From contig NZ_LGKP01000022.1 of the NCBI RefSeq assembly GCF_001306135.1, positions 434,001 to 498,000 on the forward strand: a stretch of 64,000 bases of DNA. Reading direction: 5' to 3'. Shown here piece after piece: positions 1 through 64,000 of this stretch; positions within the stretch are counted from its first letter, which is position 1; each line of letters starts with the position of its first letter. A model generated the notes under the pieces. The model was not told the DNA's origin, ran no database searches, and was given only the letters and a program-made list of their open reading frames with translations. The translations under genes and the position numbers were made by a program. The stretch comes from Herpetosiphon geysericola. Lineage in GTDB: Bacteria; Chloroflexota; Chloroflexia; Chloroflexales; Herpetosiphonaceae.

Positions 1-2
1 GG

Positions 3-1022
3 TCAGCCAGTAGCTGAAGCGTCGCCGGAAGCGCTCGTTATGTTTGGGAATTTCAATTTCGCCGCGTTCCTCAACCCAGATGGCCTGTTGCATCCACGCG
101 ACCATCTCTGCGGGCAAGCCATGATTTGCTGGCAGCCACGTTGGCCAATCGGGCAACGGCTCAGTTGGTTGGGCTGGCTCGGTAGCGGCAGGTTGTGCAG
201 CAGGCTGGCGATGCAAGCCAGCGCGCAAATTCTCGACGATCTGCGCAGGGTGATAGCCTGCGGCATCGGCATGGGCTAAATAGGCTTTGACTTGGGCATA
301 ATCCTCATGGGCAAATTCGCGAGCAGCGCCAATGGGCGGATTATGGTTTCGAAGCAGAAGATAGGTCTCGGTCGCAACTTGTGATCGGCGTGATGGTTTC
401 TCGACGACAACAACATCATCATTTGCATCATGCGACGCAGGAGTTGATGTTGTTGGGAAGTCTTTGGGAAGTCTCTGTGTAGTTGTTGTATTTGTCTGCG
501 ATTCTGTTGGGGGAGGTGTGTCATTAGAATCACCCACCTCTGCCATTCTATTGGGAGAGGTATGCGATTCTGTTGAGGGAGGTATCGCATTAGAATCACA
601 GAGGGGGGTGCTAATCTTGGCAATGGCATGGGCGATCGGGGCAACATACAACAAATTGGTTAAGCGCTGCCCATTCACGGTTTCCGAGCGAAATTCGCGC
701 ACAATTAACCCCTTTTCGACCAAGGCGTTAATGCCTGCTTTGACTTGGGCTTTGGTAAACCCATATTGGTCAGCAAAGTTGTCGTAGCTGCGCTGGAGCA
801 TATCCGCGCGAAATTTCTTGCGACTGCCTGTGACATGGCCCGTGGTTTCGTTGCGGAGAATGGTTGGGCGATACCAATAGACAATGTCGGAAAGCAAGAT
901 CACCGCACAGGCATGGGGCTTTCCATTCTCGAATGTAATATGTTGAAACCACGCTGGCGGTACAATATTGCCCTCGATTGGCAGTTGGCCAATCGCATCA
1001 ACCCATGCATTTCCGGTTGTCA
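3..1022 (-). CDS. Phage/plasmid replication-like protein, winged helix, 3' end outside window
   Basis: An open frame runs from an ATG at 1022 to the left edge of the window (at least 340 codons, no stop). The N-terminal ~120 residues contain an AVILLSDIVYWYRPT segment followed by a region rich in helix and basic residues (GSRKKFRADMLQ, GFTKAQVKAGINALVEKGLI). This resembles the winged-helix domains of phage replisome organisers and plasmid initiators. A low-complexity Ser/Thr/Pro linker (about residues 142-175) is encoded by repeated DNA that matches an element at 6017-6058. The C-terminal part is hydrophilic. It is the last visible gene of a minus-strand early operon. The replication role is inferred from fold-like motifs, position and in-gene iterons; no catalytic motif was seen. 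Confidence 0.7.
500..603. repeat. Iteron-like direct repeats inside the replication gene
   Basis: Three copies of a GATTCTGTTGRGGGAGGT-like unit lie at 500-517, 545-562 and 566-585. Two copies of TTAGAATCAC lie at 524-533 and 590-599. GATTCT and AGAATC form inverted pairs around each GGAGGTAT core. The element at 566-603 is nearly the same as the one at 6017-6050. Repeats inside an initiator gene that encode its linker are known for lambda-type O genes, so an origin is a reasonable inference. Confidence 0.6.
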
Positions 1023-1076
1023 TAGCACACCTTTAAACAAATGAGCGCCCCGCAAGGCGCTCAGCAAAACGATCAG

Positions 1077-1844
1077 TTAGTTATCAAAGACTTCATCACG
1101 CTCGGCCTGTTCAGCAGCGGTTGGGCGCTTGGTTCGGCGGAAGAGATGGGCTTTGGGGCAGGTTTCCCAATGGGTTTGCTCGATTCGTTGGCCATGGCCA
1201 TTGGTGTTGTAGGGCATCGTGCCAACCCATACAATTTCGGCTGCGCAGCCACGGCATTTGGCAATCCGTTCGCGCTTGGTTGGTTGTTCAGAAACTGGGC
1301 TAGGGTTGGGCTGAGGTGGTGCAGCTGGCAGCGATCGTGATTCCGATGTGCCAATAATTTCGCCATGCTCATCGATCGTGACCACTCGCGCATCAGGGAT
1401 ACTGCTCGTTTCCGTTTCATCAAGCATGCCCAGCCCAGCAAACGAAAGCGTTACTCTGCGCTTGGCCTTGGTCTCGGCTTTCATCATGGCATTTGCACGG
1501 TTATCGCCTTTCAAGCCCTCAATAGCCACGGCTCCAATTGCTTCATCGCGGCGACCGTGATCATTTTCAGCCCGCGCGGTAACAACGTAGACCCCTTCAA
1601 CCAGTTCGCGGCTCACAATCGTCACGCTGATGTTATCGCGTTTGCGCAGCTGCTCGGTGCAATCTTTACTGGCATACAACTGGAGCTTGCCGTTGAGTTG
1701 CAGATATTGAAATGGGCGGGTTAATGGATTTAGCCCCAACGATTCGCAAACCCGATGATAGTATTCAACCCGTTGCGGTGGGGTGAGTTTGGCAAGATCG
1801 CCCTGGACAACGACTTGCTCAATCAGCGATAATGCAGTGCTCAT
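1077..1844 (-). CDS. Putative phage single-strand annealing/recombination protein (RecT/Bet-like)
   Basis: This is a 255-residue protein. Residues 20-60 read YYHRVCESLGLNPLTRPFQY then LNGKLQLYASKDCTEQLRKR. Near residues 118-140 is NAMMKAETKAKRRVTLSFAG. A 'CxxLxLNPLT' start and an 'AxTKAxRR' helix are seen in phage annealing proteins of the RecT/Redbeta/Erf type and in related uncharacterised phage proteins, so the call is by resemblance only. The C-terminal ~70 residues form a Pro-rich linker and a Cys/His segment (CRGCAAEIVW, HWETCPKAH) that could bind zinc. The start overlaps the upstream stop (ATGA), showing translational coupling in the early operon. Confidence 0.5.
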   Translation of the reverse strand: MSTALSLIEQVVVQGDLAKLTPPQRVEYYHRVCESLGLNPLTRPFQYLQLNGKLQLYASKDCTEQLRKRDNISVTIVSRELVEGVYVVTARAENDHGRRDEAIGAVAIEGLKGDNRANAMMKAETKAKRRVTLSFAGLGMLDETETSSIPDARVVTIDEHGEIIGTSESRSLPAAPPQPNPSPVSEQPTKRERIAKCRGCAAEIVWVGTMPYNTNGHGQRIEQTHWETCPKAHLFRRTKRPTAAEQAERDEVFDN

Positions 1845-2302
1845 ACATCCTCGCCATCTACTGCATTCAGTGTGCTGTGGCTTTTAGCATGGCCTTCAAT
1901 AGGCTCACCAAGTGGTAGCAACCATGCAAATCGAGTTTTATCTTCCCCTTCTTCTTCCTTGTGCCATGTAAATTGTAAAAATGGAATGCCATCGCGGCGC
2001 TTGCAAAAAGTTATTTTGAGACTGGAACAATCAGCGTCGTCAATATCTCCATCAAACCCAAGCTTCTGCATAACAGTGTCAAGTAAGAGCGGATCGACAA
2101 GCATTGAGCCGATGGGTTTACTGGCTGCTAAAATCTTATTCAATTGCCCATCTAACTCATTGGCAGCTTGACCAACGATTACTTGGCCAATGGTGTCATG
2201 AACTTCAAGAAGATCGGCATTGGGTTCACGAAAAACTAACCCACTATCGGAATAGGTTGTTATCGTGGTTTGATTTGTAATAATGATGCGGCTAATAGGC
2301 AT
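1841..2302 (-). CDS. Hypothetical early-operon protein
   Basis: A 153-residue acidic protein with no family I recognise. The start has an AGGAG ribosome site about 8 bases upstream, and the end overlaps the next gene by four bases. The sequence has a beta-rich N-terminus (RIIITNQTTITTYSDSGLVF) and a central helical part. Position between small phage-like genes and the annealing protein suggests a role in replication or recombination of the element, but this is context only. Confidence 0.7.
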   Translation of the reverse strand: MPISRIIITNQTTITTYSDSGLVFREPNADLLEVHDTIGQVIVGQAANELDGQLNKILAASKPIGSMLVDPLLLDTVMQKLGFDGDIDDADCSSLKITFCKRRDGIPFLQFTWHKEEEGEDKTRFAWLLPLGEPIEGHAKSHSTLNAVDGEDV

Positions 2303-2350
2303 TGGTAACTCCTACTAAACATGCTATACTGGCAAAAGTCTCAAACAAAA

Positions 2351-2381
2351 AGCACCAATTCATCTAGTCCATGAATCGGTG
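2351..2381 (-). terminator. Intrinsic terminator in early operon
   Basis: On the minus strand GCACCGATTCAT and ATGAATTGGTGC pair around a 7-base loop (one mismatch), followed by TTTTTGTTT. It lies between the genes at 2412-2639 and 1841-2302, so the downstream genes may have reduced expression or their own promoter. Confidence 0.7.
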
Positions 2382-2397
2382 CTGGTGAACGAGAAAC

Positions 2398-2431
2398 GAA
2401 AGCCCATTGGCCTATGCCGTGGGCTTTTTTT
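2398..2431 (+). terminator. Plus-strand intrinsic terminator overlapping a minus-strand gene end
   Basis: AAAGCCCA and TGGGCTTT pair around a 13-base loop and are followed by a run of seven T on the plus strand. It overlaps the last codons of the gene at 2412-2639. No plus-strand gene lies upstream, so it may block antisense transcription or act as the second arm of a bidirectional stop. Confidence 0.55.
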
Positions 2432-2639
2432 GTGGACACAATGTCCTTGCAGCAGTGCGAAGTGCTTCTTCGCGCTCGGCGACCTCAATCCAAGCCCTCA
2501 CTTTGGGGTCGGATTTGGCTGCATGGAACGCCGCACGGCGCTCAGCTTGATCGGCCTTGCGTTGTCGCTCTCCATAGGCTTCAATAGCATCACCGAGATT
2601 TTCGAATTCACCATCACTGGTGTGAATCCAAGCGGTCAT
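2412..2639 (-). CDS. Small hypothetical protein
   Basis: 75 residues starting MTAWIHTSDG. The start at 2639 was chosen because GAGGAG lies 7 bases upstream; longer starts would overlap the neighbouring gene more and lack a site. The protein is helical and charged (Arg/Glu/Ala rich) and has no recognised family. It overlaps the upstream gene by 26 bases. Confidence 0.6.
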   Translation of the reverse strand: MTAWIHTSDGEFENLGDAIEAYGERQRKADQAERRAAFHAAKSDPKVRAWIEVAEREEALRTAARTLCPQKKPTA

Positions 2640-2823
2640 TGACATGCTCCTCAACATAGTACGATGGCAAACAGTCCAAGCCGATAACACCAATATCTGC
2701 GAATACTGCTCGCGCAACAGTGGTAAGTTGGCGCTGAATAATCAGCGCCTCTTCTTGGTTAAGCGTGCCAATGGCCAAGGCCACGTCGGCCTCGCCATAG
2801 TTCATCACAATTTTATGGGTCAT
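2614..2823 (-). CDS. Small hypothetical protein
   Basis: 69 residues, MTHKIVMNYG to the stop at 2614. It includes a helical stretch LNQEEALIIQRQLTTVARAV. Both ends overlap neighbouring genes on the same strand, as expected for a compact phage operon. The family is unknown. Confidence 0.55.
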   Translation of the reverse strand: MTHKIVMNYGEADVALAIGTLNQEEALIIQRQLTTVARAVFADIGVIGLDCLPSYYVEEHVNDRLDSHQ

Positions 2824-3031
2824 TTTTCGTTTCCTCTTTGGCTGTATCTCGTATGGCGATCAGGCGTTGGCGCTGCTTGTCCAACTCTTCACGGCCTTTT
2901 TTGACAAACTGCAAAATTATTGGTTCACGGGAACGCTGGGCGATTTCGACGAACGCATCATCCGCATTGCCCCGCAATGCCAATGCGTCAGTTATTTCAG
3001 CCCAACGCTTATTTTTATCGGTCGCTGCCAT
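2813..3031 (-). CDS. Small hypothetical protein
   Basis: 72 residues from an ATG at 3031, preceded by AGGAATGG. The start upstream at 3136 lies deep in the neighbouring gene and is less likely. The sequence is helical and basic (EIAQRSREPIILQFVKKGRE). It overlaps genes on both sides. No function can be assigned. Confidence 0.55.
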   Translation of the reverse strand: MAATDKNKRWAEITDALALRGNADDAFVEIAQRSREPIILQFVKKGREELDKQRQRLIAIRDTAKEETKNDP

Positions 3032-3368
3032 CAATCCATTCCTGCGTGATTGGCGATGGAACCGACCGACTAAGCTGCCCAGCGGTAAACGCAGCTTGAT
3101 CTTTGGCGCTGAAGACACGGCGCAGCCAATAACCAAGAATCACCACCAGCCCAGCTCCGCCCGATAGCAAGAGCAAAGCAACCCCAAAAAAGAGATAAAT
3201 CGGGCTAACCAGCCAACAAAAAAGCGAGAACCATGCAATGATCGTGAGCATGCCGATCATGTAGGTGATGGGTGGGCGTAACCTCCATGGGTTATCCCAC
3301 AAGACAAGGTGCTCAGTGGCCAAGCTAATGGCACAGCCAAGCGTGCAAATAAGCAGTTCAATCATCAC
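3015..3368 (-). CDS. Small membrane protein
   Basis: 117 residues with three hydrophobic segments: about residues 3-17, 36-50 (MIGMLTIIAWFSLFCWLV) and 55-80 (YLFFGVALLLLSGGAGLVVI). A basic WLRR follows the last segment, then a soluble tail. It is probably an inner-membrane protein. It sits within the early operon and its role is unknown. Confidence 0.6.
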   Translation of the reverse strand: MMIELLICTLGCAISLATEHLVLWDNPWRLRPPITYMIGMLTIIAWFSLFCWLVSPIYLFFGVALLLLSGGAGLVVILGYWLRRVFSAKDQAAFTAGQLSRSVPSPITQEWIDGSDR

Positions 3369-3634
3369 AACCTCATCAATAAACTGAGATACAAAAACGA
3401 CTCCCTGTAGTAATCTTTTGATAGTGTGTTTTGGGCAGGCTTACGTGAATTCCTGCCTGAACAATTGCAAGGCTCGTCCATGATCGCAAAACAAAACCGT
3501 GCGATCATCGGACTGGCAGATCCCGCGCTGGGTGCGCGCAACATCTTGCAATGTCCTTCGAGACTCTTGTGGAATCTCGCAAATTGTTAAGGTGCGTGTG
3601 GTGAGCAGGTTATGGACTGCTCAGGCCAAAGCTT
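3369..3634 (-). other. Gap in early operon with a possible 36-codon gene
   Basis: No well-supported gene was seen here. A minus-strand frame starting at TTG 3551 (AAGGA just upstream) and ending at 3441 encodes a protein-like sequence (VARTQRGICQSDDRTVLF), but it is too short to be sure. ATGATCGCA and TGCGATCAT (3480-3508) form a perfect 9-base inverted repeat inside this frame. A second inverted repeat GCAGG/CCTGC lies at 3436-3456. Confidence 0.35.
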
Positions 3635-3844
3635 TTACTCGGTATAAGCAACGGCAACGGTATAGGTATGGCGCTTTTCGGCAATGTCGGTTTCGGGATC
3701 AAACGCATACGCCGTAGAGAGACTCGTTGGAACGATGGTTGGATTACTTTCAAGCCATTCATTGACTTTCCGCTCGGCTAACGCTGCTGCGAGGTAGGCA
3801 TCATCTTCACGAGTGACCGAAAAAACTTTGACTTTGGCTGCCAT
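3635..3844 (-). CDS. Small hypothetical protein
   Basis: 69 residues from an ATG at 3844, with GGGAG upstream; the upstream in-frame ATG at 3931 lacks a site. It starts with basic MAAKVKVFSVTRED and has helix AYLAAALAERKVNEWLES and a beta-like C-terminus. The family is not recognised. Confidence 0.55.
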   Translation of the reverse strand: MAAKVKVFSVTREDDAYLAAALAERKVNEWLESNPTIVPTSLSTAYAFDPETDIAEKRHTYTVAVAYTE

Positions 3845-3950
3845 CAAAAACTCCCTGTTGGTTGATGATTGATAATCGGTTGCTGGTGACGCTTCCAGCG
3901 CTGCAATATGGCTTGCAGCCGATAGCCACACTATCCTTCAAAGGAATAAA

Positions 3951-4289
3951 CTAGGCAGCTGCCTTGGTCAACGATGTGTAGAGGTGTTGGCGCATCAATG
4001 AATCGGCCTCGTTATAGGTCGAGCGATAGCCCAATAGTTGGCCGCTGGAGTACACTCCCCACTCACTCAAGTTGAGGCAGTAGAACGCACCCGTTTCGCT
4101 GCCAAACTGGCAACTTGGGCACGTGCATTGCGGCTTTTTGGCTTTGCGGTTCTTCTTGATTTTGGTTGTTGGTCGTAGAGGACTAATTGGGGCAGCGGAT
4201 ATTGGAAAGGTCTGAGTTGGGACAGGATAGTATGGGGCGAAGGCTTGCATTGATGGCCGACGAATGTGAATGGTATCAATCGTTTGCAT
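3951..4289 (-). CDS. Small Cys-rich protein, possible zinc binding
   Basis: 112 residues; start supported by AAGGAGCC upstream. The middle has a basic patch (KIKKNRKAKKPQ) followed by CTCPSCQFGSETGAFYC, a cysteine cluster that could hold one zinc ion. The C-terminus is a helix with SLMRQHLYTSLTKAA. This is the second gene after the divergent promoter. It may bind nucleic acid, inferred from the basic patch and cysteines only. Confidence 0.6.
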   Translation of the reverse strand: MQTIDTIHIRRPSMQAFAPYYPVPTQTFPISAAPISPLRPTTKIKKNRKAKKPQCTCPSCQFGSETGAFYCLNLSEWGVYSSGQLLGYRSTYNEADSLMRQHLYTSLTKAAA

Positions 4290-4312
4290 GGTTGGCTCCT
4301 TGGCTAGTCCAG

Positions 4313-4525
4313 TTAAGCAGCTTGTTGATTAAGCTTTCGATCTTGTTCGTCTTGAGAAACTTTTGTCCCTTCATCGGGACAGTTGGGTAAATTTTTTTGA
4401 AGATAAGAACTAATGGCCCATCGCACTACGACAGCACGAGAAACTTGCATTTGCTTGGCTATTAATGCCATTGCATTCAAATCATCTTTTGGGACATGGA
4501 CAAGAGTTCGTATAAGATTCGACAA
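4313..4525 (-). CDS. Ribbon-helix-helix (Arc/CopG-like) regulator, TTG start
   Basis: 70 residues. A TTG at 4525 has GGAGGTG five bases upstream, whereas the ATG at 4564 would lie upstream of the predicted transcript start (about 4556). The sequence IRTLVHVPKDDLNAMALIAKQMQVSRAVVVRWAI fits a ribbon-helix-helix fold: a beta strand, helix, turn, helix. Such proteins bind operators as dimers. It is the first gene of the minus-strand operon and is divergent from the cI-like repressor, so mutual regulation like a phage switch is likely. Confidence 0.7.
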   Translation of the reverse strand: MSNLIRTLVHVPKDDLNAMALIAKQMQVSRAVVVRWAISSYLQKNLPNCPDEGTKVSQDEQDRKLNQQAA

Positions 4526-4562
4526 TGACCACCTCCATGTACAAATGGACTTTCTAAGGGAC

Positions 4563-4591
4563 ATTCTATCAGAGGGGTATACTATTGTCAA
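4563..4591 (-). promoter_or_regulatory. Sigma70 promoter for the early minus-strand operon
   Basis: Minus strand: TTGACA (4591-4586), 17 bases, TAGAAT (4568-4563). The -35 box overlaps that of the opposite promoter by five bases, so only one can be used at a time. Confidence 0.7.
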
Positions 4592-4613
4592 CGAGGTATA
4601 TATCATTTATACT
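4585..4613 (+). promoter_or_regulatory. Sigma70 promoter for the cI-like repressor
   Basis: Plus strand: TTGTCA (4585-4590), 17 bases, TATACT (4608-4613), about 30 bases before the repressor start at 4643. GGTATA repeats (around 4576 and 4595) lie across both promoters and may be operator half-sites. Confidence 0.7.
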
Positions 4614-4642
4614 GCGATTCGTATTAAATTGGGGTTATTACT

Positions 4643-5044
4643 ATGTCAGAATTGTCAGTTTTTGTCGATCAACAACTTAAGCAACGTAACTGGAGTTTAC
4701 GTTTTGCCGAAGAAGAGACAGGAATATCAAAAACTGCCTTATCCAATTTAATAAATGATGTTCAGAAGCCTGATTTAGAAACACTAGTCAAGGTTAGTCG
4801 CTCTTTTTCAATCCCGCTCTGGCGTGTCGTTGAAATGGCTGGCTACGACTTAGGATTTCAAACAACATCCCCTTCCATAGCTGAACGGATTGCCTCACTT
4901 ATTGAGGCTGTTCCTGAATTTCAGGAGGGACTTGAGCGTTTGATGAAGGCAACCCCTGATGATATTGAAGGAATGCTAGCATTTCTTGAAGGTCAGCGAC
5001 TGGTTCGAGAGCGCCGGACTCAACATCATTCAAAGTCAGAATAA
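4643..5044 (+). CDS. XRE-family cI-like repressor
   Basis: 133 residues. The N-terminal ~65 residues are a helix-turn-helix of the XRE/Cro-cI class (WSLRFAEEETGISKTALSNL, then LETLVKVSRSFSIPLWRVVE). The C-terminal half is helical without a Ser-Lys peptidase dyad, so it is not a LexA-type self-cleaving repressor. It faces the early operon across overlapping promoters and is the likely repressor. It is paralogous to the gene at 6515 (shared RNWSLR-A--GI---LSNLIN pattern). Confidence 0.8.
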   Translation: MSELSVFVDQQLKQRNWSLRFAEEETGISKTALSNLINDVQKPDLETLVKVSRSFSIPLWRVVEMAGYDLGFQTTSPSIAERIASLIEAVPEFQEGLERLMKATPDDIEGMLAFLEGQRLVRERRTQHHSKSE

Positions 5045-5432
5045 TATCAAACCATTTTGCCAATGCGATAATCTCTTCATAAGGCATATATAAACCCTCA
5101 TTAGAAGCTGCGTTCGATTCTATCATTCAATATAGGCAGCAAAGATTACAACATCATTTTGACCGGAACAGAAAGAGCACTATGGAGTGCTTAATTTGTT
5201 GTATGCAAATTATTGCATGCTATTTCTGTTTGGCAAAGGTGATGTTTCTTAAGTAAACGTCACCGTTAAATATTATCTATACCATGACGATAGTAATATG
5301 GAACTATTGTAGTGTTTCTATACATCATACTATTTTTCTCTTCCTTGTTTCAAAAATTCATACTTATGAAACAAGGAATTACCATAAGATTATCCATCAA
5401 TATTCTTTTCAGAATAATTAGTAGAGGTTCAT
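5045..5432. other. AT-rich control region with inverted repeats, no gene
   Basis: No convincing gene was seen. It holds GAGCACT/AGTGCTT (5176-5191), GGTGATGTTT/AAACGTCACC (5239-5264, one wobble) and a perfect 12-base pair TTCCTTGTTTCA/TGAAACAAGGAA (5341-5352 and 5377-5388) just before the next gene. The last could be an operator or a transcript hairpin controlling the replication-like gene at 5433. Confidence 0.6.
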
Positions 5433-5948
5433 ATGCCAGATCCTCAAGAACAGAACAAACCCCAGATACCAAAGCTCATTGAAAGCGACATTCTTATTCC
5501 TTTCTCCCCAAAACTAGCAAAAGTTCTAGGGGATCTTGAAGCACTCTTTCTTCAGCAACTCCACTATCACACCTATTACCGTTCCCATCCTTATCTTTTT
5601 GTTGGGCAGTATAGCTGGCATCGAAAATCCTACGACGACTGGTGCTTAGAACTGAGGCATAGCAAGCCAAAAACCCTCCAAGTAGCAGCACGTAAACTTG
5701 AGAACCATCACATCATTTATGGTTGTCCTGTGAACGTGCAAAACCGTCAACAAAAGTGGTATACCATTAATCATCAAGCAATCCAAGTAATCAATACATC
5801 ACTGGAGGAGCTGGTCCGGCTTGATAAAAAACAAGCTTATGAGCGTTTACTCCCCATGATTGAGCCGCATTATGACCGGAATGTAAGTGATCGATTCTTG
5901 GCCGCATTAAGGAACAGCGAGTACCCTATTAGTAGTCAACGTGGTTGA
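5433..5948 (+). CDS. Replication-initiator-like protein (second copy type)
   Basis: 171 residues; start at an ATG 6 bases after AGAGG. The pattern ALFLQQLHYHTYY, then SWHRKSYDDWCLE and KPKTLQVAARKLENHHIIYG, resembles the winged-helix N-terminal domain of phage/plasmid replisome organisers and the gene at 3-1022, but is shorter. It is followed at once by iteron-like repeats and one element shared with the other replication gene. Function is inferred from this layout. Confidence 0.55.
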   Translation: MPDPQEQNKPQIPKLIESDILIPFSPKLAKVLGDLEALFLQQLHYHTYYRSHPYLFVGQYSWHRKSYDDWCLELRHSKPKTLQVAARKLENHHIIYGCPVNVQNRQQKWYTINHQAIQVINTSLEELVRLDKKQAYERLLPMIEPHYDRNVSDRFLAALRNSEYPISSQRG

Positions 5949-6016
5949 CTGGTCTACTTCGTTGACTAACACAATATGATAGCTGTAGCCATTGCTCGCT
6001 GCTACACTGGGTATAT

Positions 6017-6058
6017 GATTCTGCTGAGGGAGGTATAGCAATAGAATCACATACCTCC
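6017..6058. repeat. Element shared with the replication gene at 500-603
   Basis: GATTCTGCTGAGGGAGGTAT, then ATAGAATCAC and ATACCTCC. It contains two interleaved inverted pairs (GATTCT/AGAATC and GGAGGTAT/ATACCTCC). It matches 566-599 with only about three differences over 34 bases. Confidence 0.7.
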
Positions 6059-6062
6059 TAAA

Positions 6063-6133
6063 TTAAGGATCTCAAGATCCTTAAAAACGGATGCCTTAGA
6101 GATCCTTAATTTAAGGTGCTCTAAGATCCTTAA
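6063..6133. repeat. AGATCCTTAA iterons (three direct, one inverted)
   Basis: AGATCCTTAA occurs at 6075-6084, 6100-6109 and 6124-6133, spaced 25 and 24 bases (more than two helical turns). An inverted copy at 6063-6072 forms a perfect palindrome with the first. Spacing and A+T-rich surroundings fit initiator-binding iterons. Confidence 0.6.
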
Positions 6134-6353
6134 ATACAGAACCTGTTAATTAAAAATAATATATACATATAGCAACTACTACTAAAGCAAGCACCCGCTA
6201 GCGCGGGTGAGTAATAATAAGAGAACGTTGTTGTTGCTATGATCTCCATAGGAATACTAATTACTCGGTCAAACTTAGCAAAATCCATAAAACATCCCTT
6301 CACATATAGAAACTCTATATAGCAACTATCTATTTTTTCTTGAACTGTTCTGC

Positions 6354-6464
6354 AAATCGAACATTTTATCCAAAAAATGCTCCACCTGCTGTGGAGTTCT
6401 GGTTTGGTTGATTGTTTCCTCAACCTCGTGTATTATGTGTCGGATTGTACACTAAATCGAACAT
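6354..6464. promoter_or_regulatory. Promoter of second repressor flanked by two identical sites
   Basis: TTGATT (6408-6413), 17 bases, TATTAT (6431-6436) forms a sigma70-type promoter. The same 11-mer AAATCGAACAT lies at 6354-6364 and 6454-6464, exactly 100 bases apart, one on each side of the promoter. These are plausible operators, possibly for the encoded repressor. Confidence 0.55.
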
Positions 6465-6514
6465 CTGTCAATCCCTTAATTTCGTCCTATTACCATTCCC
6501 TTGAGAGGTGTTTC

Positions 6515-6889
6515 ATGCTTGGGTTATCCAGTCTCCTGTCGCAAGAACTGGCTTCCCGCAACTGGTCGTTGCGGGAACTTGCCACACGCTCTGGCATTGC
6601 CGTTTCAACCCTCTCCAATCTCATCAATAAGCCCGATGTCATGCCCGATCTTCGTACCTTGAATGCCTTGGCTATTAGCCTCAACCTGCCCATCCGCCAG
6701 CTTGTTGAAGCCTGTGGCATTCCTGTGGACGCTCACCCCAGCGATGAGGATGCCACCATCCAAGCCCTCATCACTGCTGTCCCCGAGGTACGCATGTTTC
6801 TGAACTTATTGGGTCAACTCTCGCCCGATGATCGTGCCGCTATCCTGTCTCATTTGCGCTGGAAAGTCGAAACGTCGACGAACGCCTGA
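6515..6889 (+). CDS. XRE-family repressor, paralogue of the 4643 gene
   Basis: 124 residues from ATG 6515 with GAGAGG seven bases upstream; the long upstream extension is not protein-like. The helix-turn-helix covers about residues 10-65 (WSLRELATRSGIAVSTLSNL, then LRTLNALAISLNLPIRQLVE). The C-terminal segment (EVRMFLNLLGQLSPDDRAAI) resembles the tail of the 4643 protein. Base composition is richer in GC than the first copy, so the two may come from different elements. Confidence 0.8.
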   Translation: MLGLSSLLSQELASRNWSLRELATRSGIAVSTLSNLINKPDVMPDLRTLNALAISLNLPIRQLVEACGIPVDAHPSDEDATIQALITAVPEVRMFLNLLGQLSPDDRAAILSHLRWKVETSTNA

Positions 6890-7209
6890 TCGCCATCCTG
6901 ACAAGCGGGTTGTCCCCGACCCGCTTTGTTTTGATCATCAACCACTGGTCGCTCCCCCACTGATTGACTCTCGTCGACAAGCTGCCGATCAATGTCAACA
7001 CTTTCTATCCAGTCAAGCACAGCGGTCTTATTGTTGTGTGCTGCCGAATACTGCTCCAACAGTTCTACACCGACACGAACATGGTGAACTTGGGCATCAG
7101 CATCAGCAGGCGTGGCATGATGCATTGAACCAGCGGTTACGCGACGGGCATTGACCACAAGATCAAGCCCTCCACAAACCCCTGAGCGGAGAAGATGGTC
7201 ACACGACAT
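6850..7209 (-). CDS. Possible hypothetical gene, convergent with the repressor
   Basis: 119 codons from ATG 7209, preceded by AGAGGG. The sequence is acidic (VGVELLEQYSAAHNNKTAVL, LDWIESVDIDRQLVDESQ) and plausible as protein, but no family is recognised. It overlaps the end of the repressor by 40 bases. A frame on the other strand (6828-7154) looks less protein-like because it is rich in His, Gln and Arg. Confidence 0.4.
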   Translation of the reverse strand: MSCDHLLRSGVCGGLDLVVNARRVTAGSMHHATPADADAQVHHVRVGVELLEQYSAAHNNKTAVLDWIESVDIDRQLVDESQSVGERPVVDDQNKAGRGQPACQDGDQAFVDVSTFQRK

Positions 7210-7943
7210 GGTGTTGTCCCTCTAACTGGGGTGAATGAGCGAGCATCGACAGCGAAGAAGTGAGCAAATAATGCCGATGCAATAGTAAAAATTATGATTG
7301 AAACGTTTTATTTTTGCAAGTACAACAAACGCAACAATTACGCACAAATAGCTTTTCTTGTGCAGATATTAACGATATTCTTATAAATCATCATTAAATA
7401 GCATTAAAAGCGCATAAATTTAGCCTTCATGACGAAATATATTTCTATTCCAGACAAGGAATAGTTAATGTAATTATCTCGTTATGCGTTGCAAATAATC
7501 CTCTTGAGTGATCCAAACGTGGAATAGTTTTACACCGATTAACCCAAAAGAATTATTCCACATGTGGCACTATCAATTGTAAACAGGGCAGAGTGCTGAT
7601 TGTTTACAATTGATAGCAATTGATAACAGCATTCTGTGGGAGTGTTATCAATTGATAACAGGGGCAAGAATCAAAGCTACAACAAACATTGTTAGTTTAT
7701 TGTTGCTCGCTGCGGCTACTGCCAGATCGACAACACATGATGCTGGTTTATTGTCGAAAGCGCGTAGGATCATTCATCAACAACAACAAACCAACAACAT
7801 AGCGCGAATAGAGCGACAACATAGCGCGAACAATTGTTGTTGTTGCTCCAGCCTGGCCACCAGCTGCTGGTACTCAGCTATGGATCGTTCCACTATCTCA
7901 CACAATCGATTGAAGGTATTGCAAAGCCTTAATAAATAAGGTA
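7210..7943. other. CRISPR leader region with several inverted repeats
   Basis: No gene is supported. It holds CTATTCC/GGAATAG (about 7444-7464), GTGGAATA/TATTCCAC (about 7529-7561), the perfect 15-base inverted repeat at 7571-7615 and the 16-base palindrome at 7644-7659. The 14-mer CAACATAGCGCGAA occurs twice 24 bases apart (near 7796 and 7820), and CAACAACAACA/TTGTTGTTGTTG segments follow. The array promoter is at 7919-7947. Confidence 0.65.
7571..7659. promoter_or_regulatory. TATCAA/TTGATA palindromes in the CRISPR leader
   Basis: TATCAATTGTAAACA (7571-7585) and TGTTTACAATTGATA (7601-7615) are perfect 15-base arms around a 15-base loop. GTTATCAATTGATAAC (7644-7659) is a perfect palindrome, with another TTGATAAC at 7619-7626. 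Such clustered palindromes suggest a dimeric regulator. The same core flanks the cmr promoter at 59296-59348. Confidence 0.55.
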
Positions 7944-7947
7944 TAGT
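7919..7947 (+). promoter_or_regulatory. Probable CRISPR array promoter
   Basis: TTGCAA (7919-7924), 17 bases, TATAGT (7942-7947). Transcription would start at about 7954, inside the first degenerate repeat, and run through the array to the terminator at 10628. Confidence 0.6.
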
Positions 7948-10622
7948 CAGAACACTATAATCCTCGTCAAGGATTAAAACGTCCATGTCGGCAGCGGTGA
8001 GCTGGTCGGCAGCGCTATCCATATCGAAAGACCTCAATCCTCGTACGGGGATTAAAACATATTCAATTGGTAAGGTGCAACAACAGGTTTTTGGGATTCG
8101 AAAGACCTCAATCCTCGCTTGGGGATTAAAACTCATGGGTAATATAGGCAGCTCGATCCCAAATGTCATTCGAAACACCTCAATCCTCGCGAGGGGATTA
8201 AAACGGGGCAACAGCATAAATGGTGAGCGTTGGGTGGATTCGAAACACCTCAATCCTCGCGAGGGGATTAAAACCAATCCTCGGCGTTCTCACTTTCGTA
8301 ATCGTCGCCGCTTTCATTCGAAACACCTCAATCCTCGCGAGGGGATTAAAACGGTAGCATTTGAACGCATCCGCAAACCTGACAAGTACATTCGAAAGAC
8401 CGCAATCCTCGCGAGGGGATTAAAACGTAGAACTCAGGCCAAAGATCGCGCTCGTCGTGCATGATTCGAAAGAGATCAATCCTCGCGAGGGGATTAAAAC
8501 TCCCCAGACAGGCGTTTAGCGCTGCTCATGTTGAATTTAATTCGAAAGACCGCAATCCTCGGTAGGGGATTAAAACTCAGCAATATTGTAACGAGCAGTT
8601 ACAGGTCGAGCATTCTTCGAATGGGCACAATCCTCGCGAGGGGATTACAACATTGATGGCTTTGTTTCCGCATTCTCCCATCGGGTTAGATTCGAAGCAC
8701 CGCGATCCTTGGCAGGGGATTACAACAGATTTGTGTAAGATTATCGGAAAATTAGCGAGAAATATACTCGCAACACCGCAATCCTCGCGAGGGGATTAAA
8801 ACCCAGAGCTTGTACGCTTCATCCATGAGCCGTTGCATTGTTGGATTCGAAAGGCCTCAATCCTCGCGAGGGGATTAAAACTTCAGTGCAACGGGCTTGC
8901 CCTTCGCAGTTGCCATAATTCGAAACACCTAAATCCTCGTGAGAGGATTAAAACGCAGCGCGGCCAATTCGATTCGATTGCAACAATCGATGATTCGAAA
9001 CACCTCAATCCTCGTGCGGGGATTAAAACTCAAGCTGACTTTCTTTTGAGCTTCAGCGGTCGAAACAGATTCGAAACACCGCAATCCTTGCGAGGGGATT
9101 AAAACGCCAACTGGAAGTTGATTGCCCAGAGCGCTGTTGTTTTCATTCGAAAGACCTTAATCCTCGCGAGGGGATTAAAACCAACGACCTGTCAGCTTAC
9201 CGTATTCAGTTACCATATTGGATTCGAATGACCTGAATCCTCGCGAGGGGATTAAAACATCATCGGGCTACGAATGAGCCACCAGTTCCAATTGACTATT
9301 CGAAAGACCGCAATCCTCGTCAGGGGATTAAAATGGCTACTCGGCTTGTTTATTACTCGCTTTACCGTCGCGTCCATTCGAAGCAGCTAAATCCTCGTCA
9401 GGGGATTAAAACTTAAATGTGCTAAAGTAAACCTCTATACTCTCGTCTTGTTATTAGAATGGCCGCAATCCTCGTGCGAGGATTAAAACATAACCGTTGC
9501 ATGGGCTAGTACGTCGCTGCGAAAGTTATTCGAATGACCTGAATCCTCGCGAGGGGATTAAAACCTAGGGCGGTTCGTAACACGCTCAGAGCGTCCTGTT
9601 ATTCGAAAGACCTCAATCCTCGCTCGGGGATTACAACAAATCCAACCAATGGCTTGTAATGGCTTGCATTGCAAGATTCGAAGCACATCAATCCTCGTCA
9701 GGGGATTACACCATAAATCCTACGCTATCTATATCAGGGCTTGTGTGGCTAACGACTCGAATGACCTCAATCCTCGCGAGGGGATTAAAACGGGGAAACT
9801 GTATTCGCTTGGTTCCCAAGGCCGTCACTTGAACCACCACAATCCTCGGTAGGGGATTAAAACGCAAGCTGGTAGTTCAGCACGTCTGTTTGGTCGATAT
9901 CAAATTCGAATGACTCAATCCTCGTTAGGGGATTAAAACATTGGTGTTCGATAGAAGATCCAAGCGGGAGGATAAATTCAAAACCTTGAATCCTCAGCAG
10001 GGGATTAAAGCCCAATAATGTTTAGCTGGCAGATGACCGCGCCTGTCCCTAGATTCGAAGCACCGCAATCCTCGTCAGGGGATTAAAACCAAACACCATC
10101 CAACATCTTGTAGCGATAGAACGAAATCCATTCGAAAGACCTCAATCCTCTTTGGGGGATTAAAACTGCATTGGTTCTGCATACTGCGGTACTAGCCCAG
10201 TGGTTTCATTCGAAAGACCTCAATCCTCGTGAGGGGATTAAAACCCATCGCTGACGAAATGACTTCTACATTAACTTCGCTGACATTCGAATGACCTAAA
10301 TCCTCGTGAGGGGATTAAAACGCAATGATGCTAGCAATATTCCGCTTCATTCCCATAAATTCGAATGACCTAAATCCTCGTGAGGGGATTAAAACCGACG
10401 TGGAACGTAGCTGCCTGAACTACGGCGAATTGCATTCGAATGACCTAAATCCTCGTGAGGGGATTAAAACTGGTTGAGGGACATCGAACTGCGGGCGGCG
10501 CGACGGTTATTCGAAAGACCTCAATCCTCGTAAGGGGATTAAAACTCATCGTTGAACGCTTGACGATATTCCTCGCGAAACTTCGATTCGAAAGACCCCA
10601 ATCCTCGCGAGGGGATTAAAAC
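7944..10622 (+). CRISPR. CRISPR array, 36 repeats / 35 spacers, type III-like, divergent repeats
   Basis: I count 36 repeats of about 37 bases, ending at 7980, 8058, 8132 and so on to 10622. Periods are 70-79 bases, so spacers are about 33-42 bases. The 3' part GGGGATTAAAAC is nearly constant and gives an ATTAAAAC 8-base tag like those of type III crRNAs. The hairpin part varies widely (CCTCGCGAGGGG, CCTCGTGAGGGG, CCTCGTCAGGGG, CCTTGGCAGGGG and others). The 5' part ATTCGAAAGACCTCA also varies. Repeats 10, 11 and 23 end in ATTACAAC, 19 ends in AAAT, 24 in ACACC and 28 in AAAG. Runs of identical variants occur (repeats 4-6; 32-34). Orientation is set by the tag, the upstream promoter and the downstream terminator. 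No cas gene is adjacent; the cmr operon is 42 kb away. Confidence 0.95.
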
Positions 10623-10627
10623 GCAAC

Positions 10628-10651
10628 ACCACCCATTGAGGTGGTATTTTT
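10628..10651 (+). terminator. Intrinsic terminator directly after the CRISPR array
   Basis: ACCACC (10628-10633), six-base loop, GGTGGT (10640-10645), then ATTTTTG. It starts six bases after the last repeat, which supports left-to-right transcription of the array. Confidence 0.75.
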
Positions 10652-10808
10652 GTTTAAGCACATATAGCGCTGAATAAATTGAGCGAGCTGTCCTTTATGG
10701 TTTATTAGAGTAAGAGTATTGAGGCGTTGCATTATCAATCATGCTTATCACCTGCGCCAGACTGAATCTTCAAACATTCCTTTATTCGATGCAAAATCAC
10801 CTGATCGA

Positions 10809-10819
10809 TTGCATCTAAA
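10809..10819 (+). promoter_or_regulatory. GCATCTAAATA motif upstream of secreted-protein gene
   Basis: The same GCATCTAAATA occurs upstream of both secreted paralogues, at 10810-10820 and at about 12909-12919, each about 35-45 bases before the start codon. It may be part of a shared promoter. Confidence 0.4.
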
Positions 10820-10854
10820 TACAATGAGGATTCTTTTGTATTAGGAGTTTTGTG

Positions 10855-12045
10855 ATGCGTCGTTGGTTTTCTATCCTTATGCTAGGGGCGCTCGTGATTG
10901 CAGGGATACCCAGCATCGCTGCGGCCCACAATCTTTGTTTCAACGAAACAGGTTTCTGTCTCGAAGATCCTTTTAGTGACTACTGGGAAAGTAATGGAGG
11001 ATTGCCGGTCTTTGGGTATCCTATTAATGCTGCTACCGATGAAGCGAATAGTGATACTGGGCAAACCTATAAAACCCAGTGGCTGGAACGCAATCGCTTT
11101 GAGATTCATCCGGAAAACGCAGGCACACCCTATGAAATTCTGTTGGGATTATTAGGGAAGAATCGCCTTGCGCAACTTAATCGCGGCGTAGAACCACGTG
11201 AGGCTGGGGCGATTGCAGGCTGTCTCTGGTTTGAAGATACCGGACACAATGTCTGTGACCAGGCACAAGGTCTTGGCTTCAAAAGCTATTGGCAATCCAA
11301 TGGCTTAAAAATCCCCGGCTTAGATGCCTATGCACGCTCGCTACAACTCTTTGGACTCCCATTAACTAGTGCCACGATGGAAACCAATGCCAATGGCGAT
11401 ACGGTGATGACCCAATGGTTTGAACGCGCACGCTTTGAATGGCATCCCAACAATCCCGATCAATATAAAGTGCTTCTTGGATTACTCGGGAAAGAAGTGC
11501 GGGAAAACACCCCTCCGCCTCAACCAATCATGCTGAGTGGGATTGGGCCAAAAGTGACCGATCCTCTTATGATTCCGTTTGGTTATGCACGCGCCACCTT
11601 TACCCATGATGGCCGCAGTAACTTTATTGTTTGGGCGTATCAAGGCTCGGATCGTGATCTGATTGTCAATGAAATTGGTGGATATAACGGCAGTCGCTTC
11701 GTTACTGGTAAGAAAGAAACCTTCTTTGAAATAGATGCTGATGGAACATGGTCGTTACGGCTCGAGCCTCTCGGCTACAATCAAGGGATTGCCTCTGGAG
11801 GAATCGAAGGCCGAGGAGATACGGTCAGCGATCTTTTTGAGCCAGCTAAAATCGGTAATATCCCCTATCGATTTAGCCACAATGGTAACAGTAACTTTAT
11901 TGTTTGGGTCTATTGTGCTGGTGGGCGGGATCTTGTCCAAAACGAGATTGGCCCCGTACAGAGTGAAGCAGTAGCACGGTTCAGCAAAGGCCCATGTTTC
12001 TATGAAGTGCAAGCTGATGGTGATTGGAGTATTGCCCCCAAATAA
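10855..12045 (+). CDS. Secreted protein with FGYP repeats and two C-terminal beta modules
   Basis: 396 residues. A signal peptide (MRRWFSILMLGALVIAGIPS, cleavage after AAA) is followed by HNLCFNETGFCLEDPFSDYW. Three ~60-residue modules of the type YW-NGG-PVFGYP/QWLERNRFE follow (about residues 20-215). This repeat family is common in secreted Chloroflexota proteins. After a short Pro linker come two related ~70-residue modules (SGIGPKVTDPLMIPF..., each with SNFIVWxY and NEIG). The same two modules form the lipoprotein at 59463-60224. Start at ATG 10855, with AGGAG seven bases upstream. Function unknown; probably cell-surface or matrix. Confidence 0.8.
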   Translation: MRRWFSILMLGALVIAGIPSIAAAHNLCFNETGFCLEDPFSDYWESNGGLPVFGYPINAATDEANSDTGQTYKTQWLERNRFEIHPENAGTPYEILLGLLGKNRLAQLNRGVEPREAGAIAGCLWFEDTGHNVCDQAQGLGFKSYWQSNGLKIPGLDAYARSLQLFGLPLTSATMETNANGDTVMTQWFERARFEWHPNNPDQYKVLLGLLGKEVRENTPPPQPIMLSGIGPKVTDPLMIPFGYARATFTHDGRSNFIVWAYQGSDRDLIVNEIGGYNGSRFVTGKKETFFEIDADGTWSLRLEPLGYNQGIASGGIEGRGDTVSDLFEPAKIGNIPYRFSHNGNSNFIVWVYCAGGRDLVQNEIGPVQSEAVARFSKGPCFYEVQADGDWSIAPK

Positions 12046-12137
12046 CCATTCTGCTAGTATCTAAATGCTGGGTAGAGAGGCTGGAATTCAGATTTCAGCC
12101 TCTTGTTCACTTTCTTTCCTATGGAAGGTGTCATCAA

Positions 12138-12872
12138 ATGGATGTAACAGCTCTGGCTTTAGAAGCATATCTCCATATCCTTGAAGCATCAGTTAATGAT
12201 CAATCTATTGATACTCATCAATTACTAGCCTTCGTTAAATCATCGGTATTGAATGCTATTCGCACTGGAATGTTAGATGTTGCGAATAAAACTGATCGAG
12301 AACTCCAAAGAGCAGTATTTTCTTACATTGCAGAATGGGGTAAAGAACCTGTCTTAACGACGCATCTTAACCTCAATTACACCAATGAATTATTGGATGA
12401 AGCTCTAAATGCTGTAGAACGTGAAAATGGACTTCTTGCCATCATTTTGTATGCAACGTGGTGCGAACATTGGATTAATGGCATTATTACAAGCATTGCT
12501 CAACGACAAGGTATGACTGGAGTGCAGATAGAGAAATTATTCAAGGGGAATAGATCATTATTTTTGAAATATACCAAAGTGCTCGATGGCCTTGGCCTGC
12601 CCCGTTTTGATGAGTCAATTCGCGAGGCATTACTTAAGCTTGCGAAACAACGAAATGATTTTGTTCATTACAAGTGGGAATCGTTGATTGTCGATGATTT
12701 AGCTTCGCTCAAGTGGTTTGAGGAAATTGACCAGTTACTTGCTTCTATGCCAGCCAATATCGAAGCCCTCAAAGACTATGAAAATCACCATATATATTTT
12801 GGAGTTATTCCCTATATTGATAGGCTTTTTGAACGGCTTGCTGAGCAATTAGCCCGACAAACACAAAAATAA
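12138..12872 (+). CDS. HEPN-like protein, possible RNase toxin/defence
   Basis: 244 residues from ATG 12138 with GGAAGG upstream; the longer frame from 12024 overlaps the previous gene. It is mostly helical. Residues about 175-185 read KQRNDFVHYKW, matching the HEPN motif R-x4-6-H with the usual polar residue after Arg. Earlier helices (YATWCEHWINGIITSIAQRQ) fit a HEPN bundle. HEPN proteins with this motif are often ribonucleases in toxin-antitoxin, abortive infection and CRISPR contexts. No antitoxin is beside it; it lies alone between two secreted-protein genes. The fold call is from motif only. Confidence 0.5.
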   Translation: MDVTALALEAYLHILEASVNDQSIDTHQLLAFVKSSVLNAIRTGMLDVANKTDRELQRAVFSYIAEWGKEPVLTTHLNLNYTNELLDEALNAVERENGLLAIILYATWCEHWINGIITSIAQRQGMTGVQIEKLFKGNRSLFLKYTKVLDGLGLPRFDESIREALLKLAKQRNDFVHYKWESLIVDDLASLKWFEEIDQLLASMPANIEALKDYENHHIYFGVIPYIDRLFERLAEQLARQTQK

Positions 12873-12951
12873 ACTTCTTTACTTCACATCCAAAAAATGC
12901 ATGAAGAGTGCATCTAAATAATATAACATCAGTCTGTTAAGGAGTCTTTGC

Positions 12952-13860
12952 ATGCGTCGGCTCATCTTCCTTGTATGCTCTCTGAGTCTCATCGTCCTGC
13001 TTCTTCCACAAGCAGCCAATGCACACAACCTTTGCTTTCCACAATCAGCTTTTTGCCTTGATGATCCATTCTCGGATTATTGGGAAGCCAATGGTGGTCT
13101 CGCAGTGTTTGGCTATCCCATCAGCGCAGCTGCAGGCGAAGCCAATCCTGATACTGGGATGGTCTATCAAACGCAATGGGTTGAGCGCAATCGTTTTGAG
13201 CGCCATCCCGAAAATGCCGGTACTCCTTATGAAGTGCTTTTAGGATTGCTTGGAAAAGAGCGATTGACACAACTCGGTCGCACTACTAATGCCCGCGAAG
13301 CTGGACCAATCCCAGGGTGTTTGTGGTTTGAGGAGACCGGGCATAATGTCTGTGATCAAGCTCCAAACCGAGGATTCAAAAGCTACTGGCAATCGCATGG
13401 ATTAACTATACCTGGGCTTGATTTATACGCGCGATCGTTACAACTTTTTGGACTCCCGCTTACTAGTGTAGCCACTGAAACGAATGCCAATGGCGATACC
13501 GTTCAAACCCAGTGGTTCGAGCGTGCCCGATTTGAATGGCATCCCAATAATCCTGATGAGTTTAAGGTATTGCTGGGGTTACTTGGGAGCGAAGTGCGAA
13601 GCGTAGCCCAGCCAACCGCAATCCCAATTCCGCAACCAACGGGGATTCCAATGCCGACGGCAACGGCTCTTCCAACGGCAACACCGACACTTACACCAAC
13701 ATCTGTCCCACGATGCGATCCTTCCTATCCTGATGTCTGTATTGCGCCACCACCGCCTGATCTCGATTGTGGCGATATCCCATATCGTCGATTTAGAGTT
13801 TTGGCACCCGATCCCCATCGTTTTGATCGTGATAAAGATGGTATTGGCTGCGAAAGCTAA
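12952..13860 (+). CDS. Secreted protein with FGYP repeats and Excalibur domain
   Basis: 302 residues. Signal peptide MRRLIFLVCSLSLIVLLLPQ with cleavage before HNLCF. The first ~215 residues closely match the gene at 10855 (same YW-NGG-VFGYP modules), so the two are tandem duplicates. A Pro/Thr linker (PTATALPTATPTLTPTSVPR) leads to a C-terminal Excalibur calcium-binding domain: DLDCGDIPYRRF and DRDKDGIGCES. Such domains bind Ca at the cell surface. RBS AAGGAG upstream. Confidence 0.8.
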   Translation: MRRLIFLVCSLSLIVLLLPQAANAHNLCFPQSAFCLDDPFSDYWEANGGLAVFGYPISAAAGEANPDTGMVYQTQWVERNRFERHPENAGTPYEVLLGLLGKERLTQLGRTTNAREAGPIPGCLWFEETGHNVCDQAPNRGFKSYWQSHGLTIPGLDLYARSLQLFGLPLTSVATETNANGDTVQTQWFERARFEWHPNNPDEFKVLLGLLGSEVRSVAQPTAIPIPQPTGIPMPTATALPTATPTLTPTSVPRCDPSYPDVCIAPPPPDLDCGDIPYRRFRVLAPDPHRFDRDKDGIGCES

Positions 13861-13866
13861 TAAAAT

Positions 13867-13910
13867 AGGTTGGCAGCATCACCTCCTCACTTAGATAGCG
13901 CTGCCGACCT
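13867..13910 (+). terminator. Stem-loop after the secreted-protein gene
   Basis: AGGTTGGCAGC (13867-13877) and GCTGCCGACCT (13900-13910) pair with one wobble around a 22-base loop. No T run follows, so it may be a terminator of weaker type or a transcript-stabilising hairpin. Confidence 0.4.
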
Positions 13911-14059
13911 ATACCTGAATAACACAAATGTTTGTCTTGTAGCGTTCGTTAGGAGGTGGTAGACTTCAAGGCACTTCGTTTGTTAGGCGTGTAGAGAGCG
14001 CTTATCGCAGTGTGTGTAGGAACTAGGGTAACCGCATTCTTGTTTAGAAGGGAATGACC

Positions 14060-15169
14060 ATGGATCTGATTGACCGTCTGCGCGATCTGGCCACCCGTGT
14101 TACCAAGCAGCTGGAGTATATTCAAACGGAAGAGGCAACCAAAAATGCCTTAGTTATGCCCTTCTTAGCTTCGCTGGGCTACGATGTTTTCAATCCTCTC
14201 GAAGTAACCCCCGAATTGAATGCCGATATTGGCTTGAAAAAAGGCGAAAAAGTTGATTATGCGATCCTGCGTGATGGCAAGCCAGTGATGCTCCTCGAAT
14301 GCAAGCACCATAATGCCGATTTAGGCAAGGCCCATGCTTCCCAGTTGTATCGCTATTTCAGCGTAACCGAAGCCCGCTTTGGGATTCTCACCAATGGCCT
14401 CTCCTACTGGTTTTACACCGATCTCGAAGCGCCCAACAAAATGGATACCAAGCCCTTCTTTGAATTCAACTTGCTTGATATTCGCGAACAAGATGTTGAC
14501 GAACTGAAGAAATTTACCAAAGCCACATTCGATGTAGCTGGCATTGTAACGACTGCCAGCGAGCTGAAATATACTCGTGAAATCAAGCGGATCATGGGCG
14601 AACAACTCACCAATCCCTCGGAAGAATTTATCAAGTTCTTTGCGACCCAAGTATACAGTGGTCGGATGACCGCCAACATGCGCGAGCAATTTGGCCAGAC
14701 CACCCGCCGAGCACTACGCAACTTCATCAACGACCAGGTGAATGATCGGCTGAAAACCGCCTTGGGCACCGATACACGGATCACGATCGAGGAAACCCCA
14801 ACAGCTCAAGCTGCAACCGATGAGCCAGTGACCACCGCTGCCGACAAAGAAGCAACTGGTGTGCTGACCACGATGGAAGAGCTGGAAGCCTTCTACATCG
14901 TGCGCTCGATCTTGCGCGAAACGATTGATGCTAAACGCATCGTTATGCGCGATAAACAGAGCTACTGTGGAATTCTGCTCGATGACAACAATCGTAAGCC
15001 CATCTGCCGGCTCTGGTTGAACTCAACCACTACAAAATCGATCAGCCTCTTCGATAACCAACGCAAAGAAGAAAAAGTCCAAATCAAAGATATTGATGAT
15101 ATTTATAAATTTGCCGAGCGACTTAAGGCTACTATTGCCGCATATACTAATTCCAAGACTGAAGCTTAG
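14060..15169 (+). CDS. HsdR N-terminal-type restriction nuclease domain protein
   Basis: 369 residues from ATG 14060, with AGAAGGGA six bases upstream. The N-terminal ~130 residues follow the HsdR_N pattern: EATKNALVMPFLASLGYDVF, then VDYAILRDGKPVMLLECKHH (PD-(D/E)xK residues D, E, K) and YRYFSVTEARFGILTNG. No helicase domain follows, so it is a stand-alone family member common in bacteria and phages, not a full type I subunit. The C-terminal ~100 residues are a distinct domain (LEAFYIVRSILRETIDAKRI). No methylase or specificity subunit is adjacent. Confidence 0.75.
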   Translation: MDLIDRLRDLATRVTKQLEYIQTEEATKNALVMPFLASLGYDVFNPLEVTPELNADIGLKKGEKVDYAILRDGKPVMLLECKHHNADLGKAHASQLYRYFSVTEARFGILTNGLSYWFYTDLEAPNKMDTKPFFEFNLLDIREQDVDELKKFTKATFDVAGIVTTASELKYTREIKRIMGEQLTNPSEEFIKFFATQVYSGRMTANMREQFGQTTRRALRNFINDQVNDRLKTALGTDTRITIEETPTAQAATDEPVTTAADKEATGVLTTMEELEAFYIVRSILRETIDAKRIVMRDKQSYCGILLDDNNRKPICRLWLNSTTTKSISLFDNQRKEEKVQIKDIDDIYKFAERLKATIAAYTNSKTEA

Positions 15170-15220
15170 ACAAGCTTATCTTAAACCAGGTGCAGTCAAT
15201 AGGCGCGATAGGAGTTTGTT

Positions 15221-15688
15221 GTGGATAGTTTTCCGTGTTTTGTTGTTATTGGCGTGGCCGCATTTATTATTGTCATGATTTTGCGTGGCGCGGGGGAGCG
15301 TGAACGAAATAAGCAAAAAGCACATGCTGAATACCAACAGGCACTTAATGCACTTCGGGCTAATCCCCTTGACCCCAATTTAAAGCAACATACCCTTATG
15401 CTTGGGCGGGCCTACTCGAATCTTACTCGGGACAGTAAAGGTGTGACGGTTTACGACGAAATGGCGATTATGAACGATATCAATGCCGCAACTGCTAGTG
15501 CCTATATGCAAGCCCAACAGCATGCACCAGTGGCTTATCACCCGCCACAATCATCAATTACTAGTACGCTTGCCAGCGTTCCAACCATAGCCGAGCGCTT
15601 GCGCAAACTGGATGACCTCAAAGCCCAAGGTTTAGTGAGCGATGACGAGTATACAGCCCGTCGCACAAGGATTCTTGATGAAGTATAA
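15221..15688 (+). CDS. Membrane-anchored SHOCT-domain protein, GTG start
   Basis: 155 residues from GTG 15221 with AGGAG upstream. One membrane segment (residues 6-22, CFVVIGVAAFIIVMIL) is followed by a charged coil and a flexible middle. The C-terminal ~30 residues are a SHOCT motif (ERLRKLDDLKAQGLVSDDEY). SHOCT is an oligomerisation motif found at protein ends; its role here is unknown. Confidence 0.7.
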   Translation: MDSFPCFVVIGVAAFIIVMILRGAGERERNKQKAHAEYQQALNALRANPLDPNLKQHTLMLGRAYSNLTRDSKGVTVYDEMAIMNDINAATASAYMQAQQHAPVAYHPPQSSITSTLASVPTIAERLRKLDDLKAQGLVSDDEYTARRTRILDEV

Positions 15689-15735
15689 GTTAGACTTTCG
15701 CATCCAAGCCAAGTATAGCCAGTAAGGAGTATCCT

Positions 15736-15993
15736 ATGTCTGAACCGATTAAGTATCCATTCGAACATGAGGGTAAAGAGTATGAAGTGTGGGTGCATAG
15801 GGATACCACTGGCCGCTCACTGCATGTCTATAAAGATGGCAAACGGATTGAGCAAGCCCACTACATCTTTAACACCCATGAAGAGCTTCAAGATATAGCT
15901 ATGCATAAAGGGCCTGCGAGCGCAGAAGTTTCGGCTGGTGAACTGATTAGGATATTCAAAGAGCACTTTCATCGCTACAACCTTGACCAATAA
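15736..15993 (+). CDS. Small hypothetical protein
   Basis: 85 residues with a good AAGGAG site. It has a beta-rich N-terminus (YPFEHEGKEYEVWVHRDTTG) and helical C-terminus (SAGELIRIFKEHFHRY). No recognised family or partner. Confidence 0.65.
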   Translation: MSEPIKYPFEHEGKEYEVWVHRDTTGRSLHVYKDGKRIEQAHYIFNTHEELQDIAMHKGPASAEVSAGELIRIFKEHFHRYNLDQ

Positions 15994-16411
15994 CCCTCAA
16001 TCGCTTGAGTAAAGAAAGTCGGTTTGTTTTTGCCATCCTTGGTCAGGGTGGCTTTTTTCTTGCTCTCTTTATCATCAAACGAGGTCACGCCAGCGTCGTA
16101 TCCATAGGGAATTTCATTGTGGATAGCCTAGTGGATAGCCTGTGGACTATCTGTGAGAAATCTCCATCCTTTGACCCTTGTTTTCGGTGGGAAAACGCAC
16201 TACCATAAAGGCCCGCCCGCAAACAAGACTAATGGGTATTGACGAAACATGTCCTTTTTAGTACTCTAGTACTATACGCTTGCCCAGAATAGTACTTGAT
16301 AATTTGGGGTATAATAGCGTAAACCTATCCGTGACAAGTGTCACAAACTTGCACATCTGTGCGGATATCATGTTGATAAAATATCTTGTAGTGATTGATA
16401 AGGACGATATT

Positions 16412-17164
16412 GTGGGAGCACAGTATGAAAAACCACCTATTATTGAGGTAGTGGCAGAGGTTCACTTTGCTACTACTTCGTGGAATGAAACTATGCCTGA
16501 GCGATTTGCTAGACGAATCAAAGGTAGTTTTACAGAATTGCTCCCACCAGGAGATGGTGAATCTGATTTAGATACTTCTATATGGGAAGGGCGTAAGGTT
16601 TTTAAACATTATACCTATCATGTTTTAGTACAAATAGGTGAAGGTGTTCTTGTAGTCAATAATATTGACAAATATATCGCTTGGGATAATTTATTACCTG
16701 TTATCAAGGAAGTGTATACAGCGTATAAAGCCTTGGATAAAGAGGTGAAAATACAACATATTATCCTTCGGTATATCAATCAAATAGATATACCTCATCA
16801 AGGCAGCCAAATAAGTTTAGAGAAGTATTTCAATCTTTACCCATACTTTAAGCTTCCTTCTTATGAAATCTATGTTGGCTTTATAGTCGGCTTACAGTTT
16901 CCATTTACTGGTGGGAATATAAAAGTCGAAATGCGAACAACCAACAGTGAAGCACCAGAAGTTACATCCGTCATCTTAGACATGGAATGTTTTATTGGGA
17001 AGCTTAAGGACTCAACAGCACGAACGGCTTCAAGTAAATTCAATCTAGCTCACCAGCAGGTCGAAAAACTATTTGAAGCAATTATCAATGACAACACACG
17101 GCAATTATTCATTGAAACTCGTAGTGAGGGAGTTAGCGATGATTTGCATGACAACTCCATATAA
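16412..17164 (+). CDS. TIGR04255-family protein
   Basis: 250 residues from GTG 16412, with AAGGA upstream, which places YEKPPIIEVVAEVHF at the start as in the TIGR04255 family. The family is sporadic in bacteria and of unknown biochemical role. The rest is beta-rich with FRIKGSFTELL-like and LRYINQIDIP segments. It is the first gene of a three-gene set with overlapping or touching ends. A TATAAT at 16310-16315 may be its -10 box. GC is lower than in the flanking genes, hinting at transfer. Confidence 0.75.
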   Translation: MGAQYEKPPIIEVVAEVHFATTSWNETMPERFARRIKGSFTELLPPGDGESDLDTSIWEGRKVFKHYTYHVLVQIGEGVLVVNNIDKYIAWDNLLPVIKEVYTAYKALDKEVKIQHIILRYINQIDIPHQGSQISLEKYFNLYPYFKLPSYEIYVGFIVGLQFPFTGGNIKVEMRTTNSEAPEVTSVILDMECFIGKLKDSTARTASSKFNLAHQQVEKLFEAIINDNTRQLFIETRSEGVSDDLHDNSI

Positions 17165-17567
17165 GCGCATAAATTCTTCAAGCGCAAACCTTTTACCTAG
17201 GTCTGTAGCTGGAAAACCTGAAAGCAGGTCTGCCACATCTTTTATCGAAAAGAAGGTAACTTCTCTGAGAGAAGTCTATGAGTTTGGTTCAGCGGTAGAT
17301 AAAATTGAGAAATTTGTACGCGCCTACAGCCACCTAGTGGATTTTCTACTTGATGCATACAAGCATGTTCAAGCCAAGTTCCCAGAGGCAACTATTAAGT
17401 TAACAGTCGATGTTGAAAGTAGTGCAAAAACCCATGAGGCCTTCATTCGTGTTACTCCACACATCCCATTCCCTGAAGCGCGACAGCGGCTCGATGAATT
17501 CGATGATGCGTGGTGGATTAAAAACCTTGATAGGGGAGATGGCCGTATTACGCTTGTGGTGCGCTAA
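17139..17567 (+). CDS. Unknown protein, middle gene of HEPN cassette
   Basis: 142 residues from ATG 17139 with GAGGGAG six bases upstream. It overlaps the TIGR04255 gene by 26 bases and ends right before the next start. A helical middle (DKIEKFVRAYSHLVDFLLDA) is followed by beta-like IKLTVDVESSAKTHEAFIRV and a short acidic end DDAWWIKNLDRGDGRI. I do not recognise the family. Its place suggests that it joins or neutralises the neighbouring HEPN protein. Confidence 0.7.
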   Translation: MICMTTPYKRINSSSANLLPRSVAGKPESRSATSFIEKKVTSLREVYEFGSAVDKIEKFVRAYSHLVDFLLDAYKHVQAKFPEATIKLTVDVESSAKTHEAFIRVTPHIPFPEARQRLDEFDDAWWIKNLDRGDGRITLVVR

Positions 17568-17975
17568 ATGTTTGAATGGGATCACTATCTAGTTATTGCT
17601 AATAAACTTGTGGAGATAGGTGATACATCTCCCAAAATATCAGATGCCGCATATCGCTCTGCTATTAGCAGAGCGTATTACGCGGCCTATAATAAGGCTA
17701 AACTAATTTACAATAGAGAAACTAAATTACCAAGTGAAGCCGATTCCTATGATGGTCATGGATTAGTCTGGATGCATTTCAAGAGAGATAAAGCGGATAT
17801 TAGAAAAAAGCTTGGAGAACTAGGGGTTCGGTTACGAGAATTCCGAAATCTCGTTGATTATCAAGTTGTTGTTACACAAGAAGAGGTTCGTCACCACCAC
17901 TTTCCCTTATCAATAGCTGCGGTATATGCAGTTAAGGATGCTCAAAAGATTGTAGATGATTTGGGAAGATTATAG
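17568..17975 (+). CDS. HEPN protein (UPF0332-like)
   Basis: 135 residues starting directly after the previous stop. The features SAISRAYYAAYNKAKLIY, then HGLVWMHF and LREFRNLVDYQ, match the HEPN/UPF0332 pattern (helix with AYYAA, conserved H, R--xDY end). The strict R-x4-6-H RNase motif is replaced by R-x4-Y, so nuclease action is uncertain. HEPN proteins of this kind occur with nucleotidyltransferases or other partners in toxin-antitoxin and defence loci; here the partners differ. Confidence 0.7.
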   Translation: MFEWDHYLVIANKLVEIGDTSPKISDAAYRSAISRAYYAAYNKAKLIYNRETKLPSEADSYDGHGLVWMHFKRDKADIRKKLGELGVRLREFRNLVDYQVVVTQEEVRHHHFPLSIAAVYAVKDAQKIVDDLGRL

Positions 17976-18065
17976 CTTCCTCATCCAACTTCCCATGATC
18001 GCATGCCCCGCATAGCACATCTGTGTGTTAATGTGGGATATGTGGGATAAATTGCCGCATTTTCA

Positions 18066-18093
18066 TTGACAAGTAGTACATGCGTGCTATAAT
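18066..18093 (+). promoter_or_regulatory. Strong sigma70 promoter at the start of the phage module
   Basis: TTGACA (18066-18071), 16 bases, TATAAT (18088-18093). It lies about 35 bases before the first phage-module gene and is the best promoter seen in this segment. Confidence 0.75.
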
Positions 18094-18127
18094 TTTCGCA
18101 ATCGTATCGACGCAACCAAATGGGGTC

Positions 18128-18394
18128 ATGATGACAGCACGATTTCATGGCAAAGTTATTTTTGTTTTGGAATCGCCAGGCAACTGGCCTGAAGTTGCGC
18201 GGATAGTCACCATCAAACGCAACAACAACGAATCAGCGCTTTCTTTTCTAAAACGCTGCCAGCGCAATGGTGAAACGTTCAAACACCAACGATTTGCTTC
18301 AACCAAGCAATCCCTAACGGCGACGATGGAAGTTGACTACACAGACGACCAGCCAACGCTGGCGAAAATCATCCTCGCGCCAACCACCAATTAA
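18128..18394 (+). CDS. Small hypothetical protein at the start of the phage module
   Basis: 88 residues from ATG 18128 (18131 also possible). The N-terminal part is beta-rich (FHGKVIFVLESPGN, ARIVTIKRN) and the middle basic. The gene has its own strong promoter upstream and a hairpin terminator downstream, so it is a single-gene unit. The family is unknown. Confidence 0.55.
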   Translation: MMTARFHGKVIFVLESPGNWPEVARIVTIKRNNNESALSFLKRCQRNGETFKHQRFASTKQSLTATMEVDYTDDQPTLAKIILAPTTN

Positions 18395-18396
18395 TG

Positions 18397-18415
18397 AAGA
18401 GCGAAGCTCGCTCTT
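18397..18415 (+). terminator. Stem-loop terminator
   Basis: AAGAGCGA and TCGCTCTT pair around AGC, immediately after the gene at 18128-18394. Only a short T run is present (CTTTAT). Confidence 0.6.
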
Positions 18416-18489
18416 TATGTGACTAGCAGACTTTTACGCTAGCCATGGCGACCTAGGCAACTAGGCGCACGACTGATGCGATACCCGCA

Positions 18490-18542
18490 AGGTCGATACT
18501 CCCCGAATGCATTTGGGGCGTGTTGATCCTGCGGGTTTTTGT
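18490..18542 (+). terminator. Structured terminator/attenuator before phage late genes
   Basis: CCCGCAAGG (18490s) and CCTGCGGG pair, followed by TTTTTG (18535-18540). CTCCCCGAA/TTTGGGG forms an inner hairpin. It sits 20 bases before the first late gene, so it could act as an antitermination or attenuation point. Confidence 0.5.
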
Positions 18543-18562
18543 TGTTTCAAGGATTTTTTTCT

Positions 18563-19063
18563 ATGGCTGAGGCTGAGTCAATCATCAAATTAGTGAATAG
18601 TAACGGGTTGCTCAGCGTGATCATCGTGCTGCTCGTGTTCTTTGGGAAGGCTGCAATGCCATCCATTACAAAAATGCTTGATCACATTGCAGAGTATTTC
18701 AATCCAACCCGTGCTGATGCGAAGGCAAAGCAGCAGAAAGAGGATGACGATCGCGAAGCTCGCTTACGCAAAGAAGAGCTCGATCTGTTGACGCATGCCT
18801 ATGATGGCGAACTGCTCGATGCCTACAAGAAAAATGCCGAGGTTAATGTCCAAGTCATTATGACGATGCAGGCTATTCAGACCAAGCTCCTCGATAGTGA
18901 TTTGCTGACCCAAGCGCAACTGTTACGCATTAGCCAAGGCGTTGCTGACAACCAACTGGGCGTTACCGACATCAAGACCGATGTTGCCCGCATTTTCACC
19001 GTGCTGCAACAAGAGCAGCCGAGCCGGACCCAAACGAAGCCCAACCAACCATTACCCATGTAG
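18563..19063 (+). CDS. Membrane-anchored coiled-coil phage protein (lysis region)
   Basis: 166 residues from ATG 18563, AAGGA upstream. One membrane segment at about residues 15-35 (LLSVIIVLLVFFGKAAM) is followed by a long charged coiled coil (AKAKQQKEDDDREARLRKEE). It precedes the holin and endolysin and may help in lysis, perhaps as a second holin or spanin-like part. This is context inference. Confidence 0.6.
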   Translation: MAEAESIIKLVNSNGLLSVIIVLLVFFGKAAMPSITKMLDHIAEYFNPTRADAKAKQQKEDDDREARLRKEELDLLTHAYDGELLDAYKKNAEVNVQVIMTMQAIQTKLLDSDLLTQAQLLRISQGVADNQLGVTDIKTDVARIFTVLQQEQPSRTQTKPNQPLPM

Positions 19064-19076
19064 GAGGAAGCACCCC

Positions 19077-19472
19077 ATGCTCGCAACCGTCAATTCCATC
19101 GCGAACACCCTTGTTCCCATCTTACTCTCGATCATTTTTGGCATCATCGCCAGCTCAGGCCCAGCACTGATTAAGCTTGGTACAGCCTTTATTAACTCCA
19201 AATTGACCGAGCATCAGCAAGCCGTTCTCTACGCCGCCGTGAAGGTCGGCGAACGGGCCGCAGCTGCGCAAGGCTTTACCCCTGAGAACGCATGGGAATC
19301 GGCCAAAGACGTTGCGGTCAAAGCAGCCATCGAGTATGCCAAGCGGTTTGGCATCTCCCTCGACCCAAAAACGCTCACCCCGTTGATTGAGGCCGAAGCG
19401 GCCAAGCAAGAGCGCCTTCGGCCAATGGTGATTGATAGTTCGTTCGTGCCAGTTGTGACCGACGGAGTGTAG
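19077..19472 (+). CDS. Phage holin, LLH-like
   Basis: 131 residues from ATG 19077 with AGGAGGAAG upstream. An N-terminal membrane helix (NTLVPILLSIIFGIIASSGP) is followed by an amphipathic region with the pattern AVLYAAVKVGERAAAAQGFT, then KAAIEYAKRFGI and a final LIEAEAAK helix. This matches superfamily-6 holins (Holin_LLH) in layout. It lies directly before the endolysin. Confidence 0.7.
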   Translation: MLATVNSIANTLVPILLSIIFGIIASSGPALIKLGTAFINSKLTEHQQAVLYAAVKVGERAAAAQGFTPENAWESAKDVAVKAAIEYAKRFGISLDPKTLTPLIEAEAAKQERLRPMVIDSSFVPVVTDGV

Positions 19473-19475
19473 CCA

Positions 19476-20231
19476 ATGGGTATCCTTGATTTGCCAGTTG
19501 TTGATATTCGGCATCTGCTGCTGCGTCGTCCATCGCGGTTTCTCGTCACGCGGTTGCTGAAGCTTATTACTGGGAGCGTTGATCACTACAACGGCCCCGA
19601 AACCGCGATTGCAGCATCGATCGATGCAGAGATTCGGCATCTTCAGGCGATTGCGCAATATCACGTTGGCAAAATCTGGGGGTACGCCAATGGGATCGCA
19701 ATTTATGGCCACGGCATTATGTATCACTACGCCGTGGGCGCAACGGGCACGATTTATTGGCTGCGCAACCTGAGCGACATTCTTTGGCACTGTGGTCATG
19801 GCATCGGCAACAACACAACCGTCGCCGTCCACACGCCGATTGGGGGTCAGCAACACCCAACCGATAAGCAGTGGAATGCAAAGGTCATGCTTTTTGATGC
19901 ATTGGCCGAGGATCGTGGCTTCAATGCAAAGTCGAACACAAAAGGGCATATGGAGTGGGGGCAGAGCGAATGCCCCGGCCCAGTGCTTATGCCAATGCTT
20001 GATGCATGGCGCAAGGAGCCAGTCATCAAGCGCTATCGCATTAAGTACAACGATGCGAATTGTCGGCAAGGCCCAGGGCTGAACTTTCCTATAGCCGCCA
20101 CGTTCCAAGCAGGTCATGAATTCGATGGCAAGCGCATCTTGGGTCAATCCATTAATGGCAATCCATGGTGGATTCATCGCGATACCGATGGCATCGGAAT
20201 GTTTCACGACTCGTTGTGTGAGGAGGTCTAA
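19476..20231 (+). CDS. Endolysin, N-acetylmuramoyl-L-alanine amidase with SH3-like tail
   Basis: 251 residues. An amidase_2/PGRP-like domain has zinc-ligand candidates in VDHYNGPETA (H), VAVHTPIGG (H) and GQSECPGP (C, with GHMEWG before). It cleaves the bond between MurNAc and L-Ala in peptidoglycan. The C-terminal ~65 residues (YRIKYNDANCRQGPGLNFPI, NPWWIHRDTDGIG) resemble a bacterial SH3 wall-binding domain. It starts 4 bases after the holin stop. The lysis genes lie before the terminase genes. Confidence 0.85.
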   Translation: MGILDLPVVDIRHLLLRRPSRFLVTRLLKLITGSVDHYNGPETAIAASIDAEIRHLQAIAQYHVGKIWGYANGIAIYGHGIMYHYAVGATGTIYWLRNLSDILWHCGHGIGNNTTVAVHTPIGGQQHPTDKQWNAKVMLFDALAEDRGFNAKSNTKGHMEWGQSECPGPVLMPMLDAWRKEPVIKRYRIKYNDANCRQGPGLNFPIAATFQAGHEFDGKRILGQSINGNPWWIHRDTDGIGMFHDSLCEEV

Positions 20232-20432
20232 TTGGACGTTTTCATTGGTATCACGTTGATTGTGCTGTTGATCGTTCTTGTGGCGCGATCCCTTGCTCGC
20301 TTGCATGTCGATGTCAACAACCTGCTGGCTGGCACCCATCATTTGATTGATCGCCCACCAGCGTGGCGCACGGGCAAACCCGACCGCTCCCACCGTCGCC
20401 GGAACGCACGCAAAACGACGTCACGCCCATAA
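20232..20432 (+). CDS. Small membrane protein in lysis cassette, TTG start
   Basis: 66 residues from TTG 20232, which follows the endolysin stop directly; GAGGAGG lies six bases upstream. One membrane helix (FIGITLIVLLIVLVARSLAR) and a basic tail. Its place suggests a lysis accessory or spanin role, but no lipobox is present. Confidence 0.55.
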   Translation: MDVFIGITLIVLLIVLVARSLARLHVDVNNLLAGTHHLIDRPPAWRTGKPDRSHRRRNARKTTSRP

Positions 20433-20493
20433 GGCGTGGAACGCAATCTTATTCCTATCCGCCGCGCCAGCGGCGACATCACTGAAGTAGGCC

Positions 20494-21063
20494 ATGATGA
20501 CCAATGAAGTACACGACAACCTCAAATATGTAACAGATAAGCCCTTAACCAAAAAGGAGCAGGCGTTTGTGTATGAGTATGTCAAAGACTTCAACGGTAC
20601 GAAGGCCGCTCAGCGAGCAGGCTATTCGGAGGACAATCCTCGCGCTGCATCCGTGACCGCAAGCCGCATGCTAACAAAAGCTAACATCATGCGCGCGATA
20701 CGAGCCTTAGTGTCCGAACGCGCCATGAGCGCCGATGAGGTACTTGATCGCTTAGCCCGCATTGCACGCGGCACGATCGAGCCATTCATCACTAAGGCCA
20801 ATGCGATCAATCTGAAAACTGTGGAGGCGCAGGTGGACATCGGGCTAGTGCGCAGTTTTCAGGAAGGAACGTCCAAAGTCGGTGCGAAGCTGGAGTTGCA
20901 CGATGCACTGAAGGCACTGGAGCTGATTGGCAAGGCCAATGGCGCACTGACCAATATCAAAGATTCGTTGTTGGCCAACCTTGATGTGAGCAAGCTCACA
21001 CCAAACCAAATTCGGGCTATTGCCGCAGGCGAGGATATCATCGATGTCTTACTTAATCCCTAA
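20494..21063 (+). CDS. Phage terminase small subunit
   Basis: 189 residues of the terminase_2 type. LTKKEQAFVYEYVKDFNGTK, then AQRAGYSEDNPRAASVTASR, form the DNA-binding N-terminal domain. The C-terminal helices (ELHDALKALELIGKANGAL) are typical of this family. It recognises phage DNA for packaging together with the large subunit, whose start overlaps this gene by 20 bases. Confidence 0.85.
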   Translation: MMTNEVHDNLKYVTDKPLTKKEQAFVYEYVKDFNGTKAAQRAGYSEDNPRAASVTASRMLTKANIMRAIRALVSERAMSADEVLDRLARIARGTIEPFITKANAINLKTVEAQVDIGLVRSFQEGTSKVGAKLELHDALKALELIGKANGALTNIKDSLLANLDVSKLTPNQIRAIAAGEDIIDVLLNP

Positions 21064-22768
21064 TACCAATCTGCGCATTAAGCCGCCACTGACCCTGCAA
21101 GTGCGTGCGAAGGCCATCCTTGAACTGCGCGAACGCGGCTTGGAGGATGTATCCCCGTTTGAGGAGTATCAGTTTAATCCTGAGGGCTACACCAAGGACA
21201 AGCTGGGCTGGCAGCCATGGCGCGGTACGGGCATCGACGAGCCTGGGCAGGTTGAGATTTTCGAGGCCTATACCCATGCGTTACGCCAACAGTTTGAACG
21301 AGAAAAGTACGAGAACGGCGAAGCCTACGATGAAACCGTGTGGCAGCCCGGGCAGATCATCAAAAACCGGATACGGATCGAAGCAGGCCACGGGGTAGGC
21401 AAGACCAAAGGCATGAGCGCCTTAGTCAGCCATTTCTTAGATTGCTTTCGGCCCAGCATTATCTACACCTTTGCTCCGAGCTGGGATCAAGTGAAAAAGC
21501 TGCTCTGGAAGGAAATCAAAACCGACCGCAAAAAGGCCAAGCTGCCCGGTCGGATCCTGGAGACCTGTGAAGTCATCATCGACGACAACCATTTTGCGAG
21601 TGGAAAGTCAACCGATGATAGCAATGGCAAGGGTGGCGAGCGGGTGCAAGGGCAGCACGGCAAGTTTTTGATGTTTGTGCTCGACGAGGCCGAAGGCATT
21701 CCCAAGTTTGTCTATGAGGCTATCGATTCGATGACGAGTGGCGGGATTGTGATTGTGCTCATGATTGCCAATCCCAAGACCCGCAATAGTCATTTCTATC
21801 ACCAAGCGAAGTACAGCAACGTGCTCTCGATGCGCATGAGTTGCTTACAGCATCCGAATGTGGTGGCTGATAAAACCGTGGTGCCAGGGGCCGTGAAACG
21901 CAGTTATGTCACGGACATGATCGAAAAGCACTGCCACGAAGTGGATGGGCCAAACGCGGACTTATTCCACTTCCAAGTGCCATGGGATGCTACAACGTGG
22001 TATCAGCCAAATAATGAATTCATGTTCCGCGTGCTTGGTATTCCACCCGAGAACGCCAGTATCAATACCTTCATTCCGGTTGGTCGGTTCGAGGCAGCGG
22101 TCAAGCGTGGCAAACAGCCCATGGCCACTGGAACTGTTGACCAAACCAAAGCGCGGATCGGGGTGGACTGTGCGCGCTGGGGTGATGATACCGGAGCGGT
22201 GTATTTGCGGCACAACGGGCGGATTAATAAGGTTGCGCGCATCGAGCAGCAAAACACCTTTGTCTATGTTGAGCACATTAAATTCGCTGCCTTGAAGCTG
22301 CCTGAGGATGTAACCAGTCTGCATATTCGCGTTGATGGCACCGGTGGCTTTGGGGCTGGGATTATCGATCGCTTATTAGTTGATCCCGAATTGCGGCGAC
22401 GCTTTCGCGACTATCAGGTGATCGAGGTCCTGTTTGGGGCGCTGCCCTCGCCGCATAACAGCGACGAGTACGCCAACTGCGTGACCGAGATGTACGCTGA
22501 AACCGCAGAGGTCTTGAAAGATATTGCCATTCTTCAGCCCGCCGAGCAGCTCGAAATTGATTTGACCGATCGTCAGTATGGCTATCAGTCGAAGGGGCAG
22601 TTAGAGCTGAAACGACTTGAACCCAAGGATGATTTTCGCAAACGCCACAAGCATAGTCCTGACGATGGCGATGGCCTCGTCTTATGTGGCGCTCCTGACT
22701 TTTGCTTTGATCACCTGCTAATAAGCAATGACGATGAAGCAATGCCTGGCTCATGGGGGAGCTATTAA
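21044..22768 (+). CDS. Phage terminase large subunit
   Basis: 574 residues from ATG 21044. The ATPase part has Walker A GHGVGKT (residues 115-121) and Walker B FLMFVLDE (about 208-215). The C-terminal nuclease starts near residue 370 with RIGVDCARWGDD, the first acidic site of the RNaseH-like terminase nuclease; TSLHIRVDGTGGFG follows. It drives ATP-dependent DNA packaging into the procapsid via the portal. Full length and intact. Confidence 0.9.
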   Translation: MSYLIPNTNLRIKPPLTLQVRAKAILELRERGLEDVSPFEEYQFNPEGYTKDKLGWQPWRGTGIDEPGQVEIFEAYTHALRQQFEREKYENGEAYDETVWQPGQIIKNRIRIEAGHGVGKTKGMSALVSHFLDCFRPSIIYTFAPSWDQVKKLLWKEIKTDRKKAKLPGRILETCEVIIDDNHFASGKSTDDSNGKGGERVQGQHGKFLMFVLDEAEGIPKFVYEAIDSMTSGGIVIVLMIANPKTRNSHFYHQAKYSNVLSMRMSCLQHPNVVADKTVVPGAVKRSYVTDMIEKHCHEVDGPNADLFHFQVPWDATTWYQPNNEFMFRVLGIPPENASINTFIPVGRFEAAVKRGKQPMATGTVDQTKARIGVDCARWGDDTGAVYLRHNGRINKVARIEQQNTFVYVEHIKFAALKLPEDVTSLHIRVDGTGGFGAGIIDRLLVDPELRRRFRDYQVIEVLFGALPSPHNSDEYANCVTEMYAETAEVLKDIAILQPAEQLEIDLTDRQYGYQSKGQLELKRLEPKDDFRKRHKHSPDDGDGLVLCGAPDFCFDHLLISNDDEAMPGSWGSY

Positions 22769-24333
22769 TGCCAACGGCCTTTGACAATCTTTCCGTGGAA
22801 TCAGCAAAGAAGCGGCTGCCTGTTACGCCCGAAAGCGTCAAGAGCGCCGTGCTCTTTCGCGATGGCGATCACTGGCAAGGTGGCGCAGCGTGGACTGGGC
22901 CAACACCCGCCGCGGGCGATAAAAATGCCTCTGAGGTTATGACCCGTATCCAACGCGAGTTTGTCTCCAGCAACGTGATTGCCGAGGTGGTTGAACGCCA
23001 CATGAACGGTGCAATTGGCCGTGAGCCACAGTGGGGCTATGCCGTCCGTCGCCCACTGCTAGATGAGGAACAACCAACCGATCCCGAGCAAGGCTTAATC
23101 GACGAGGCCGAAGCGGCCATGACGAGCTGGTGGGATCAGCGCAATGTGTTAAGCATTTTGCAGGAATCAATTGCCACTGCCGTGGTGTATGGACGCGCTG
23201 TCCTGCGCTTGTTTATTCCCCCTGCTGCGGTCGAAGGCGGGGTGATTCAACGGCAGCCAACCTTGGCCGATGCCTTGAATCTCATTTGGCTCGATGTGCT
23301 GGCCCCAGAGCAAGCGGGTGTCAGCCGCGACAAAGCCACCATGCAAGCCTGTGGCGTGTATGTCTACACCAACGACGACAAAACAGAAGTTGCGGAAGTG
23401 ACCTTTCTTGATGGTCTTGATACGGTGGTGCGCACCCTCGAAGGGGAGGCCGTGACGGGCGAAACGCGGCTGCCGCTGATGGGTCACTTACTGATGCTCG
23501 AAATTACCTGCAAGCCCATCATCAGCCTGTCGATGCAGCAGATGCAAAAGGCCTTAAACATGACCTTGACCATGCTCCAACACAACATCGTCATCAGCGG
23601 CTTTGTCGAACGGGTGTTGTCGAATGCCCAAATGCCCTACGACGAGGTGGACGATCCGGCGAATCCCAATCAAAAGATGCGCGTGTATAAGCCCTATGAC
23701 ATTGGCCCCGGCAAAACGACCAATCTCGTGGGTGTACCAATTCGGGATGAGCGCACGAAGGCGATCACGGGCTATACCAATCCATCAGTGCAGTGGCGCG
23801 ACCCATCGCCCGTCACAACCTTTGTTGACACCGATGCCGCCATTTATCGCCGCATGCTCAACGAGTGTAAGCAGCTGCATGCGCTATTGAGTGGGGATGC
23901 CGTCGCCAGTGGCGAAAGTCGCAAACAGGCATTGCTCGATTTCGCGATGGCGCTTGGGCCAACGGCCACCGCCATCAAGCAGCTGGTGCGCTGGCTGCTC
24001 GAAGCGACCTTAGCCTTAGCCGCACACTTTGCTGGCCGACCGAACGCCTTTGATAGCCTGCGCGCGGATGTGACCCCACGCCTGTGGCTGGGCAGCTTAA
24101 GCAGCGAAGAGCGTAACTTTTTATTAGCAGCCTATGAAAAAGGGGCTATCAGCCACGACCTGTTCTTAAGCTTGATCGATGTTGAGGATGTGGATGCCGA
24201 GAAAGCCCGGATTGCGGCGGAGCAGGAAGCTAAGCAGATTCAGCAAACCCGCACGCTGGCAGCCGCGCTCGCAACCAACCAAGCGCGGCTCGATAGTGGT
24301 GCTGCCAGCACCGGCTTGGAGCAACCCGAATGA
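22768..24333 (+). CDS. Phage portal protein
   Basis: 521 residues from ATG 22768, which overlaps the terminase stop (TAATG) and has GGGGGAG upstream. Typical siphovirus portal features: an N-terminal SSNVIAEVVERHMNGAIGRE segment, the central beta-rich stem and crown, and a C-terminal helical part ending in Gln/Ala-rich sequence. Position after TerL and before MuF supports it. The portal forms the DNA-entry dodecamer. Confidence 0.85.
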   Translation: MPTAFDNLSVESAKKRLPVTPESVKSAVLFRDGDHWQGGAAWTGPTPAAGDKNASEVMTRIQREFVSSNVIAEVVERHMNGAIGREPQWGYAVRRPLLDEEQPTDPEQGLIDEAEAAMTSWWDQRNVLSILQESIATAVVYGRAVLRLFIPPAAVEGGVIQRQPTLADALNLIWLDVLAPEQAGVSRDKATMQACGVYVYTNDDKTEVAEVTFLDGLDTVVRTLEGEAVTGETRLPLMGHLLMLEITCKPIISLSMQQMQKALNMTLTMLQHNIVISGFVERVLSNAQMPYDEVDDPANPNQKMRVYKPYDIGPGKTTNLVGVPIRDERTKAITGYTNPSVQWRDPSPVTTFVDTDAAIYRRMLNECKQLHALLSGDAVASGESRKQALLDFAMALGPTATAIKQLVRWLLEATLALAAHFAGRPNAFDSLRADVTPRLWLGSLSSEERNFLLAAYEKGAISHDLFLSLIDVEDVDAEKARIAAEQEAKQIQQTRTLAAALATNQARLDSGAASTGLEQPE

Positions 24334-25325
24334 TCGACGCGGTTGCCATTGCCAATCAATTTCGTGCTGAGCTGCTCGCAATGAATGCGAGCGCCATGAA
24401 CGATCTGACGAAACGCTGGCGCACAGTGGAAGCCGCCTTGAAGGCTGAAATTGAGGCCTTAGCATTTCAAATGAGTCAGGCCAAAGCTGACGGGCAAACG
24501 GTCAGCGAATCGCAGCTGTATGCAAACGATCGCTACCAAGCGTTGTTGATCCAACTCCAGCGGGAATTAGCGAAATATAACGCTGATGCAGCGGCGCTGA
24601 TTCAAGCCCAGCAACTGAGTTTTGCCAGTATGGGAGCCGAGCAGGCGACCGCGTGGTTGCGCTACTCCGGCGCGATTCAAGGGTCATTCAATCAGTTGGG
24701 CAGCGGCGCATTTGAAAACATTGTTGCTTTAGCCCGCGCTGGCAATCCCTTGGATGTATTACTGAACAACGCCTATCCGGCAACGGCCCAAGCTATCACC
24801 GATGAACTGCTGAAGGGGTTGGCGTTGGGAAAGAATCCACGCACAACCGCGCGGAATATGGTCAACGAAGGGCTAACAACCAGTCTTAATCATGCCTTGC
24901 TAGTGACGCGGGATCAGTCGGTTCGGGCATCACGGTTGGCCACGTTGCAGCAGTATCAAACGAGTGGATTAGTCGTGGCTTATAAGCGAGTTGCGGCACG
25001 CCAACGGCGCACCTGTCTGGCCTGTTTGGCACTCGACGGCACGGTGTACCCAACCAATGTGATGATGCCGCTGCACCCGCAATGCCGATGTGCTGTACTC
25101 CCAATTTTAAGGAACCGCGAGCCGCTGGCGATGCCAACAGGTAAGCAATGGTTTCTGGAGCAGAGCGCAGACACGCAACGGAAGATGCTTGGCCCAGGTC
25201 GGTATGGGCTATGGGAACGTGGCGCGTTTCAATTCGAGGATTTAGCGACGGTGCACAGCGGTGGGGTTTGGGGCGCAAATGCCCAAGTTACCACGGTGGC
25301 CGCACTGCAAAGGATAGGACGATGA
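24330..25325 (+). CDS. Phage minor head protein, MuF-like
   Basis: 331 residues, four-base overlap with the portal. Helical N-terminus; C-terminal MuF/SPP1 gp7-type domain with RTTARNMVNEGL, ARRLATLQQYQTSG-like and a Cys/His cluster CLACLALDGTVYP...HPQCRC. Such proteins are minor virion parts ejected with or attached to DNA. Confidence 0.8.
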   Translation: MIDAVAIANQFRAELLAMNASAMNDLTKRWRTVEAALKAEIEALAFQMSQAKADGQTVSESQLYANDRYQALLIQLQRELAKYNADAAALIQAQQLSFASMGAEQATAWLRYSGAIQGSFNQLGSGAFENIVALARAGNPLDVLLNNAYPATAQAITDELLKGLALGKNPRTTARNMVNEGLTTSLNHALLVTRDQSVRASRLATLQQYQTSGLVVAYKRVAARQRRTCLACLALDGTVYPTNVMMPLHPQCRCAVLPILRNREPLAMPTGKQWFLEQSADTQRKMLGPGRYGLWERGAFQFEDLATVHSGGVWGANAQVTTVAALQRIGR

Positions 25326-25600
25326 TGGAACCTAATGATCTCATGCAGGCACTACGTGTAGCGATTCCAACAGAACAGGTGATTCATGAATCACTGCGTG
25401 AATCGTTTCAAAAATTGAGCCACAGCCTTGAAGGGTTTGTGGTACTCAATCCACCACCGCAACTATTCGATGATTTCATGCATCCACGCATCCATCCATC
25501 CCGCGTTGGTGATCCACCAGCGCAAGGGTGTGACGCGGCACCAAATCGCAAACCAAAACCATGGGAATCGGTTCGCTGGCAGCCACGCCGGAAATACTAA
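25322..25600 (+). CDS. Small hypothetical head-module protein
   Basis: 92 residues from ATG 25322 or 25325, overlapping the MuF stop. An N-terminal helix (ALRVAIPTEQVIHESLRESF) and a Pro/His/Arg-rich C-terminus. No recognised family. The overlap and direction support it as a gene. Confidence 0.55.
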   Translation: MMEPNDLMQALRVAIPTEQVIHESLRESFQKLSHSLEGFVVLNPPPQLFDDFMHPRIHPSRVGDPPAQGCDAAPNRKPKPWESVRWQPRRKY

Positions 25601-25631
25601 AAGCAGTCTAGTCATACAGGAGTAAATCGCA

Positions 25632-26363
25632 ATGGTTCGCTTTTTTCGCTCAGTCAAACTTTTTACCGCTGATAACGGTGGCGGCGGCTCTGGCGGCGCT
25701 AGTGGTAATCCAGCACCAGCAACCCCGCCTGCCAATCCACCGGCGAACCCGCCCGCTAGTGGCAGTGGTAATCAACCCGATATTGCGGGGCAAATTGCCA
25801 ATCTCGTTGCCCGCCAAGGTGGCCCAGATGCAGCGCTCATGCTGTTGATGCAGGAGAACTATCAATACCGCGATCAGAATCGCCAGCTGCGCGAGCGCAC
25901 GCCGGAGGGTTCTGTAGTACTCAGCGGCGATGATGTACAGCGCTGGCGGGATTATCAGGCACTTGGGCAGCTCGATGAATTACGCATCCGTTTGACCGAG
26001 CGCGAGCAAGCCCAAACCGAGCTCGCCACGTTGCGCACCCAAGCGACCATTCGCGGCGTTGCCGAAGCGATGCAGTGGAAACCAAGTGTCTTAGAGCGCT
26101 TGGCAGGCAATGTCACCTTTGTCACCAAAACCGAGGGCGATACAACCACGATCAGCGTCAAGGACGGCGACGTGGAAACCTCACTCCAAGCCTATGCCGA
26201 CAAGCACTGGAGTGAATTCATGCCCGCCCTCACGACTGATACAGCCCCTGCACGGAGGGGAACGAACTTTGTCCAGCAAGGTGCTGGCAATGTCAAAAAG
26301 ACCGATGTTATGACAACCCATAACCAAAAGATGGGTTATAGCGTCCCAAAGCGAGGTAATTAA
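25632..26363 (+). CDS. Phage capsid scaffolding-like protein
   Basis: 243 residues. A Gly/Pro-rich start is followed by a helical, Gln/Arg/Glu-rich body (YQYRDQNRQLRERTPEGS, ELRIRLTEREQAQTELATLR). It is in the usual place between MuF and capsid, and the composition is that of phage scaffolding proteins. The assignment is by position and composition. Confidence 0.65.
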   Translation: MVRFFRSVKLFTADNGGGGSGGASGNPAPATPPANPPANPPASGSGNQPDIAGQIANLVARQGGPDAALMLLMQENYQYRDQNRQLRERTPEGSVVLSGDDVQRWRDYQALGQLDELRIRLTEREQAQTELATLRTQATIRGVAEAMQWKPSVLERLAGNVTFVTKTEGDTTTISVKDGDVETSLQAYADKHWSEFMPALTTDTAPARRGTNFVQQGAGNVKKTDVMTTHNQKMGYSVPKRGN

Positions 26364-26983
26364 TGGCCGACGTAAACACCTATGCAAACCAACTGACCAG
26401 CCCAGCATGGGCGGGCGACTTTCTCAATCGTGAACACCTGATGCCTGGCGGTGCAAAGGTCGATGCAAACCAGTTCATGGCAACCGATGGCGCTGTGGTC
26501 ACATTGACCGCCAACGCCTTAGTCAATGCTGTGAGCATCGCGGTTTCAGCCTTGGCGAACCCAATCCCGAGCGGCACGCAGCTGCGCTTTGGTGCTGGCA
26601 AGTATGCCTACACGACTGCCAATGCAACGGCGGGCGCAGTGACCATTGCGGTCGAAGCGTTGCCGGTGGCGCTGACCAACGGCGATAAGGCCACCTATAA
26701 GGGCACAGGCATGAAGCCCGTCACCATCGTGAGCGGTACGTTGCTTGGCCGCACGTGGGCCGAGCGCGATGCAGGCACGGCCTTTGGCCCCGCTGCTGAT
26801 ATCGATGAAGATATTTTCTTCTTGGCTCAAGACATTACCGATGCCAGCAAAAACAATGATGCTGACTTGTATCGCCATGGTGGCATCGTGAAAGAAAACT
26901 TTGTACCAGGCTGGGCGAATCTGAGTAGCACGTTGAAGGCGTTTGTGCGCAGCCGTTACCAATGCACCGTTGGCAAAGCCTAA
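26363..26983 (+). CDS. Phage head decoration-like protein
   Basis: 206 residues, start overlapping the previous stop (TAATG). It is beta-rich and Ala/Thr-rich (VTLTANALVNAVSIAVSALA, GAVTIAVEALPVALTNGD). It sits between scaffold and major capsid, where head decoration or stabilising proteins are usual. The fold was not confirmed. Confidence 0.55.
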   Translation: MADVNTYANQLTSPAWAGDFLNREHLMPGGAKVDANQFMATDGAVVTLTANALVNAVSIAVSALANPIPSGTQLRFGAGKYAYTTANATAGAVTIAVEALPVALTNGDKATYKGTGMKPVTIVSGTLLGRTWAERDAGTAFGPAADIDEDIFFLAQDITDASKNNDADLYRHGGIVKENFVPGWANLSSTLKAFVRSRYQCTVGKA

Positions 26984-27036
26984 GCAGGGCGAAGGCAACC
27001 TAGTTTATTCATCAATCTGTTTAGGAGTTTCGTTCG

Positions 27037-28122
27037 ATGGATTTAGCAACCTTAATTGCTCAAGCTCGCGCTGATGGCACGCTCATCAATTTAGCGCGGA
27101 ATGTGTTGGCCCAGTTCGGGCGGCCACAACGGCGCTATCTTGGCGCGGAGTTATTGCCCGAGCGTACCGTGGAAGAAAACCAATATACCGAGGATGCGAT
27201 TCGCTATCGCACCGTCGTGGCCAATGGTGGCACACGGTATAGCCCCGCGCAAAAGAAGGGGGGCGACCTGATCGGAACGTTCGATGTCAAACTGGCCCAT
27301 AGCGATATTGCCCGCGAATTGACGGGTCGCGACTATGACATCCTGTTGCGCTACTTGGGCCGCAATGCCTCGATGGAAGCGATTGCCGCGCTGACGAATT
27401 GGGCTGAAACCACCATTAACTTGGCGTTGATTGAGGTCAACGAAGTTTGGCGCTGGCAAGCGATTGTCGATGCTGCTGTGGTTATTGAGGGTGATAACGC
27501 CTTCAAAGAAACCGTGCAATTTGCCAATCCTGCTGGTCATCGGGTCAACGTGGCGGGCGATTGGGCCAATGATAGTTACGATCCCTTCCAAGATATTTAC
27601 GCCATGGCGAATTTGCTGCAAGGCAAAGGCTACACCGTGGGTCGGATTATCACCGGCACGCCCGCGCTCACCAAGTTGTCGCTCAACAAAAACGTGCGTG
27701 CCCGCACCAGCCACTATGTAACCAACAATGGAGGCGCGTTAGAGTTGGCCGCTGGGAGCGCGAGCTTGGCCGGAATCAATGCGGCCTTGCAATTGAATAA
27801 TTTGCCGCCAATTGAGCGCTATGACCTGCGCTATCGCACCCAACAAGGCGATGTGCGATTCCTGCACGAACAAGCCTTCGTGATGGTGGCCCTCACAGGG
27901 CAAAACGAAGAACTTGATTTGCCGGATGCTGAACAAAACCTCATCACCGACACCTTGGGCTATACCGCGATTGGTCGGGCCGCTGGCCAAAGCGAGCCAG
28001 GCCGCGTGATTCGAACTGAGCACTTTGAAAACAAACCACCGCGGATCGAAGGCGAAGGCTGGCAGTCCTCGATGGTCGTAATCACCGACCCTGAAGCAAT
28101 CGCGGTGTTGAAAAACATCTAG
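27037..28122 (+). CDS. Phage major capsid protein
   Basis: 361 residues with a good AGGAG site. Features such as RRYLGAELLPERTVEENQY, DIARELTGRDYDILLRYLGR and VGRIITGTPALTKLSLNK resemble major capsid protein E-type (HK97 fold) capsids. It is in the standard position after the scaffold and decoration genes. Confidence 0.8.
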   Translation: MDLATLIAQARADGTLINLARNVLAQFGRPQRRYLGAELLPERTVEENQYTEDAIRYRTVVANGGTRYSPAQKKGGDLIGTFDVKLAHSDIARELTGRDYDILLRYLGRNASMEAIAALTNWAETTINLALIEVNEVWRWQAIVDAAVVIEGDNAFKETVQFANPAGHRVNVAGDWANDSYDPFQDIYAMANLLQGKGYTVGRIITGTPALTKLSLNKNVRARTSHYVTNNGGALELAAGSASLAGINAALQLNNLPPIERYDLRYRTQQGDVRFLHEQAFVMVALTGQNEELDLPDAEQNLITDTLGYTAIGRAAGQSEPGRVIRTEHFENKPPRIEGEGWQSSMVVITDPEAIAVLKNI

Positions 28123-28171
28123 GTAGAGCGGAGAAGGTTTACTAATTCAGTTCTTTCAAAGGAGCAATCTC

Positions 28172-28594
28172 ATGGCTGATGTAAAACTCACCTTAACCGA
28201 GGCGTGGATTCTGAGCGGCACGACCTATGAGCCTGGCACACATACGCTCGATGAATCAATTGCCAACATTTTGATTAAAGCCGAAGCGGCGAAGAATCCA
28301 ACACCCGTTGAGCCAATCCCCGTCGCAGCCGTGCAGCGCGCCAACAATCCTGCAACACCCAACGCCGACGGGAATGCTGCATCGGGCACACCCAGTGGCG
28401 AACAACCAAGCGGCGAGCCAGAAGGCACACCAGTGCTCGAAGCAATTGTTGGTAGTAAGGCTGCCGCCAGCTTGGCCGCAGCGGGCTATACCAGCTATGG
28501 CGATGCGATTGCCGCTGATGATGCCACATTGAGCGCCATTGATGGCATTGGCGAAGCCACGATCAAGAAATTGCGCGAGCACAAGGCGGCCTAA
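28172..28594 (+). CDS. Head-module protein with C-terminal helix-hairpin-helix
   Basis: 140 residues. A short N-terminal domain is followed by a Pro/Gly/Asn linker and a C-terminal HhH-like segment (LSAIDGIGEATIKKLREHKA). HhH motifs bind DNA backbone without sequence preference. It is placed between capsid and connector genes. Possible DNA contact in the head is inferred. Confidence 0.6.
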   Translation: MADVKLTLTEAWILSGTTYEPGTHTLDESIANILIKAEAAKNPTPVEPIPVAAVQRANNPATPNADGNAASGTPSGEQPSGEPEGTPVLEAIVGSKAAASLAAAGYTSYGDAIAADDATLSAIDGIGEATIKKLREHKAA

Positions 28595-28596
28595 GT

Positions 28597-28989
28597 ATGG
28601 CACACACGGACGCTTCGATTAAAGAAGTCATGCAGGAAGAGTTACTGGAAACCGCGACTGTCCTGAACTGGACGGACGTGGAGAACCCAGGCTACAAAAG
28701 CGCATTACGACGCACATTGCGACGGCTGAATCTGCCAAATGTCGCAGCATCAGCCAATGATCCGCTGCTCGAAACCGTGGCCATCATTGAAGTCTGGCGC
28801 AGCGTGGCCAATGCGACCGTCACCGCGATTAATTACGAAGCCGACGGCGGGTCGTTCAATCGCAAAGATATGCACGACCATGCGGTGCGCATGCTGCGCC
28901 AGCTCGAAGCCGAGTTTGTCACTAATCAACCCGTTGTCGTCGAAGAAGCACCGATCAGCGGCACGCTCGATACCTTTAGTCGGTGGTAG
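28597..28989 (+). CDS. Phage head-tail connector-like protein
   Basis: 130 residues. Helical and acidic, with LRRTLRRLNLPNVAASANDP and HAVRMLRQLEAEF. Its size and place fit gp6/gp15-type connector adaptors that bind under the portal. Low sequence specificity makes this a positional call. Confidence 0.6.
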   Translation: MAHTDASIKEVMQEELLETATVLNWTDVENPGYKSALRRTLRRLNLPNVAASANDPLLETVAIIEVWRSVANATVTAINYEADGGSFNRKDMHDHAVRMLRQLEAEFVTNQPVVVEEAPISGTLDTFSRW

Positions 28990-28998
28990 GAGAACCCA

Positions 28999-29403
28999 AT
29001 GTTGCCGATGCACCCCAATGAAGTAGCAGCAATGCAGCAACCGCACATCGATGCGATGCGCGACCAGTGTGTGCTCATGGAGCCACAGAAAACAGCGAGC
29101 CGCTACAACAAACCTGTGACTGCCTACATCGATGCAGGGTCAACGGTGTGTGGGTTCAACCCGAGTGCAGCCAATGGGAGTGCAAGCGACGAGGTGTTAG
29201 ACACCACAGCGGTTGTGCTGACGAAGCCAACCCTGCGCTTGCCTGCCGGAACTGTGATTGCCGCGTCATGGCGCGTGCGCATCACCCATCGGAATGGGCA
29301 GGCACTGACGACCGCTTTATTGTTCGATGTGGTTGGCGATCCGGCGACGATTGGCACGGCCATCGTTGTGGAGCTGGCCACCGTGACTCGCGAGGAGGTG
29401 TAG
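28999..29403 (+). CDS. Phage head closure-like protein
   Basis: 134 residues, start ATG 28999 with AGGAG seven bases upstream. Beta-rich, with PAGTVIAASWRVRITHRNGQ near the end, like head-closure proteins of siphoviruses (SPP1 gp16 type). Positional inference. Confidence 0.55.
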   Translation: MLPMHPNEVAAMQQPHIDAMRDQCVLMEPQKTASRYNKPVTAYIDAGSTVCGFNPSAANGSASDEVLDTTAVVLTKPTLRLPAGTVIAASWRVRITHRNGQALTTALLFDVVGDPATIGTAIVVELATVTREEV

Positions 29404-29405
29404 CC

Positions 29406-29837
29406 ATGGCGAAGCGCGGCAAGGGCACGGCCCACTATCAATCCTTCGCCAAGCAATTCCGCGTGCGCATCGAAGATGCGACTCGTGATCTGTTGAACGA
29501 AGCGGCCATTGCGGGTGCTGGCTATGCCCAGCAAAACATGGTGGCCAACGATTCGATTGATACAGGCTTTGCGTTGAATAGTATTCACGCGGTCTTGGTC
29601 AATGGGCAAGCGGTTGCGGCATCCAGCGTGGAATTGACCGATAAACAAGGCGAGCTGGTGCAGCGCACATCCGCTGGGCTGCCTGCCATGGGCGACAACA
29701 CCAGCGCGGTCGGCTGTGCTGCCAGCTATGCCATCTTTATTGAGATTCGCGAGCCGTTTTTATTTCCCGCTATCGATCAGGTGAAACAAGACTTTGGCGG
29801 GATTGTGCAGGTCGTGCGCCGGAAGCGAGGCCGCTAA
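29406..29837 (+). CDS. HK97 gp10-like tail completion protein
   Basis: 143 residues from ATG 29406 (GAGGAGG upstream). An N-terminal helix (FRVRIEDATRDLLNEAAIAG) with YAQQNMVANDS, and a C-terminal strand-helix with FPAIDQVKQDFGGIVQVVRR. This is the usual pattern of gp10-like completion proteins. It lies between closure and terminator genes. Confidence 0.65.
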   Translation: MAKRGKGTAHYQSFAKQFRVRIEDATRDLLNEAAIAGAGYAQQNMVANDSIDTGFALNSIHAVLVNGQAVAASSVELTDKQGELVQRTSAGLPAMGDNTSAVGCAASYAIFIEIREPFLFPAIDQVKQDFGGIVQVVRRKRGR

Positions 29838-30224
29838 ATGGTTGATCTATTCGCCGCGATTATCGACTTCATGGGCACGCCTGCTGTGACCGCCATCGTT
29901 GCAGATCGGATATGGCCTGGTCCAGACTTGCCCGAAGGCTATACGCCGGATGTTGGCCCAGCCATTCTGTTCGTGGTGCGCGGTGGTGGCTTCGATTACA
30001 ACCGCCGCGTGCTCAATCCATCGTTGTATGTGCGCATGTATGGCAAGGATGATGGCACGTGCATCGACCTGTGGCAGGTGTGCTGCGATGCGTGGATGGA
30101 TAAAGGCAATGGCGTAACGCGCTGTAGGCCGGATAGCACGGCAATGCCGCGCCTGCTCCGCACGCAAGAAACCCACTGGTTGTTCGCCCTCAGTGGGTGG
30201 ACGTTTCACATCAAAAACTATTAG
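29838..30224 (+). CDS. Phage tail terminator-like protein
   Basis: 128 residues, starting directly after the previous stop. VTAIVADRIWPGPDLPEGYT and PSLYVRMYGKDDGTCIDLWQ fit tail-terminator proteins (DUF3168 type). It would cap the tail tube. Positional and motif inference. Confidence 0.6.
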   Translation: MVDLFAAIIDFMGTPAVTAIVADRIWPGPDLPEGYTPDVGPAILFVVRGGGFDYNRRVLNPSLYVRMYGKDDGTCIDLWQVCCDAWMDKGNGVTRCRPDSTAMPRLLRTQETHWLFALSGWTFHIKNY

Positions 30225-30245
30225 TTCATGTAGAAGGAGGCTGCA

Positions 30246-30845
30246 ATGCCAGTCGATGTTGCCGCAATTACCATGACCAATGCGGTGCTGTATTACGCGC
30301 CCTTAGGCACAACCCTGCCTGCTGACACGCTTGTCGCTGGCGGCACATGGCCTGTGGGCTGGGTGCGCTTGGGTTTATCCAGTGCCCCGCTCGTGTTTGC
30401 CTATAACTACGAAACCAAAGCACCCGAAATCCAAGAAGCCATGGGTGCAGTCAAGCGCAAAAAGGTCAGCGAAGAAGGCACGCTCGAAACCACCATGGCC
30501 CAACTCGATTTTGCTGGTTTACCCCAAATCTGGGGCGGCTCCAATGTGGTGACTGCACCTGGCGTTGGCCAAGTGGGCAAAGAAACCTTCAAAATCGGCG
30601 GCGCGAGCCAAATGCCCGTGCGCATGTGGGGCTTTGAGGGTGAGCAAGAGGACGACAACGGCCTCGTATTCCCCGTGCGCGGTTTTATCTATCGTGGCAC
30701 CGGTGAAGAAGGTGGTGAGTTGGAATTCAGCAAAGAAGATTGGCTGGGCGTTCCCTTCAAAATCTCAGCCCTGGAAGATTTATCGAAGCCCAAGGGCGAG
30801 CGCCTGCTTCAGCTCGTGCGCGTGACTGCACCCGCAACCGTCTAG
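30246..30845 (+). CDS. Phage major tail tube protein
   Basis: 199 residues, GAAGGAGG upstream. Beta-rich, with IQEAMGAVKRKKVSEEGTLE and MWGFEGEQEDDNGLVFPVRG. It is in the canonical place between tail terminator and tail chaperones. Tail-tube subunits form stacked hexameric rings. Confidence 0.75.
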   Translation: MPVDVAAITMTNAVLYYAPLGTTLPADTLVAGGTWPVGWVRLGLSSAPLVFAYNYETKAPEIQEAMGAVKRKKVSEEGTLETTMAQLDFAGLPQIWGGSNVVTAPGVGQVGKETFKIGGASQMPVRMWGFEGEQEDDNGLVFPVRGFIYRGTGEEGGELEFSKEDWLGVPFKISALEDLSKPKGERLLQLVRVTAPATV

Positions 30846-30903
30846 TTCGCAGGGAGCGTGAGAAGGTTTTTGTTTGTTTTCTAGCATATAAAGGATAAAG
30901 ACC

Positions 30904-31302
30904 ATGGCTCAGGTAATGTTGTCGTTAACCATTGGCCGCGAAGTCAAAGAGATTCGCAAGCTGCCTTTTCGAGAGAATCAGGTATTCAAAAAGAAACTGA
31001 TCGAGGTAGCCAAAAAGGTCATGCCCCAGATCGGTCAGATGGGCAAACCGCCCGAAAAAGACGAAGATGGCAACCAATCAGGCGAAGCCTTGACCGCCTA
31101 CATTGTGTCGATGCTGGAATCCGTCGATGGCTTGCTCGAAGAGGCCTTTAACCTTATCGTCGATTACGGCAGACTGCCTCAGTCAACGGGTGATGAAATT
31201 CTTGATGAAGAAATTATTGACGCATTTCTGTGTGTAGCAAGCGCAGCCGTACCGTTGGGAAAGTTGAAAGTTTTGGCAGCGGGCTTTTCGAGCATTGGCT
31301 AA
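30904..31302 (+). CDS. Tail assembly chaperone (gpG-like), zero-frame product
   Basis: 132 residues; ends at 31302. Helical acidic protein (FKKKLIEVAKKVMPQIGQMG, MLESVDGLLEEAFNLIVDYG). A GGGAAAG heptamer at 31257-31263 lies in the frame as G GGA AAG, the same slippery site as in lambda G-T. Most ribosomes end here; some shift to the -1 frame and make the longer form. The chaperone binds tape measure during tail assembly. Confidence 0.8.
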   Translation: MAQVMLSLTIGREVKEIRKLPFRENQVFKKKLIEVAKKVMPQIGQMGKPPEKDEDGNQSGEALTAYIVSMLESVDGLLEEAFNLIVDYGRLPQSTGDEILDEEIIDAFLCVASAAVPLGKLKVLAAGFSSIG

Positions 31303-31625
31303 ATAAAGCGACGTATACCAGCGATGTCATTGAACTAATGTATGCCGTGTATGGAATTCCGCCCGATCAGCTCTATGAAGAAACCGTGCTGGAATTACTC
31401 CCATCCTATTTAAGCCGAACCTATAACGAACGCGAACAACAGGCTATCTTGGTTGCGAATAAGGTTGGGACGATGCTGTTTGGCGATGACAAGGGGAAAG
31501 GAAAAGGCAAAAAGAAAAAGGGTACAACAACCCAGTCAACCCAATCGAAAACCCGATCGGATGTCACCTATATGAGTGCATCGCAGCTCATGGCGAGTAT
31601 GAAAGCGCGATCGGTCCAAGCGTAA
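30904..31625 (+). CDS. Tail assembly chaperone, -1 frameshift product (gpGT-like)
   Basis: After the slip at 31257-31263 the reading continues in the -1 frame as VESFGSGLFEHWLNKATYTS through to the stop at 31625. This adds a helical part (VIELMYAVYGIPPDQLYEET) and a very basic Lys/Gly run, then a tail YMSASQLMASMKARSVQA. The fusion is about 240 residues. The zero-frame and -1-frame products with one slippery heptamer are the known tailed-phage pattern. Confidence 0.8.
31257..31263 (+). promoter_or_regulatory. GGGAAAG slippery heptamer for -1 frameshift
   Basis: Codon 119 (GGA) and 120 (AAG) of the zero frame follow a G, so tRNAs can slip one base back onto GGG AAA. It lies 40 bases before the zero-frame stop. 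Confidence 0.85.
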
Positions 31626-31650
31626 TCAAAACCAATTGGAGAATTGCCCA

Positions 31651-31830
31651 ATGACGACAAAACAACGATTTTTGAATACCATCGCTCGCATGCTAATTAT
31701 TCTTGCAACAGCCATCATCGCGCTTGCGAAGAGCATCACGACGAAGCCAGCCCCGCGTCACCATGTCATCAACTATATGACTGCGCGCCAACTGATGGCA
31801 AGCATGAAAGCCCGCTCAGTCGAAGTCTAA
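31651..31830 (+). CDS. Small membrane protein sharing the chaperone C-terminal tail
   Basis: 59 residues from ATG 31651 (TTGGAG upstream). One membrane helix (MLIILATAIIALAKSI), then YMTARQLMASMKARSVEV, nearly the same as the end of the frameshift chaperone. A local duplication of the last ~55 bases of that gene is likely. Its role is unknown. Confidence 0.6.
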   Translation: MTTKQRFLNTIARMLIILATAIIALAKSITTKPAPRHHVINYMTARQLMASMKARSVEV

Positions 31831-31853
31831 ACACGAATCGGAGAACAAACTTT

Positions 31854-31970
31854 ATGGATGCAGATACCACGATGTGGATCGCCATCCATCGCGCGTTGAT
31901 AGCCATTGCCAAAGCGATCGACACCTACAAAATTAAGCCTGGTCGCAAGGCACAACCCAAAACCAAATAG
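31854..31970 (+). CDS. Very small protein between chaperone and tape measure
   Basis: 38 residues from ATG 31854 (GGAG ten bases upstream). The segment MWIAIHRALIAIAKAIDTYK resembles the helix of the previous small protein, and the C-terminus is basic. Short, so moderate confidence only. Confidence 0.45.
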   Translation: MDADTTMWIAIHRALIAIAKAIDTYKIKPGRKAQPKTK

Positions 31971-32030
31971 TTCTATGCAACCCGCGCACCTGCGCCGCTT
32001 CATAGGAAACAAAGCCGCCGCGATGGATTA

Positions 32031-32086
32031 GCCCACGCGCCCGCTTTTCACGATTCAGTCAGTAATCGTGGGATGGGCGCGTGGGC
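32031..32086. repeat. Nested inverted repeat before the tape measure gene
   Basis: GCCCACGCGCCC (32031-32042) and GGGCGCGTGGGC (32075-32086) are perfect 12-base arms. Inside them CACGATT (32049-32055) and AATCGTG (32064-32070) also pair. It could attenuate transcription or set the relative level of tape measure. No T run follows. Confidence 0.7.
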
Positions 32087-32116
32087 GTTCTATTCCCCCA
32101 GTAAAGGCGGACGGCT

Positions 32117-35100
32117 ATGGCCGATGAAGAAGAACTAGGGCGTGCCATTATTAAAATCGGCGCGGATGATGCCGAGCTTGACCGCTCAATCAGCAACGCC
32201 GAGAACAAAGCCAAAGGCTTCGCGCAATCACTGGCGGAGAGCTTAAGTAGCGCCATTACCACGGCGGTGACTGGAGCCGTGGCCGCCGCCAGCGCTGCGC
32301 TGGCAGCTCTGGCCGTGACCGGCGTAAACGCCTTCGCCGGATTCCAGCAACAAATGAACAGCGTGTTCACGCTCTTGCCAGGCATTTCGCAACAGGCCAT
32401 GCAGGAGATGGGCGAGCAGGTCAAAGACTTTGCCGTGGAGTTTGGCGCGCTGCCTGAGAAGGTGATCCCCGCGCTCTATGAAGCGTTGTCCTCAGGCGTA
32501 CCCAAAGACAATGTATTTTCCTTCCTTGCTACGGCGCAGAAAGCGGCTATTGGCGGCGTAACCGACACCCAAACCACGGTGGACGGCCTGACGAGCGTGG
32601 TTAATGCCTACGGCGCGGACGTACTCAGTGTGCAAGCGGCGAGCGACCAAATGTTCACCGCTGTAGCCTATGGCAAAACCACGTTTGCAGAGATGGCAAG
32701 CACGCTCTACAACGTCAACCCCATTGCGGCCAGCTTGGGCGTATCGTTCAGCGATGTATCAGCCGCCATTGCCGCCATGACCGCGCAAGGCGTACCGACC
32801 GCGCAAACCACCACGATGCTGCGCCAGCTGTTTGTGGAATTATCACAATCCGGTGGCGAAGTCTCTGATTTATTCCAGCAACTGTCTGGCACCTCGTTCA
32901 AGAGCTTTGTTGCCAGTGGCGGCGATGTGCAGCAAGCACTCCAGCTGCTGGAGCAGCACGCCAATTCCAGCGGCGTGGGCATCAATGATCTGTTCAGCAG
33001 TGTCGAAGCAGGCAGCGCAGCGCTCACCTTAACAGGCCGTGGCACGGAGATGTTCACGGGCGCACTGGAATCCATGCAGAACAGCGCAGGCGCAACCGAA
33101 GCTGCCTACCAGCAAATGGATCAGGGCTTGACGCGCTCGATGGATTACCTCAAAGCCGAATTCAAGGTTTTGCAAACCGATGTGGGCAATGCCCTAGCAC
33201 CCACAGTGCAGGCCTTCGCTGATTGGCTACACGAGGCCATGCCCCGCATCAGTGCTGTGGTCGTGGGAGCCTTCGAGCGCATTGGTTCAGCGGTGCAAAC
33301 CGTTGGCCCGTATTTCGCGCAATTTGCCAGCACTGCCAGCGAAGCCTTTGGCCTGTTTATCGATTTAGCATCGAGCGCAATTCAGTGGGGCAGCAACATT
33401 GCCACGCAGTTGGCCAATGGGATTATGGGCGGAGCAGGAGCCGTCGTCGATAGTCTTTCGTACATTGGCGACCTCGTGACCTACTGGCTCGAACCCCATT
33501 CGCCGCCCAAACTGTTGCCCAATATCGACACATGGGGCCGCGATACGGCGCAAGTGTGGATGGATGGCTGGAATGATGCGCGGCTGCCCACCGATGGGCT
33601 ACTGGCCTACCTCGAAAGCGAACTGAAATCCATTGAGGATGCGCAGCAGCGGGTCAAGGAAGCGGCGCAAGAAAAGCAGCTGTTGGCCATGATCAACAGC
33701 ACCGGCGGCAAAGACAGCGACCGCGAGCAGGCCAAGCTGGAGTTGGCCGCGCTGAAGCTGCGCCAAAAGATTCGCGAGGAGCAGGCCAAGGCCGCTGAAC
33801 AAGAGGTTAAAAAGCCCAAGGCAACCGGTGGCGGGGGTGGCGGCGGTGGCAAATCGCCCATGGACGACGCGGCCAAGAAAGCCGAAGCCGCTGCCCGTGC
33901 GCAATGGGAATACAACTTCAGCGTGGCCGGAACGGCTGACCGTTTGCAGATGCTTAAGGACAAACAAGCAGGCTATGCCACGACTGACGCGGAATACTGG
34001 CGCTTGCAAGGCCAAATCAATCAGGAGGAACAAAAACGCCAAGCTGAGCTGGACAAACTGGCCAAGGAACAACGCGAATACGAATTGAGCCTCATGTCCA
34101 CCGAGGATCAGCTGGCACGCTTGCGCCAAGAGCAGAGCCAGTACGCCGAAGGCAGCGAAGAATACAACGCCATTCAGAAGGATATCAATAAGGCCGAGCA
34201 GCAACGCCAACGCGAGCTGGATGAAGTCAAGCGCAAGCAAGAGGAAGCGGCCAAAGCCGAGCGTGATTATCAGTATGCCACGGCTGATACTGCTGGCAAG
34301 CTGGCAATCTTGCAAGGTGAGCTGGCCAACACCAATGCCGACCAATCCGAATACTGGCGCATCAAAACCCAAATCTCGCAGCTCGAAGCCCAGCAACAAA
34401 AGGAGTTAGAAGCTTCCGCCGAGAAGATGAAGGGTGTGGGCGGCGCGGCCAAGGGCGCAGCCAAAGGCGTGGGTGCATTAATTCCACCGTTGGGTGGGAT
34501 CAAAGACAAAGCCGAGGAAGCCAACCAAGCGCTGAACGATGCGTCGAACGGCGCAAGCGCTGCCACTGATCGCTACACCGACCTGAAGGATCGCCAGCAA
34601 GAATTCGTTGCGACCGCTGCACCTGTGCCTTCGCTGATCGACCGGATTCGCAGCGCCTTTACCCAGGCAGCGCCCTTCATCGAATTGGTAAAAGGCGCAT
34701 TGGGCGGGATTGCGGTGCTCTTCACTGGGATGCAGCTCGTATCGCTGTTCCAAGGCTTAGGCGTAGCGGTGGCCGCACTCGTGTCACCGATGGGCTTGCT
34801 CGTGGCTGGCGCGGCAGCGCTTGGGCTGGCATGGCAAACCAACTTTGGCAATATCCGCACGATTACCACCGAGGTGTTCACATCCATTCAGACCACGGTG
34901 CAAACCGCGTGGGGCATTATCACCGGCTGGTTCCGCGAGAACGGCGAGCAGGTGGTGACATTCCTGCGCGATGCGTGGGGACGGATTGAAGGTATTGTCA
35001 GCACCGTGCTTGGCGCGGTTGGCACGGTCATTCAAACCGCGCTTGGCGCCATTAGAACCTTCCTGCAGGAGCATGGCGAGGAAATCAAGGGCACGCTCTC

Positions 35101-36169
35101 GCTGGCGTGGGAGACGATTCAAACCGTCATCGATGGTGCACTCGACATTATTGATGGCGCGATTGTTCCGGCATTCCAAGGCATTGCGACCTTCATCAGC
35201 GAGCATAAAGACCAGATCACGGGCGTGCTGAGTGGCGCGTGGTCGATTATCAAGGGTATCGTCGAAGCCGCCATGAGCGTGATCCAAGGCGTGATTAAAA
35301 CCGTGAGCGCCGTGATCAAAGGCGATTGGTCAGGGGCATGGACGGCGATTAAGGATATGTTCGCGGGTATCTGGAATGGCATCGTTGATGTTGTGACCGG
35401 AGCGCTCGAAGGTATTTGGAATCTGCTGGTCATTGCGTGGGATCTGATTGGCACGGGCATCAGCACGGCGTGGGACGGGATCAGCGGCTACTTCAGCACG
35501 ATGTTCGGTGGCGTGCTCGACAACCTGAGCGGGTTCCTCACCAAGTTCAAGGACATGATTGGCGGCGCGTGGGACTGGGTGAAAAAGGCCTGTGACTGGC
35601 TCTGGGAGAACATCGCAGGCGGGATGGTCAAATCCTTTGAGGGCATTCTGAATGACTTGAAAAAGCCCATCAATGCCGTGATTTGGGCCGTCAATAAGTT
35701 GATTGAAGGAGCCAATACCGTCAGTTCGTCCCTCGGCATGGGCACGATTCCGCTGATTCCGACCTTGGCCGAAGGCGCGAAGAACTGGGCGGGGGGCTTG
35801 GCCTTCGCGTCCGAGCCGTGGCTGGGCGTGGAGGCGATGCGAACGCCAAGCGGCGACTTTGCATTGCTCCCGCCGGGTATCAGCAACATTCCCCGTGGCG
35901 CGGAGGTATTCACGGCTGAGGAAACCCGAGGCATGGCGGCGCGCATGCGTGTTCCGCAAGGCGGGATGGTTGGCGCACACGGCCTTGACGGAGCAGGTGG
36001 ACCAACCATCATCAATAACTACTACACCTACACCACGAATGTCGATGCACGCGAGGCCATGAATCCCGCAGCTATCGAAGCCGCCGCCATCCGTGGCGCT
36101 GAAAAGGCCATCAAGAAATATACCGAAAAAGCCACTATGCAGAAGAAAACCAATCCATTTGGCAAATAA
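32117..36169 (+). CDS. Phage tail tape measure protein
   Basis: 1350 residues, the longest gene of the module. The N-terminal part is the TP901-type core (NAFAGFQQQMNSVFTLLPGI, then LYEALSSGVPKDNVFSFLAT and SLGVSFSDVSAAIAAMTAQG). Between about residues 600 and 770 lie three ~60-residue coiled-coil repeats, each with Y-(F/L)S---T-D-L--L and EYWR/EEYN. The C-terminal half has membrane-like and amphipathic segments (GISSVFTGMQLVSLFQGLGV-like) and repeated W/I-rich 40-mers such as AWSIIKGIVEAAMSVIQGVI. Tail length would be about 200 nm if the usual 1.5 angstrom per residue holds. Confidence 0.9.
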   Translation: MADEEELGRAIIKIGADDAELDRSISNAENKAKGFAQSLAESLSSAITTAVTGAVAAASAALAALAVTGVNAFAGFQQQMNSVFTLLPGISQQAMQEMGEQVKDFAVEFGALPEKVIPALYEALSSGVPKDNVFSFLATAQKAAIGGVTDTQTTVDGLTSVVNAYGADVLSVQAASDQMFTAVAYGKTTFAEMASTLYNVNPIAASLGVSFSDVSAAIAAMTAQGVPTAQTTTMLRQLFVELSQSGGEVSDLFQQLSGTSFKSFVASGGDVQQALQLLEQHANSSGVGINDLFSSVEAGSAALTLTGRGTEMFTGALESMQNSAGATEAAYQQMDQGLTRSMDYLKAEFKVLQTDVGNALAPTVQAFADWLHEAMPRISAVVVGAFERIGSAVQTVGPYFAQFASTASEAFGLFIDLASSAIQWGSNIATQLANGIMGGAGAVVDSLSYIGDLVTYWLEPHSPPKLLPNIDTWGRDTAQVWMDGWNDARLPTDGLLAYLESELKSIEDAQQRVKEAAQEKQLLAMINSTGGKDSDREQAKLELAALKLRQKIREEQAKAAEQEVKKPKATGGGGGGGGKSPMDDAAKKAEAAARAQWEYNFSVAGTADRLQMLKDKQAGYATTDAEYWRLQGQINQEEQKRQAELDKLAKEQREYELSLMSTEDQLARLRQEQSQYAEGSEEYNAIQKDINKAEQQRQRELDEVKRKQEEAAKAERDYQYATADTAGKLAILQGELANTNADQSEYWRIKTQISQLEAQQQKELEASAEKMKGVGGAAKGAAKGVGALIPPLGGIKDKAEEANQALNDASNGASAATDRYTDLKDRQQEFVATAAPVPSLIDRIRSAFTQAAPFIELVKGALGGIAVLFTGMQLVSLFQGLGVAVAALVSPMGLLVAGAAALGLAWQTNFGNIRTITTEVFTSIQTTVQTAWGIITGWFRENGEQVVTFLRDAWGRIEGIVSTVLGAVGTVIQTALGAIRTFLQEHGEEIKGTLSLAWETIQTVIDGALDIIDGAIVPAFQGIATFISEHKDQITGVLSGAWSIIKGIVEAAMSVIQGVIKTVSAVIKGDWSGAWTAIKDMFAGIWNGIVDVVTGALEGIWNLLVIAWDLIGTGISTAWDGISGYFSTMFGGVLDNLSGFLTKFKDMIGGAWDWVKKACDWLWENIAGGMVKSFEGILNDLKKPINAVIWAVNKLIEGANTVSSSLGMGTIPLIPTLAEGAKNWAGGLAFASEPWLGVEAMRTPSGDFALLPPGISNIPRGAEVFTAEETRGMAARMRVPQGGMVGAHGLDGAGGPTIINNYYTYTTNVDAREAMNPAAIEAAAIRGAEKAIKKYTEKATMQKKTNPFGK

Positions 36170-36220
36170 CCAATCGACCTATTAACCAAACCAAAACCCC
36201 GCCTAAAGGAGGCGGCCTGT

Positions 36221-37585
36221 ATGACCACAATGCAACTGTTACGCAATGGCAGCGTCGTGATTGACCTCATGCCAGGCGTGAATCCAACCGAAGGAACGAC
36301 CAGTTATTGGCTCGTCGATGGCTCGTGGCAACCCCACGTGCCCCAACGCGATCGGCGCTTGATCTCCAATGGCGAACAATTCATGCCCAGTGTGCAATCG
36401 TTCGCCGTGAACATCTTTGGCGGCACGAATGAAGATCAAGCGTGGACAGCCTATCACGCGCTCATGGCGTTGCTCGATGATGCTGAGCGCTTCTATGAAG
36501 AAGGCTATAGCAGCGCGGTGGTATGGCGCACCAAACCAAGCGACAACACGGTGCATAGCGACATGCAGGTGATTGGGCGCGCTGGTGATACACCGATGGT
36601 TGGCACATCGCCATCCTTGATCCAAGACAATGATGCCTGGTGGATTCTCAACGTGCCCGTGACCTTCTTGGCGCGCCCGTTGCGCTGCGCAGCGGCAGCA
36701 AGCACGAGCAGCACCACTGCCAGCGCGGATGTTGCGCTGATTCACCAACCAAACTTTAGCGGCAGCGCCGCACCGCTCGAAAGCCCAACCAATCTCACGT
36801 TTAATGTGGCCGCAGCAGCGTCTGGGGGTGCAGCCACTGGCCTGATTGCCATTGCCCCACGCGGCAAAATGGTCAAAAGTGCCGCATGGAATTTTGCCGA
36901 TAATTCGGCCAACTGGGTGCAACAAAACCAAGCCGCAGGCGTGTATGCGATGAACAACCGGCTGCTCTTCTATAATGCGCCGTTCGCAACCTATCAAACA
37001 TCGCCGAACGTGATGAATGATGTTGGCATACTGAATAGCCGCTCGATTATCCAATGGGCCAGCATTCGCACGACCGCACCATTTCTGATTACGCCGATTA
37101 TCCGCAGCAATGGCGCATCGATTGAAGGCCGCGCCACGTTGGTGGATAGTGCCACACCCATCATTGTGCCCTTGGGCCAAATCAGCTCGCCAACCGTGAT
37201 CACGGCCCACCACCTTAAGCTGTTGAACCTGACCAATTCGGGAGCCATCTACATCAATGCGATTCTTTCGATTGCCGCCGATGCAGGGGGCTGGGGTGTC
37301 ATTCCATTTGCATCAATTCCACTCCCAACCGCAGCCACAACGATCAGCGTTGATGCGCGCTACCTCAGCAATCCCGATGCGAACCTGACATACACCAGCG
37401 GCGGGGTAACGCAGCCTGTCGCAACCGATACCAACCCGCTGCTCTTAACCAAAGACCTGCAGCTCGATGTGAATCTGTTCGCCGTCAATGGCAGCTCGTG
37501 GAGTCCAACCGGACTGAACGCTGCCAGCGCCCGTACCATGACCGTCCAAGCATCACGCCTCAACAGCGCGATCGTTCCCTGTTAG
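36221..37585 (+). CDS. Phage distal tail protein-like
   Basis: 454 residues. The N-terminal part (VIDLMPGVNPTEGTTSYWLV, NIFGGTNEDQAWTAYHALMA) and beta-rich C-terminal domains (LLNLTNSGAIYINAILSIAA) fit distal tail proteins of siphoviruses that link tube and tip. It lies directly after tape measure. RBS AAGGAGG. Confidence 0.7.
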   Translation: MTTMQLLRNGSVVIDLMPGVNPTEGTTSYWLVDGSWQPHVPQRDRRLISNGEQFMPSVQSFAVNIFGGTNEDQAWTAYHALMALLDDAERFYEEGYSSAVVWRTKPSDNTVHSDMQVIGRAGDTPMVGTSPSLIQDNDAWWILNVPVTFLARPLRCAAAASTSSTTASADVALIHQPNFSGSAAPLESPTNLTFNVAAAASGGAATGLIAIAPRGKMVKSAAWNFADNSANWVQQNQAAGVYAMNNRLLFYNAPFATYQTSPNVMNDVGILNSRSIIQWASIRTTAPFLITPIIRSNGASIEGRATLVDSATPIIVPLGQISSPTVITAHHLKLLNLTNSGAIYINAILSIAADAGGWGVIPFASIPLPTAATTISVDARYLSNPDANLTYTSGGVTQPVATDTNPLLLTKDLQLDVNLFAVNGSSWSPTGLNAASARTMTVQASRLNSAIVPC

Positions 37586-37594
37586 GAGGCTGGA

Positions 37595-39274
37595 ATGCAG
37601 TATGCAATTGCTCTTTATGATCCAGCAACGAACGTGCAGGTGGCGCGCTTTGATCGCCACGTCACCGATGCGCAGCTGAGCACCAATGGCTTAACCGCCA
37701 GCGTGCGCCTTGCGCCATTCACGGCCAAAACCTTGTATGCCCAATCCCGCATCCTGACCGCGGTCGTCTCACGGAGCGATGGTAAAATTCTGCGCTATCG
37801 CACTGTGACGTTGCGCCTGATTGACCAAGGCTTAGCCATCGAATGCCACAACCTGATTGTCGCACTCGATGATCTGGAGTACGATGGCTGGTGGTCAGTC
37901 ACCAAGCTCGATGGCTGGCTGCCTGTGGAAACCGCCTCATCGACCCCCGAGCGCTGGGAAATGCGGCACGACGATGGCACAATCAGCATGTCACCGCGCA
38001 AAAATGAACAATTCAGCAACGCCAAAGGCATTGGCCGCCAATCCTTGTTTATTCCGGCGAATCTCAACAGTACCGGCTTTCAGGTGATCCAATTCGATTG
38101 GCGCGCCAAAGGCCCAACCAACTGGTTGGCAACCTTTCTGGCTGCTGAGCGGGACTACACCAGCCAAACGGGCGTGACCACCATCTCCAGCGGCAACAAC
38201 GTCGCGCAAACAGGCTCGATGTGCTTTACGTTTGGCGCGCGGCCACTCGTCAGTTTTGCGATGTATTTCAACGCGGCAGCGGCGCTCTACATTGGCGAAA
38301 CGGGCGACGATTATTTGAAGATTAGCAACCTGCGCGTGGCCACCACGTTTGCAAACATGGTCAACACGACCACGAGCGGCGCGATTGCCGTTGGCACCGC
38401 CTTCGTCACCGTGGCCAGCACCGCCAACATCAGCGTGGGCCAACGCCTGACCATCGAAAGCGGCGGAGCCAATAGTGAGAGTGTGATTGTCTTAGCGGTT
38501 AATGCGACCCAATTCCAAGCAGCATTTACCAAGACCCACGTGCTGGGCGTGACCGTGCGCGGGATTGTCGTGACCGATAAAGAGATCGTCGAAGATGTGG
38601 TGATCAAAACGCTGGCAACCAATCCCAATACGGGCATCAAGCAAAGCACGGCGCGCGTCAGCAAGAGTGGCCGTGATTGCCAAGAGGCGGCATGGTCAGC
38701 GAAATCGGGGTTAAGCGTCGTGCAGGAATTGGCCGACTGTGCACGCTTCGTGACCTATGTCGATGATGCGCAGTATTTCTACTATGGTCTCAAAGAAGTG
38801 GGCCGCACCTTCGCGCTCGTCGATGGCGCGATTGAGCTTGAAAAGGAGCTGGGCGACGCGACCAATCAAGTGCGCGTGGCCTACAAGAACGCCAGTAACC
38901 AGCCCATCTATACCGCCTTTGCCGAGAATACCAGCGAGCGCTATGCTCTAGGCACAGTCCGCCAACGCACGATTGCGAGCGAAACCACCGACGCAACCGA
39001 AGCGGCCACGTTGCGCAGTGTGGCCTTGCTCGATGCTGCGCCCACCATTCGCTCAAGCCTGACCGTGCGCGCCGTGCGCAACGAATACAACGTGCGCGAG
39101 CCGCTCGACATCCTTGCACGGGGCGATACGATTACCGTCGGCGATTTTTCCGGCGCAATCAATAAGCGTAGCTATACGCTCGCGGAAACAGCGGTTAATC
39201 TCATCAGCGGCGAAGTGACCGTGACACCCGAGGCCCCGATCAAGCAGCTCGACCTGTGGCTGGCGCAGGGCTAA
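37595..39274 (+). CDS. Phage tail-tip/baseplate structural protein
   Basis: 559 residues with TAGGAGG upstream. A hub-like N-terminus (MQYAIALYDPATNVQVARFD, LRLIDQGLAIECHN) is followed by a carbohydrate-binding-like insertion (ERWEMRHDDGTISM) and a C-terminal hub part (FYYGLKEVGRTFALVDGAIE, NEYNVREPLDILARGDTITV). It resembles siphovirus tail proteins of the gp37/hub type. No separate tail fibre follows. Confidence 0.7.
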   Translation: MQYAIALYDPATNVQVARFDRHVTDAQLSTNGLTASVRLAPFTAKTLYAQSRILTAVVSRSDGKILRYRTVTLRLIDQGLAIECHNLIVALDDLEYDGWWSVTKLDGWLPVETASSTPERWEMRHDDGTISMSPRKNEQFSNAKGIGRQSLFIPANLNSTGFQVIQFDWRAKGPTNWLATFLAAERDYTSQTGVTTISSGNNVAQTGSMCFTFGARPLVSFAMYFNAAAALYIGETGDDYLKISNLRVATTFANMVNTTTSGAIAVGTAFVTVASTANISVGQRLTIESGGANSESVIVLAVNATQFQAAFTKTHVLGVTVRGIVVTDKEIVEDVVIKTLATNPNTGIKQSTARVSKSGRDCQEAAWSAKSGLSVVQELADCARFVTYVDDAQYFYYGLKEVGRTFALVDGAIELEKELGDATNQVRVAYKNASNQPIYTAFAENTSERYALGTVRQRTIASETTDATEAATLRSVALLDAAPTIRSSLTVRAVRNEYNVREPLDILARGDTITVGDFSGAINKRSYTLAETAVNLISGEVTVTPEAPIKQLDLWLAQG

Positions 39275-39281
39275 AACAAGC

Positions 39282-39308
39282 GAGCACTTGGGAATTTCCC
39301 AAGTGCTC
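39282..39308 (+). terminator. Stem-loop at the end of the tail operon
   Basis: GAGCACTTGGGAA and TTCCCAAGTGCTC pair with a one-base centre. It is the only strong hairpin after the last tail gene; no T run. Confidence 0.55.
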
Positions 39309-39337
39309 CAGCCATTTGCTCAATCCCCAACTGCATT

Positions 39338-39392
39338 GCACTACCGTTTCACTACCATTGCAGTACCGTTGCACTACGGCTTCACTACCACA
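39338..39392. repeat. 11-base tandem repeat array
   Basis: ACTACCGTTTC, ACTACCATTGC, AGTACCGTTGC, ACTACGGCTTC and ACTACCAC follow one another with an 11-base period. Confidence 0.7.
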
Positions 39393-39956
39393 AACATCTA
39401 TCAACCCACTGCCAGAGCGGCCTAGACGGTCATTTAGTACCCCCAACACTCTTAATAGCGACTCATGACCACACCTTGACCGAATCACGTCCTTATCTTG
39501 TCCGAATCATACGAGTGTGTGAGCCTGCTGCCAGAGTGGCTAGTCGGCCATTTCGTGGGGCCAACACTCTTAATAGGGCGCTGTTAGGGCTATCAGGCTG
39601 GAGGAAACCAAAAGCGATTCTGGTATCCAGTAGGAATATCAATATTTAAATTATCTCAGTGATTAAAAATTTCAATCATCATTATCAAATGCTTTTTATC
39701 GTTATTCTTTATTCAAAGTAATCAATAATTTAATCAAATAAGAACATTTGTTCTATTATATCAAGTATAAAATCATTGAAATACAAATATACATTAGTCC
39801 TATTTCTTAATAGGACTTGAATAATATCTATTGCTATTTCGATATGTTTCCTATATAACCATACTAGACCTCCTTTCCCTAACATAGAAATCCCGTCAAA
39901 ACATTTGTTCGTTATTCCTTACCTCGTTGTAATCCTTTTGAATTATGGGAGTGATT

Positions 39957-41606
39957 ATGCAACTTGGGGAATCTAACATCCTCTATTACGGTGATAACCT
40001 TCATGTTCTGCGTAAGGATATTCCCGATGCAAGCATCGATCTTATCTACCTTGATCCTCCATTCAACTCGCAGCGAAATTATAATGTTCTCTTTAAAAAT
40101 GAGTCAGGCTTTGATAGTGAAGCTCAGATTATGGCATTTGAAGATACATGGCATTGGTCTATCTCTGCTGAACAAACATATAATGAAATTGTACAAAATT
40201 CCTCGTTTCTTTTATCATCATTCATGACATCATTACGCCAAAGCTACGGAACCAATCAAATGCTCGCCTATCTTGTCATGATGACCGCTCGACTTATTGA
40301 GCTGCATCGGGTGTTGAAGCCAACCGGAAGTCTCTACCTTCATTGCGATCCAACCGCTAGCCACTATTTAAAGATTATTTTGGATATGATTTTTGGGGCT
40401 GAAAACTATCGTAATGAAATCGTCTGGAAGCGACGGCAAGGAATGCACAATACCTCACGCCGCTTTGGTTCTGTAACGGATACCATCTTTTTCTACACCA
40501 AATCAAATAAGTATGTTTTTAATAAGCAATTTGGGGAGTATAACCCCGAATACATCAAAAAGTTTTTTCGTTTTGAGGATGACAAGGGTGTCTACGCGCT
40601 AGCCGATCTTACAAACCCAGCAGACAGACCGAATTTAAAATATGAATATAAAGGCTATCCGTCGCCCCCAAAAGGATGGGCTGTTTCTCGGGAACGAATG
40701 GAGCAAATGGATCGAGAGGGAAGACTCTATTTCCCGCCCGATCCACAAGGAAGGATACGGCGCAAGCGCTATCTTGATGAGTTAGAGGGTCAACCGATTG
40801 AATCGTTATGGGATGATATTCAACCAATTTCCCCTCATTCAGCCGAAAAACTTGGTTATCCTACCCAAAAACCATTAGTTTTGCTCGAACGAATTATCCA
40901 AGCAAGCAGCAAAGAGGGTGACGTTATCCTTGATCCGTTTTGTGGCTGTGGCACCGCTGTTGCAGCAGCTCAGAAACTTGGCCGACGCTGGATCGGAATT
41001 GATATCACGAGTCTTGGTATATCCTTACAAAAATATCGGCTCCAAGCGATGTTCCCCGGCATCGAATTCAATGTTGAAGGGTTTCCCAAAGATGTTGATG
41101 GCGCAAAGACCTTGTTACAAACGGATCGCTATCAATTCCAGTGGTGGGCGTTATCGCTCGTTCGTGCCCGGCCAATGGGCGGGGAAGAAGGCAAACCCGG
41201 GAAGAAAGGGCGCGATCGCGGGATTGATGGCATCATTCATTTTATTGAAGAAATCAATGGGCAACCAAAAACAGTCATCGTTCAAGTAAAAAGTGGGCAT
41301 GTGAAAAGTGGCGATATTCGCGATTTACGCGGCGTTATCGAACGTGAGCAGGCTGCCATTGGCGTGTTCCTGACGTTCGAACCTCCAACAAAGGAAATGC
41401 TTAACGAAGCACACAAGGCTGGCGTTTACGAAGCTCGTGGATGGTCTCTTGAATGCCCTCGTATTCAAATTCTGACCATTGCAGAGCTGCTTGATCCCAA
41501 AAATAAACGGCAGGTCATCATGCCACCATCATATCGAACGTTCCAAGAAGCTCCTCGCGTCATGGCGAAGCCGCAGGTTGTGCAGCATGCCCTAGATATC
41601 GCATGA
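39957..41606 (+). CDS. Fused DNA methyltransferase - restriction endonuclease
   Basis: 549 residues from ATG 39957, GGGAG upstream. Methyltransferase motif IV LIYLDPPFNSQRNY is near residue 30 and the AdoMet-binding motif ILDPFCGCGTAVAAAQKLGR near 320, the permuted beta-class order of N6-adenine/N4-cytosine enzymes. The C-terminal ~150 residues are an Mrr-like PD-(D/E)xK domain: RGIDGIIHF then TVIVQVKSGHVKSGDI, and RDLRGVIEREQAAIGVFLTF. The single chain would both modify and cut DNA. It is framed by repeats and CRISPR relics, in a defence-like stretch. Confidence 0.8.
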   Translation: MQLGESNILYYGDNLHVLRKDIPDASIDLIYLDPPFNSQRNYNVLFKNESGFDSEAQIMAFEDTWHWSISAEQTYNEIVQNSSFLLSSFMTSLRQSYGTNQMLAYLVMMTARLIELHRVLKPTGSLYLHCDPTASHYLKIILDMIFGAENYRNEIVWKRRQGMHNTSRRFGSVTDTIFFYTKSNKYVFNKQFGEYNPEYIKKFFRFEDDKGVYALADLTNPADRPNLKYEYKGYPSPPKGWAVSRERMEQMDREGRLYFPPDPQGRIRRKRYLDELEGQPIESLWDDIQPISPHSAEKLGYPTQKPLVLLERIIQASSKEGDVILDPFCGCGTAVAAAQKLGRRWIGIDITSLGISLQKYRLQAMFPGIEFNVEGFPKDVDGAKTLLQTDRYQFQWWALSLVRARPMGGEEGKPGKKGRDRGIDGIIHFIEEINGQPKTVIVQVKSGHVKSGDIRDLRGVIEREQAAIGVFLTFEPPTKEMLNEAHKAGVYEARGWSLECPRIQILTIAELLDPKNKRQVIMPPSYRTFQEAPRVMAKPQVVQHALDIA

Positions 41607-41680
41607 ACAGGTTTGATATCTAAAGTATACTGCAATCGTTCGTAGGATACTGCGCAGGCACACGAGCAAAATGACAATTC

Positions 41681-41731
41681 ACACCACACCCCTGATCGAT
41701 TGTACAGCCTGAATCAGGGGTGTGGTGTTTT
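41681..41731 (+). terminator. Intrinsic terminator after the methylase-nuclease gene
   Basis: ACACCACACCCCTGAT (41681-41696) and ATCAGGGGTGTGGTGT (41713-41728) are perfect 16-base arms, followed by TTT. Confidence 0.8.
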
Positions 41732-41796
41732 AGCACTCAAATTCCAGTATCTTGAGGGATAGTGGACAAATGAAAAACCCACGCCGTGTGGTGTGG

Positions 41797-41913
41797 GTTT
41801 TGTGATCCCCGCGAGAGGATTCAGGTTTTTCGACTGGTAGTTGTACCTGCCCAGCAGGCGAGAACAAGCGCTACTGGTTTTAATCCCCCAACGAGGATAC
41901 CGAGACTATACAC
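41797..41913 (-). CRISPR. CRISPR remnant, two repeats and one spacer, minus strand
   Basis: Read on the minus strand, 41834-41797 gives CGAAAAACCTGAATCC then TCTCGCGGGGATCACAAAAC, and the second at about 41913-41877 gives ATCCTCGTTGGGGGATTAAAAC. Both match the main array's repeat form. They are separated by a 42-base spacer (41835-41876). The 5' half of the second is degraded. It may be a relic of a rearranged part of the main array. Confidence 0.65.
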
Positions 41914-42043
41914 GATGCGCCCAGCTGGCGCAAGCCCCGCTAAAACCACAAACGGCTCGCAAAACGGAGCCGCTTGTGGGAGAGAAGAGAGAGGAGAAGG
42001 TTTGGCCTAAGTTTAGCAAAAATAGGCTAAATGTCAATTCCAA

Positions 42044-43420
42044 CTATCTATCATATAGATTAATCACCTCGTCAAATTGACTCCTGATACTTTCCAATTT
42101 TATTTCAAGACCATCTGACATATTATGCAAATTTCTAAAATAATCTATAGAAATTTCATATTTATTACGTGTATGGAATAGACTATAGGAAATCTTTTTA
42201 TTTATATTTTGATTAAAAAAATTATGATCATCTTTTACTATAGTATATAAATCTTTCATCATATATAAAACACCATTTACCCTATTCAATATATAATGTA
42301 TATTTTCATCGATTATAACTGGGTTATGTGTTTGCGTAAGTTCTTGTAAAATACTTACTTCATTATCAATATAACCTAAACTTGAATCAATAACGGAATT
42401 TATTGATGGTGACTCATTTTTTCTAGGCGGAGAATGAGTTAATTGATTTCGATATCTTCGTTCAATCTCCATCATTCTTCCAAATGCTGTATCTTGCTTC
42501 TTATCCAGAATAATTTTTTCATTAGTTGATATATCTTGTAAATCAGATAAATCTATGTTTAAGTCGAAATATTTCTTTGATGATTTAGAGAAGTCATCAA
42601 AACTATATATCATAAAGTAGTTAATACCTTTATTACACACCTCTTCAACTAGCTCTCTCCTTGCTCGTTTTTCATCCATCCAATCACTTTTATTGTCATC
42701 TGTTATCAATATAATACTATGTATATCACTATGAAATGATTCAACATGGTTAAGTATTTGTTTCCATATAAAAAAATCACCATACTTTGTAGGATATTTT
42801 TTACCATTAAAGGATAGGAAATCACCAATACTATCCTTTTTATCATCGTTGAATCCCGGTGGTATCTTTTCCGTGAAACGCCCTTCCGCCTCCCTACAAA
42901 GCGGCTCTATATCACTAACAGAAAAATTACCTCCAATATTAGTAAATATATCAAGTATTTTATTCAAAATATTAGTATTTCGTTGAATATGAGTTTTATT
43001 TTTCCGAAATTCATTAATGTCATTTATTGATTTATCGATATTAGATATCAGGGATGATAATGTTTTATCTTTTATAATCTTCAAGTTTCTTTTAGATAAT
43101 TCATCTAATTTATTTTTAATATCGGATTTTGATTTTTCTAATAAATTTATAAAGTTTTGAATATCTTTTTTCGATATATTTTGATTCATAGTACTATGTA
43201 TTGCTGAAAATTCTAGAGCAACATGATGTGGTATCCATAATCGACCCGCCTTATTGAGATCCTCAAATAATTTCAGATATTTCTCTAGTGTTTGATCTGT
43301 CATATAAAAAAACTTTCGTAAGATATTAGTATCGACTATAAATAGGCAATTTTCCCATACCGCATCGATTTCATCATCACTGTATGAATAAAAGCTAGGG
43401 AATAGTGATCTCATTGTCAT
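42044..43420 (-). CDS. PIN_8-like domain protein, AT-rich
   Basis: 458 residues with GGAGG seven bases upstream. FIVDTNILRKFFYMTDQT near the start and KYGDFFIWKQILNHV with IILITDDNKSDWMDE around residues 220-255 follow the PIN_8 pattern (acidic residues D, E, D, D of a PIN nuclease: DTN, LEFS, GDFF, TDDN). A long Lys-rich helical part separates them. PIN_8 proteins occur in defence islands and probably cut RNA. GC is far below its neighbours, suggesting transfer. No antitoxin gene was recognised beside it. Confidence 0.7.
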   Translation of the reverse strand: MTMRSLFPSFYSYSDDEIDAVWENCLFIVDTNILRKFFYMTDQTLEKYLKLFEDLNKAGRLWIPHHVALEFSAIHSTMNQNISKKDIQNFINLLEKSKSDIKNKLDELSKRNLKIIKDKTLSSLISNIDKSINDINEFRKNKTHIQRNTNILNKILDIFTNIGGNFSVSDIEPLCREAEGRFTEKIPPGFNDDKKDSIGDFLSFNGKKYPTKYGDFFIWKQILNHVESFHSDIHSIILITDDNKSDWMDEKRARRELVEEVCNKGINYFMIYSFDDFSKSSKKYFDLNIDLSDLQDISTNEKIILDKKQDTAFGRMMEIERRYRNQLTHSPPRKNESPSINSVIDSSLGYIDNEVSILQELTQTHNPVIIDENIHYILNRVNGVLYMMKDLYTIVKDDHNFFNQNINKKISYSLFHTRNKYEISIDYFRNLHNMSDGLEIKLESIRSQFDEVINLYDR

Positions 43421-43842
43421 TCTGCAATCCTCCTAAGAACCAAAGATGCCAAATAATCTTAGCAATCCCTTCGCAAGGATTAAGAACTGTATATACATAT
43501 TGGCTGATGAAAAACCTTGATAGTACCAACAGGGGAAGATCCGCTGCAATCCCCTCACAAGGATGCACCTACTATAGCGCATTGGATTACAGCATGCAAT
43601 ATTCATTTAACATATTCAGTTTGAGTTTAAATAAAAAAGCGCCCTAGCCAGTCACGGCTAGGGCTGCTCTAGCATTTAATCTTCAAATTTGATCGTTGAC
43701 TTTTACATACCACATTGTTAGGATTATCTGCAATACAAAGAACCACCTATAAAGTGGCTTTTGCGTAGAACGATAATTTGTTTATCCCTCACCGTGCTGA
43801 ACTTTCCTAGGGCCAAGCACGGTAAGGGAGGAGCACAGCGTC
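43421..43842. other. Intergenic region with CRISPR-repeat-like relics
   Basis: CAATCCCTTCGCAAG then GATTAAGAAC at 43463-43487, and CAATCCCCTCACAAGGAT at 43547-43564, resemble the array repeat form. GCGCCCTAGCC/GGCTAGGGC forms a hairpin at 43641-43664. No gene is supported by frames here. Confidence 0.45.
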
Positions 43843-44019
43843 ATGAATGGTTCACCGTCCACGACCGCCAGTGATGAGCAGCTAACGCCACCCGAAGATC
43901 TAACGAACCCAAAACACCGTAACTGGATGCAAAAGGTACGTGACTTTTTTGCTTGGCTCGTACCAATTGTTACGGTTATAAAATTGCTTTGGGATCTCTT
44001 CAAGTCCATTATAAAGTAG
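43843..44019 (+). CDS. 58-residue membrane-active peptide gene
   Basis: ATG 43843 with AAGGGAGGAG nine bases upstream gives a 58-residue product ending at TAG 44019. The N-terminal half is hydrophilic and acidic (STTASDEQLTPPEDLTNPK). The C-terminal half (WMQKVRDFFAWLVPIVTVIK then LLWDLFKSIIK) is hydrophobic/amphipathic and likely membrane-bound. The strong ribosome site and the following hairpin support it as a gene. Small proteins like this include toxins, holins and effectors; no assignment is made. Confidence 0.65.
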   Translation: MNGSPSTTASDEQLTPPEDLTNPKHRNWMQKVRDFFAWLVPIVTVIKLLWDLFKSIIK

Positions 44020-44031
44020 ATAGACTTGTCA

Positions 44032-44062
44032 GCATCTGTGGGTCTGTACAATCCACAGATGC
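44032..44062 (+). terminator. Stem-loop after the small peptide gene
   Basis: GCATCTGTGG (44032-44041) and CCACAGATGC (44053-44062) pair perfectly around an 11-base loop. No long T run follows. Confidence 0.6.
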
Positions 44063-44168
44063 CTCTACTTATATTAGATGCAAACGATCTAGATTTTTCC
44101 AATTGTTCTCCAGTATTTAAGCAAACTCAAGGTTAAGTTAAGGTTATAGTAAGAGTTTAGTGAAATTT

Positions 44169-44945
44169 ATGAGTACACCATATCACAAAGATAATGACCA
44201 AGATAATATACTGGATGCAACATCATCCAACAATGTATCGAGCCTGTCTCCATCTGAAATTGAAGAATATTCTAAATCTATTAATATTCCTCAAAATTTC
44301 AATAAAAAAGAAATAGAAAGAATTATTATGAATTATCATCGTGAACATAAAATGATAGAGTCATTGATAAATAGAGATAATTATGATCATTTACAACAAT
44401 GGAATAATTTATATATAATGTCAAAAAATTTTGTTGATAAATATTATAATGAAATCTTTGATTTGAATGAAATTAGGCGTTATTCTGAAGATATAGTACA
44501 AGATATTATGTTAAATATTTATAATGGATTAGATGGCTTCAGATATTATTCGAGGTTTAAAACGTGGTTTTATAAAGTTTCTATTAATACCATTTTGCAA
44601 GATTTCAGAAAAAGAGGATCTATTTCAAGAATAGGTGATTATAGATATTTTTATGACTCAGAGTATATATCATACCCAGACAATTCTGATGAAATTATAG
44701 ATAACATATTTATGGATAATATATTATCTTCCTTAAAGGAAGCTCCTGATGAGAGGTTGCAGCAGGTCGCTCGTCTTTATTTTATAGAGGACAAGAATAT
44801 TTATCAGATATCAAGTATACTCAATATAGGTAAAAGTCGAATCCATCAATTGTTGCAAATGGCTAGATCACTTTTACAAGATCAAGTTCGATTGAATTAT
44901 ACCGATGATCTTGACCTTGTAAAATTTGATCAATCTAATGAGTAA
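44169..44945 (+). CDS. Sigma-70 family factor, AT-rich
   Basis: 258 residues from ATG 44169 (a GTG at 44160 is also possible; no strong site). Region 2 has IVQDIMLNIYNGLDGF and FKTWFYKVSINTILQDFRKR, the usual region 2.3-2.4 pattern. Region 4 has QVARLYFIEDKNIYQISSIL and IGKSRIHQLLQMARSLLQ. It is ECF-like but with a long N-terminus of ~90 residues. GC is very low. It is close to the 58-residue peptide; the two may be one unit, but a hairpin separates them. Confidence 0.75.
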   Translation: MSTPYHKDNDQDNILDATSSNNVSSLSPSEIEEYSKSINIPQNFNKKEIERIIMNYHREHKMIESLINRDNYDHLQQWNNLYIMSKNFVDKYYNEIFDLNEIRRYSEDIVQDIMLNIYNGLDGFRYYSRFKTWFYKVSINTILQDFRKRGSISRIGDYRYFYDSEYISYPDNSDEIIDNIFMDNILSSLKEAPDERLQQVARLYFIEDKNIYQISSILNIGKSRIHQLLQMARSLLQDQVRLNYTDDLDLVKFDQSNE

Positions 44946-45021
44946 TTAGAAAGAATTTCTAATTACTTCTAAATCCTTGTATCAAGTAATGCACGACATA
45001 CACAGCAATCATCGCAGTAGA

Positions 45022-46680
45022 TTAACTTAATGATGCCATCACCTGACCAACGATCCACTGCATGACTGGTGGTGTGACGGCATTGCCGTATTGCTTCACC
45101 TGCTCGCGCGCATTGCCCAGCACCACATACTCACGCGGAAAGGCCATCGCTGCACCCACTTCATGCGGCTGCAACATTCTGAACCCACAATCATCAACAC
45201 TTGGCGTTTGCGGTTGCGCCAAATAATGCACGGCCATGCCAGGCACGGTTGGCAGAGCCTTGCCTAAATCATTGGTGCGATGGTCGCCATCACCACCATA
45301 GTATGAAACCGTGAAGGGTTGCGGTGAAACAAGGCCATATTGGCCGCTGGTGGTTTGGGTTGGGTGTGGGCTATCAATGCTCACATCAGGGCGAAAATAA
45401 TTCACTGAAGTCAGGAAGGGTGGTACAACCACGGCATGGCGATCGCGCGTGGTCACTGTGCCCAGTGCATCACTCTGATGGTTGGTTGTATCATTGCCAT
45501 AGTAGCTGGTAATGAACGGTTGGACTAAAGCATGATGGACACCACTGACACACACCGTTGCTAATGCTGAATCAACACCACGAGCAGTTGAGTTATTGTG
45601 TAGCTCGGCAATGAATGGCGGAACAACTAAGCCCCGATTCCATCCAGCCGTTTGCGTTGGCATGGCATCGCTCACATTGGTTGCGCGCAAGTCACTGTGA
45701 TTTGGGCTAACCATAAATGGCGCGCATAACCCAAGCTCTTGGCGGGTACTTTGGGTTGGTAGAGGCTCGGTGCTTGACGTGCTACGGCGATCATGAGTTT
45801 CGTGAGTATAGCCCATTGGGATAAATAAGGCGTTCGGCGCAAAGGGGTGGTTGGCATATTTTTCAAGCCCATAGCGAATACGCGCCATGGTCTTTTCTTT
45901 GAGTGGCCGCTTTCGATCGGCAATGCGGGTGATGGGCAGTGACCAGTCAATAGCGTTGGCGGCGCAAAAGTAGAAGGGCTGCACCGCGCTGGCACACTGT
46001 GGGCACAAGTAGCGATATTGGGCTTTGTATTTCCCGAAGGGCTTAGCGGGATTCTTCCAGACCTGTACAGCTCGCACGTTGGTAGCGCATTTTTCACAGC
46101 GTGCCACGGGGTGATAATCCAAAACAGGCGCGCGGTTGCCTTTGCGCCAGAACACGACATACATGCGATCGCGCGATTGTGGCGTTGGCCACACAAACAT
46201 GGAATTCAAGAAGACTTCTTTATGCGCATAGCCCAAGTCGTGCATGGCCTTGAGCCATGCGTCATAGAGAATCCATGAGCGTGCATCGGGCACGTTCTCA
46301 ACAATCACCACCTTATATTGGTGATGCTCGGTGAACCGCACCACGTCCCACATCGTGGCGCGTGAGCGCTCTGCCGATGGGTCAGGCTGGCCATTATCCA
46401 AGAGCGAGATTTGGCGTGTTGGGCGCTTCACACCTTTAGCAAGAGAATGGTTTGTGCACTCAGGGCTAGCAATAAGAATCGTCGTGCGTGGGTAGCGTCG
46501 TGGATCGCAGGCTTGAATATCCGTGCAATCGTGGTCGGTGTCAGGGTGATTGGTGTTATGGGTTTCGATTGCCAGCTTCCAATGGTTCAACGCCATGCGC
46601 ACGTTGGCCCCAGCGTTGACCGCGCCTGTGCTTGAACCGCCAGCACCACAAAACAAGTCCGTCACGGTAATATCGCTCAT
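45022..46680 (-). CDS. DNA cytosine-5 methyltransferase with repeated target region
   Basis: 552 residues. Motif I FCGAGGSS (residues 10-17) and catalytic SPECTNHS (around 72) are those of C5 methyltransferases; ENVPDARSW is the ENV motif IV-VI area. A Cys4 segment (RCEKCATNVRAV and YLCPQCASAV, about 190-225) may bind zinc. The middle to C-terminal part has about six repeats of the form PPF-x-SYYGxxx-S-ALGTVTT-D-HAVV, the target-recognising region. The last part (LQPHEVGAAMAFPREYVVLG) carries motifs IX-X. It probably protects phage or element DNA. Confidence 0.85.
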   Translation of the reverse strand: MSDITVTDLFCGAGGSSTGAVNAGANVRMALNHWKLAIETHNTNHPDTDHDCTDIQACDPRRYPRTTILIASPECTNHSLAKGVKRPTRQISLLDNGQPDPSAERSRATMWDVVRFTEHHQYKVVIVENVPDARSWILYDAWLKAMHDLGYAHKEVFLNSMFVWPTPQSRDRMYVVFWRKGNRAPVLDYHPVARCEKCATNVRAVQVWKNPAKPFGKYKAQYRYLCPQCASAVQPFYFCAANAIDWSLPITRIADRKRPLKEKTMARIRYGLEKYANHPFAPNALFIPMGYTHETHDRRSTSSTEPLPTQSTRQELGLCAPFMVSPNHSDLRATNVSDAMPTQTAGWNRGLVVPPFIAELHNNSTARGVDSALATVCVSGVHHALVQPFITSYYGNDTTNHQSDALGTVTTRDRHAVVVPPFLTSVNYFRPDVSIDSPHPTQTTSGQYGLVSPQPFTVSYYGGDGDHRTNDLGKALPTVPGMAVHYLAQPQTPSVDDCGFRMLQPHEVGAAMAFPREYVVLGNAREQVKQYGNAVTPPVMQWIVGQVMASLS

Positions 46681-46736
46681 TGGCTGATTGCTCCTAAAAC
46701 AAAACCGCGCCTCGGAGTGAAGCGCGGTTGGTATAT

Positions 46737-47675
46737 TTATGCGATGATCTTCTCAAACCACGCCGCTCGTAAAAAGCGATGTGGTTGCTGAATGCGTTGC
46801 CCTTCTTTTGTATATTGGGTTGTCCAGATCGGTGCAAGCACCTCCGATGCACGAACATCGTCGATAGTGGCAATGAGTAATTGACTGCCAGGCCAGCCCA
46901 TTTCCCACGCATCAAGCACGGCCCTTTTGCGGCGTTCGCTCGGCACCGTAAAGGCAATCAATGGCCAGTTATAGCGCCCTTCCCAATAGCGCGATCGATA
47001 TAATTCACGATACGAGTTGGCTTTGCCAGTAATAATGCTCAGTTCCTCGGTGCCACGATCGATTTCAATCGCATAGAGTTGATCAATCTGCCCTGGCTGT
47101 TGGCCAAGACCGAGCCACGGATACATAGACGAGCGCTCACAATCGGGCAGTGTCGCATCAGCCCAGCGGCGCACCACCACAATCCCGTCAGCACGTGGCC
47201 GCGCGTTTGGGCCCAAGTCCATCTCAATATAACTACTCATGCCGACAATGCCAGGCACATACGACAGCGATTGAATCAAACTGGTGATGACCTCGGCATA
47301 TTCAATCTGGTGTTCAGCTTGATGTTGGGGATTGAACATCGTTGGAGCCAAGCGTTCGATCCCTTCCTCTAATATTGGAAAGGCCTGTTTGACGATCTCC
47401 CAACCCAAGGGCGTGAGGCTATACAAGCGGCCATGGCGCGTCCAGCCGAGTGCACCACGTGGGTCATAGCCGTGGGATTGAAAGTGTTCGCAGTAGGTAA
47501 TAAGTTTGGCATCGACGAGTTTCGCCAAGGTGCGATTAACCGTCTGGATGGTCACCGTAAACGGATGGCCCCATGCCGTGCCAAGGTGGCGCGAGAGTAA
47601 GCGCCCAATGCGGGCAATCAAGAGTAAGACCTGCATCTCGATCGAATTAAGACCAATCGATGTGGAATGAGCCAT
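46737..47675 (-). CDS. Replication-relaxation family protein
   Basis: 312 residues with a winged-helix-like N-terminus (LLLIARIGRLLSRHLGTAWG, VNRTLAKLVDAKLITYCEHF) and a beta/alpha middle with AIEIDRGTEELSIITGKANS and YRSRYWEGRYNWPLIAFTVP. This matches the Replic_Relax family of mobile elements. Its presence and the neighbouring small membrane proteins suggest a plasmid or conjugative/phage element. RBS GGAGG. Confidence 0.65.
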   Translation of the reverse strand: MAHSTSIGLNSIEMQVLLLIARIGRLLSRHLGTAWGHPFTVTIQTVNRTLAKLVDAKLITYCEHFQSHGYDPRGALGWTRHGRLYSLTPLGWEIVKQAFPILEEGIERLAPTMFNPQHQAEHQIEYAEVITSLIQSLSYVPGIVGMSSYIEMDLGPNARPRADGIVVVRRWADATLPDCERSSMYPWLGLGQQPGQIDQLYAIEIDRGTEELSIITGKANSYRELYRSRYWEGRYNWPLIAFTVPSERRKRAVLDAWEMGWPGSQLLIATIDDVRASEVLAPIWTTQYTKEGQRIQQPHRFLRAAWFEKIIA

Positions 47676-47917
47676 GGAATACCCTCCTCAGCATGAGAAC
47701 GGTGGCTGTGCAGCCTGTTAAAGAATGTCAGCACGACTAAACGGCCATTTTAGGCCATTCTGATGGGCTATTTTATTTTTGGCGGTTTGTGTGTGGTAGC
47801 AATGCAGAAAGAACACGGAATGAACACGATTTGAATGCGTCTATTCCATCAATACCAAATGACAGCGCTCAAATACGAAAACCGCGCCTCGTGCGCTGAA
47901 GCGCGGTTTTGCCCCAT
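47676..47917. other. Upstream region of the replication-relaxation gene
   Basis: No gene was seen. CGGCCATTTTAGGCCATT (47743-47760) is a near-repeat of GGCCATT, and AACCGCGC/GCGCGGTT (47879-47910) forms a stem-loop with a T run on the plus strand, probably ending the previous minus-strand gene set. Confidence 0.45.
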
Positions 47918-48184
47918 TTAATTGTGGGAGACGGCTACTTGTTCACAGCGATACTGATGGTAGAGCAAGAGCATGAACAATTTCGTATATTCTTGTTGAT
48001 ATTGCTGGTGGATGCGCTGGGTTCGTTTTAAATACCGACGCTTCATCATGCGAATGTTGATTGGCTGGCGTTTGATTGCTGGCTTGTGGCGCTTGGGCGT
48101 AATGAATGGCTTTTGGCGACTATTGATCACCACTACTGACGCAATAAGTGCGATCAGCGTGGTGACAATGATGAGTCCTTGCAT
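47918..48184 (-). CDS. Small membrane protein
   Basis: 88 residues, start overlapping the upstream gene's stop region. N-terminal membrane helix (GLIIVTTLIALIASVVVINS) and a long Lys/Arg/Gln-rich tail. It is part of a three-gene membrane set; family unknown. Confidence 0.6.
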   Translation of the reverse strand: MQGLIIVTTLIALIASVVVINSRQKPFITPKRHKPAIKRQPINIRMMKRRYLKRTQRIHQQYQQEYTKLFMLLLYHQYRCEQVAVSHN

Positions 48185-48784
48185 TTATGCACCGTTCCCT
48201 TTCAGCACATCGCGAACCCCACGCACGAATTGTCGGATCATCGGCTCGGCGCTCAATGCCACCAGTGCGGCCAGCAATCCGCTCATAATCGCAAACCACC
48301 AATGAGCACCAAATACAGCATGCAAGAATTCATGGATGTACCAGCCGGTTGCGGTCGCGTCGAGTGAGCCAACGATGACCGCATAGGTCAACCGCATGCG
48401 ATCGACGTGCACGAAAAAGTACGCTATTTGTTGATACCAGGGTAAATCCCTTGGCACCTTCACCCCACGCCACAAATGTTGGCCCACGAACGAGATCACA
48501 ATATGACCAAGACAGCCAATAAAGAACCAGTCGAGCACCCCAGCTTGCACCCAAATGCCGTGGTATTTCAGCCAAAGGCCGCCGAGTACAACTGCGCTCG
48601 CTGTTGCCAAGCCATTGGCAATCCATAACACGATCCAAATCAAGAGCATGCTCGCTTCCGCGATCAAACGGCTGCTGCTCACAAACTGCCAGCGTGTTTT
48701 CACGGTCGCGTTCTGTGGCAAGCCACGCGCAACTCGCACGCGGCGACGATATTCCAGTGGCCCTAAGGGCGTTCGTGTTGTCAT
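48185..48784 (-). CDS. Polytopic membrane protein
   Basis: 199 residues from ATG 48784 (GGAGC upstream). After a basic start come four hydrophobic segments, including MLLIWIVLWIANGLATASAV, VLDWFFIGCLGHIVISFVG, a TYAVIVGS region and WWFAIMSGLLAALVALSAEP. It has no recognised family and lies in a small-membrane-protein cluster. Confidence 0.6.
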   Translation of the reverse strand: MTTRTPLGPLEYRRRVRVARGLPQNATVKTRWQFVSSSRLIAEASMLLIWIVLWIANGLATASAVVLGGLWLKYHGIWVQAGVLDWFFIGCLGHIVISFVGQHLWRGVKVPRDLPWYQQIAYFFVHVDRMRLTYAVIVGSLDATATGWYIHEFLHAVFGAHWWFAIMSGLLAALVALSAEPMIRQFVRGVRDVLKGNGA

Positions 48785-48786
48785 AG

Positions 48787-48930
48787 TTATGCTTTGCTCC
48801 GCTTCCAGGCGAAATGAACAATACAGGCTGCAATGATCATCAGCTTGATCGGAGCTGGCACATACTGGTAGAGACCATAACCCAAAAGAGCGCCAGCGAT
48901 AGCAGCGAAGATTACATAATGCTTTGGCAT
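48787..48930 (-). CDS. 47-residue membrane protein
   Basis: ATG 48930 with TAGGAGC seven bases upstream; ends at 48787, three bases before the next gene. Two hydrophobic stretches (VIFAAIAGALLGYGLYQYV and LMIIAACIVHFAW) and a basic end. Too short for earlier annotation lists but supported by spacing and ribosome site. Confidence 0.6.
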   Translation of the reverse strand: MPKHYVIFAAIAGALLGYGLYQYVPAPIKLMIIAACIVHFAWKRSKA

Positions 48931-49003
48931 ACATTGCTCCTAAAAATGAACGAACCACGTCAACCAAGAACGTGGTTCGCTGTCAACTTCAAATTGGTCG
49001 GTG

Positions 49004-49756
49004 TCAACCAAGACTGGTTGACACTGTTTCGCGGTAGCGCTTGACGTGTCGCCCGATGTGTTGACGACTTGGCTCACCACCGAGCAGGTCACTGATCTGT
49101 TGGTAGCTCATGCCTTGAGCATTCATGGTTGACCATTCGGCAGCGCGCTTATCAAAGGTGGTTGACGGCTCAAGCGTCTGTGATTGATCGGGGTCGTGCT
49201 CAATCAACAAGGGCGTGTCAACCGATTCGTGGTCTGGTTGACTGTCAACGTTGACAGGTTGCGGCGTGATTTGCAGGCCAATCTTGTCATCTTCGAGTTG
49301 TCCACGCTCAGCGGATGCGACAGCGATACAGAGCGGAATGAAGAGCGCGAACGCAATCGCAATGCACCAGCCAATCCACGAGGGAATGGTTGACGGCATG
49401 TGGGTGACAAGGTAAATCAAGTTCAGCCCAAACGAGATAACCAGCGCGACACCGAGTAAGAGCGCAACTAATTTGCCGCGCTTGAGTTGTCGCCGCTTGG
49501 CGTAATCGTAATAACCAGTAATCACCCATGTCGCACCGTCAACCAACAATGTCATCAGGCCTGCGACAATCTTGCCAATGACGGAGCCATCGCTGAACAA
49601 GGCCAGAGCACCGACCATATGCGCGAAGCTGACAATGATGGTGCCGAGCGACAACCAGAAAAAGCGTTGTTGTTGTCGATCAATCGCTTCAAGCTCTACC
49701 AGCTCGGCAGGCTTGCGTGACATTTGCACGGCGATCTTATCAATCTGATAACTCAC
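49004..49756 (-). CDS. Membrane protein with C-terminal HTH-like domain
   Basis: 250 residues. Four membrane helices (about 33-60, 64-83, 97-120, 127-147) and a soluble tail. The last ~35 residues (QGMSYQQISDLLGGEPSRQH) look like a helix-turn-helix. Such 'membrane plus HTH' proteins are found in mobile elements of Chloroflexota and actinobacteria. DNA at its 3' end and upstream holds many GTTGAC/GTCAAC copies (about 48980-49260), possible binding sites. Confidence 0.6.
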   Translation of the reverse strand: MSYQIDKIAVQMSRKPAELVELEAIDRQQQRFFWLSLGTIIVSFAHMVGALALFSDGSVIGKIVAGLMTLLVDGATWVITGYYDYAKRRQLKRGKLVALLLGVALVISFGLNLIYLVTHMPSTIPSWIGWCIAIAFALFIPLCIAVASAERGQLEDDKIGLQITPQPVNVDSQPDHESVDTPLLIEHDPDQSQTLEPSTTFDKRAAEWSTMNAQGMSYQQISDLLGGEPSRQHIGRHVKRYRETVSTSLG

Positions 49757-49965
49757 GCTGCTCCCTTCTGCTTGACCACGGTCAAGCGTGTGGCATGTTG
49801 CCAGGCAGCTACGATTGGTAACTCAATCAATGCCATCGGCTGAGCGGTTGGGTCATGCTGTTCGCCAGTCGCTGGGTGGGTTGCTTTATGGGCCTTATAA
49901 TCATTAAGTGTGCTGGAGCTATGGGGGCAGACGGGACAATACCAAATAGCGGTTTTTGTTGTCAT
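49753..49965 (-). CDS. Small C2H2-like zinc-finger protein
   Basis: 70 residues. CPVCPHSSSTLNDYKAHKATH is a CxxC-x12-HxxxH arrangement. It starts four bases before the downstream gene's start overlap (ATGA) and has AGGAGC upstream. It may bind DNA or protein of the element. Confidence 0.65.
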   Translation of the reverse strand: MTTKTAIWYCPVCPHSSSTLNDYKAHKATHPATGEQHDPTAQPMALIELPIVAAWQHATRLTVVKQKGAA

Positions 49966-50087
49966 CGGTTGCTCCTAAAATGAAAAACCACCAGTGCGCT
50001 ACTGGTGGTTGTGGGTGGTTATATTGCTACGTTTCTGACCAGTGGGGTTCGATACGCAGTCCATATTTGGGGCATGGTGAAGTTACA

Positions 50088-50155
50088 GGTTGGTGGTTGG
50101 CTGCCCACCCGGCTCACCAACCAGGGCTGTTGCTGAAAAGCAACAGCCCTTTTGT
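50088..50155 (+). ncRNA. Possible small RNA ending in an intrinsic terminator
   Basis: GGTTGGTG/CACCAACC (50088-50122) is followed by GGGCTGTTGCT-GAAA-AGCAACAGCCC (50124-50149) and TTTTG, a perfect 11-base stem with a GNRA loop. No plus-strand gene lies upstream, so it may end a small RNA or be a boundary terminator. No promoter was clear. Confidence 0.4.
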
Positions 50156-50165
50156 TATGCCAAAA

Positions 50166-50666
50166 TTAGGCTTTGCCTCGGGCTTGCTGGCCAAGAACCA
50201 TGTGCAGATGTGCACTATGCTCTTGGACATGGCGTAGGCTATAGATCATCAGCTCGCCAAATGGTACTTCGCCCCAACTAAATGAGCACAGCCGCTGAGC
50301 TTGTTCGATGCTGAGATTCATGATTGTGCTTTGGGTGGCTTGGCGGCAATGCTCCAAATACCCCAGCAACTCGCTGGGCGTATAGGTGCGCGGCAACGTT
50401 TCATTATCGCGCATTTCTACCAAGGCAAAGGGCGCTGGTGGCATAAAGCCTTCTTCTGTGCCAGTTAAATAGAGATCGATCCAAAAGAGCGTGTGATAGG
50501 CCAGATACCAAAAGTTGGAAAATCCGGCAGCAACCCACTGATCTGGCTCATCTGGCCAGAGTTGGCTTTCCCACAAGTGCTCAGGGCAAGCACGAATGGC
50601 TTGTTCAAGGTTGGTGATTGCAAGATCAAACTGCCGCCAGAGCATGCTTTGGTCAATAATCCCCAT
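50166..50666 (-). CDS. DinB-family protein
   Basis: 166 residues from ATG 50666 (GATTGATC before; AGGAT upstream is weak). Helical, with NFWYLAYHTLFWIDLYLTGT near residues 50-70 and IYSLRHVQEHSAHLHMVLGQ near the end: the three His of the DinB/YfiT metal site (H in YHTLF, H in RHVQEH, H in HSAHL). These metalloenzymes are often thiol transferases or unknown. A chromosomal gene. Confidence 0.8.
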   Translation of the reverse strand: MGIIDQSMLWRQFDLAITNLEQAIRACPEHLWESQLWPDEPDQWVAAGFSNFWYLAYHTLFWIDLYLTGTEEGFMPPAPFALVEMRDNETLPRTYTPSELLGYLEHCRQATQSTIMNLSIEQAQRLCSFSWGEVPFGELMIYSLRHVQEHSAHLHMVLGQQARGKA

Positions 50667-50697
50667 TGCGATCAATCCTCAGCTAAATTGGCTAAAA

Positions 50698-50740
50698 CGC
50701 CAGCAACGGCTCGCAAAACGAGAGCCGCTGAGGCGTGAAA
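50698..50740 (-). terminator. Intrinsic terminator of the ArsR-SRPBCC gene
   Basis: On the minus strand ACGCC-CAGCGGCTC pairs with GAGCCGTTGCTGGCGT (one bulge and one mismatch), followed by TTTTAG. Confidence 0.6.
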
Positions 50741-50774
50741 CATGAAAACTCGTCAGTCGTGCCGAAGCGAATTT

Positions 50775-51551
50775 CTAATATTGTTCTGGTAACGACTCGC
50801 CGGTTTCCAGTAAGGTCTTGAGGTTGCTGAGAATCCACGTCCAGCCACCACTGTTGAGACCTTTATAGGTTGCGGTTTCGCCGTCGAAATCTTCGTGTAC
50901 AACGGTAACTTTAGTAATACCATTGGGCATGGCTTCAAGCTCCCAAGTTACTTTGGTTGGCGCATCTGCATTCATTGGCGGAAATAAAGAGTGGTAACTA
51001 TGCACCAAGCGGTTCGGCGCATCGGCCACCAGCACTTCGCCTTCAACAATCGCCGAACCATCATACATATTGTAGGTAAAGGGCGAACCAACGCTTAAGT
51101 CGGTTTGGAGCGTCGTGCCATAGTAATAGCGGCTGGTAAACTCGGGCTTGGTAATCGCATCCCACACTTGTTGTTGTGACGCTTTGATAATTGTTTGATA
51201 GACTAATTTTGGTTTTGCTTCACTGGTCATGCTGTTACTTCCTCCTTCAAGTGCCATTTTTAAATCGATTAGTGCCATCGCTCTGCCTGCGGCATATTTG
51301 TTCATCCAACGGTCGGAAATAAGCTGGATTGGGACTGGATTGAGATAGTGCAAGCGCTCGCGACCCACCTTGCGCGTCACAATCAGTCCAGCTTCTTCAA
51401 GTACGCGCAGGTGTTTCATGACCCCAAATCGGCTCATTGGCATTGCCGACTCCAACTCTTTGAGCGTGCGGCCATCGCGCTCAAACAGTAGGTCGAGCAA
51501 CTGCCGACGGGTTGGGTCTGCAAGAGCCCGAAAGACAAGTTCTTGTTCCAT
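50775..51551 (-). CDS. ArsR-type HTH fused to SRPBCC (AHSA1) domain
   Basis: 258 residues from ATG 51551. N-terminal ~85 residues are an ArsR winged helix (FRALADPTRRQLLDLLFERD, MPMSRFGVMKHLRVLEEAGL). The C-terminal ~145 residues are an AHSA1/SRPBCC lipid-binding-like domain (PKLVYQTIIKASQQQVWDAI, FTSRYYYG, TWELEAMPNG). In many genomes these are two coupled genes. Here they are one frame, but GGAGG and an ATG at 51230 are kept at the junction, so the second domain may also be made alone. Confidence 0.8.
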   Translation of the reverse strand: MEQELVFRALADPTRRQLLDLLFERDGRTLKELESAMPMSRFGVMKHLRVLEEAGLIVTRKVGRERLHYLNPVPIQLISDRWMNKYAAGRAMALIDLKMALEGGSNSMTSEAKPKLVYQTIIKASQQQVWDAITKPEFTSRYYYGTTLQTDLSVGSPFTYNMYDGSAIVEGEVLVADAPNRLVHSYHSLFPPMNADAPTKVTWELEAMPNGITKVTVVHEDFDGETATYKGLNSGGWTWILSNLKTLLETGESLPEQY

Positions 51552-51807
51552 AGCTGTATTATATGTGACTAAATGGTAACATGTCAAGCGTTTTTTAGGT
51601 CAAATTGGAACTCTTGTGCGAAATTGCCTAGGCTAAACGTGCAAACCTTCACATACCTTGCCTCCTGTAAAAATCTAGAAGCTTGCTGCACATGGAACAA
51701 GTAGGATTCAGCGTGCTAGCAGCATTCACCATCCCAAGACGCGCTGCCAATTGCCTAATAACGTATGATGTTTCTAATCGTTGAATTGCTCGTTGATGGA
51801 GTCCAAA

Positions 51808-52365
51808 ATGGCAAAATTGTACCCTGACATAACTGCTGAATTGCAAGCATTTATTGCTCAGCAACCCTTGTTTTTTGTGGCCAGCGCGCCACTTGCAGCC
51901 GATGGTCATGTCAATCTCTCGCCCAAAGGCCTCGATTGCCTGCGCGTTCGTTCGCCGCAGCAGGTGGCTTATCTGGATTTGACTGGCAGTGGTAATGAAA
52001 CATCAGCGCATGTGTTGGAAAATGGCCGGATTACCCTGATGTTTTGTGCTTTTACTGGTGCGCCGCGAATTCTGCGTTTATATGGCCGAGGGCGGGTCAT
52101 TGTGCCCACAATGGAGGCGTGGGCAGCAGAAAGTATGCAGTTTCCAGTCTACCCAGGCATGCGCCAAATCGTCGTCGTTGAGGTCGAGCGGGTGCAAACA
52201 TCGTGTGGTTTTGGCGTGCCCCTGATGGATTTGGTTGGGCAGCGCGATACGGCCTTGCGCTGGGCCGAAGCCAAAGGCGAACAAGGCCTAGTCGATTATC
52301 GCGCTGAGAAAAATATGGTGAGTATTGATAGCTTGCCAACCCATTTGGCATCTGAGGCTGATTAA
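51808..52365 (+). CDS. Pyridoxamine 5'-phosphate oxidase-like protein
   Basis: 185 residues from ATG 51808 (GGAG upstream). FFVASAPLAADGHVNLSPKG, then YLDLTGSGNETSAHVLENGR and LYGRGRVI, match the FMN-binding split barrel of the PNPOx family (short general stress type). The substrate is unknown. It is a chromosomal gene convergent with the cmr operon. Confidence 0.85.
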   Translation: MAKLYPDITAELQAFIAQQPLFFVASAPLAADGHVNLSPKGLDCLRVRSPQQVAYLDLTGSGNETSAHVLENGRITLMFCAFTGAPRILRLYGRGRVIVPTMEAWAAESMQFPVYPGMRQIVVVEVERVQTSCGFGVPLMDLVGQRDTALRWAEAKGEQGLVDYRAEKNMVSIDSLPTHLASEAD

Positions 52366-52369
52366 TTAA

Positions 52370-52414
52370 GAACCAATGGAGCCACATGAAGTTATTATGT
52401 GGCTCTATTGGTTC
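52370..52414. terminator. Bidirectional terminator between PNPOx gene and cmr operon
   Basis: GAACCAATGGAGCCACAT (52370-52387) and ATGTGGCTCTATTGGTTC (52397-52414) pair over 18 bases with one wobble. It lies between convergent genes. Confidence 0.7.
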
Positions 52415-52418
52415 ACAT

Positions 52419-53417
52419 TTAGGAATGTTGATCAATAAATGTGATTAATTCGCTAAACCATGACTTGGCTTGAAAATCTTTTTCACGCATGACAACCCGT
52501 GCCATTTTAATGATGGTTTCGGCAGCCTCACGTTTTTGCTTAATACCTTCGAGTTCTCTCCACTGTTGGATATAGCGGCCAATTTGACTAGCAAATTGAT
52601 TGGGCCTCAACCGATTGAAATCAGCCAAAAATTGCTCTAAGGCATCTTGGTTGGTGTCGCGTGGTGGTGGCTCTAACTTCAAACGGCCATAACCACTAGA
52701 CGTTTTGGCGCCGATACCATATTCCTGCAAGGCTTTTTCCAGAATTGCAAACGCTGCTGTGACCCACGCTTCTTCGCCACCGATGGCAAATAAATAGCTG
52801 CCCGTTGCACTCAAAAATGCGACCGGATTGGGCGAGTCGAAGTCGGTTGGTGCTTGCAACGAACCACCCTGTTGATAATTCATATGATGTGGGGTCATCA
52901 CATCAATTGCCAAGGGCTGACTGCTATTGGGAATATACAAGGCATCAAAGAACGTCAAATAGCCTGCGCTGCTCGGATGCCCGAACATCGTTTGGTAGGC
53001 ATTCAACGGGTTTTCTGGCTGGGTTTCTGAGCCTTTGGCCCAATCGTCGCCAAGCTGCTGGCGCGCATAGGCCGCGACGAGGCCCTTGATCGCGCTGCCT
53101 GGAATATAGGGCACGCCATAGGTGTGGTGCAAACAGATTGAGGTTTCGATTGGGCTGGCATTCCCCAAGCCCACAATCATGCGCCCTTGGACTATGGCTT
53201 CGCGACAAATAATATCAGGCTGGTTAAGACTAGCTTTCCAACGATCAAAAAAATAATTGTAGAGGGCTGGAACTTTCAACCCAGCTACTTGCTCAACCAG
53301 ACTGGCTTTGGCTTTGGTTTCATCATCAGCGCCAGCTTCGGTTAAAAACCGATCCAGCCATAAACCTGCATGCGTTGTGGGGGCTGGCTTGATTTGGGCT
53401 AATGCTGTTCTACGCAT
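52419..53417 (-). CDS. cmr6: Type III-B CRISPR RAMP protein Cmr6
   Basis: 332 residues from ATG 53417 (GAGG seven bases upstream; a GTG precedes it). RAMP signature GVPYIPGSAIKGLVAAYARQ and the later glycine-rich YGIGAKTSSGYGRL are typical of Cmr6, the cap at the 3' side of the crRNA in the Cmr complex. Last gene of the operon in order 2-3-1-4-5-6. Confidence 0.9.
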   Translation of the reverse strand: MRRTALAQIKPAPTTHAGLWLDRFLTEAGADDETKAKASLVEQVAGLKVPALYNYFFDRWKASLNQPDIICREAIVQGRMIVGLGNASPIETSICLHHTYGVPYIPGSAIKGLVAAYARQQLGDDWAKGSETQPENPLNAYQTMFGHPSSAGYLTFFDALYIPNSSQPLAIDVMTPHHMNYQQGGSLQAPTDFDSPNPVAFLSATGSYLFAIGGEEAWVTAAFAILEKALQEYGIGAKTSSGYGRLKLEPPPRDTNQDALEQFLADFNRLRPNQFASQIGRYIQQWRELEGIKQKREAAETIIKMARVVMREKDFQAKSWFSELITFIDQHS

Positions 53418-53426
53418 CACAATACC

Positions 53427-53819
53427 TCACTCATCAGTTTGATTGGTTACATCGCTGGCATCAAGATCAAGGATCGATTGGGCAAAGCGCTTGAACCACA
53501 CTAGCACTGCTAGGGTTTTGCGCGTCAGTTGCATATATTCAGTAATTGAGGCTTCTCGACTAGCCCTAAGTAAATCCTGCTCGCCAAGCACTGCCGCGAG
53601 ATCGCGCAGAAAATCTTTTTGGCCCTGTTTTTTGCGGGTGCTGGCAAAATGGAGTGCTTGCACCAGCCCGGCACTCCGAATCATTATTGGTAAGGTGAAT
53701 GCCATTCCACCATAATTGTCTTTTTTAGTTTTGTCTTCATTTTTTGAATAGGCCTCAACCTTCGTATGCACCGCAATCGCGTAGCGCTGTTCAAGCGTTT
53801 GGCGTTCTAACAAGCTCAT
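53427..53819 (-). CDS. cmr5: Type III-B CRISPR small subunit Cmr5
   Basis: 130 residues from ATG 53819. All-helical: LERQTLEQRYAIAVHTKVEA, then GGMAFTLPIMIRSAGLVQAL and EYMQLTRKTLAVLVWFKRFA. This is the Cmr5 pattern. It stacks beside Cmr4 along the target RNA. It starts three bases after the Cmr4 stop. Confidence 0.88.
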   Translation of the reverse strand: MSLLERQTLEQRYAIAVHTKVEAYSKNEDKTKKDNYGGMAFTLPIMIRSAGLVQALHFASTRKKQGQKDFLRDLAAVLGEQDLLRASREASITEYMQLTRKTLAVLVWFKRFAQSILDLDASDVTNQTDE

Positions 53820-53821
53820 GT

Positions 53822-54796
53822 TTACGCTCCTTCTGCCAAGGCTAAGCGGCATAGTCCGCGCCCAACAGTGGCATTACCGCCAAATTGAATCAGGTTTTGA
53901 TTTGCCACTTCCTTGATTGCTTCATAAACAGGATCTGGCTTTTTTTCAGCCTTTTGGGCATTTGTCTTGGTCTCTTTTTGATCATTAATCGCTACAATTC
54001 CGGCCAGGATGCTTTCGGCTGGCAAGGCTTCTTCATACCATAAGCCACCTTTTTCCACAACCTTGGTATCATCGTTGAGTCGAATGCGGGCGGTAATTTC
54101 GGTGGCGGTTGTCACCAAGAAATTAAAAATCTCATCATGCACAATACATAAGCGTTCGTGCAAAATTGTTTTCCATGTTTCGTCTTGGGCAAAAATTTGT
54201 TCACCGAGCCATGCTGCCCATTCATCTGCTAGCTTGGTTTCGGCTGGAATATCCAAATCTTCTAGGTAAACAGTAGCTTGTCCACTCAAAACGCTTTGTT
54301 GGGTGATTAATGCAAGTGCCTGATCTTGGCTGGAATCGTTCGCCTGCTTGCGGATTGTATCGGTGGCTGCAATTGTTGGAAAGTTATCTGAATTTGTAAA
54401 GCAGGTTTTGGCTTCGCGAGCAAATCGATTAAGCACATAGGGTGAGGTTACCCATGCAAATGTGCCATATAAGCTGCGAATTGGCAGTAACAACAGGCGT
54501 TGATCAGCAAAAATCGCATCCCCTGCCTGGTCTTGAGTACCAAATAGGCGATTCTGCTGATCTTCCAATGGTTTGCGTTGAGTTTTATCTGCTTCGGTAA
54601 GTTCTTTTTTATTCCAATTGGGTATGCGCAGACCATTTGAAATATCGCGAATTACCCCTTTGACCGATGAACCAGGAATATAGGGCAAATTGGTGGCTTT
54701 TTCGCGAGCAATCGGCATATCAATGACATCAATGCTTTGGCCAGTGCCCGCATGAATTGGCGAAAGTGCATGCACAAATAGCAAATGAGTTTGCAT
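53822..54796 (-). CDS. cmr4: Type III-B CRISPR backbone RAMP Cmr4
   Basis: 324 residues. Opening LLFVHALSPIHAGTGQSIDV contains the family's conserved LSPxHxGTG; NLPYIPGSSVKGVIRD is the RAMP glycine motif. FGTQDQAGDAIFADQRLLLL follows, with an acidic residue in the loop thought to cut target RNA in Cmr4. The C-terminus QFGGNATVGRGLCRLAL is the second RAMP glycine region. Cmr4 forms the helical backbone and cleaves bound RNA at six-base intervals. Confidence 0.92.
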   Translation of the reverse strand: MQTHLLFVHALSPIHAGTGQSIDVIDMPIAREKATNLPYIPGSSVKGVIRDISNGLRIPNWNKKELTEADKTQRKPLEDQQNRLFGTQDQAGDAIFADQRLLLLPIRSLYGTFAWVTSPYVLNRFAREAKTCFTNSDNFPTIAATDTIRKQANDSSQDQALALITQQSVLSGQATVYLEDLDIPAETKLADEWAAWLGEQIFAQDETWKTILHERLCIVHDEIFNFLVTTATEITARIRLNDDTKVVEKGGLWYEEALPAESILAGIVAINDQKETKTNAQKAEKKPDPVYEAIKEVANQNLIQFGGNATVGRGLCRLALAEGA

Positions 54797-54798
54797 TC

Positions 54799-56088
54799 TT
54801 ATTCCTCAATAGTTGCCAGAAAGCTGGTAATGACACTCTGGTTTGTCAGCAAAGGACGACGATTTTTATCAACAATGGTGTTAATTTGCTCAGGTGGTAG
54901 GTGAATCGCTACTGGAGCTGTATTGATGCGGCGATTTTTGATAATTGCCTGCCGACCATTAAGTGAGCTGCCTTCAAGCACTGCGATTAATCCAAAAAGC
55001 TGGCCATTTGAGGCAACTGGTTTCAGTAGCATCGGACTAGCAAAGCGATCGCCTTTCTGTTGGCTTGCTATTGGGTCGGCTTGTAACCGTAATTCTGAAT
55101 CAACAGGGTCATCGCTATCTTTGAAATGAAAAATAATCGGCAAGCCAAATTCACCCCGTGGGAAGGCGTCAAGCTCGCTGATTGGGCGTTCATGCAGCCG
55201 TGAACGTTGACGCGTTAGCCTTCGCAGGGCATCTGGCTCGGGCCAACGGCTGCGGCCTGGACGATTTGGTTGGTTGCCCTCGTTACGCTGTTGGCGAAAT
55301 TTTTTATAACGATCAAGCAAATTGGCCCAAATAGTTAGCGGATTTTGACTGATGTTCAATAGGCGCAATTGCATATTTGGGGCGAGATGCGGCACATCGT
55401 TGGGCCAATGGATGCGGTCGTCGATAATCTTTTCAATGTGGTTTGCTAGCTGTGCTCTAGTGTTAAATGCCAAATTCTCAGCTGCTTTATCAAGTGCTTG
55501 CAGCACCCCAAAGCCACGCCGCGTGCGTGCGCCGATGCCGCCAAAGGTTTGCCACGCCCACAGCACTTTTTCTATCTGATCGCGCTGTTCTGCATGCTTC
55601 AAGCGTAGCGTTAGTCGAAATTCGATACCCTCGCGCACGCTGGCATTTGGTTTATCTTGCAAGGGAAAGGCGGCATAACCATAGGGCGAGTTCATGGCGG
55701 AAATTCGCACTTCTTGGCCGCGATTGGTTGTTGCGCGAAATGGGCTGCCGATATTGGTTACTTCTACCTCAACCTGAATGGCTGAAGCTCCGCTTGATTG
55801 ACTATCGGCGGCTTGGCCAAAAATTGCCGCTTCGCGCTTAAACATATCAGCTAATAAGGCCTCGTTTGATTGAGGCTGATTGCTACCGCCAAAACAGGCG
55901 CGCCACCAAAAACGTAATTGGCCGCGAATGCTGCTGGGGCGAATGAGAAAACTCGGATCGTTCTCGCCAGCTTTAACCCCGCCACCCATCAAGGGCGTAA
56001 TTAAACGATAGTGGCGCTCAATCGTGATCAAGGTTGAGTTGCCAATTTGAGGTGGGGTTTGCTTATCAGGGGGTATCCGCTTAAACAT
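54799..56088 (-). CDS. cmr1: Type III-B CRISPR RAMP Cmr1
   Basis: 429 residues from ATG 56088, overlapping the Cmr3 stop (ATGA). ITIERHYRLITPLMGGGVKA and IRPSSIRGQLRFWWRACFGG are strong Cmr1 motifs (RGxLRFWWR). GGIGARTRRGFGVLQAL is the second RAMP glycine loop. Cmr1 caps the 3' end of the crRNA together with Cmr6. Confidence 0.92.
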   Translation of the reverse strand: MFKRIPPDKQTPPQIGNSTLITIERHYRLITPLMGGGVKAGENDPSFLIRPSSIRGQLRFWWRACFGGSNQPQSNEALLADMFKREAAIFGQAADSQSSGASAIQVEVEVTNIGSPFRATTNRGQEVRISAMNSPYGYAAFPLQDKPNASVREGIEFRLTLRLKHAEQRDQIEKVLWAWQTFGGIGARTRRGFGVLQALDKAAENLAFNTRAQLANHIEKIIDDRIHWPNDVPHLAPNMQLRLLNISQNPLTIWANLLDRYKKFRQQRNEGNQPNRPGRSRWPEPDALRRLTRQRSRLHERPISELDAFPRGEFGLPIIFHFKDSDDPVDSELRLQADPIASQQKGDRFASPMLLKPVASNGQLFGLIAVLEGSSLNGRQAIIKNRRINTAPVAIHLPPEQINTIVDKNRRPLLTNQSVITSFLATIEE

Positions 56089-57296
56089 CACGCTAGCTCC
56101 TGTAAATAGCCATCGTTCCACGTCCCCAACACCGCCAAGCCAAAGCCATCGTTGTTAGCTTGGTCGTCGCTACTACTATTGCTAAACCAGAATTGGTTGG
56201 CCCATTGTTCAATCGCGTCCTCGCTACCAGCAAGTTCAACAAACAGCACAGTTCCAGCAGGCGCGAGGCGGCGGGTTGGTTTTGGTTTCTTTTCTCTCAA
56301 ATCCCAGCCTGAAACATATTCTGGCCGAGGGTTGACGATAGCTTTAACCGCAACCTCGATTGGCAAGCCAAAGGTATCTAAGCTACAGGGATAAAACCCT
56401 TGATGCCAAATTGCTGGAGTTAACAGTACAATCCGACAGCGTTTAGCTTGCTTAATCGCATCTAAAATAGCTGGATGGATGCTTGTAAAATAGGGCGAGA
56501 TTGGGGTTGTTGGCTGCTGCCAATTCACCAAGCGCCGTTCAGCCCCAAGGCTGGCAGGTGCAGCATCAATTGGCGTTTCGCTCCACATCCCTAAACTATA
56601 GCTAGCATTGAGCGTATGAAAATTTAAGCCTTGGGTTTGGAATAAGCGCCCATCCTCAGCAATTTGAGTACTTGCTGTAATCCCCACATGCGTTCGCGTA
56701 TCGCGCTCTAAATCAAGCATCTGCCCATCGGCTACCTGTTGTTCAAGATTGAAGCGATGGATATGGGGATTGATTAACCACGGTAAAAACAATCCATCCC
56801 AATTCCAAAAGCGTGGCAGGTTTGCGGGCGCTTTGCCTTTGGTGAATTGTTGACTGCCCACTAAGGCAAAACTTGGCTGATCAGGGTGCTTTCCAGCTGC
56901 AAGATCAGTTTGTTCGGCAGGGAATTTTTTTGGGTCGAGTGGCTGCAAGCGATAGCAGGTAACATCGGCCCCATCTTGGCGAATCACGGCATCGGCAGGC
57001 AGCGCAACAAATGGAATCAACAGATCAGCAGATTCTTTGAGCAAAATCGGGCCATAGACCTGCATTGCCATGAGATTGGCATATTGGGATTTGTTGAATG
57101 AATCGGGATCGGTTTCCTTGGCCGCAAAATTATAGCCTGCTTTAACCCCAGCCCGAGCACGAAAGCCACCAGCAGTCACTGACGGTGGTGGGAAATTGAG
57201 ACTTTTCGCCCGCGAGCCTGGTTGGTTTTCAAATGGCCGGCCATCGGCAACAACTAAAGAGTTAATTGGCTGAATCAGCCAGAGATCTCGTGGCAT
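56088..57296 (-). CDS. cmr3: Type III-B CRISPR RAMP Cmr3
   Basis: 402 residues, start overlapping the Cmr2 stop (TAATG). LWLIQPINSLVVADGRPF and PPPSVTAGGFRARAGVKAGY fit Cmr3, which binds the 8-base crRNA 5' tag with Cmr2. The C-terminal DDQANNDGFGLAVLGTWNDG is the typical Cmr3 ending (xGFGxxLxGxW). The array's ATTAAAAC tag would be its ligand if the two belong together. Confidence 0.9.
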   Translation of the reverse strand: MPRDLWLIQPINSLVVADGRPFENQPGSRAKSLNFPPPSVTAGGFRARAGVKAGYNFAAKETDPDSFNKSQYANLMAMQVYGPILLKESADLLIPFVALPADAVIRQDGADVTCYRLQPLDPKKFPAEQTDLAAGKHPDQPSFALVGSQQFTKGKAPANLPRFWNWDGLFLPWLINPHIHRFNLEQQVADGQMLDLERDTRTHVGITASTQIAEDGRLFQTQGLNFHTLNASYSLGMWSETPIDAAPASLGAERRLVNWQQPTTPISPYFTSIHPAILDAIKQAKRCRIVLLTPAIWHQGFYPCSLDTFGLPIEVAVKAIVNPRPEYVSGWDLREKKPKPTRRLAPAGTVLFVELAGSEDAIEQWANQFWFSNSSSDDQANNDGFGLAVLGTWNDGYLQELA

Positions 57297-59200
57297 TATT
57301 GGATTTCTCCTTGGCGTTGCGCCGCTTCAAATAAGGCTTGAACCGTGGCCAGTTCGCGGGCAACCAGATTCATGGCAATAAAATCACGCAAATATTGATC
57401 TGGTTTGGCTGGGTTTGATGAGTGGCCAAAACAATAGGCAATTATCGTTTGCAGCTGATCAATAATTTCTTCAGCCAGAAATGTTGCTTTGCCAGCTTGC
57501 TGGGTTTGTTTGCGCTTTAAAATTCGCCTTGTCTCGCTTTCAATAATCTTAAGCGTTTGTTGCAGTTTTGCTGAATCGTTGATAAGCCCAAAGTCAAAGC
57601 GCTTGAGCAATTCATCAAGCTCAAAAATAAAGCCATCAGGAATTGTTTGTTGGCAATGGGCAGTAACTAATGCTTGGAGGTGAGGATAAAAATCACAATC
57701 CCACTGACCAACAATTGTTTTATCGGAGCCATTACGTTTGCTCAAAATAATTGCCAGTGCATTGCGTGGCTTTTTGGCAATTTTTTCAGCTTTACGCGCC
57801 AATTGAATTGAATCTTGCAAGGCTTCAAGGTGATGCACAATTGCCACGCCAACCGAGAGCGTTGGTACAGCAACCTGTTGGTTGGCTAATACTGGCGTAT
57901 TTTTGATAAATTCCTGCATTCTGCTGCTAAATTGGTCGCTAATTGCCTTGCTAGCTTCTAAAAGCATATGCAATGGCACGATTGCTAGCACATCATCGCC
58001 ACCAGCATAAATAACTGCTGCTTGATATTTTTCCTCTAAAACATTTGCCGCATCAATGGCAAATTGGCTAACTGCATCAGATAAACGGCGATGATTTTCG
58101 AGATCGGTAATTGAATTAATTAAATCGCCCATTTTATCGCCATCGGCGGCAAGAATGGCATAATAGGGAGGAATTATTCTATTACCTACGAATGTATGTA
58201 AGGCCTTGCGTGCCTTTGTAAGGTCTGAATCATATTTTGCTTTTTTTTCTTTATCATTTTCCTTTGGTTTTAGAATATCTTCGCCTAAACGCGATTCATA
58301 GATTAGCGATCCATCATAAACCCCAAAGAATAATTGCTGGTTACGAAATCGCAGCGGTAATCGCTCAAATTCAGTGAAATATGGATTAATTTCTTCTAAT
58401 CTAGCGATATATTTAGCCCATTCTTGATTAATGTTTGCTGGATCTGTATGCTGCATACTTTGGGCAAAGGCCAGCGCAGCCATATGCGACGTGCTTGGAA
58501 AACCATTAAGCCCTGTATCGTAGGTTGGATCAATCTGTTCAGGCTTTAATTCACGTTTGAGCAAATCGACAGCTGAAAGATTTTCGCCAGATTTCTTGCC
58601 GCGAGCTACCATGGTACGCCAACCATCAAGCGACGATTTATCGGAGCGCCTAGCTTGTTGTAAGCCTTGTTGCCATTCAATTGAGCCAAAGTTGCGGGTA
58701 TTTTTACGCGCTGTGTACAATTGATAAAGTTGTTTGCGCTGGGCTGCATAGTCCTGATCATCAGGTAAATCGACATAGGCATATTGAAATTCAAACAGAT
58801 CTTTTAATTGATCAGCGAGTTGCTGTTTGCGCTGATTGTCCGACATGCCCTCGATCCAATCGATCTGTTTAGCGTTCAGCAGAATACTTACAAATTGGTC
58901 AATTTCTTGATCAAAGACGGCCTTTGCTTGGCTAATTGCTGCCGTAGGATCTGGCACAACCGCTAGAATTTGGTTGCTATAGCTGATTCGTTCATCAGCT
59001 AAATCAGTAGATTTGCTCTCAAGAGAGGGCAAGCTCTCGCCTGTTGGAAAAATCAAGCCTTGGCGTGGCAGGGTTTGGGCGACCTTTTTGGAAAGATGAC
59101 TGAGCACCCACGAACCAAACCAAACATCGCGGGTACGCCGCGCCTGTTCAATAAATTCCTGAACTGGCCCTAGGGCGAGCAACAACAGCGATCGATTCAT
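57296..59200 (-). CDS. cmr2: Type III-B CRISPR Cas10 subunit Cmr2, GGDD present, HD absent
   Basis: 634 residues from ATG 59200 (GAGGAG nine bases upstream). N-terminus LLLALGPVQEFIEQARRTRD is that of Cmr2, but no HD nuclease motif precedes it, so the DNase site seen in many Cas10 proteins is missing. The first palm has ILAADGDKMGDLINS (about residue 345) and the second YAGGDDVLAIVPL (about residue 400), so cyclic oligoadenylate synthesis is expected. A Zn-like cluster was not found. Operon promoter upstream at 59239-59268. Confidence 0.92.
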   Translation of the reverse strand: MNRSLLLLALGPVQEFIEQARRTRDVWFGSWVLSHLSKKVAQTLPRQGLIFPTGESLPSLESKSTDLADERISYSNQILAVVPDPTAAISQAKAVFDQEIDQFVSILLNAKQIDWIEGMSDNQRKQQLADQLKDLFEFQYAYVDLPDDQDYAAQRKQLYQLYTARKNTRNFGSIEWQQGLQQARRSDKSSLDGWRTMVARGKKSGENLSAVDLLKRELKPEQIDPTYDTGLNGFPSTSHMAALAFAQSMQHTDPANINQEWAKYIARLEEINPYFTEFERLPLRFRNQQLFFGVYDGSLIYESRLGEDILKPKENDKEKKAKYDSDLTKARKALHTFVGNRIIPPYYAILAADGDKMGDLINSITDLENHRRLSDAVSQFAIDAANVLEEKYQAAVIYAGGDDVLAIVPLHMLLEASKAISDQFSSRMQEFIKNTPVLANQQVAVPTLSVGVAIVHHLEALQDSIQLARKAEKIAKKPRNALAIILSKRNGSDKTIVGQWDCDFYPHLQALVTAHCQQTIPDGFIFELDELLKRFDFGLINDSAKLQQTLKIIESETRRILKRKQTQQAGKATFLAEEIIDQLQTIIAYCFGHSSNPAKPDQYLRDFIAMNLVARELATVQALFEAAQRQGEIQ

Positions 59201-59238
59201 TTGCAACACTCCTCTAGGCAAATGGGGAACTCTGGGCT

Positions 59239-59268
59239 ATTATAGCAATGCAACTCCATGCTAGGCAA
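59239..59268 (-). promoter_or_regulatory. cmr operon promoter
   Basis: Minus strand: TTGCCT (59268-59263), 18 bases, TATAAT (59244-59239), about 40 bases before the Cmr2 start. It is the only good promoter in this gap. Confidence 0.65.
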
Positions 59269-59295
59269 GAGTGGTTTTTGGGTTTCTGCGTAGAG

Positions 59296-59348
59296 CTTGG
59301 TATCAACACAGATCATTCATTTTAATCTTGATTGCAATTGATACCAAG
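59296..59348. promoter_or_regulatory. Inverted repeat upstream of the cmr promoter
   Basis: CTTGGTATCAA (59296-59306) and TTGATACCAAG (59338-59348) are perfect 11-base arms about 31 bases apart, just upstream of the promoter. The TATCAA/TTGATA core is the same as in the CRISPR leader at 7571-7659. Confidence 0.55.
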
Positions 59349-59426
59349 TCCTTCTTCAACCTCGAATCAAATCAATCCATCCGCCAGCCGTAATTGAAAT
59401 AGCTTAGGGTCGCTAGCATGAACAGT

Positions 59427-59460
59427 AGCCCGCAGATCAATCGCGATCTGCGGGCTTTTG
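59427..59460 (+). terminator. Stem-loop between the lipoprotein and cmr operon
   Basis: AGCCCGCAGATC (59427-59438), six-base loop, GATCTGCGGGCT (59445-59456), then TTTT on the plus strand. On the minus strand it follows the lipoprotein gene end directly. Confidence 0.65.
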
Positions 59461-59462
59461 AT

Positions 59463-60224
59463 TTATTTGAGGCTAATTGTCCAAGCGCCATCGGCCTGCA
59501 CATCCCATAAACATGGGCCTTCGCTGAATTTGACAATTGCTGAGCCAGCAACCGTGCCAATTTCGTTTTGGGCATAATCCATGCCGCCTTGGCAGGTGAC
59601 TTGAACGATAAAGTTGCTATCGCCATTATGGGTAAACTGGAATGGAATTGGGCCTTCTTTGCTTGGCATAAACAGGCCGCTGACCAGATCGCCTGTGCCG
59701 TTGAAGCCATTCGCTGCCGCTTGATCAAGGTTGATGGGCACAATTTCAACCGTCCATTCGCCATCTGCATTGATTTCCAAGAAGCTGCTGCTATCGCCGT
59801 AGAGCACGCGTGAACCAGTGTAGCGGCCAATTTCGTTGACCAAATAGCTTTCATCCCCCTCAGCGTTATAGGCTTTGACAATAAAGTTGCGTCGCCCAGT
59901 GTGGGTTAATTTAATGATACTGACTGGACTCGGCGGCATAAATGGATCAGTTACCGTTTGACCTACCCCACTCAGCAACACTGGCTCTGGAATGGGTGTG
60001 GCGGTCGCGGTTGGCCGTGGTGTGCGCGTTGGCTTGGGCGTGGCAGTTGGGCGTGGCGTATTGGTTGGGCGTGGTTTGGCTGTTGGCTTAGCGGTTGGTT
60101 TAGTCGTTGGCGCTGCTTGCACCACTTGCATTTCATTCGCCGCTGATTCAATGTTTTGGGCAGTTGTTTGACCACAGGCCAGCAAAAGCAAGCTAATGAA
60201 CATAAAACCAAGAAAACGTTGCAT
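59463..60224 (-). CDS. Lipoprotein with two beta modules, related to 10855 gene
   Basis: 253 residues. Signal with lipobox SLLLLACG (Cys at about 17). A long Pro/Thr/Arg linker (TKPTAKPTAKPRPTNTPRPT and on) is followed by two ~70-residue modules: SGVGQTVTDPFMPP, NFIVKAYN, YLVNEIGRYTGSRVLYGDSS, and NSNFIVQVT-like, YAQNEIGTVAGS. These match the C-terminal modules of the secreted protein at 10855-12045. It probably sits on the outer face of the membrane. Function unknown. Confidence 0.8.
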   Translation of the reverse strand: MQRFLGFMFISLLLLACGQTTAQNIESAANEMQVVQAAPTTKPTAKPTAKPRPTNTPRPTATPKPTRTPRPTATATPIPEPVLLSGVGQTVTDPFMPPSPVSIIKLTHTGRRNFIVKAYNAEGDESYLVNEIGRYTGSRVLYGDSSSFLEINADGEWTVEIVPINLDQAAANGFNGTGDLVSGLFMPSKEGPIPFQFTHNGDSNFIVQVTCQGGMDYAQNEIGTVAGSAIVKFSEGPCLWDVQADGAWTISLK

Positions 60225-60305
60225 CGATGAACTCCTTCAATACTTCAACTGATTGCTGGAGTTACTTTAGCAACGCTCTAGGGCACAAATGTGAACAAAT
60301 TAGAG

Positions 60306-61274
60306 TTATTTGCGATAAATTTTTTGATTATGCCAATTGAGCGCAGCCTGATCAGGATACAAGTGCGCTTGATTGGGCAATTGAATTGGCTGGCGGGCGA
60401 ATGCAATGAGTGCTTGGTTGGCTGCTGGTTGATCATCAACAAGCGGGGAGATTTGCACTTTGTAGCTTGGCGTGATCGTCAATAAGCCTTGATCGAATAC
60501 CCAATGATGCAAGCCACACAACGCAACCCCATTGCGCGGATCATCGTTGTAGCTCTGGCTCCATGGAATAATATGCGCGGCCTCGGCTGCACTTCGCCCC
60601 TCGGGAGTAATAATGCGGATGCCACAAATTGCACAGCAATGGTCATAACTCGGCACGACAATCTGGCGAAAGGCACTAGAACGGACTTCGACTTGATAGG
60701 GTGTATCAGTTGCAGGAATTTCGCGAAACGTGCGCTGACTTTGCTGGATTAAAAGTCTGCTATAGTCGAAAATTTCGGTATTAATTTGGGCAATCATGCC
60801 TAAGGCTGGCCATAATTCTGGCGCAAAATAGGTTTGAATTAAGCTTTGGCGTAATTGTTCGCGGGCATAGGTCTGTTGCAACAATTCAAATAATGCTTGA
60901 TCAAGCCTGGCACCAAGGACAAGCTGATTTAATTGGCCGATCGTTTTGATGTCGGTTGTCGCTGCTAAGCGCTGCTCCATGCCTGGCTGGGCTTGCAAAT
61001 GCCAAAAGCCCTCGCTCTTAAGGTAGAAAAATGGCTGAATTGGATTGGCAAATTTCGGCGAATCAAACAAAATCTGCCAATAGCGATCGAAGGCTTCAAG
61101 CAATGCATCGGAATACTCAATAAAATTCTGCGCGATTGTGCCTGTTGCAATCAAATCGCTGACGGCAAGCAGCATGAATGGCTTATAGGGCGCCCGAAAA
61201 TTGGTGCTTTCTGGCCACGATTGGGCTGGCGAGAGCCTGAGTTTTGCAAAAGCCTGTTGATACGATCCAAGCAT
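60306..61274 (-). CDS. HNH endonuclease-domain protein
   Basis: 322 residues. The N-terminal two thirds (FRAPYKPFMLLAVSDLIATG, FFYLKSEGFWHLQA) fit the PB1-like/YDG-type N-terminal parts of some restriction HNH proteins. The C-terminal HNH is clear: CCAICGIRI (zinc Cys), EAAHIIPWSQSYNDDPRNGV, ALCGLHHWVFDQGLLT. Single-gene HNH proteins like this include restriction enzymes of modified DNA. No methylase is adjacent. Confidence 0.8.
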   Translation of the reverse strand: MLGSYQQAFAKLRLSPAQSWPESTNFRAPYKPFMLLAVSDLIATGTIAQNFIEYSDALLEAFDRYWQILFDSPKFANPIQPFFYLKSEGFWHLQAQPGMEQRLAATTDIKTIGQLNQLVLGARLDQALFELLQQTYAREQLRQSLIQTYFAPELWPALGMIAQINTEIFDYSRLLIQQSQRTFREIPATDTPYQVEVRSSAFRQIVVPSYDHCCAICGIRIITPEGRSAAEAAHIIPWSQSYNDDPRNGVALCGLHHWVFDQGLLTITPSYKVQISPLVDDQPAANQALIAFARQPIQLPNQAHLYPDQAALNWHNQKIYRK

Positions 61275-61371
61275 CCATACTTCCTCAATGCTACAAGCGC
61301 TTTGTGCTTACTATGCAGCTTAGAGCGCAGCTTGTCAATGCTTTGAGGCTGGAATACGATGCTTGGTGTGC

Positions 61372-62124
61372 TTACCACAACATCACAATCACAATCACAA
61401 TGATGCAACTGACTGCTACCAGCCACTGCCAATTGCGGCGCGGATGATACTCTGGCGAGGCTAAATAGACTTGCTGCGCATGAGCAAAGATTGGCCGGGC
61501 ATCGACCTGCAATAATTCGCAATATTGCAGCAGCAAGGGCTTGATTTGTTTCAAGGGAATTTGCATAAATGAACCTTGTTCGATCGCTTGCAAATAATCC
61601 CAGCGAATGCCGGTGCGACGTTCGGCGGCGTATAAGCTGAGGCCAGCTTTTTGGCGCGCTTCGCGGAGCAGTGCAGCACCGCTTGGGCTGTGAATTGGCG
61701 CTGCTTCTGGTTGCTCAATCAATACACTTGATATTGGTTGGGCTGGCTCAAGCAGGGCTTGGCGCTGAATCAGGCGTTGCACGCGAGCAATTAATTGGGC
61801 TTGGCTGAATGGCTTGGTCAAATAATCATCTGCGCCCAGATTCAACCCGCGCACCACATCATCGTCGCTGGCTTTGGCGGTGAGCATTAAAATTGGCACG
61901 TTGCTTTCAGCCCGAAATTGTTGGCACAATTCCCAGCCACTCAAATCGGGCAACATCACATCCAATAAGATAATTTGGAAGCAATCGCTGGCCCATAGCC
62001 GCAGCGCAGCCATGCCCGTGTTTGCCAGCATGGCTTGCCAGCCAGCCTCGCGCAAGTGCATGAGCAACAAACGCCCAATCGCTGGATCATCTTCGACAAC
62101 TAAAATGTGGGCCGAGCCCTTCAC
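61372..62124 (-). CDS. Response regulator: receiver + RodZ-like HTH + membrane helix, GTG start
   Basis: 250 residues from GTG 62124 (GCAGGAGGC four bases upstream), overlapping the HEAT-repeat gene by four bases. A receiver domain covers about residues 1-118: VVEDD acidic pair, LLDVMLPD phospho-Asp, TAKASDDD and DYLTKPFS lysine. A linker leads to an HTH_25 (RodZ-like) domain (LREARQKAGLSLYAAERRTG, then YLQAIEQGSF) and a C-terminal membrane helix (WLVAVSCIIVIVIVMLW). The order is unusual: a receiver tied to a membrane-anchored HTH. Confidence 0.8.
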   Translation of the reverse strand: MKGSAHILVVEDDPAIGRLLLMHLREAGWQAMLANTGMAALRLWASDCFQIILLDVMLPDLSGWELCQQFRAESNVPILMLTAKASDDDVVRGLNLGADDYLTKPFSQAQLIARVQRLIQRQALLEPAQPISSVLIEQPEAAPIHSPSGAALLREARQKAGLSLYAAERRTGIRWDYLQAIEQGSFMQIPLKQIKPLLLQYCELLQVDARPIFAHAQQVYLASPEYHPRRNWQWLVAVSCIIVIVIVMLW

Positions 62125-63998
62125 GCTGCCTCCTGCAATAACGGCAGATCGAGCAAGATTGCCAAGGCCCATGCGCTACTGGCTGGATCGGCGCTTTCGG
62201 CCAGCTGACTTAAACTGAGCATCGTGGTTGGCTCGTTGCGCCAAGCCCGCAAGCCAGCAATCGCCCGCCGCCGCAACATCAGCGGTGTCGTTTGATCAGC
62301 TGCTAAGGCTTCGACGTCGCCTAACACTGGTATATAACGAGCTTGACATAAACTACTTAGAGCAAGGCTACGAATTGCCAATGCTTCGCGGTCGTTGTGC
62401 AGCAATTCGGCTAAATGTTGCAAGGTGGCTTCGTCGTCGGCCTCGGCTAAGGCTTGAGCCACCCGCAAGCGCAATGGCAACGGGTTGTGGGGCCGCAAAA
62501 ATTCCAATGTATCAAGCGGCGTTTTGGCTGCTGCCAACAAAATTTCCAGCGCCAACAAACGGGTGCCAATCGAGCCGCTTTTGGCGAGTTCGCGCACCAA
62601 ACCAAGATGAATCGCGCCTTCAAGCTCCAACAACACCCGCAGCGCATGCAGCCGAATCCGTGTGCTTTTGCCGCCAGCTTGGGCCAAGCGATTGAGCAAG
62701 GCAATCGCGGTTGGCTCCTGCAAAAAGCGCAAGCCATCCATCGCCGGAATTGCCAAACTTGGGCTGTCGTGCTGGGCGTAGCGCAAAAACAAGGCAATCG
62801 ATTCGCGATCGGCTACGCGGCCCAAGCAGCGCAAGGCCGCCGCTGCTACCTCGACGATTGGCCGTGGGTCGCGCAAAATCTGGCGCACCATGTTCAAGCT
62901 TGCCTCAGAAACTGGGGCAACCAAGCAATCTAAGGCGGCAACATGCAAGGCTGGCTCGGCATGGTTTGATGTCAACAATGCTAACATCAACCCTTCGCTA
63001 TGGGCCATATGCAATTTATGAAAACTATGTACTGCATCAACCCGCAAACTAAGCGGCGTATGATCATCGACAATCATCGTTTCGAGCAATGGCGCAAGAT
63101 GATTATCGCCGCTCAGCGCGGTGAGCATTGCGCTACGGGTTTGCGGATCAAGCTGATTATTGATCAACATTTGGTGCAAACTTGGCTTTGGTTGGGCTTG
63201 TTGGCTCAAGGTATTGGCTGCAACCCAGCGCAACAATGGCTGGCCTGTGCCAACGGTTTGGGCCAATTCATACTCAGCATCGCAATTGGCTAATTGCGCC
63301 GCTACCACTGGCGCGACGGTGAGACTATAGCGATCAGGATTGCCAGTCAAGGCCTCATACAAGACCGAGCGCGCCGCCGAGCCACCAATGTTGCTTAGCG
63401 CTTGTGCTGCTGCTGAACGGACATTATGCACTTCGTGGCCAACTAATTCGGCAAGGCTGGTTGGCGGGTCGGCGCTGGTATTGCCAACCGCCAAGGCTTC
63501 GGCCCAACGCCATTGCAAGGCGGGCGAAAAACTGGCAACTGGCCATTGCTGCGGTGCTTCGTGCAAATAGCCCATTGGCAATTCTTGTTGCCAAGCAAGC
63601 TCTAATTGCTGAGGCAAATCGCCAATGATAATCGTGCGTAAAGCCCAAATGCCACTTTCATCGTGGCGGGTGCCAAGCCCAACAATTGCCGCGAGCAAGG
63701 CTTGCAGATCGTGGCGTTCGTGCTCGACAATCCCCGCCAAAACTGCTTGGGCTTCGTCGTTTTTTAGATTTGCCAGTGTACTGATTGCCGCAGCCCGCAC
63801 CATAAACGCCGTTTTATCACAGGCGAGGCTTAGCAAGCGGGGCAGTAATAATGGTTGGGTTTGCGGATCGCTGCGATAGATAATTCCGCTACGCAACGCA
63901 TTGCCCAGCTGTGGCTGTTCAAGCAGCCGAATCAAGCGCTCGCTGGTTTCGTTTTGGCGTTGCATAATTGTTTGGGCTGCTTCCAAACGGGCAGCCAA
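62121..63998 (-). CDS. HEAT-repeat protein, N-terminus outside window
   Basis: At least 625 residues; the frame stays open to the right edge, so the true start is outside. More than twelve ~30-residue helical repeats are seen, such as AQALSNIGGSAARSVLYEAL, HVAALDCLVAPVSEASLNMV and VAAAALRCLGRVADRESIAL. HEAT repeats bind other proteins. Its stop overlaps the start of the receiver-HTH gene (GTGA), so the two are translationally coupled and may work in one signalling pathway. Confidence 0.8.
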   Translation of the reverse strand: MAARLEAAQTIMQRQNETSERLIRLLEQPQLGNALRSGIIYRSDPQTQPLLLPRLLSLACDKTAFMVRAAAISTLANLKNDEAQAVLAGIVEHERHDLQALLAAIVGLGTRHDESGIWALRTIIIGDLPQQLELAWQQELPMGYLHEAPQQWPVASFSPALQWRWAEALAVGNTSADPPTSLAELVGHEVHNVRSAAAQALSNIGGSAARSVLYEALTGNPDRYSLTVAPVVAAQLANCDAEYELAQTVGTGQPLLRWVAANTLSQQAQPKPSLHQMLINNQLDPQTRSAMLTALSGDNHLAPLLETMIVDDHTPLSLRVDAVHSFHKLHMAHSEGLMLALLTSNHAEPALHVAALDCLVAPVSEASLNMVRQILRDPRPIVEVAAAALRCLGRVADRESIALFLRYAQHDSPSLAIPAMDGLRFLQEPTAIALLNRLAQAGGKSTRIRLHALRVLLELEGAIHLGLVRELAKSGSIGTRLLALEILLAAAKTPLDTLEFLRPHNPLPLRLRVAQALAEADDEATLQHLAELLHNDREALAIRSLALSSLCQARYIPVLGDVEALAADQTTPLMLRRRAIAGLRAWRNEPTTMLSLSQLAESADPASSAWALAILLDLPLLQEAA

Positions 63999-64000
63999 GG

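Follow-up and report, generated by a model that had tools for sequence, protein, structure and literature searches.

Why does one CRISPR array of Herpetosiphon geysericola carry repeats that differ almost from unit to unit, when three other loci of the same genome and the same repeat family hold 317 repeats that are nearly all identical? The genome of strain GC-42 was reported as 46 contigs with six CRISPR arrays (PMC4653791). The stretch analysed here, referred to as the window, covers 64,000 nucleotides of contig C23, and coordinates are those of the window unless a contig or locus is named. Its main array, designated the W array, is as follows.

7944–10622, + strand: CRISPR array lacking cas genes, with 36 divergent repeats and 35 spacers

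The layout is the regular one expected of a CRISPR array, with repeats of 37 nt (one of 36 nt), a repeat spacing of 70–79 bp and 35 spacers of 33–42 nt without duplicates. The repeats themselves were not near-identical. Distinct sequences made up 31 of the 36, and the mean pairwise difference was 5.8 nt compared with 0–1.7 nt in intact chromosomal arrays across the genus; truncated repeats raise the value in one G001 prophage fragment. At the three uniform loci a single variant accounted for 57/57 repeats (C2), 88/95 and 41/41 (C7) and 113/124 (C11). These type III-A-associated chromosomal arrays have the 37-nt repeat family, hairpin, tag and spacer size in common with the W array; unlike it, they have uniform repeats and a GAGA loop. 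Rfam family CRISPR-DR30 (RF01341) was barely reached at its gathering score by one W repeat (10129–10166), on the opposite strand, while the remaining 35 fell below it. The initial annotation of this DNA, made from the sequence alone, had reported few repeats alike, a constant run of 12 final bases and identical repeats at 4–6 and 32–34. All three descriptions were confirmed: the final bases were GGGGATTAAAAC in 27/36 repeats, the 8-nt tag ATTAAAAC was exact in 30/36, and the repeats within each of the two runs were identical, with different spacers between them. It had also allowed that uniform repeats in relatives would point to an assembly or local artefact. Chromosomal arrays are indeed uniform, yet the independent assembly of G002 showed the same divergence in a related prophage.

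Departures from the consensus were counted in 35 W repeats, leaving out the first, which is damaged but still forms the hairpin fold. The total was 123, of which 99 fell in the linker (positions 8–14, 58 changes) and the tetraloop (positions 22–25, 41 changes). The 14 stem columns received only five, against 46.5 expected (binomial P=1e-18), and all seven hairpin pairs were kept in 35/35 full-length repeats. Purifying selection maintains the W stem. It is this absence of stem change that argues for structure, because no double compensatory change was found among the 35 repeats; the five stem changes were all one-sided and preserved pairing (A-U to G-U, U-G to U-A, C-G to U-G). The earlier proposal that structure and tag are what is selected is thus supported by the intact pairs, while the compensatory stem changes for which it suggested a test did not appear. 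Its description of a variable 5′ half and loop held for the tetraloop and linker and failed for positions 1–7 (ATTCGAA) and the 5′ stem arm at 15–21 (AATCCTC), both of which hold. Pairable stem changes do occur, in the five cells given above, but the example quoted, CCTCGCGAGG versus CCTCGTGAGG, is a change of the loop and not of the stem. Nor is a Cas6 of loose specificity needed, because its presumed substrate, the hairpin and tag, is nearly invariant. Hypermutation is not claimed: transversions outnumbered transitions 68:30 among linker and loop cells, but distinct types of change stood at 16:10, near the random 2:1.

Divergence of this kind could arise during acquisition, if the leader-proximal repeat were duplicated with errors so that each new unit inherited those of its predecessor and added its own. 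Such a process would fit the two runs of identical neighbours, and adjacent W repeats were slightly more alike (P=0.011), as were adjacent loops (P=0.014). The similarity did not decay with distance along the array, however (Mantel r=-0.07, P=0.82), and 67 of 78 column pairs failed the four-gamete test; a chain-copy model was rejected on these two tests. In addition, Cas1 was found at only one place in the genome, and the array next to it is uniform. The pattern is more like that of repeats changing independently than of errors passed along by successive copying, and we consider error-prone duplication very improbable. The suggestion that the runs were copied from one neighbour therefore retains weak support from the likeness of adjacent repeats and none from the gradient or the four-gamete test, and the causes initially put forward for the divergence were mostly not borne out.

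A point missed in the initial annotation is that the array is not chromosomal but carried by a 53.8-kb prophage integrated in a tRNA-Lys gene (C23:430306–484119). The parts of this element referred to below are listed here.

1–50119, no strand: part of the prophage within the window; attL lies outside at C23:430291–430306 and the attR core CCCACCCGGCTCACCA at 50104–50119
1077–1844, − strand: RecT-like annealing protein (weak Pfam hit, below cut-off)
20494–22768, + strand: terminase small and large subunits
24330–28122, + strand: head morphogenesis protein (24330–25325) and major head protein (27037–28122)
32117–36169, + strand: tape measure protein, matched at 33/41 by a spacer of the host's own chromosomal array C11

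A serine recombinase adjoins the tRNA-Lys gene 3.7 kb left of the window, and the core at the 3′ end of the tRNA recurs as attR. The empty site was found in a sister species (G004), where both flanks are contiguous with a 39-bp overlap, and IMG/VR carries the same region as a 52.9-kb viral contig. Between the attachment sites lie genes for a DnaD-like loader, regulators, an endolysin, terminase, head and tape measure proteins and a methyltransferase. No cas genes were found among the prophage proteins scanned. Within the genome Cas1 was found on C2 alone and Cas6 (Pfam) on C2 and C3 alone; the C2 array adjoins cas1, cas2 and cas6, whereas the W array has no cas genes. The whole W array had no match among INPHARED phages and PLSDB plasmids, and a search of viral contigs with the terminase returned just the same phage, a G003-like relative and one distant contig.

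We then compared the ends of the array with those of uniform arrays and of arrays in related prophages. The features concerned are these.

7919–7947, + strand: leader remnant with a promoter-like TTGCAA-17-TATAGT, 20/26 identical to the canonical leader end of C2 and C11
10628–10645, + strand: terminator-like hairpin and T tail immediately following the final W repeat; a homologous trailer follows the G001 and G002 prophage arrays
41799–41913, − strand: one-spacer mini-array within the prophage, with two unlike repeats, a 41-nt spacer, a promoter-like start and a terminator

The canonical leader of uniform arrays spans 56 bp and is 96% identical between C2 and C11; the leader end of C7 lies outside its contig. 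At the W array about 26 bp at 77% remain and the rest is absent. The promoter-like sites of the region did not exceed the number expected from shuffled sequence. The canonical leader was present at the uniform arrays C2, C11, G001 array C and G001b, and absent from the divergent arrays, namely W, the G002 array, the mini-array and G001 array A. The G002 array lies in a prophage of another species, in the same tRNA-Lys and in the same part of the phage; it had no recognisable leader, all 11 of its independently sequenced repeats were distinct, and its stems held two of 46 changes (P=3e-7). By contrast, the 20 repeats of an array in a G001 (H. aurantiacus) prophage are mostly uniform, and the canonical leader is present there. 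At related loci, uniform phage arrays that retain a leader can thus be compared naturally with divergent ones that lack it. There is an exception: G001 array B has no canonical leader and yet its repeats are uniform, so losing the leader does not invariably lead to divergence. This array contains repeated spacers and may have been recently duplicated. With this exception, the findings fit a W array that has stopped growing, and the earlier suggestion that it adapts rarely fits the loss of its leader. The terminator and the sequence following it are common to the W, G002 and G001 C/D arrays, and therefore this phage group has probably carried the locus for a long time. Its presence is polymorphic, since a G003 prophage that is 82–94% identical over the flanking segments is without exactly the array segment (breakpoints 7867|10759 at W, against about 110 bp in G003). 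Also observed in G001 were a nine-repeat array of distinct repeat type (L050 13014–13641), with a duplicated two-spacer block and no canonical leader, and a uniform prophage array (L054 11414–14831, − strand coordinates) split by an insertion of about 1.9 kb inside a repeat.

Leader loss would account for the divergence if, with the canonical leader gone, no new units were added to refresh the repeats. It is also possible, though we think it unlikely, that divergence itself was selected, phage annealing recombinases deleting units between identical 37-bp repeats so that only arrays whose repeats differ where Cas6 does not read them persist. The prophage has the weak RecT-like hit listed above, the identical run shared by neighbouring W repeats is mostly 9–24 nt, runs of at least 30 nt occur in just 1.2% of W repeat pairs, and divergence was seen in two prophages. 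Duplicated spacers were present in the uniform phage-borne G001 arrays and absent from the divergent ones (34 and 10 spacers compared), but most uniform chromosomal arrays also have few duplicates, so that this comparison has little power. The identical triplets 4–6 and 32–34 have nevertheless persisted, and drift after leader loss gives the same pattern without such selection. A tentative extension, to which we give slightly less weight again, is that phages keep their arrays recombination-proof by diversifying the repeats everywhere except in the hairpin and tag, which would let a long library survive recombination and prevent exchange with host arrays. Separately, two uniform chromosomal arrays of H. 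llansteffanensis (L063 and L070) had duplicated spacers at 7/48 and 12/26, suggesting segmental duplication by repeat recombination, or an effect of assembly.

Targets of the spacers were sought in about 1.3 Mb of phage, array and mobile-element regions. Supported targets were obtained for three of the 35 W spacers, two of these matches being weak (26/37 and 28/39).

10012–10052, + strand: spacer 28, matching at 34/41 a Rad52-like gene of the G003 rival prophage in the same tRNA-Lys, and also G005
9106–9144, + strand: spacer 16, matching C24 at 28/39 in DNA and at 10/12 residues in frame
8059–8095, + strand: spacer 2, a weaker match in which 29 nt agree at 86% with C24 sequence immediately upstream of an AAA_24 gene

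All three lead to a second phage family, family B, which includes prophages in the same tRNA-Lys of G003 and G005; the integrase region of these is about 94% identical to that of the carrier prophage. C24 is a family-B contig of 46,634 bp in the same assembly. It is probably circular because its 127-bp ends are identical, and it is probably an extrachromosomal phage or an induced phage in the sequenced culture. Spacer 28 also matched, less well (31/41), a family-A-like prophage of G001. In the G002 array two spacers matched C24, at 37/39 (g2_12554) and 30/43 (g2_12250), and G001 spacer g1D_85244 had a family-B match at the protein level (9/12). The best matches of these six phage-borne spacers were to family B, and all six crRNAs, few as they are, would run antisense to the gene or operon concerned, which is the orientation required by type III systems. 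The W spacers had no match in the carrier prophage, so the matches are to competing phages and not to the carrier, with two of the three W matches weak. At E<=1e-3, hits to families A and B stood at 0:4 for phage-borne and 12:4 for chromosomal spacers (Fisher P=0.014), a contrast significant at this cut-off only (P=0.14 and 0.06 at others); shuffled spacers gave 0/1000 hits at the same threshold. The carrier prophage's own family is targeted by chromosomal spacers of this and other Herpetosiphon, and the strain's chromosomal spacers match C24 with identities reaching 95%. Three other candidates were rejected: a 19-nt match of spacer 2 to a prophage conserved in four genomes (just 22/37 over the full length), spacer 7 against G002 (24/37) and spacer 23 against C3 (26/33).

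These matches and the intact hairpins bear on whether the array is simply an old, decaying and functionless passenger of the prophage. Its leader is mostly lost, its first repeat is damaged and few of its spacers were matched, all of which decay would produce. Decay should also have cost stem pairs, yet 35/35 repeats keep 7/7 and even the damaged repeat folds, and the spacers point to a single rival family, not to the mixture hit by chromosomal arrays. We consider such decay improbable.

The proteins that an array without cas genes would require are encoded by the host. Beside the C2 array lies a type III-A csm operon with two CARF-like proteins, cas6, cas1 and cas2, and a second operon lies within the window.

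52419–59221, − strand: type III-B cmr operon, chromosomal, outside the prophage just right of the attachment site and with no adjacent array

This operon encodes Cas10/Cmr2, Cmr3, a RAMP protein in the Cmr1 position, Cmr4, a small protein in the Cmr5 position and Cmr6. On the simplest reading of these sequences, the guides come from the phage and the proteins from the host. In our preferred explanation, to which we assign a probability of roughly two in three, the W array is a frozen guide library that the phage carries and that relies on the host's type III Cas proteins to act against rivals; its repeats would drift, subject to selection on hairpin and tag. A temperate Herpetosiphon phage in tRNA-Lys would carry repeats belonging to the type III family of its host, and transcription would run from the array's own promoter-like start to the terminator. 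Host Cas6 would cut each unit, the crRNAs would load into host Csm and/or Cmr complexes, and the lysogen would gain transcript-directed immunity to a rival family that includes phages integrating at this same tRNA-Lys. The linker and tetraloop, where bases would not matter, could drift freely, whereas the hairpin and 8-nt tag would be held because each unit must still be processed. Against the guide-library explanation, family-B phage C24 coexists in the same strain despite phage-borne and chromosomal spacers that resemble it, so that any protection must be leaky, escaped or absent.

Arrays of this general kind have precedents. The Sulfolobales portogloboviruses SPV1 and SPV2 carry mini-CRISPR arrays directed at competitors (PMC6858448); like the W array these are viral, lack cas genes and have spacers against related or competing viruses, and they use host Cas proteins. 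Unlike the W array, with its 35 spacers, lost leader, diverged repeats and bacterial type III host, they hold one or two spacers with host-like leader and repeats (PMC6858448). Prophages of Clostridioides difficile have been reported to contain CRISPR arrays, mostly without cas genes, with up to tens of spacers, repeats of host families and phage targets, as for the W array (PMC10778935). That survey reports host-type repeat families, with no structure-only repeat divergence in the portion drawn on here, and concerns a phylum different from that of W (PMC10778935). Prophage arrays without cas genes are therefore already known, and the structure-only repeats are the new part. A limited literature search found no long phage arrays that keep only repeat structure and tag, which is no proof of absence. 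The W array and its G002 relative add Chloroflexota, and a host with types III-A and III-B, to the known range of phage-borne CRISPR arrays, and the matches suggest phages with the same tRNA-Lys attachment site as the target. With about 40 sequences in two prophages, nearly all forming one hairpin, they amount to a natural mutagenesis of a type III repeat, which predicts that host Cas6 needs the seven stem pairs and the 8-nt tag and ignores the tetraloop and linker 8–14. Array finders that demand identical repeats could miss such arrays.

Phages also encode drifted host-type repeats as RNA anti-CRISPRs (Racr), solitary repeat units with a promoter close upstream (PMC10651486). If the repeats of the W array acted similarly, as mimics tying up host Cas6 or Cas7, they would shield the phage from host CRISPR, a counter-measure that would pay given the chromosomal Herpetosiphon spacers against this prophage family. 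The promoter–repeat layout of the mini-array resembles these solitary units (PMC10651486). Unlike them, the W array is a full-length array that holds many spacers, some of them matching a rival family. A decoy has no need of 35 different spacers, some with targets, or of antisense matches to a rival family, and a working crRNA would have the same hairpin and tag; we therefore regard this role as doubtful for the W array, more so than simple decay. The mini-array itself might serve either as a crRNA gene or as an RNA anti-CRISPR. Its spacer had no target among the regions searched, and a relative with 3–4 repeats and the same terminator is present in a G001 prophage region (L050 ~9630–9871). 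Close to the mini-array, at 41946–42000 of the prophage-bearing window, lies a 55-bp pyrimidine tract with a terminator-like hairpin that occurs also near the C11 array (L029 18235–18289) and is partly repeated elsewhere in the genus.

What the first reader, a model, noticed from the sequence alone, without database searches (positions are those of the whole stretch)
16412..17975. TIGR04255 / unknown / HEPN three-gene cassette, candidate undescribed defence or toxin system
Three genes overlap or touch: a TIGR04255 protein (function unknown), an unknown 142-residue protein and a UPF0332-like HEPN. The HEPN end is R-x4-Y and not R-x4-H. GC is lower than around them. The set is inserted right before a phage late module and after an HsdR-N-like nuclease. 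HEPN pairs are usually with a nucleotidyltransferase; this partner set is not one I know.
Basis: partly seen in the sequence, partly recalled or inferred. Interest (0 to 1): 0.7.

Follow-up and report, generated by a model that had tools for sequence, protein, structure and literature searches.

The report
Prophage-borne three-gene HEPN toxin cassette
A Chloroflexota prophage carries, in a slot where a sister prophage has a different gene set, three packed genes (an uncharacterised TIGR04255 protein, a small antitoxin-like protein and a predicted RNA-cutting HEPN toxin), and TIGR04255 turns out to be the fixed first gene of many such cassettes whose other two genes are swapped for other effector pairs.

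Summary
TIGR04255 (16412-17164), a 142-aa protein (17139-17567) and a HEPN protein (17568-17975) overlap or abut and are low in GC. The order recurs, divergently, in eight other sampled Chloroflexota genomes (two copies broken, one with an unrelated middle gene) and on a Thermus plasmid. In a same-genus strain with a closely related prophage the slot holds other cargo: a kinase-containing set. R-x4-Y is not a lost active site: H64, R93, Y37 and Y38 are invariant in 21 of 21 homologues, matching the alternative HEPN site proposed for AF0298/AbiV and shown by mutation in retron-Kva2.

New: TIGR04255, absent from the searched literature, is the constant first gene of modular cassettes. In 33 of 49 loci gene 3 falls into four homologous clusters; singletons include a zeta toxin. 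On the TIGR04255 tree the types cluster yet were exchanged repeatedly. Middle proteins with TIGR04255 upstream carry longer N-terminal extensions than most solo HEPN partners, as chaperone-addicted antitoxins do.

Best reading: a tripartite toxin-antitoxin or abortive-infection module, analogous to TAC/CmdTAC with a non-SecB third subunit. Toxicity, neutralisation, chaperone role and phage defence are all untested.

The parts
15172..18021 (.). Variable prophage cargo slot that holds the cassette; replaced by different cargo in the related prophage of G034
   Evidence: Flanks align at 86-91% (window 12124-15171 and 18022-28739), this stretch does not
16260..16296 (.). Three AGTACT palindromes (16260, 16268, 16291) upstream of gene 1, with TATAAT at 16310-16315: possible operator and -10 box
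   Evidence: AGTACTNNAGTACT occurs once in 64 kb, 0 of 100 shuffles; 3 of 6 AGTACT in the window. Not conserved in other cassettes; function inferred
16412..17164 (+). Gene 1: TIGR04255 family protein, 250 aa, GTG start
   Evidence: NCBIfam TIGR04255 7.4e-24, over cut-off; AlphaFold2 pLDDT 85.5, pTM 0.84
17139..17567 (+). Gene 2: 142-aa middle protein, probable neutraliser; low-confidence N-terminal ~29 residues then a helix-strand core
   Evidence: No family hit; recurs before HEPN; AlphaFold2 pLDDT 83.8
17568..17975 (+). Gene 3: HEPN protein, 135 aa, predicted RNase with H64/R93 site
   Evidence: Homologue over Pfam HEPN cut-off; profile hits solved HEPNs; residues invariant in 21/21

Best explanation
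A tripartite toxin-antitoxin-like (probably abortive-infection or element-maintenance) cassette carried as prophage cargo. Shown: a conserved three-gene unit, intact alternative HEPN active-site residues, exchangeable genes 2+3 behind a constant TIGR04255, and replacement of the slot's content in a related prophage. Inferred: HEPN is a homodimeric RNase using H64 and R93 of each subunit, with tyrosines 37-38 at the substrate, by analogy with retron-Kva2; gene 2 binds and neutralises it; gene 2's N-terminal extension makes it depend on, or report to, the TIGR04255 protein, which keeps it folded or held in the complex. When TIGR04255 is titrated or gene 2 is lost (incoming phage, loss of the element), HEPN is freed, cuts RNA and stops growth. 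The logic is that of TAC/CmdTAC, with TIGR04255 in the place of the SecB-like chaperone.
For: Order and tight packing conserved while proteins diverge to about 30% identity. Active-site residues invariant in 21/21, matching the alternative site in PMC3710099 and the mutated site in retron-Kva2, PMC13405049. Gene 2 of the commonest other type resembles Xre antitoxins (NF049845 9.7e-5, HTH_3), a gene 2 of the window's own family carries an HTH_3 domain (2e-13), and one gene 3 is a zeta toxin: gene 2 looks antitoxin-like, gene 3 toxin-like. TIGR04255 co-inherited with but repeatedly re-paired to gene pairs. Gene 2 N-extension 39-99 aa with TIGR04255 against 9-52 aa solo (p 0.0008). Chaperone addiction works through an antitoxin extension absent from chaperone-independent antitoxins (PMC5105189). 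Cargo-slot swap.
Against: No toxicity, binding or phage data. TIGR04255 shows no detected SecB similarity and its fold matches are not decisive. The extension correlation falls to p 0.06 when three proteins with another N-terminal domain or upstream ORF are included, and the sequences are not independent. Middle+HEPN pairs often occur without TIGR04255, so it is not essential in general. Chromosomal copies lack a clear defence neighbourhood.
Confidence: 0.5

Rival explanations
1. Sensor-adaptor-effector defence complex: TIGR04255 is the phage-sensing subunit, gene 2 an adaptor tuned to each effector, HEPN a latent effector switched on in the complex; there is no classical antitoxin.
For: Constant TIGR04255 with exchangeable effectors; prophage cargo slot; type D pairs match the defence candidate PDC-M32; the retron-Kva2 HEPN is held latent in a complex (PMC13405049).
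Against: HEPN often occurs with gene 2 alone, which fits a neutraliser better than an adaptor; antitoxin-like HTH domains in gene 2.
Confidence: 0.25
2. An ordinary two-gene toxin-antitoxin pair (gene 2 + HEPN); TIGR04255 is an independent co-transcribed gene, for example a regulator, without a mechanistic part in the pair.
For: About ten genomes and Gloeothece plasmids have the pair without TIGR04255.
Against: TIGR04255 is followed by a packed pair in about 40 of 49 loci and re-paired with several types; gene 2 is longer at the N-terminus when TIGR04255 is present.
Confidence: 0.13
3. Gene 2 is a degenerate MNT nucleotidyltransferase and the pair is a decayed HEPN/MNT type VII system that modifies HEPN.
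For: HEPN partners are usually MNT; some weak fold matches of gene 2 are nucleotidyltransferases at Z about 5.
Against: No G-S...D-x-D pattern in the gene-2 alignment; profile comparison with MNT proteins of related genomes gives probability 0.1%; KH and ring-building domains match equally or better.
Confidence: 0.05
4. Passenger or decaying phage genes without present function.
For: Two relatives (G198, G335) are broken by stops or frameshifts.
Against: In the window all three frames are open, and seven catalytic-region residues are invariant over phyla.
Confidence: 0.07

Closest known systems
TAC / CmdTAC toxin-antitoxin-chaperone systems (PMC5105189, PMC11618068)
   Same: Three genes; third protein constant while antitoxin/toxin families differ; antitoxin extension goes with the third gene; CmdTAC is anti-phage.
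   Different: No SecB similarity found for TIGR04255; here the extension is N-terminal and the constant gene is first; dependence is not shown.
HEPN/MNT type VII toxin-antitoxin (PMC7641770, PMC11586414)
   Same: HEPN protein beside a small partner encoded upstream.
   Different: Partner shows no MNT motif or profile similarity; HEPN is of the alternative-site sub-type; third gene present.
Type IX retron HEPN (retron-Kva2, PMC13405049) and AF0298/AbiV-type HEPN (PMC3710099)
   Same: Upstream His plus the motif Arg instead of R-x4-H; paired tyrosines in helix 2.
   Different: No reverse transcriptase or winged-helix gene in the cassette; sequence similarity to retron HEPN is weak (0.0036).
PDC-M32 (PADLOC phage-defence candidate)
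   Same: Genes 2+3 of type D TIGR04255 cassettes match PDC-M32A and PDC-M32B; PDC-M32 is also reported in Sinorhizobium prophages (PMC12429752).
   Different: The window's genes 2+3 are unrelated to it; the TIGR04255 proteins match no PDC-M32 model.

Membership tests
TIGR04255 | Score above NCBIfam's curated cut-off over the full model | tested here: met
   84.9 bits against 30, model 1-251 of 252
HEPN superfamily | Sequence-profile relationship to HEPN domains | tested here: met
   Window protein no Pfam hit, but aligned homologue over PF05168 cut-off and family profile hits solved HEPNs 5e-7
HEPN superfamily | Canonical Rx4-6H motif | tested here: not met
   R-x4-Y; but H64 and R93 of the described alternative site invariant in 21/21
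HEPN superfamily | RNase activity | not testable with these tools
   Needs an assay
HEPN/MNT type VII TA | Partner is an MNT nucleotidyltransferase | tested here: not met
   No motif, hhalign probability 0.1%, no Pfam hit
TAC (toxin-antitoxin-chaperone) | Third gene encodes a SecB-like chaperone | tested here: inconclusive
   No sequence hit; SecB not listed among fold matches, which does not exclude it
TAC (toxin-antitoxin-chaperone) | Antitoxin extension present only with the chaperone | tested here: inconclusive
   39-99 aa with TIGR04255, 9-52 aa solo, but three exceptions of 92-116 aa
TAC (toxin-antitoxin-chaperone) | Antitoxin function depends on the third protein | not testable with these tools
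   Needs expression tests
PDC-M32 candidate defence system | Matches to PDC-M32A and PDC-M32B models | tested here: not met
   Window genes give no PADLOC hit; only the type D cassettes match

The most novel reading that the evidence does not exclude
TIGR04255 is a previously unrecognised, non-SecB chaperone or sensor subunit that acts as a plug-in platform: the same protein family has been coupled repeatedly to at least four gene-pair types (HEPN, two 'CD[IL]' groups, PDC-M32-like) and occasionally to zeta, possibly PIN-like or retropepsin-like effectors, forming a broad family of tripartite toxin or anti-phage modules on prophages, plasmids and chromosomes.
Probability: 0.4. Interest if true: 0.82.

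Novelty: new variant of a known kind. Interest (0 to 1): 0.64.

Why it matters
It gives a first testable role to a family (TIGR04255) of unknown function, for which no paper was found in the full-text library, and would add a non-SecB class to tripartite toxin-antitoxin systems. If the constant protein senses phage or guards the antitoxin, one mechanism would explain many uncharacterised effector pairs at once, including the PADLOC candidate PDC-M32 and two unnamed gene-3 groups.

Tried and rejected
MNT-like gene 2: motif and profile tests negative. PDB hit 9hnh for TIGR04255 (1.2e-5): two weak repeats of one short segment in a small repetitive protein; taken as spurious. TIGR04255 as guanidino kinase: best row Z 9.0 over 186 residues, rmsd 3.8, but only Y88, R120 and F221 are invariant in 29 sequences; not claimed. 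SecB was not among the listed fold matches of TIGR04255. PDC-M32A's N-terminal 250 residues as a hidden TIGR04255 domain: no profile similarity. AGTACT operator as a conserved cassette signal: not conserved, 2 of 45 against a background of 4.8%. Defence-island context: few of 48 neighbours matched PADLOC, mostly kinase and methylase models; no matched control was run. Joint fold of gene 2 + HEPN read-through: MAFFT aligned the two parts onto each other, so it was dropped. Viral-contig searches found only the window's own provirus. Tree-wide scans beyond Chloroflexota were limited to plasmids, phages and one genome-contig scan.

Full report
WHAT IS THERE. Three plus-strand genes, 16412-17975. 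Gene 1 is a TIGR04255 protein (84.9 bits), gene 2 a 142-residue protein without family hits, gene 3 a HEPN protein recognised through its homologues. Gene 2 starts 26 bp inside gene 1 behind GAGGGAG; gene 3's ATG follows gene 2's stop directly. GC3 is 0.28-0.39 against 0.56-0.65 in the neighbouring phage genes. The window lies in a 6.14-Mb genome; the trio is inside a 52.9-kb provirus in IMG/VR.

CARGO SLOT. A same-genus genome (G034) carries a prophage with a 96% identical large terminase. Window 12124-15171, 18022-18879 and 19040-28739 align with it at 86-91%, but 15172-18021, which holds the trio, does not. At the same place G034 has 5.3 kb with an SH3 protein and a low-GC overlapping set: 222 aa, a Ser/Thr kinase, 398 aa; the kinase matches PD-T4-6 and other kinase models in PADLOC. 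So the trio is exchangeable prophage cargo. In a Pantoea prophage-like region a TIGR04255 cassette also sits between lysis genes and terminase.

RECURRENCE. A search of 400 Chloroflexota genomes with gene 2 found remote relatives (best ones 25-31% identity). The HEPN profile gave a cluster of strong hits. TIGR04255 with a HEPN third gene occurs in nine of the sampled genomes, the window's included (two are broken copies, G198 and G335; in G242 gene 2 is unrelated), and on a Thermus brockianus plasmid near a VapC, a methylase and cas6. Middle+HEPN without TIGR04255 occurs in about ten further genomes and on Gloeothece plasmids. The genome-contig scan named Ktedonobacteraceae, other Chloroflexi and KSB1 bacteria. 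An Enterococcus faecium plasmid has an analogous three-gene set ending in a related HEPN (1.4e-22) with an unrelated first gene.

HEPN ACTIVE SITE. R35, Y37, Y38, A39, H64, R93 and Y98 are invariant in 21 of 21 sequences; N94 and D97 nearly so. The 2013 HEPN survey noted that AF0298- and AbiV-type HEPNs lack the motif histidine but have a second conserved upstream H that could form an alternative site (PMC3710099). In retron-Kva2 such a site (H64, R122, with Y40-42) was seen by cryo-EM and its mutation abolished T5 defence (PMC13405049, a preprint). The HEPN profile hits that protein weakly (0.0036). The R-x4-Y ending is therefore the expected form of this sub-type. RNase activity remains inferred.

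TIGR04255 AS THE CONSTANT GENE. 36 of 400 genomes have TIGR04255. In 49 loci (42 from these genomes, the window's among them counted once more, and six from plasmids) the next two ORFs were taken and clustered. In about 40 of 49 they are tightly packed. Gene 3 forms four clusters: CD[IL]-long 12, HEPN 9, PDC-M32B-like 7, CD[IL]-short 5 (33 in all). Gene 2 forms largely matching clusters: HTH type 12, the window's type 8, M32A-like 7. Singletons include a zeta toxin (PF06414 3e-12), a possible PIN protein (0.075, below cut-off) and a retropepsin-like protein (1e-4, just below cut-off). ORF choice was mechanical, so singletons are less sure than clusters. On a TIGR04255 tree of 46 rows the types are clustered (14 changes, shuffled mean 27.2, 0 of 200 as low), yet well-supported branches force at least two origins for HEPN, four for M32-like and four for CD[IL]-short. 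That is co-inheritance with repeated exchange. It was a quick tree with long branches (the window's row is one), and near relatives inflate clustering.

GENE 2. AlphaFold2 gives a low-confidence N-terminus and a small helix-strand core; fold matches are weak and mixed (best Z 6.2 over 66 residues, rmsd 2.4). Extension length before the core: 39-99 residues in nine proteins with TIGR04255, 9-52 (upper bounds) in nine solo proteins (p 0.0008); three with an HTH domain or another upstream ORF have 92-116, and one is the C-terminus of a 908-residue protein; including those three p is 0.06. Setting them apart was decided after seeing them, the Thermus value (76) uses an in-frame ATG upstream of the annotated start, and the sequences are not independent. 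In TAC systems the chaperone binds an antitoxin extension absent from chaperone-independent antitoxins; grafted to unrelated proteins it also works at the N-terminus (PMC5105189). The parallel is suggestive, not a test of function.

GENE 1. The AlphaFold2 model (pLDDT 85.5, pTM 0.84) looks like two tandem strand-helix-sheet-helix units (my reading of the secondary structure). The best structural matches are guanidino kinase catalytic domains (Z 9.0, 186 residues, rmsd 3.8) with TBP at 7.3, a level the tool describes as common for unrelated folds; no function is drawn from it.

MECHANISM. Most likely a tripartite toxin-antitoxin or abortive-infection module: HEPN the toxin, gene 2 the neutraliser, TIGR04255 the protein that stabilises gene 2 or senses a trigger. 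Sub-steps, my estimates: functional unit 0.95; HEPN is an RNase toxin 0.8; gene 2 neutralises it 0.65; TIGR04255 acts as chaperone-like or sensor subunit 0.4-0.5; phage exclusion is a main role 0.5.

KNOWN OR NEW. No paper in the library names TIGR04255 (most subscription papers and most preprints are not held). Type D cassettes contain relatives of the PADLOC candidate PDC-M32 pair, so part of the wider group has been flagged computationally, without TIGR04255. I rate it a new variant of a known kind.

Noticed in passing
L137:12374-15085 (G034:C25), minus strand: Three overlapping low-GC genes (222 aa, Ser/Thr kinase 289 aa, 398 aa) occupy the cargo slot of the related prophage; the kinase matches PD-T4-6 models (6e-44), the other two have no convincing family hit: a candidate kinase-based defence set.
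   Followed up: partly
window 15221-15688: 155-aa protein just upstream of the cassette with SHOCT and Effector-associated domain 11 (EAD11) Pfam matches, both over cut-off; it lies in the non-aligned slot.
   Followed up: no
window 42044-44945: Second very low-GC island (28% in 42001-43000 and 44001-45000) between two DNA methyltransferase genes: a 458-aa protein that begins like a PIN-type protein and a 261-aa sigma-factor-like protein (by eye).
   Followed up: no
window 18066-18093: Perfect TTGACA-16-TATAAT promoter with TG before the second hexamer, right downstream of the cassette and at the start of the conserved phage segment.
   Followed up: no
L066, L067, L069, L070, L072, L073, L076, L091, L096, L138, L142; L082, L084, L090, L140, L147: Two unnamed gene-3 groups with a [ST]Q-x-CD[IL] motif, the commonest effectors behind TIGR04255; no convincing Pfam hit in members tested.
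   Followed up: partly
L156:2875-5601: 908-aa protein whose C-terminus is a gene-2 core, directly before a HEPN gene; the large part was not identified.
   Followed up: no
L063:3174-4369 (Enterococcus faecium plasmid): Analogous trio: 135-aa first protein, 133-aa second protein with a hydrophobic/Ser-rich N-terminus, HEPN of the same sub-type.
   Followed up: partly
L023:2773-3288 (KSB1 bacterium): One ORF joins the N-terminal third of TIGR04255 to a full gene-2 core, with no HEPN found after it: a deletion product or a natural fusion.
   Followed up: no
L034/L012 (G006): Gene 2 with an N-terminal HTH_3 domain (2e-13) before HEPN, without TIGR04255.
   Followed up: partly
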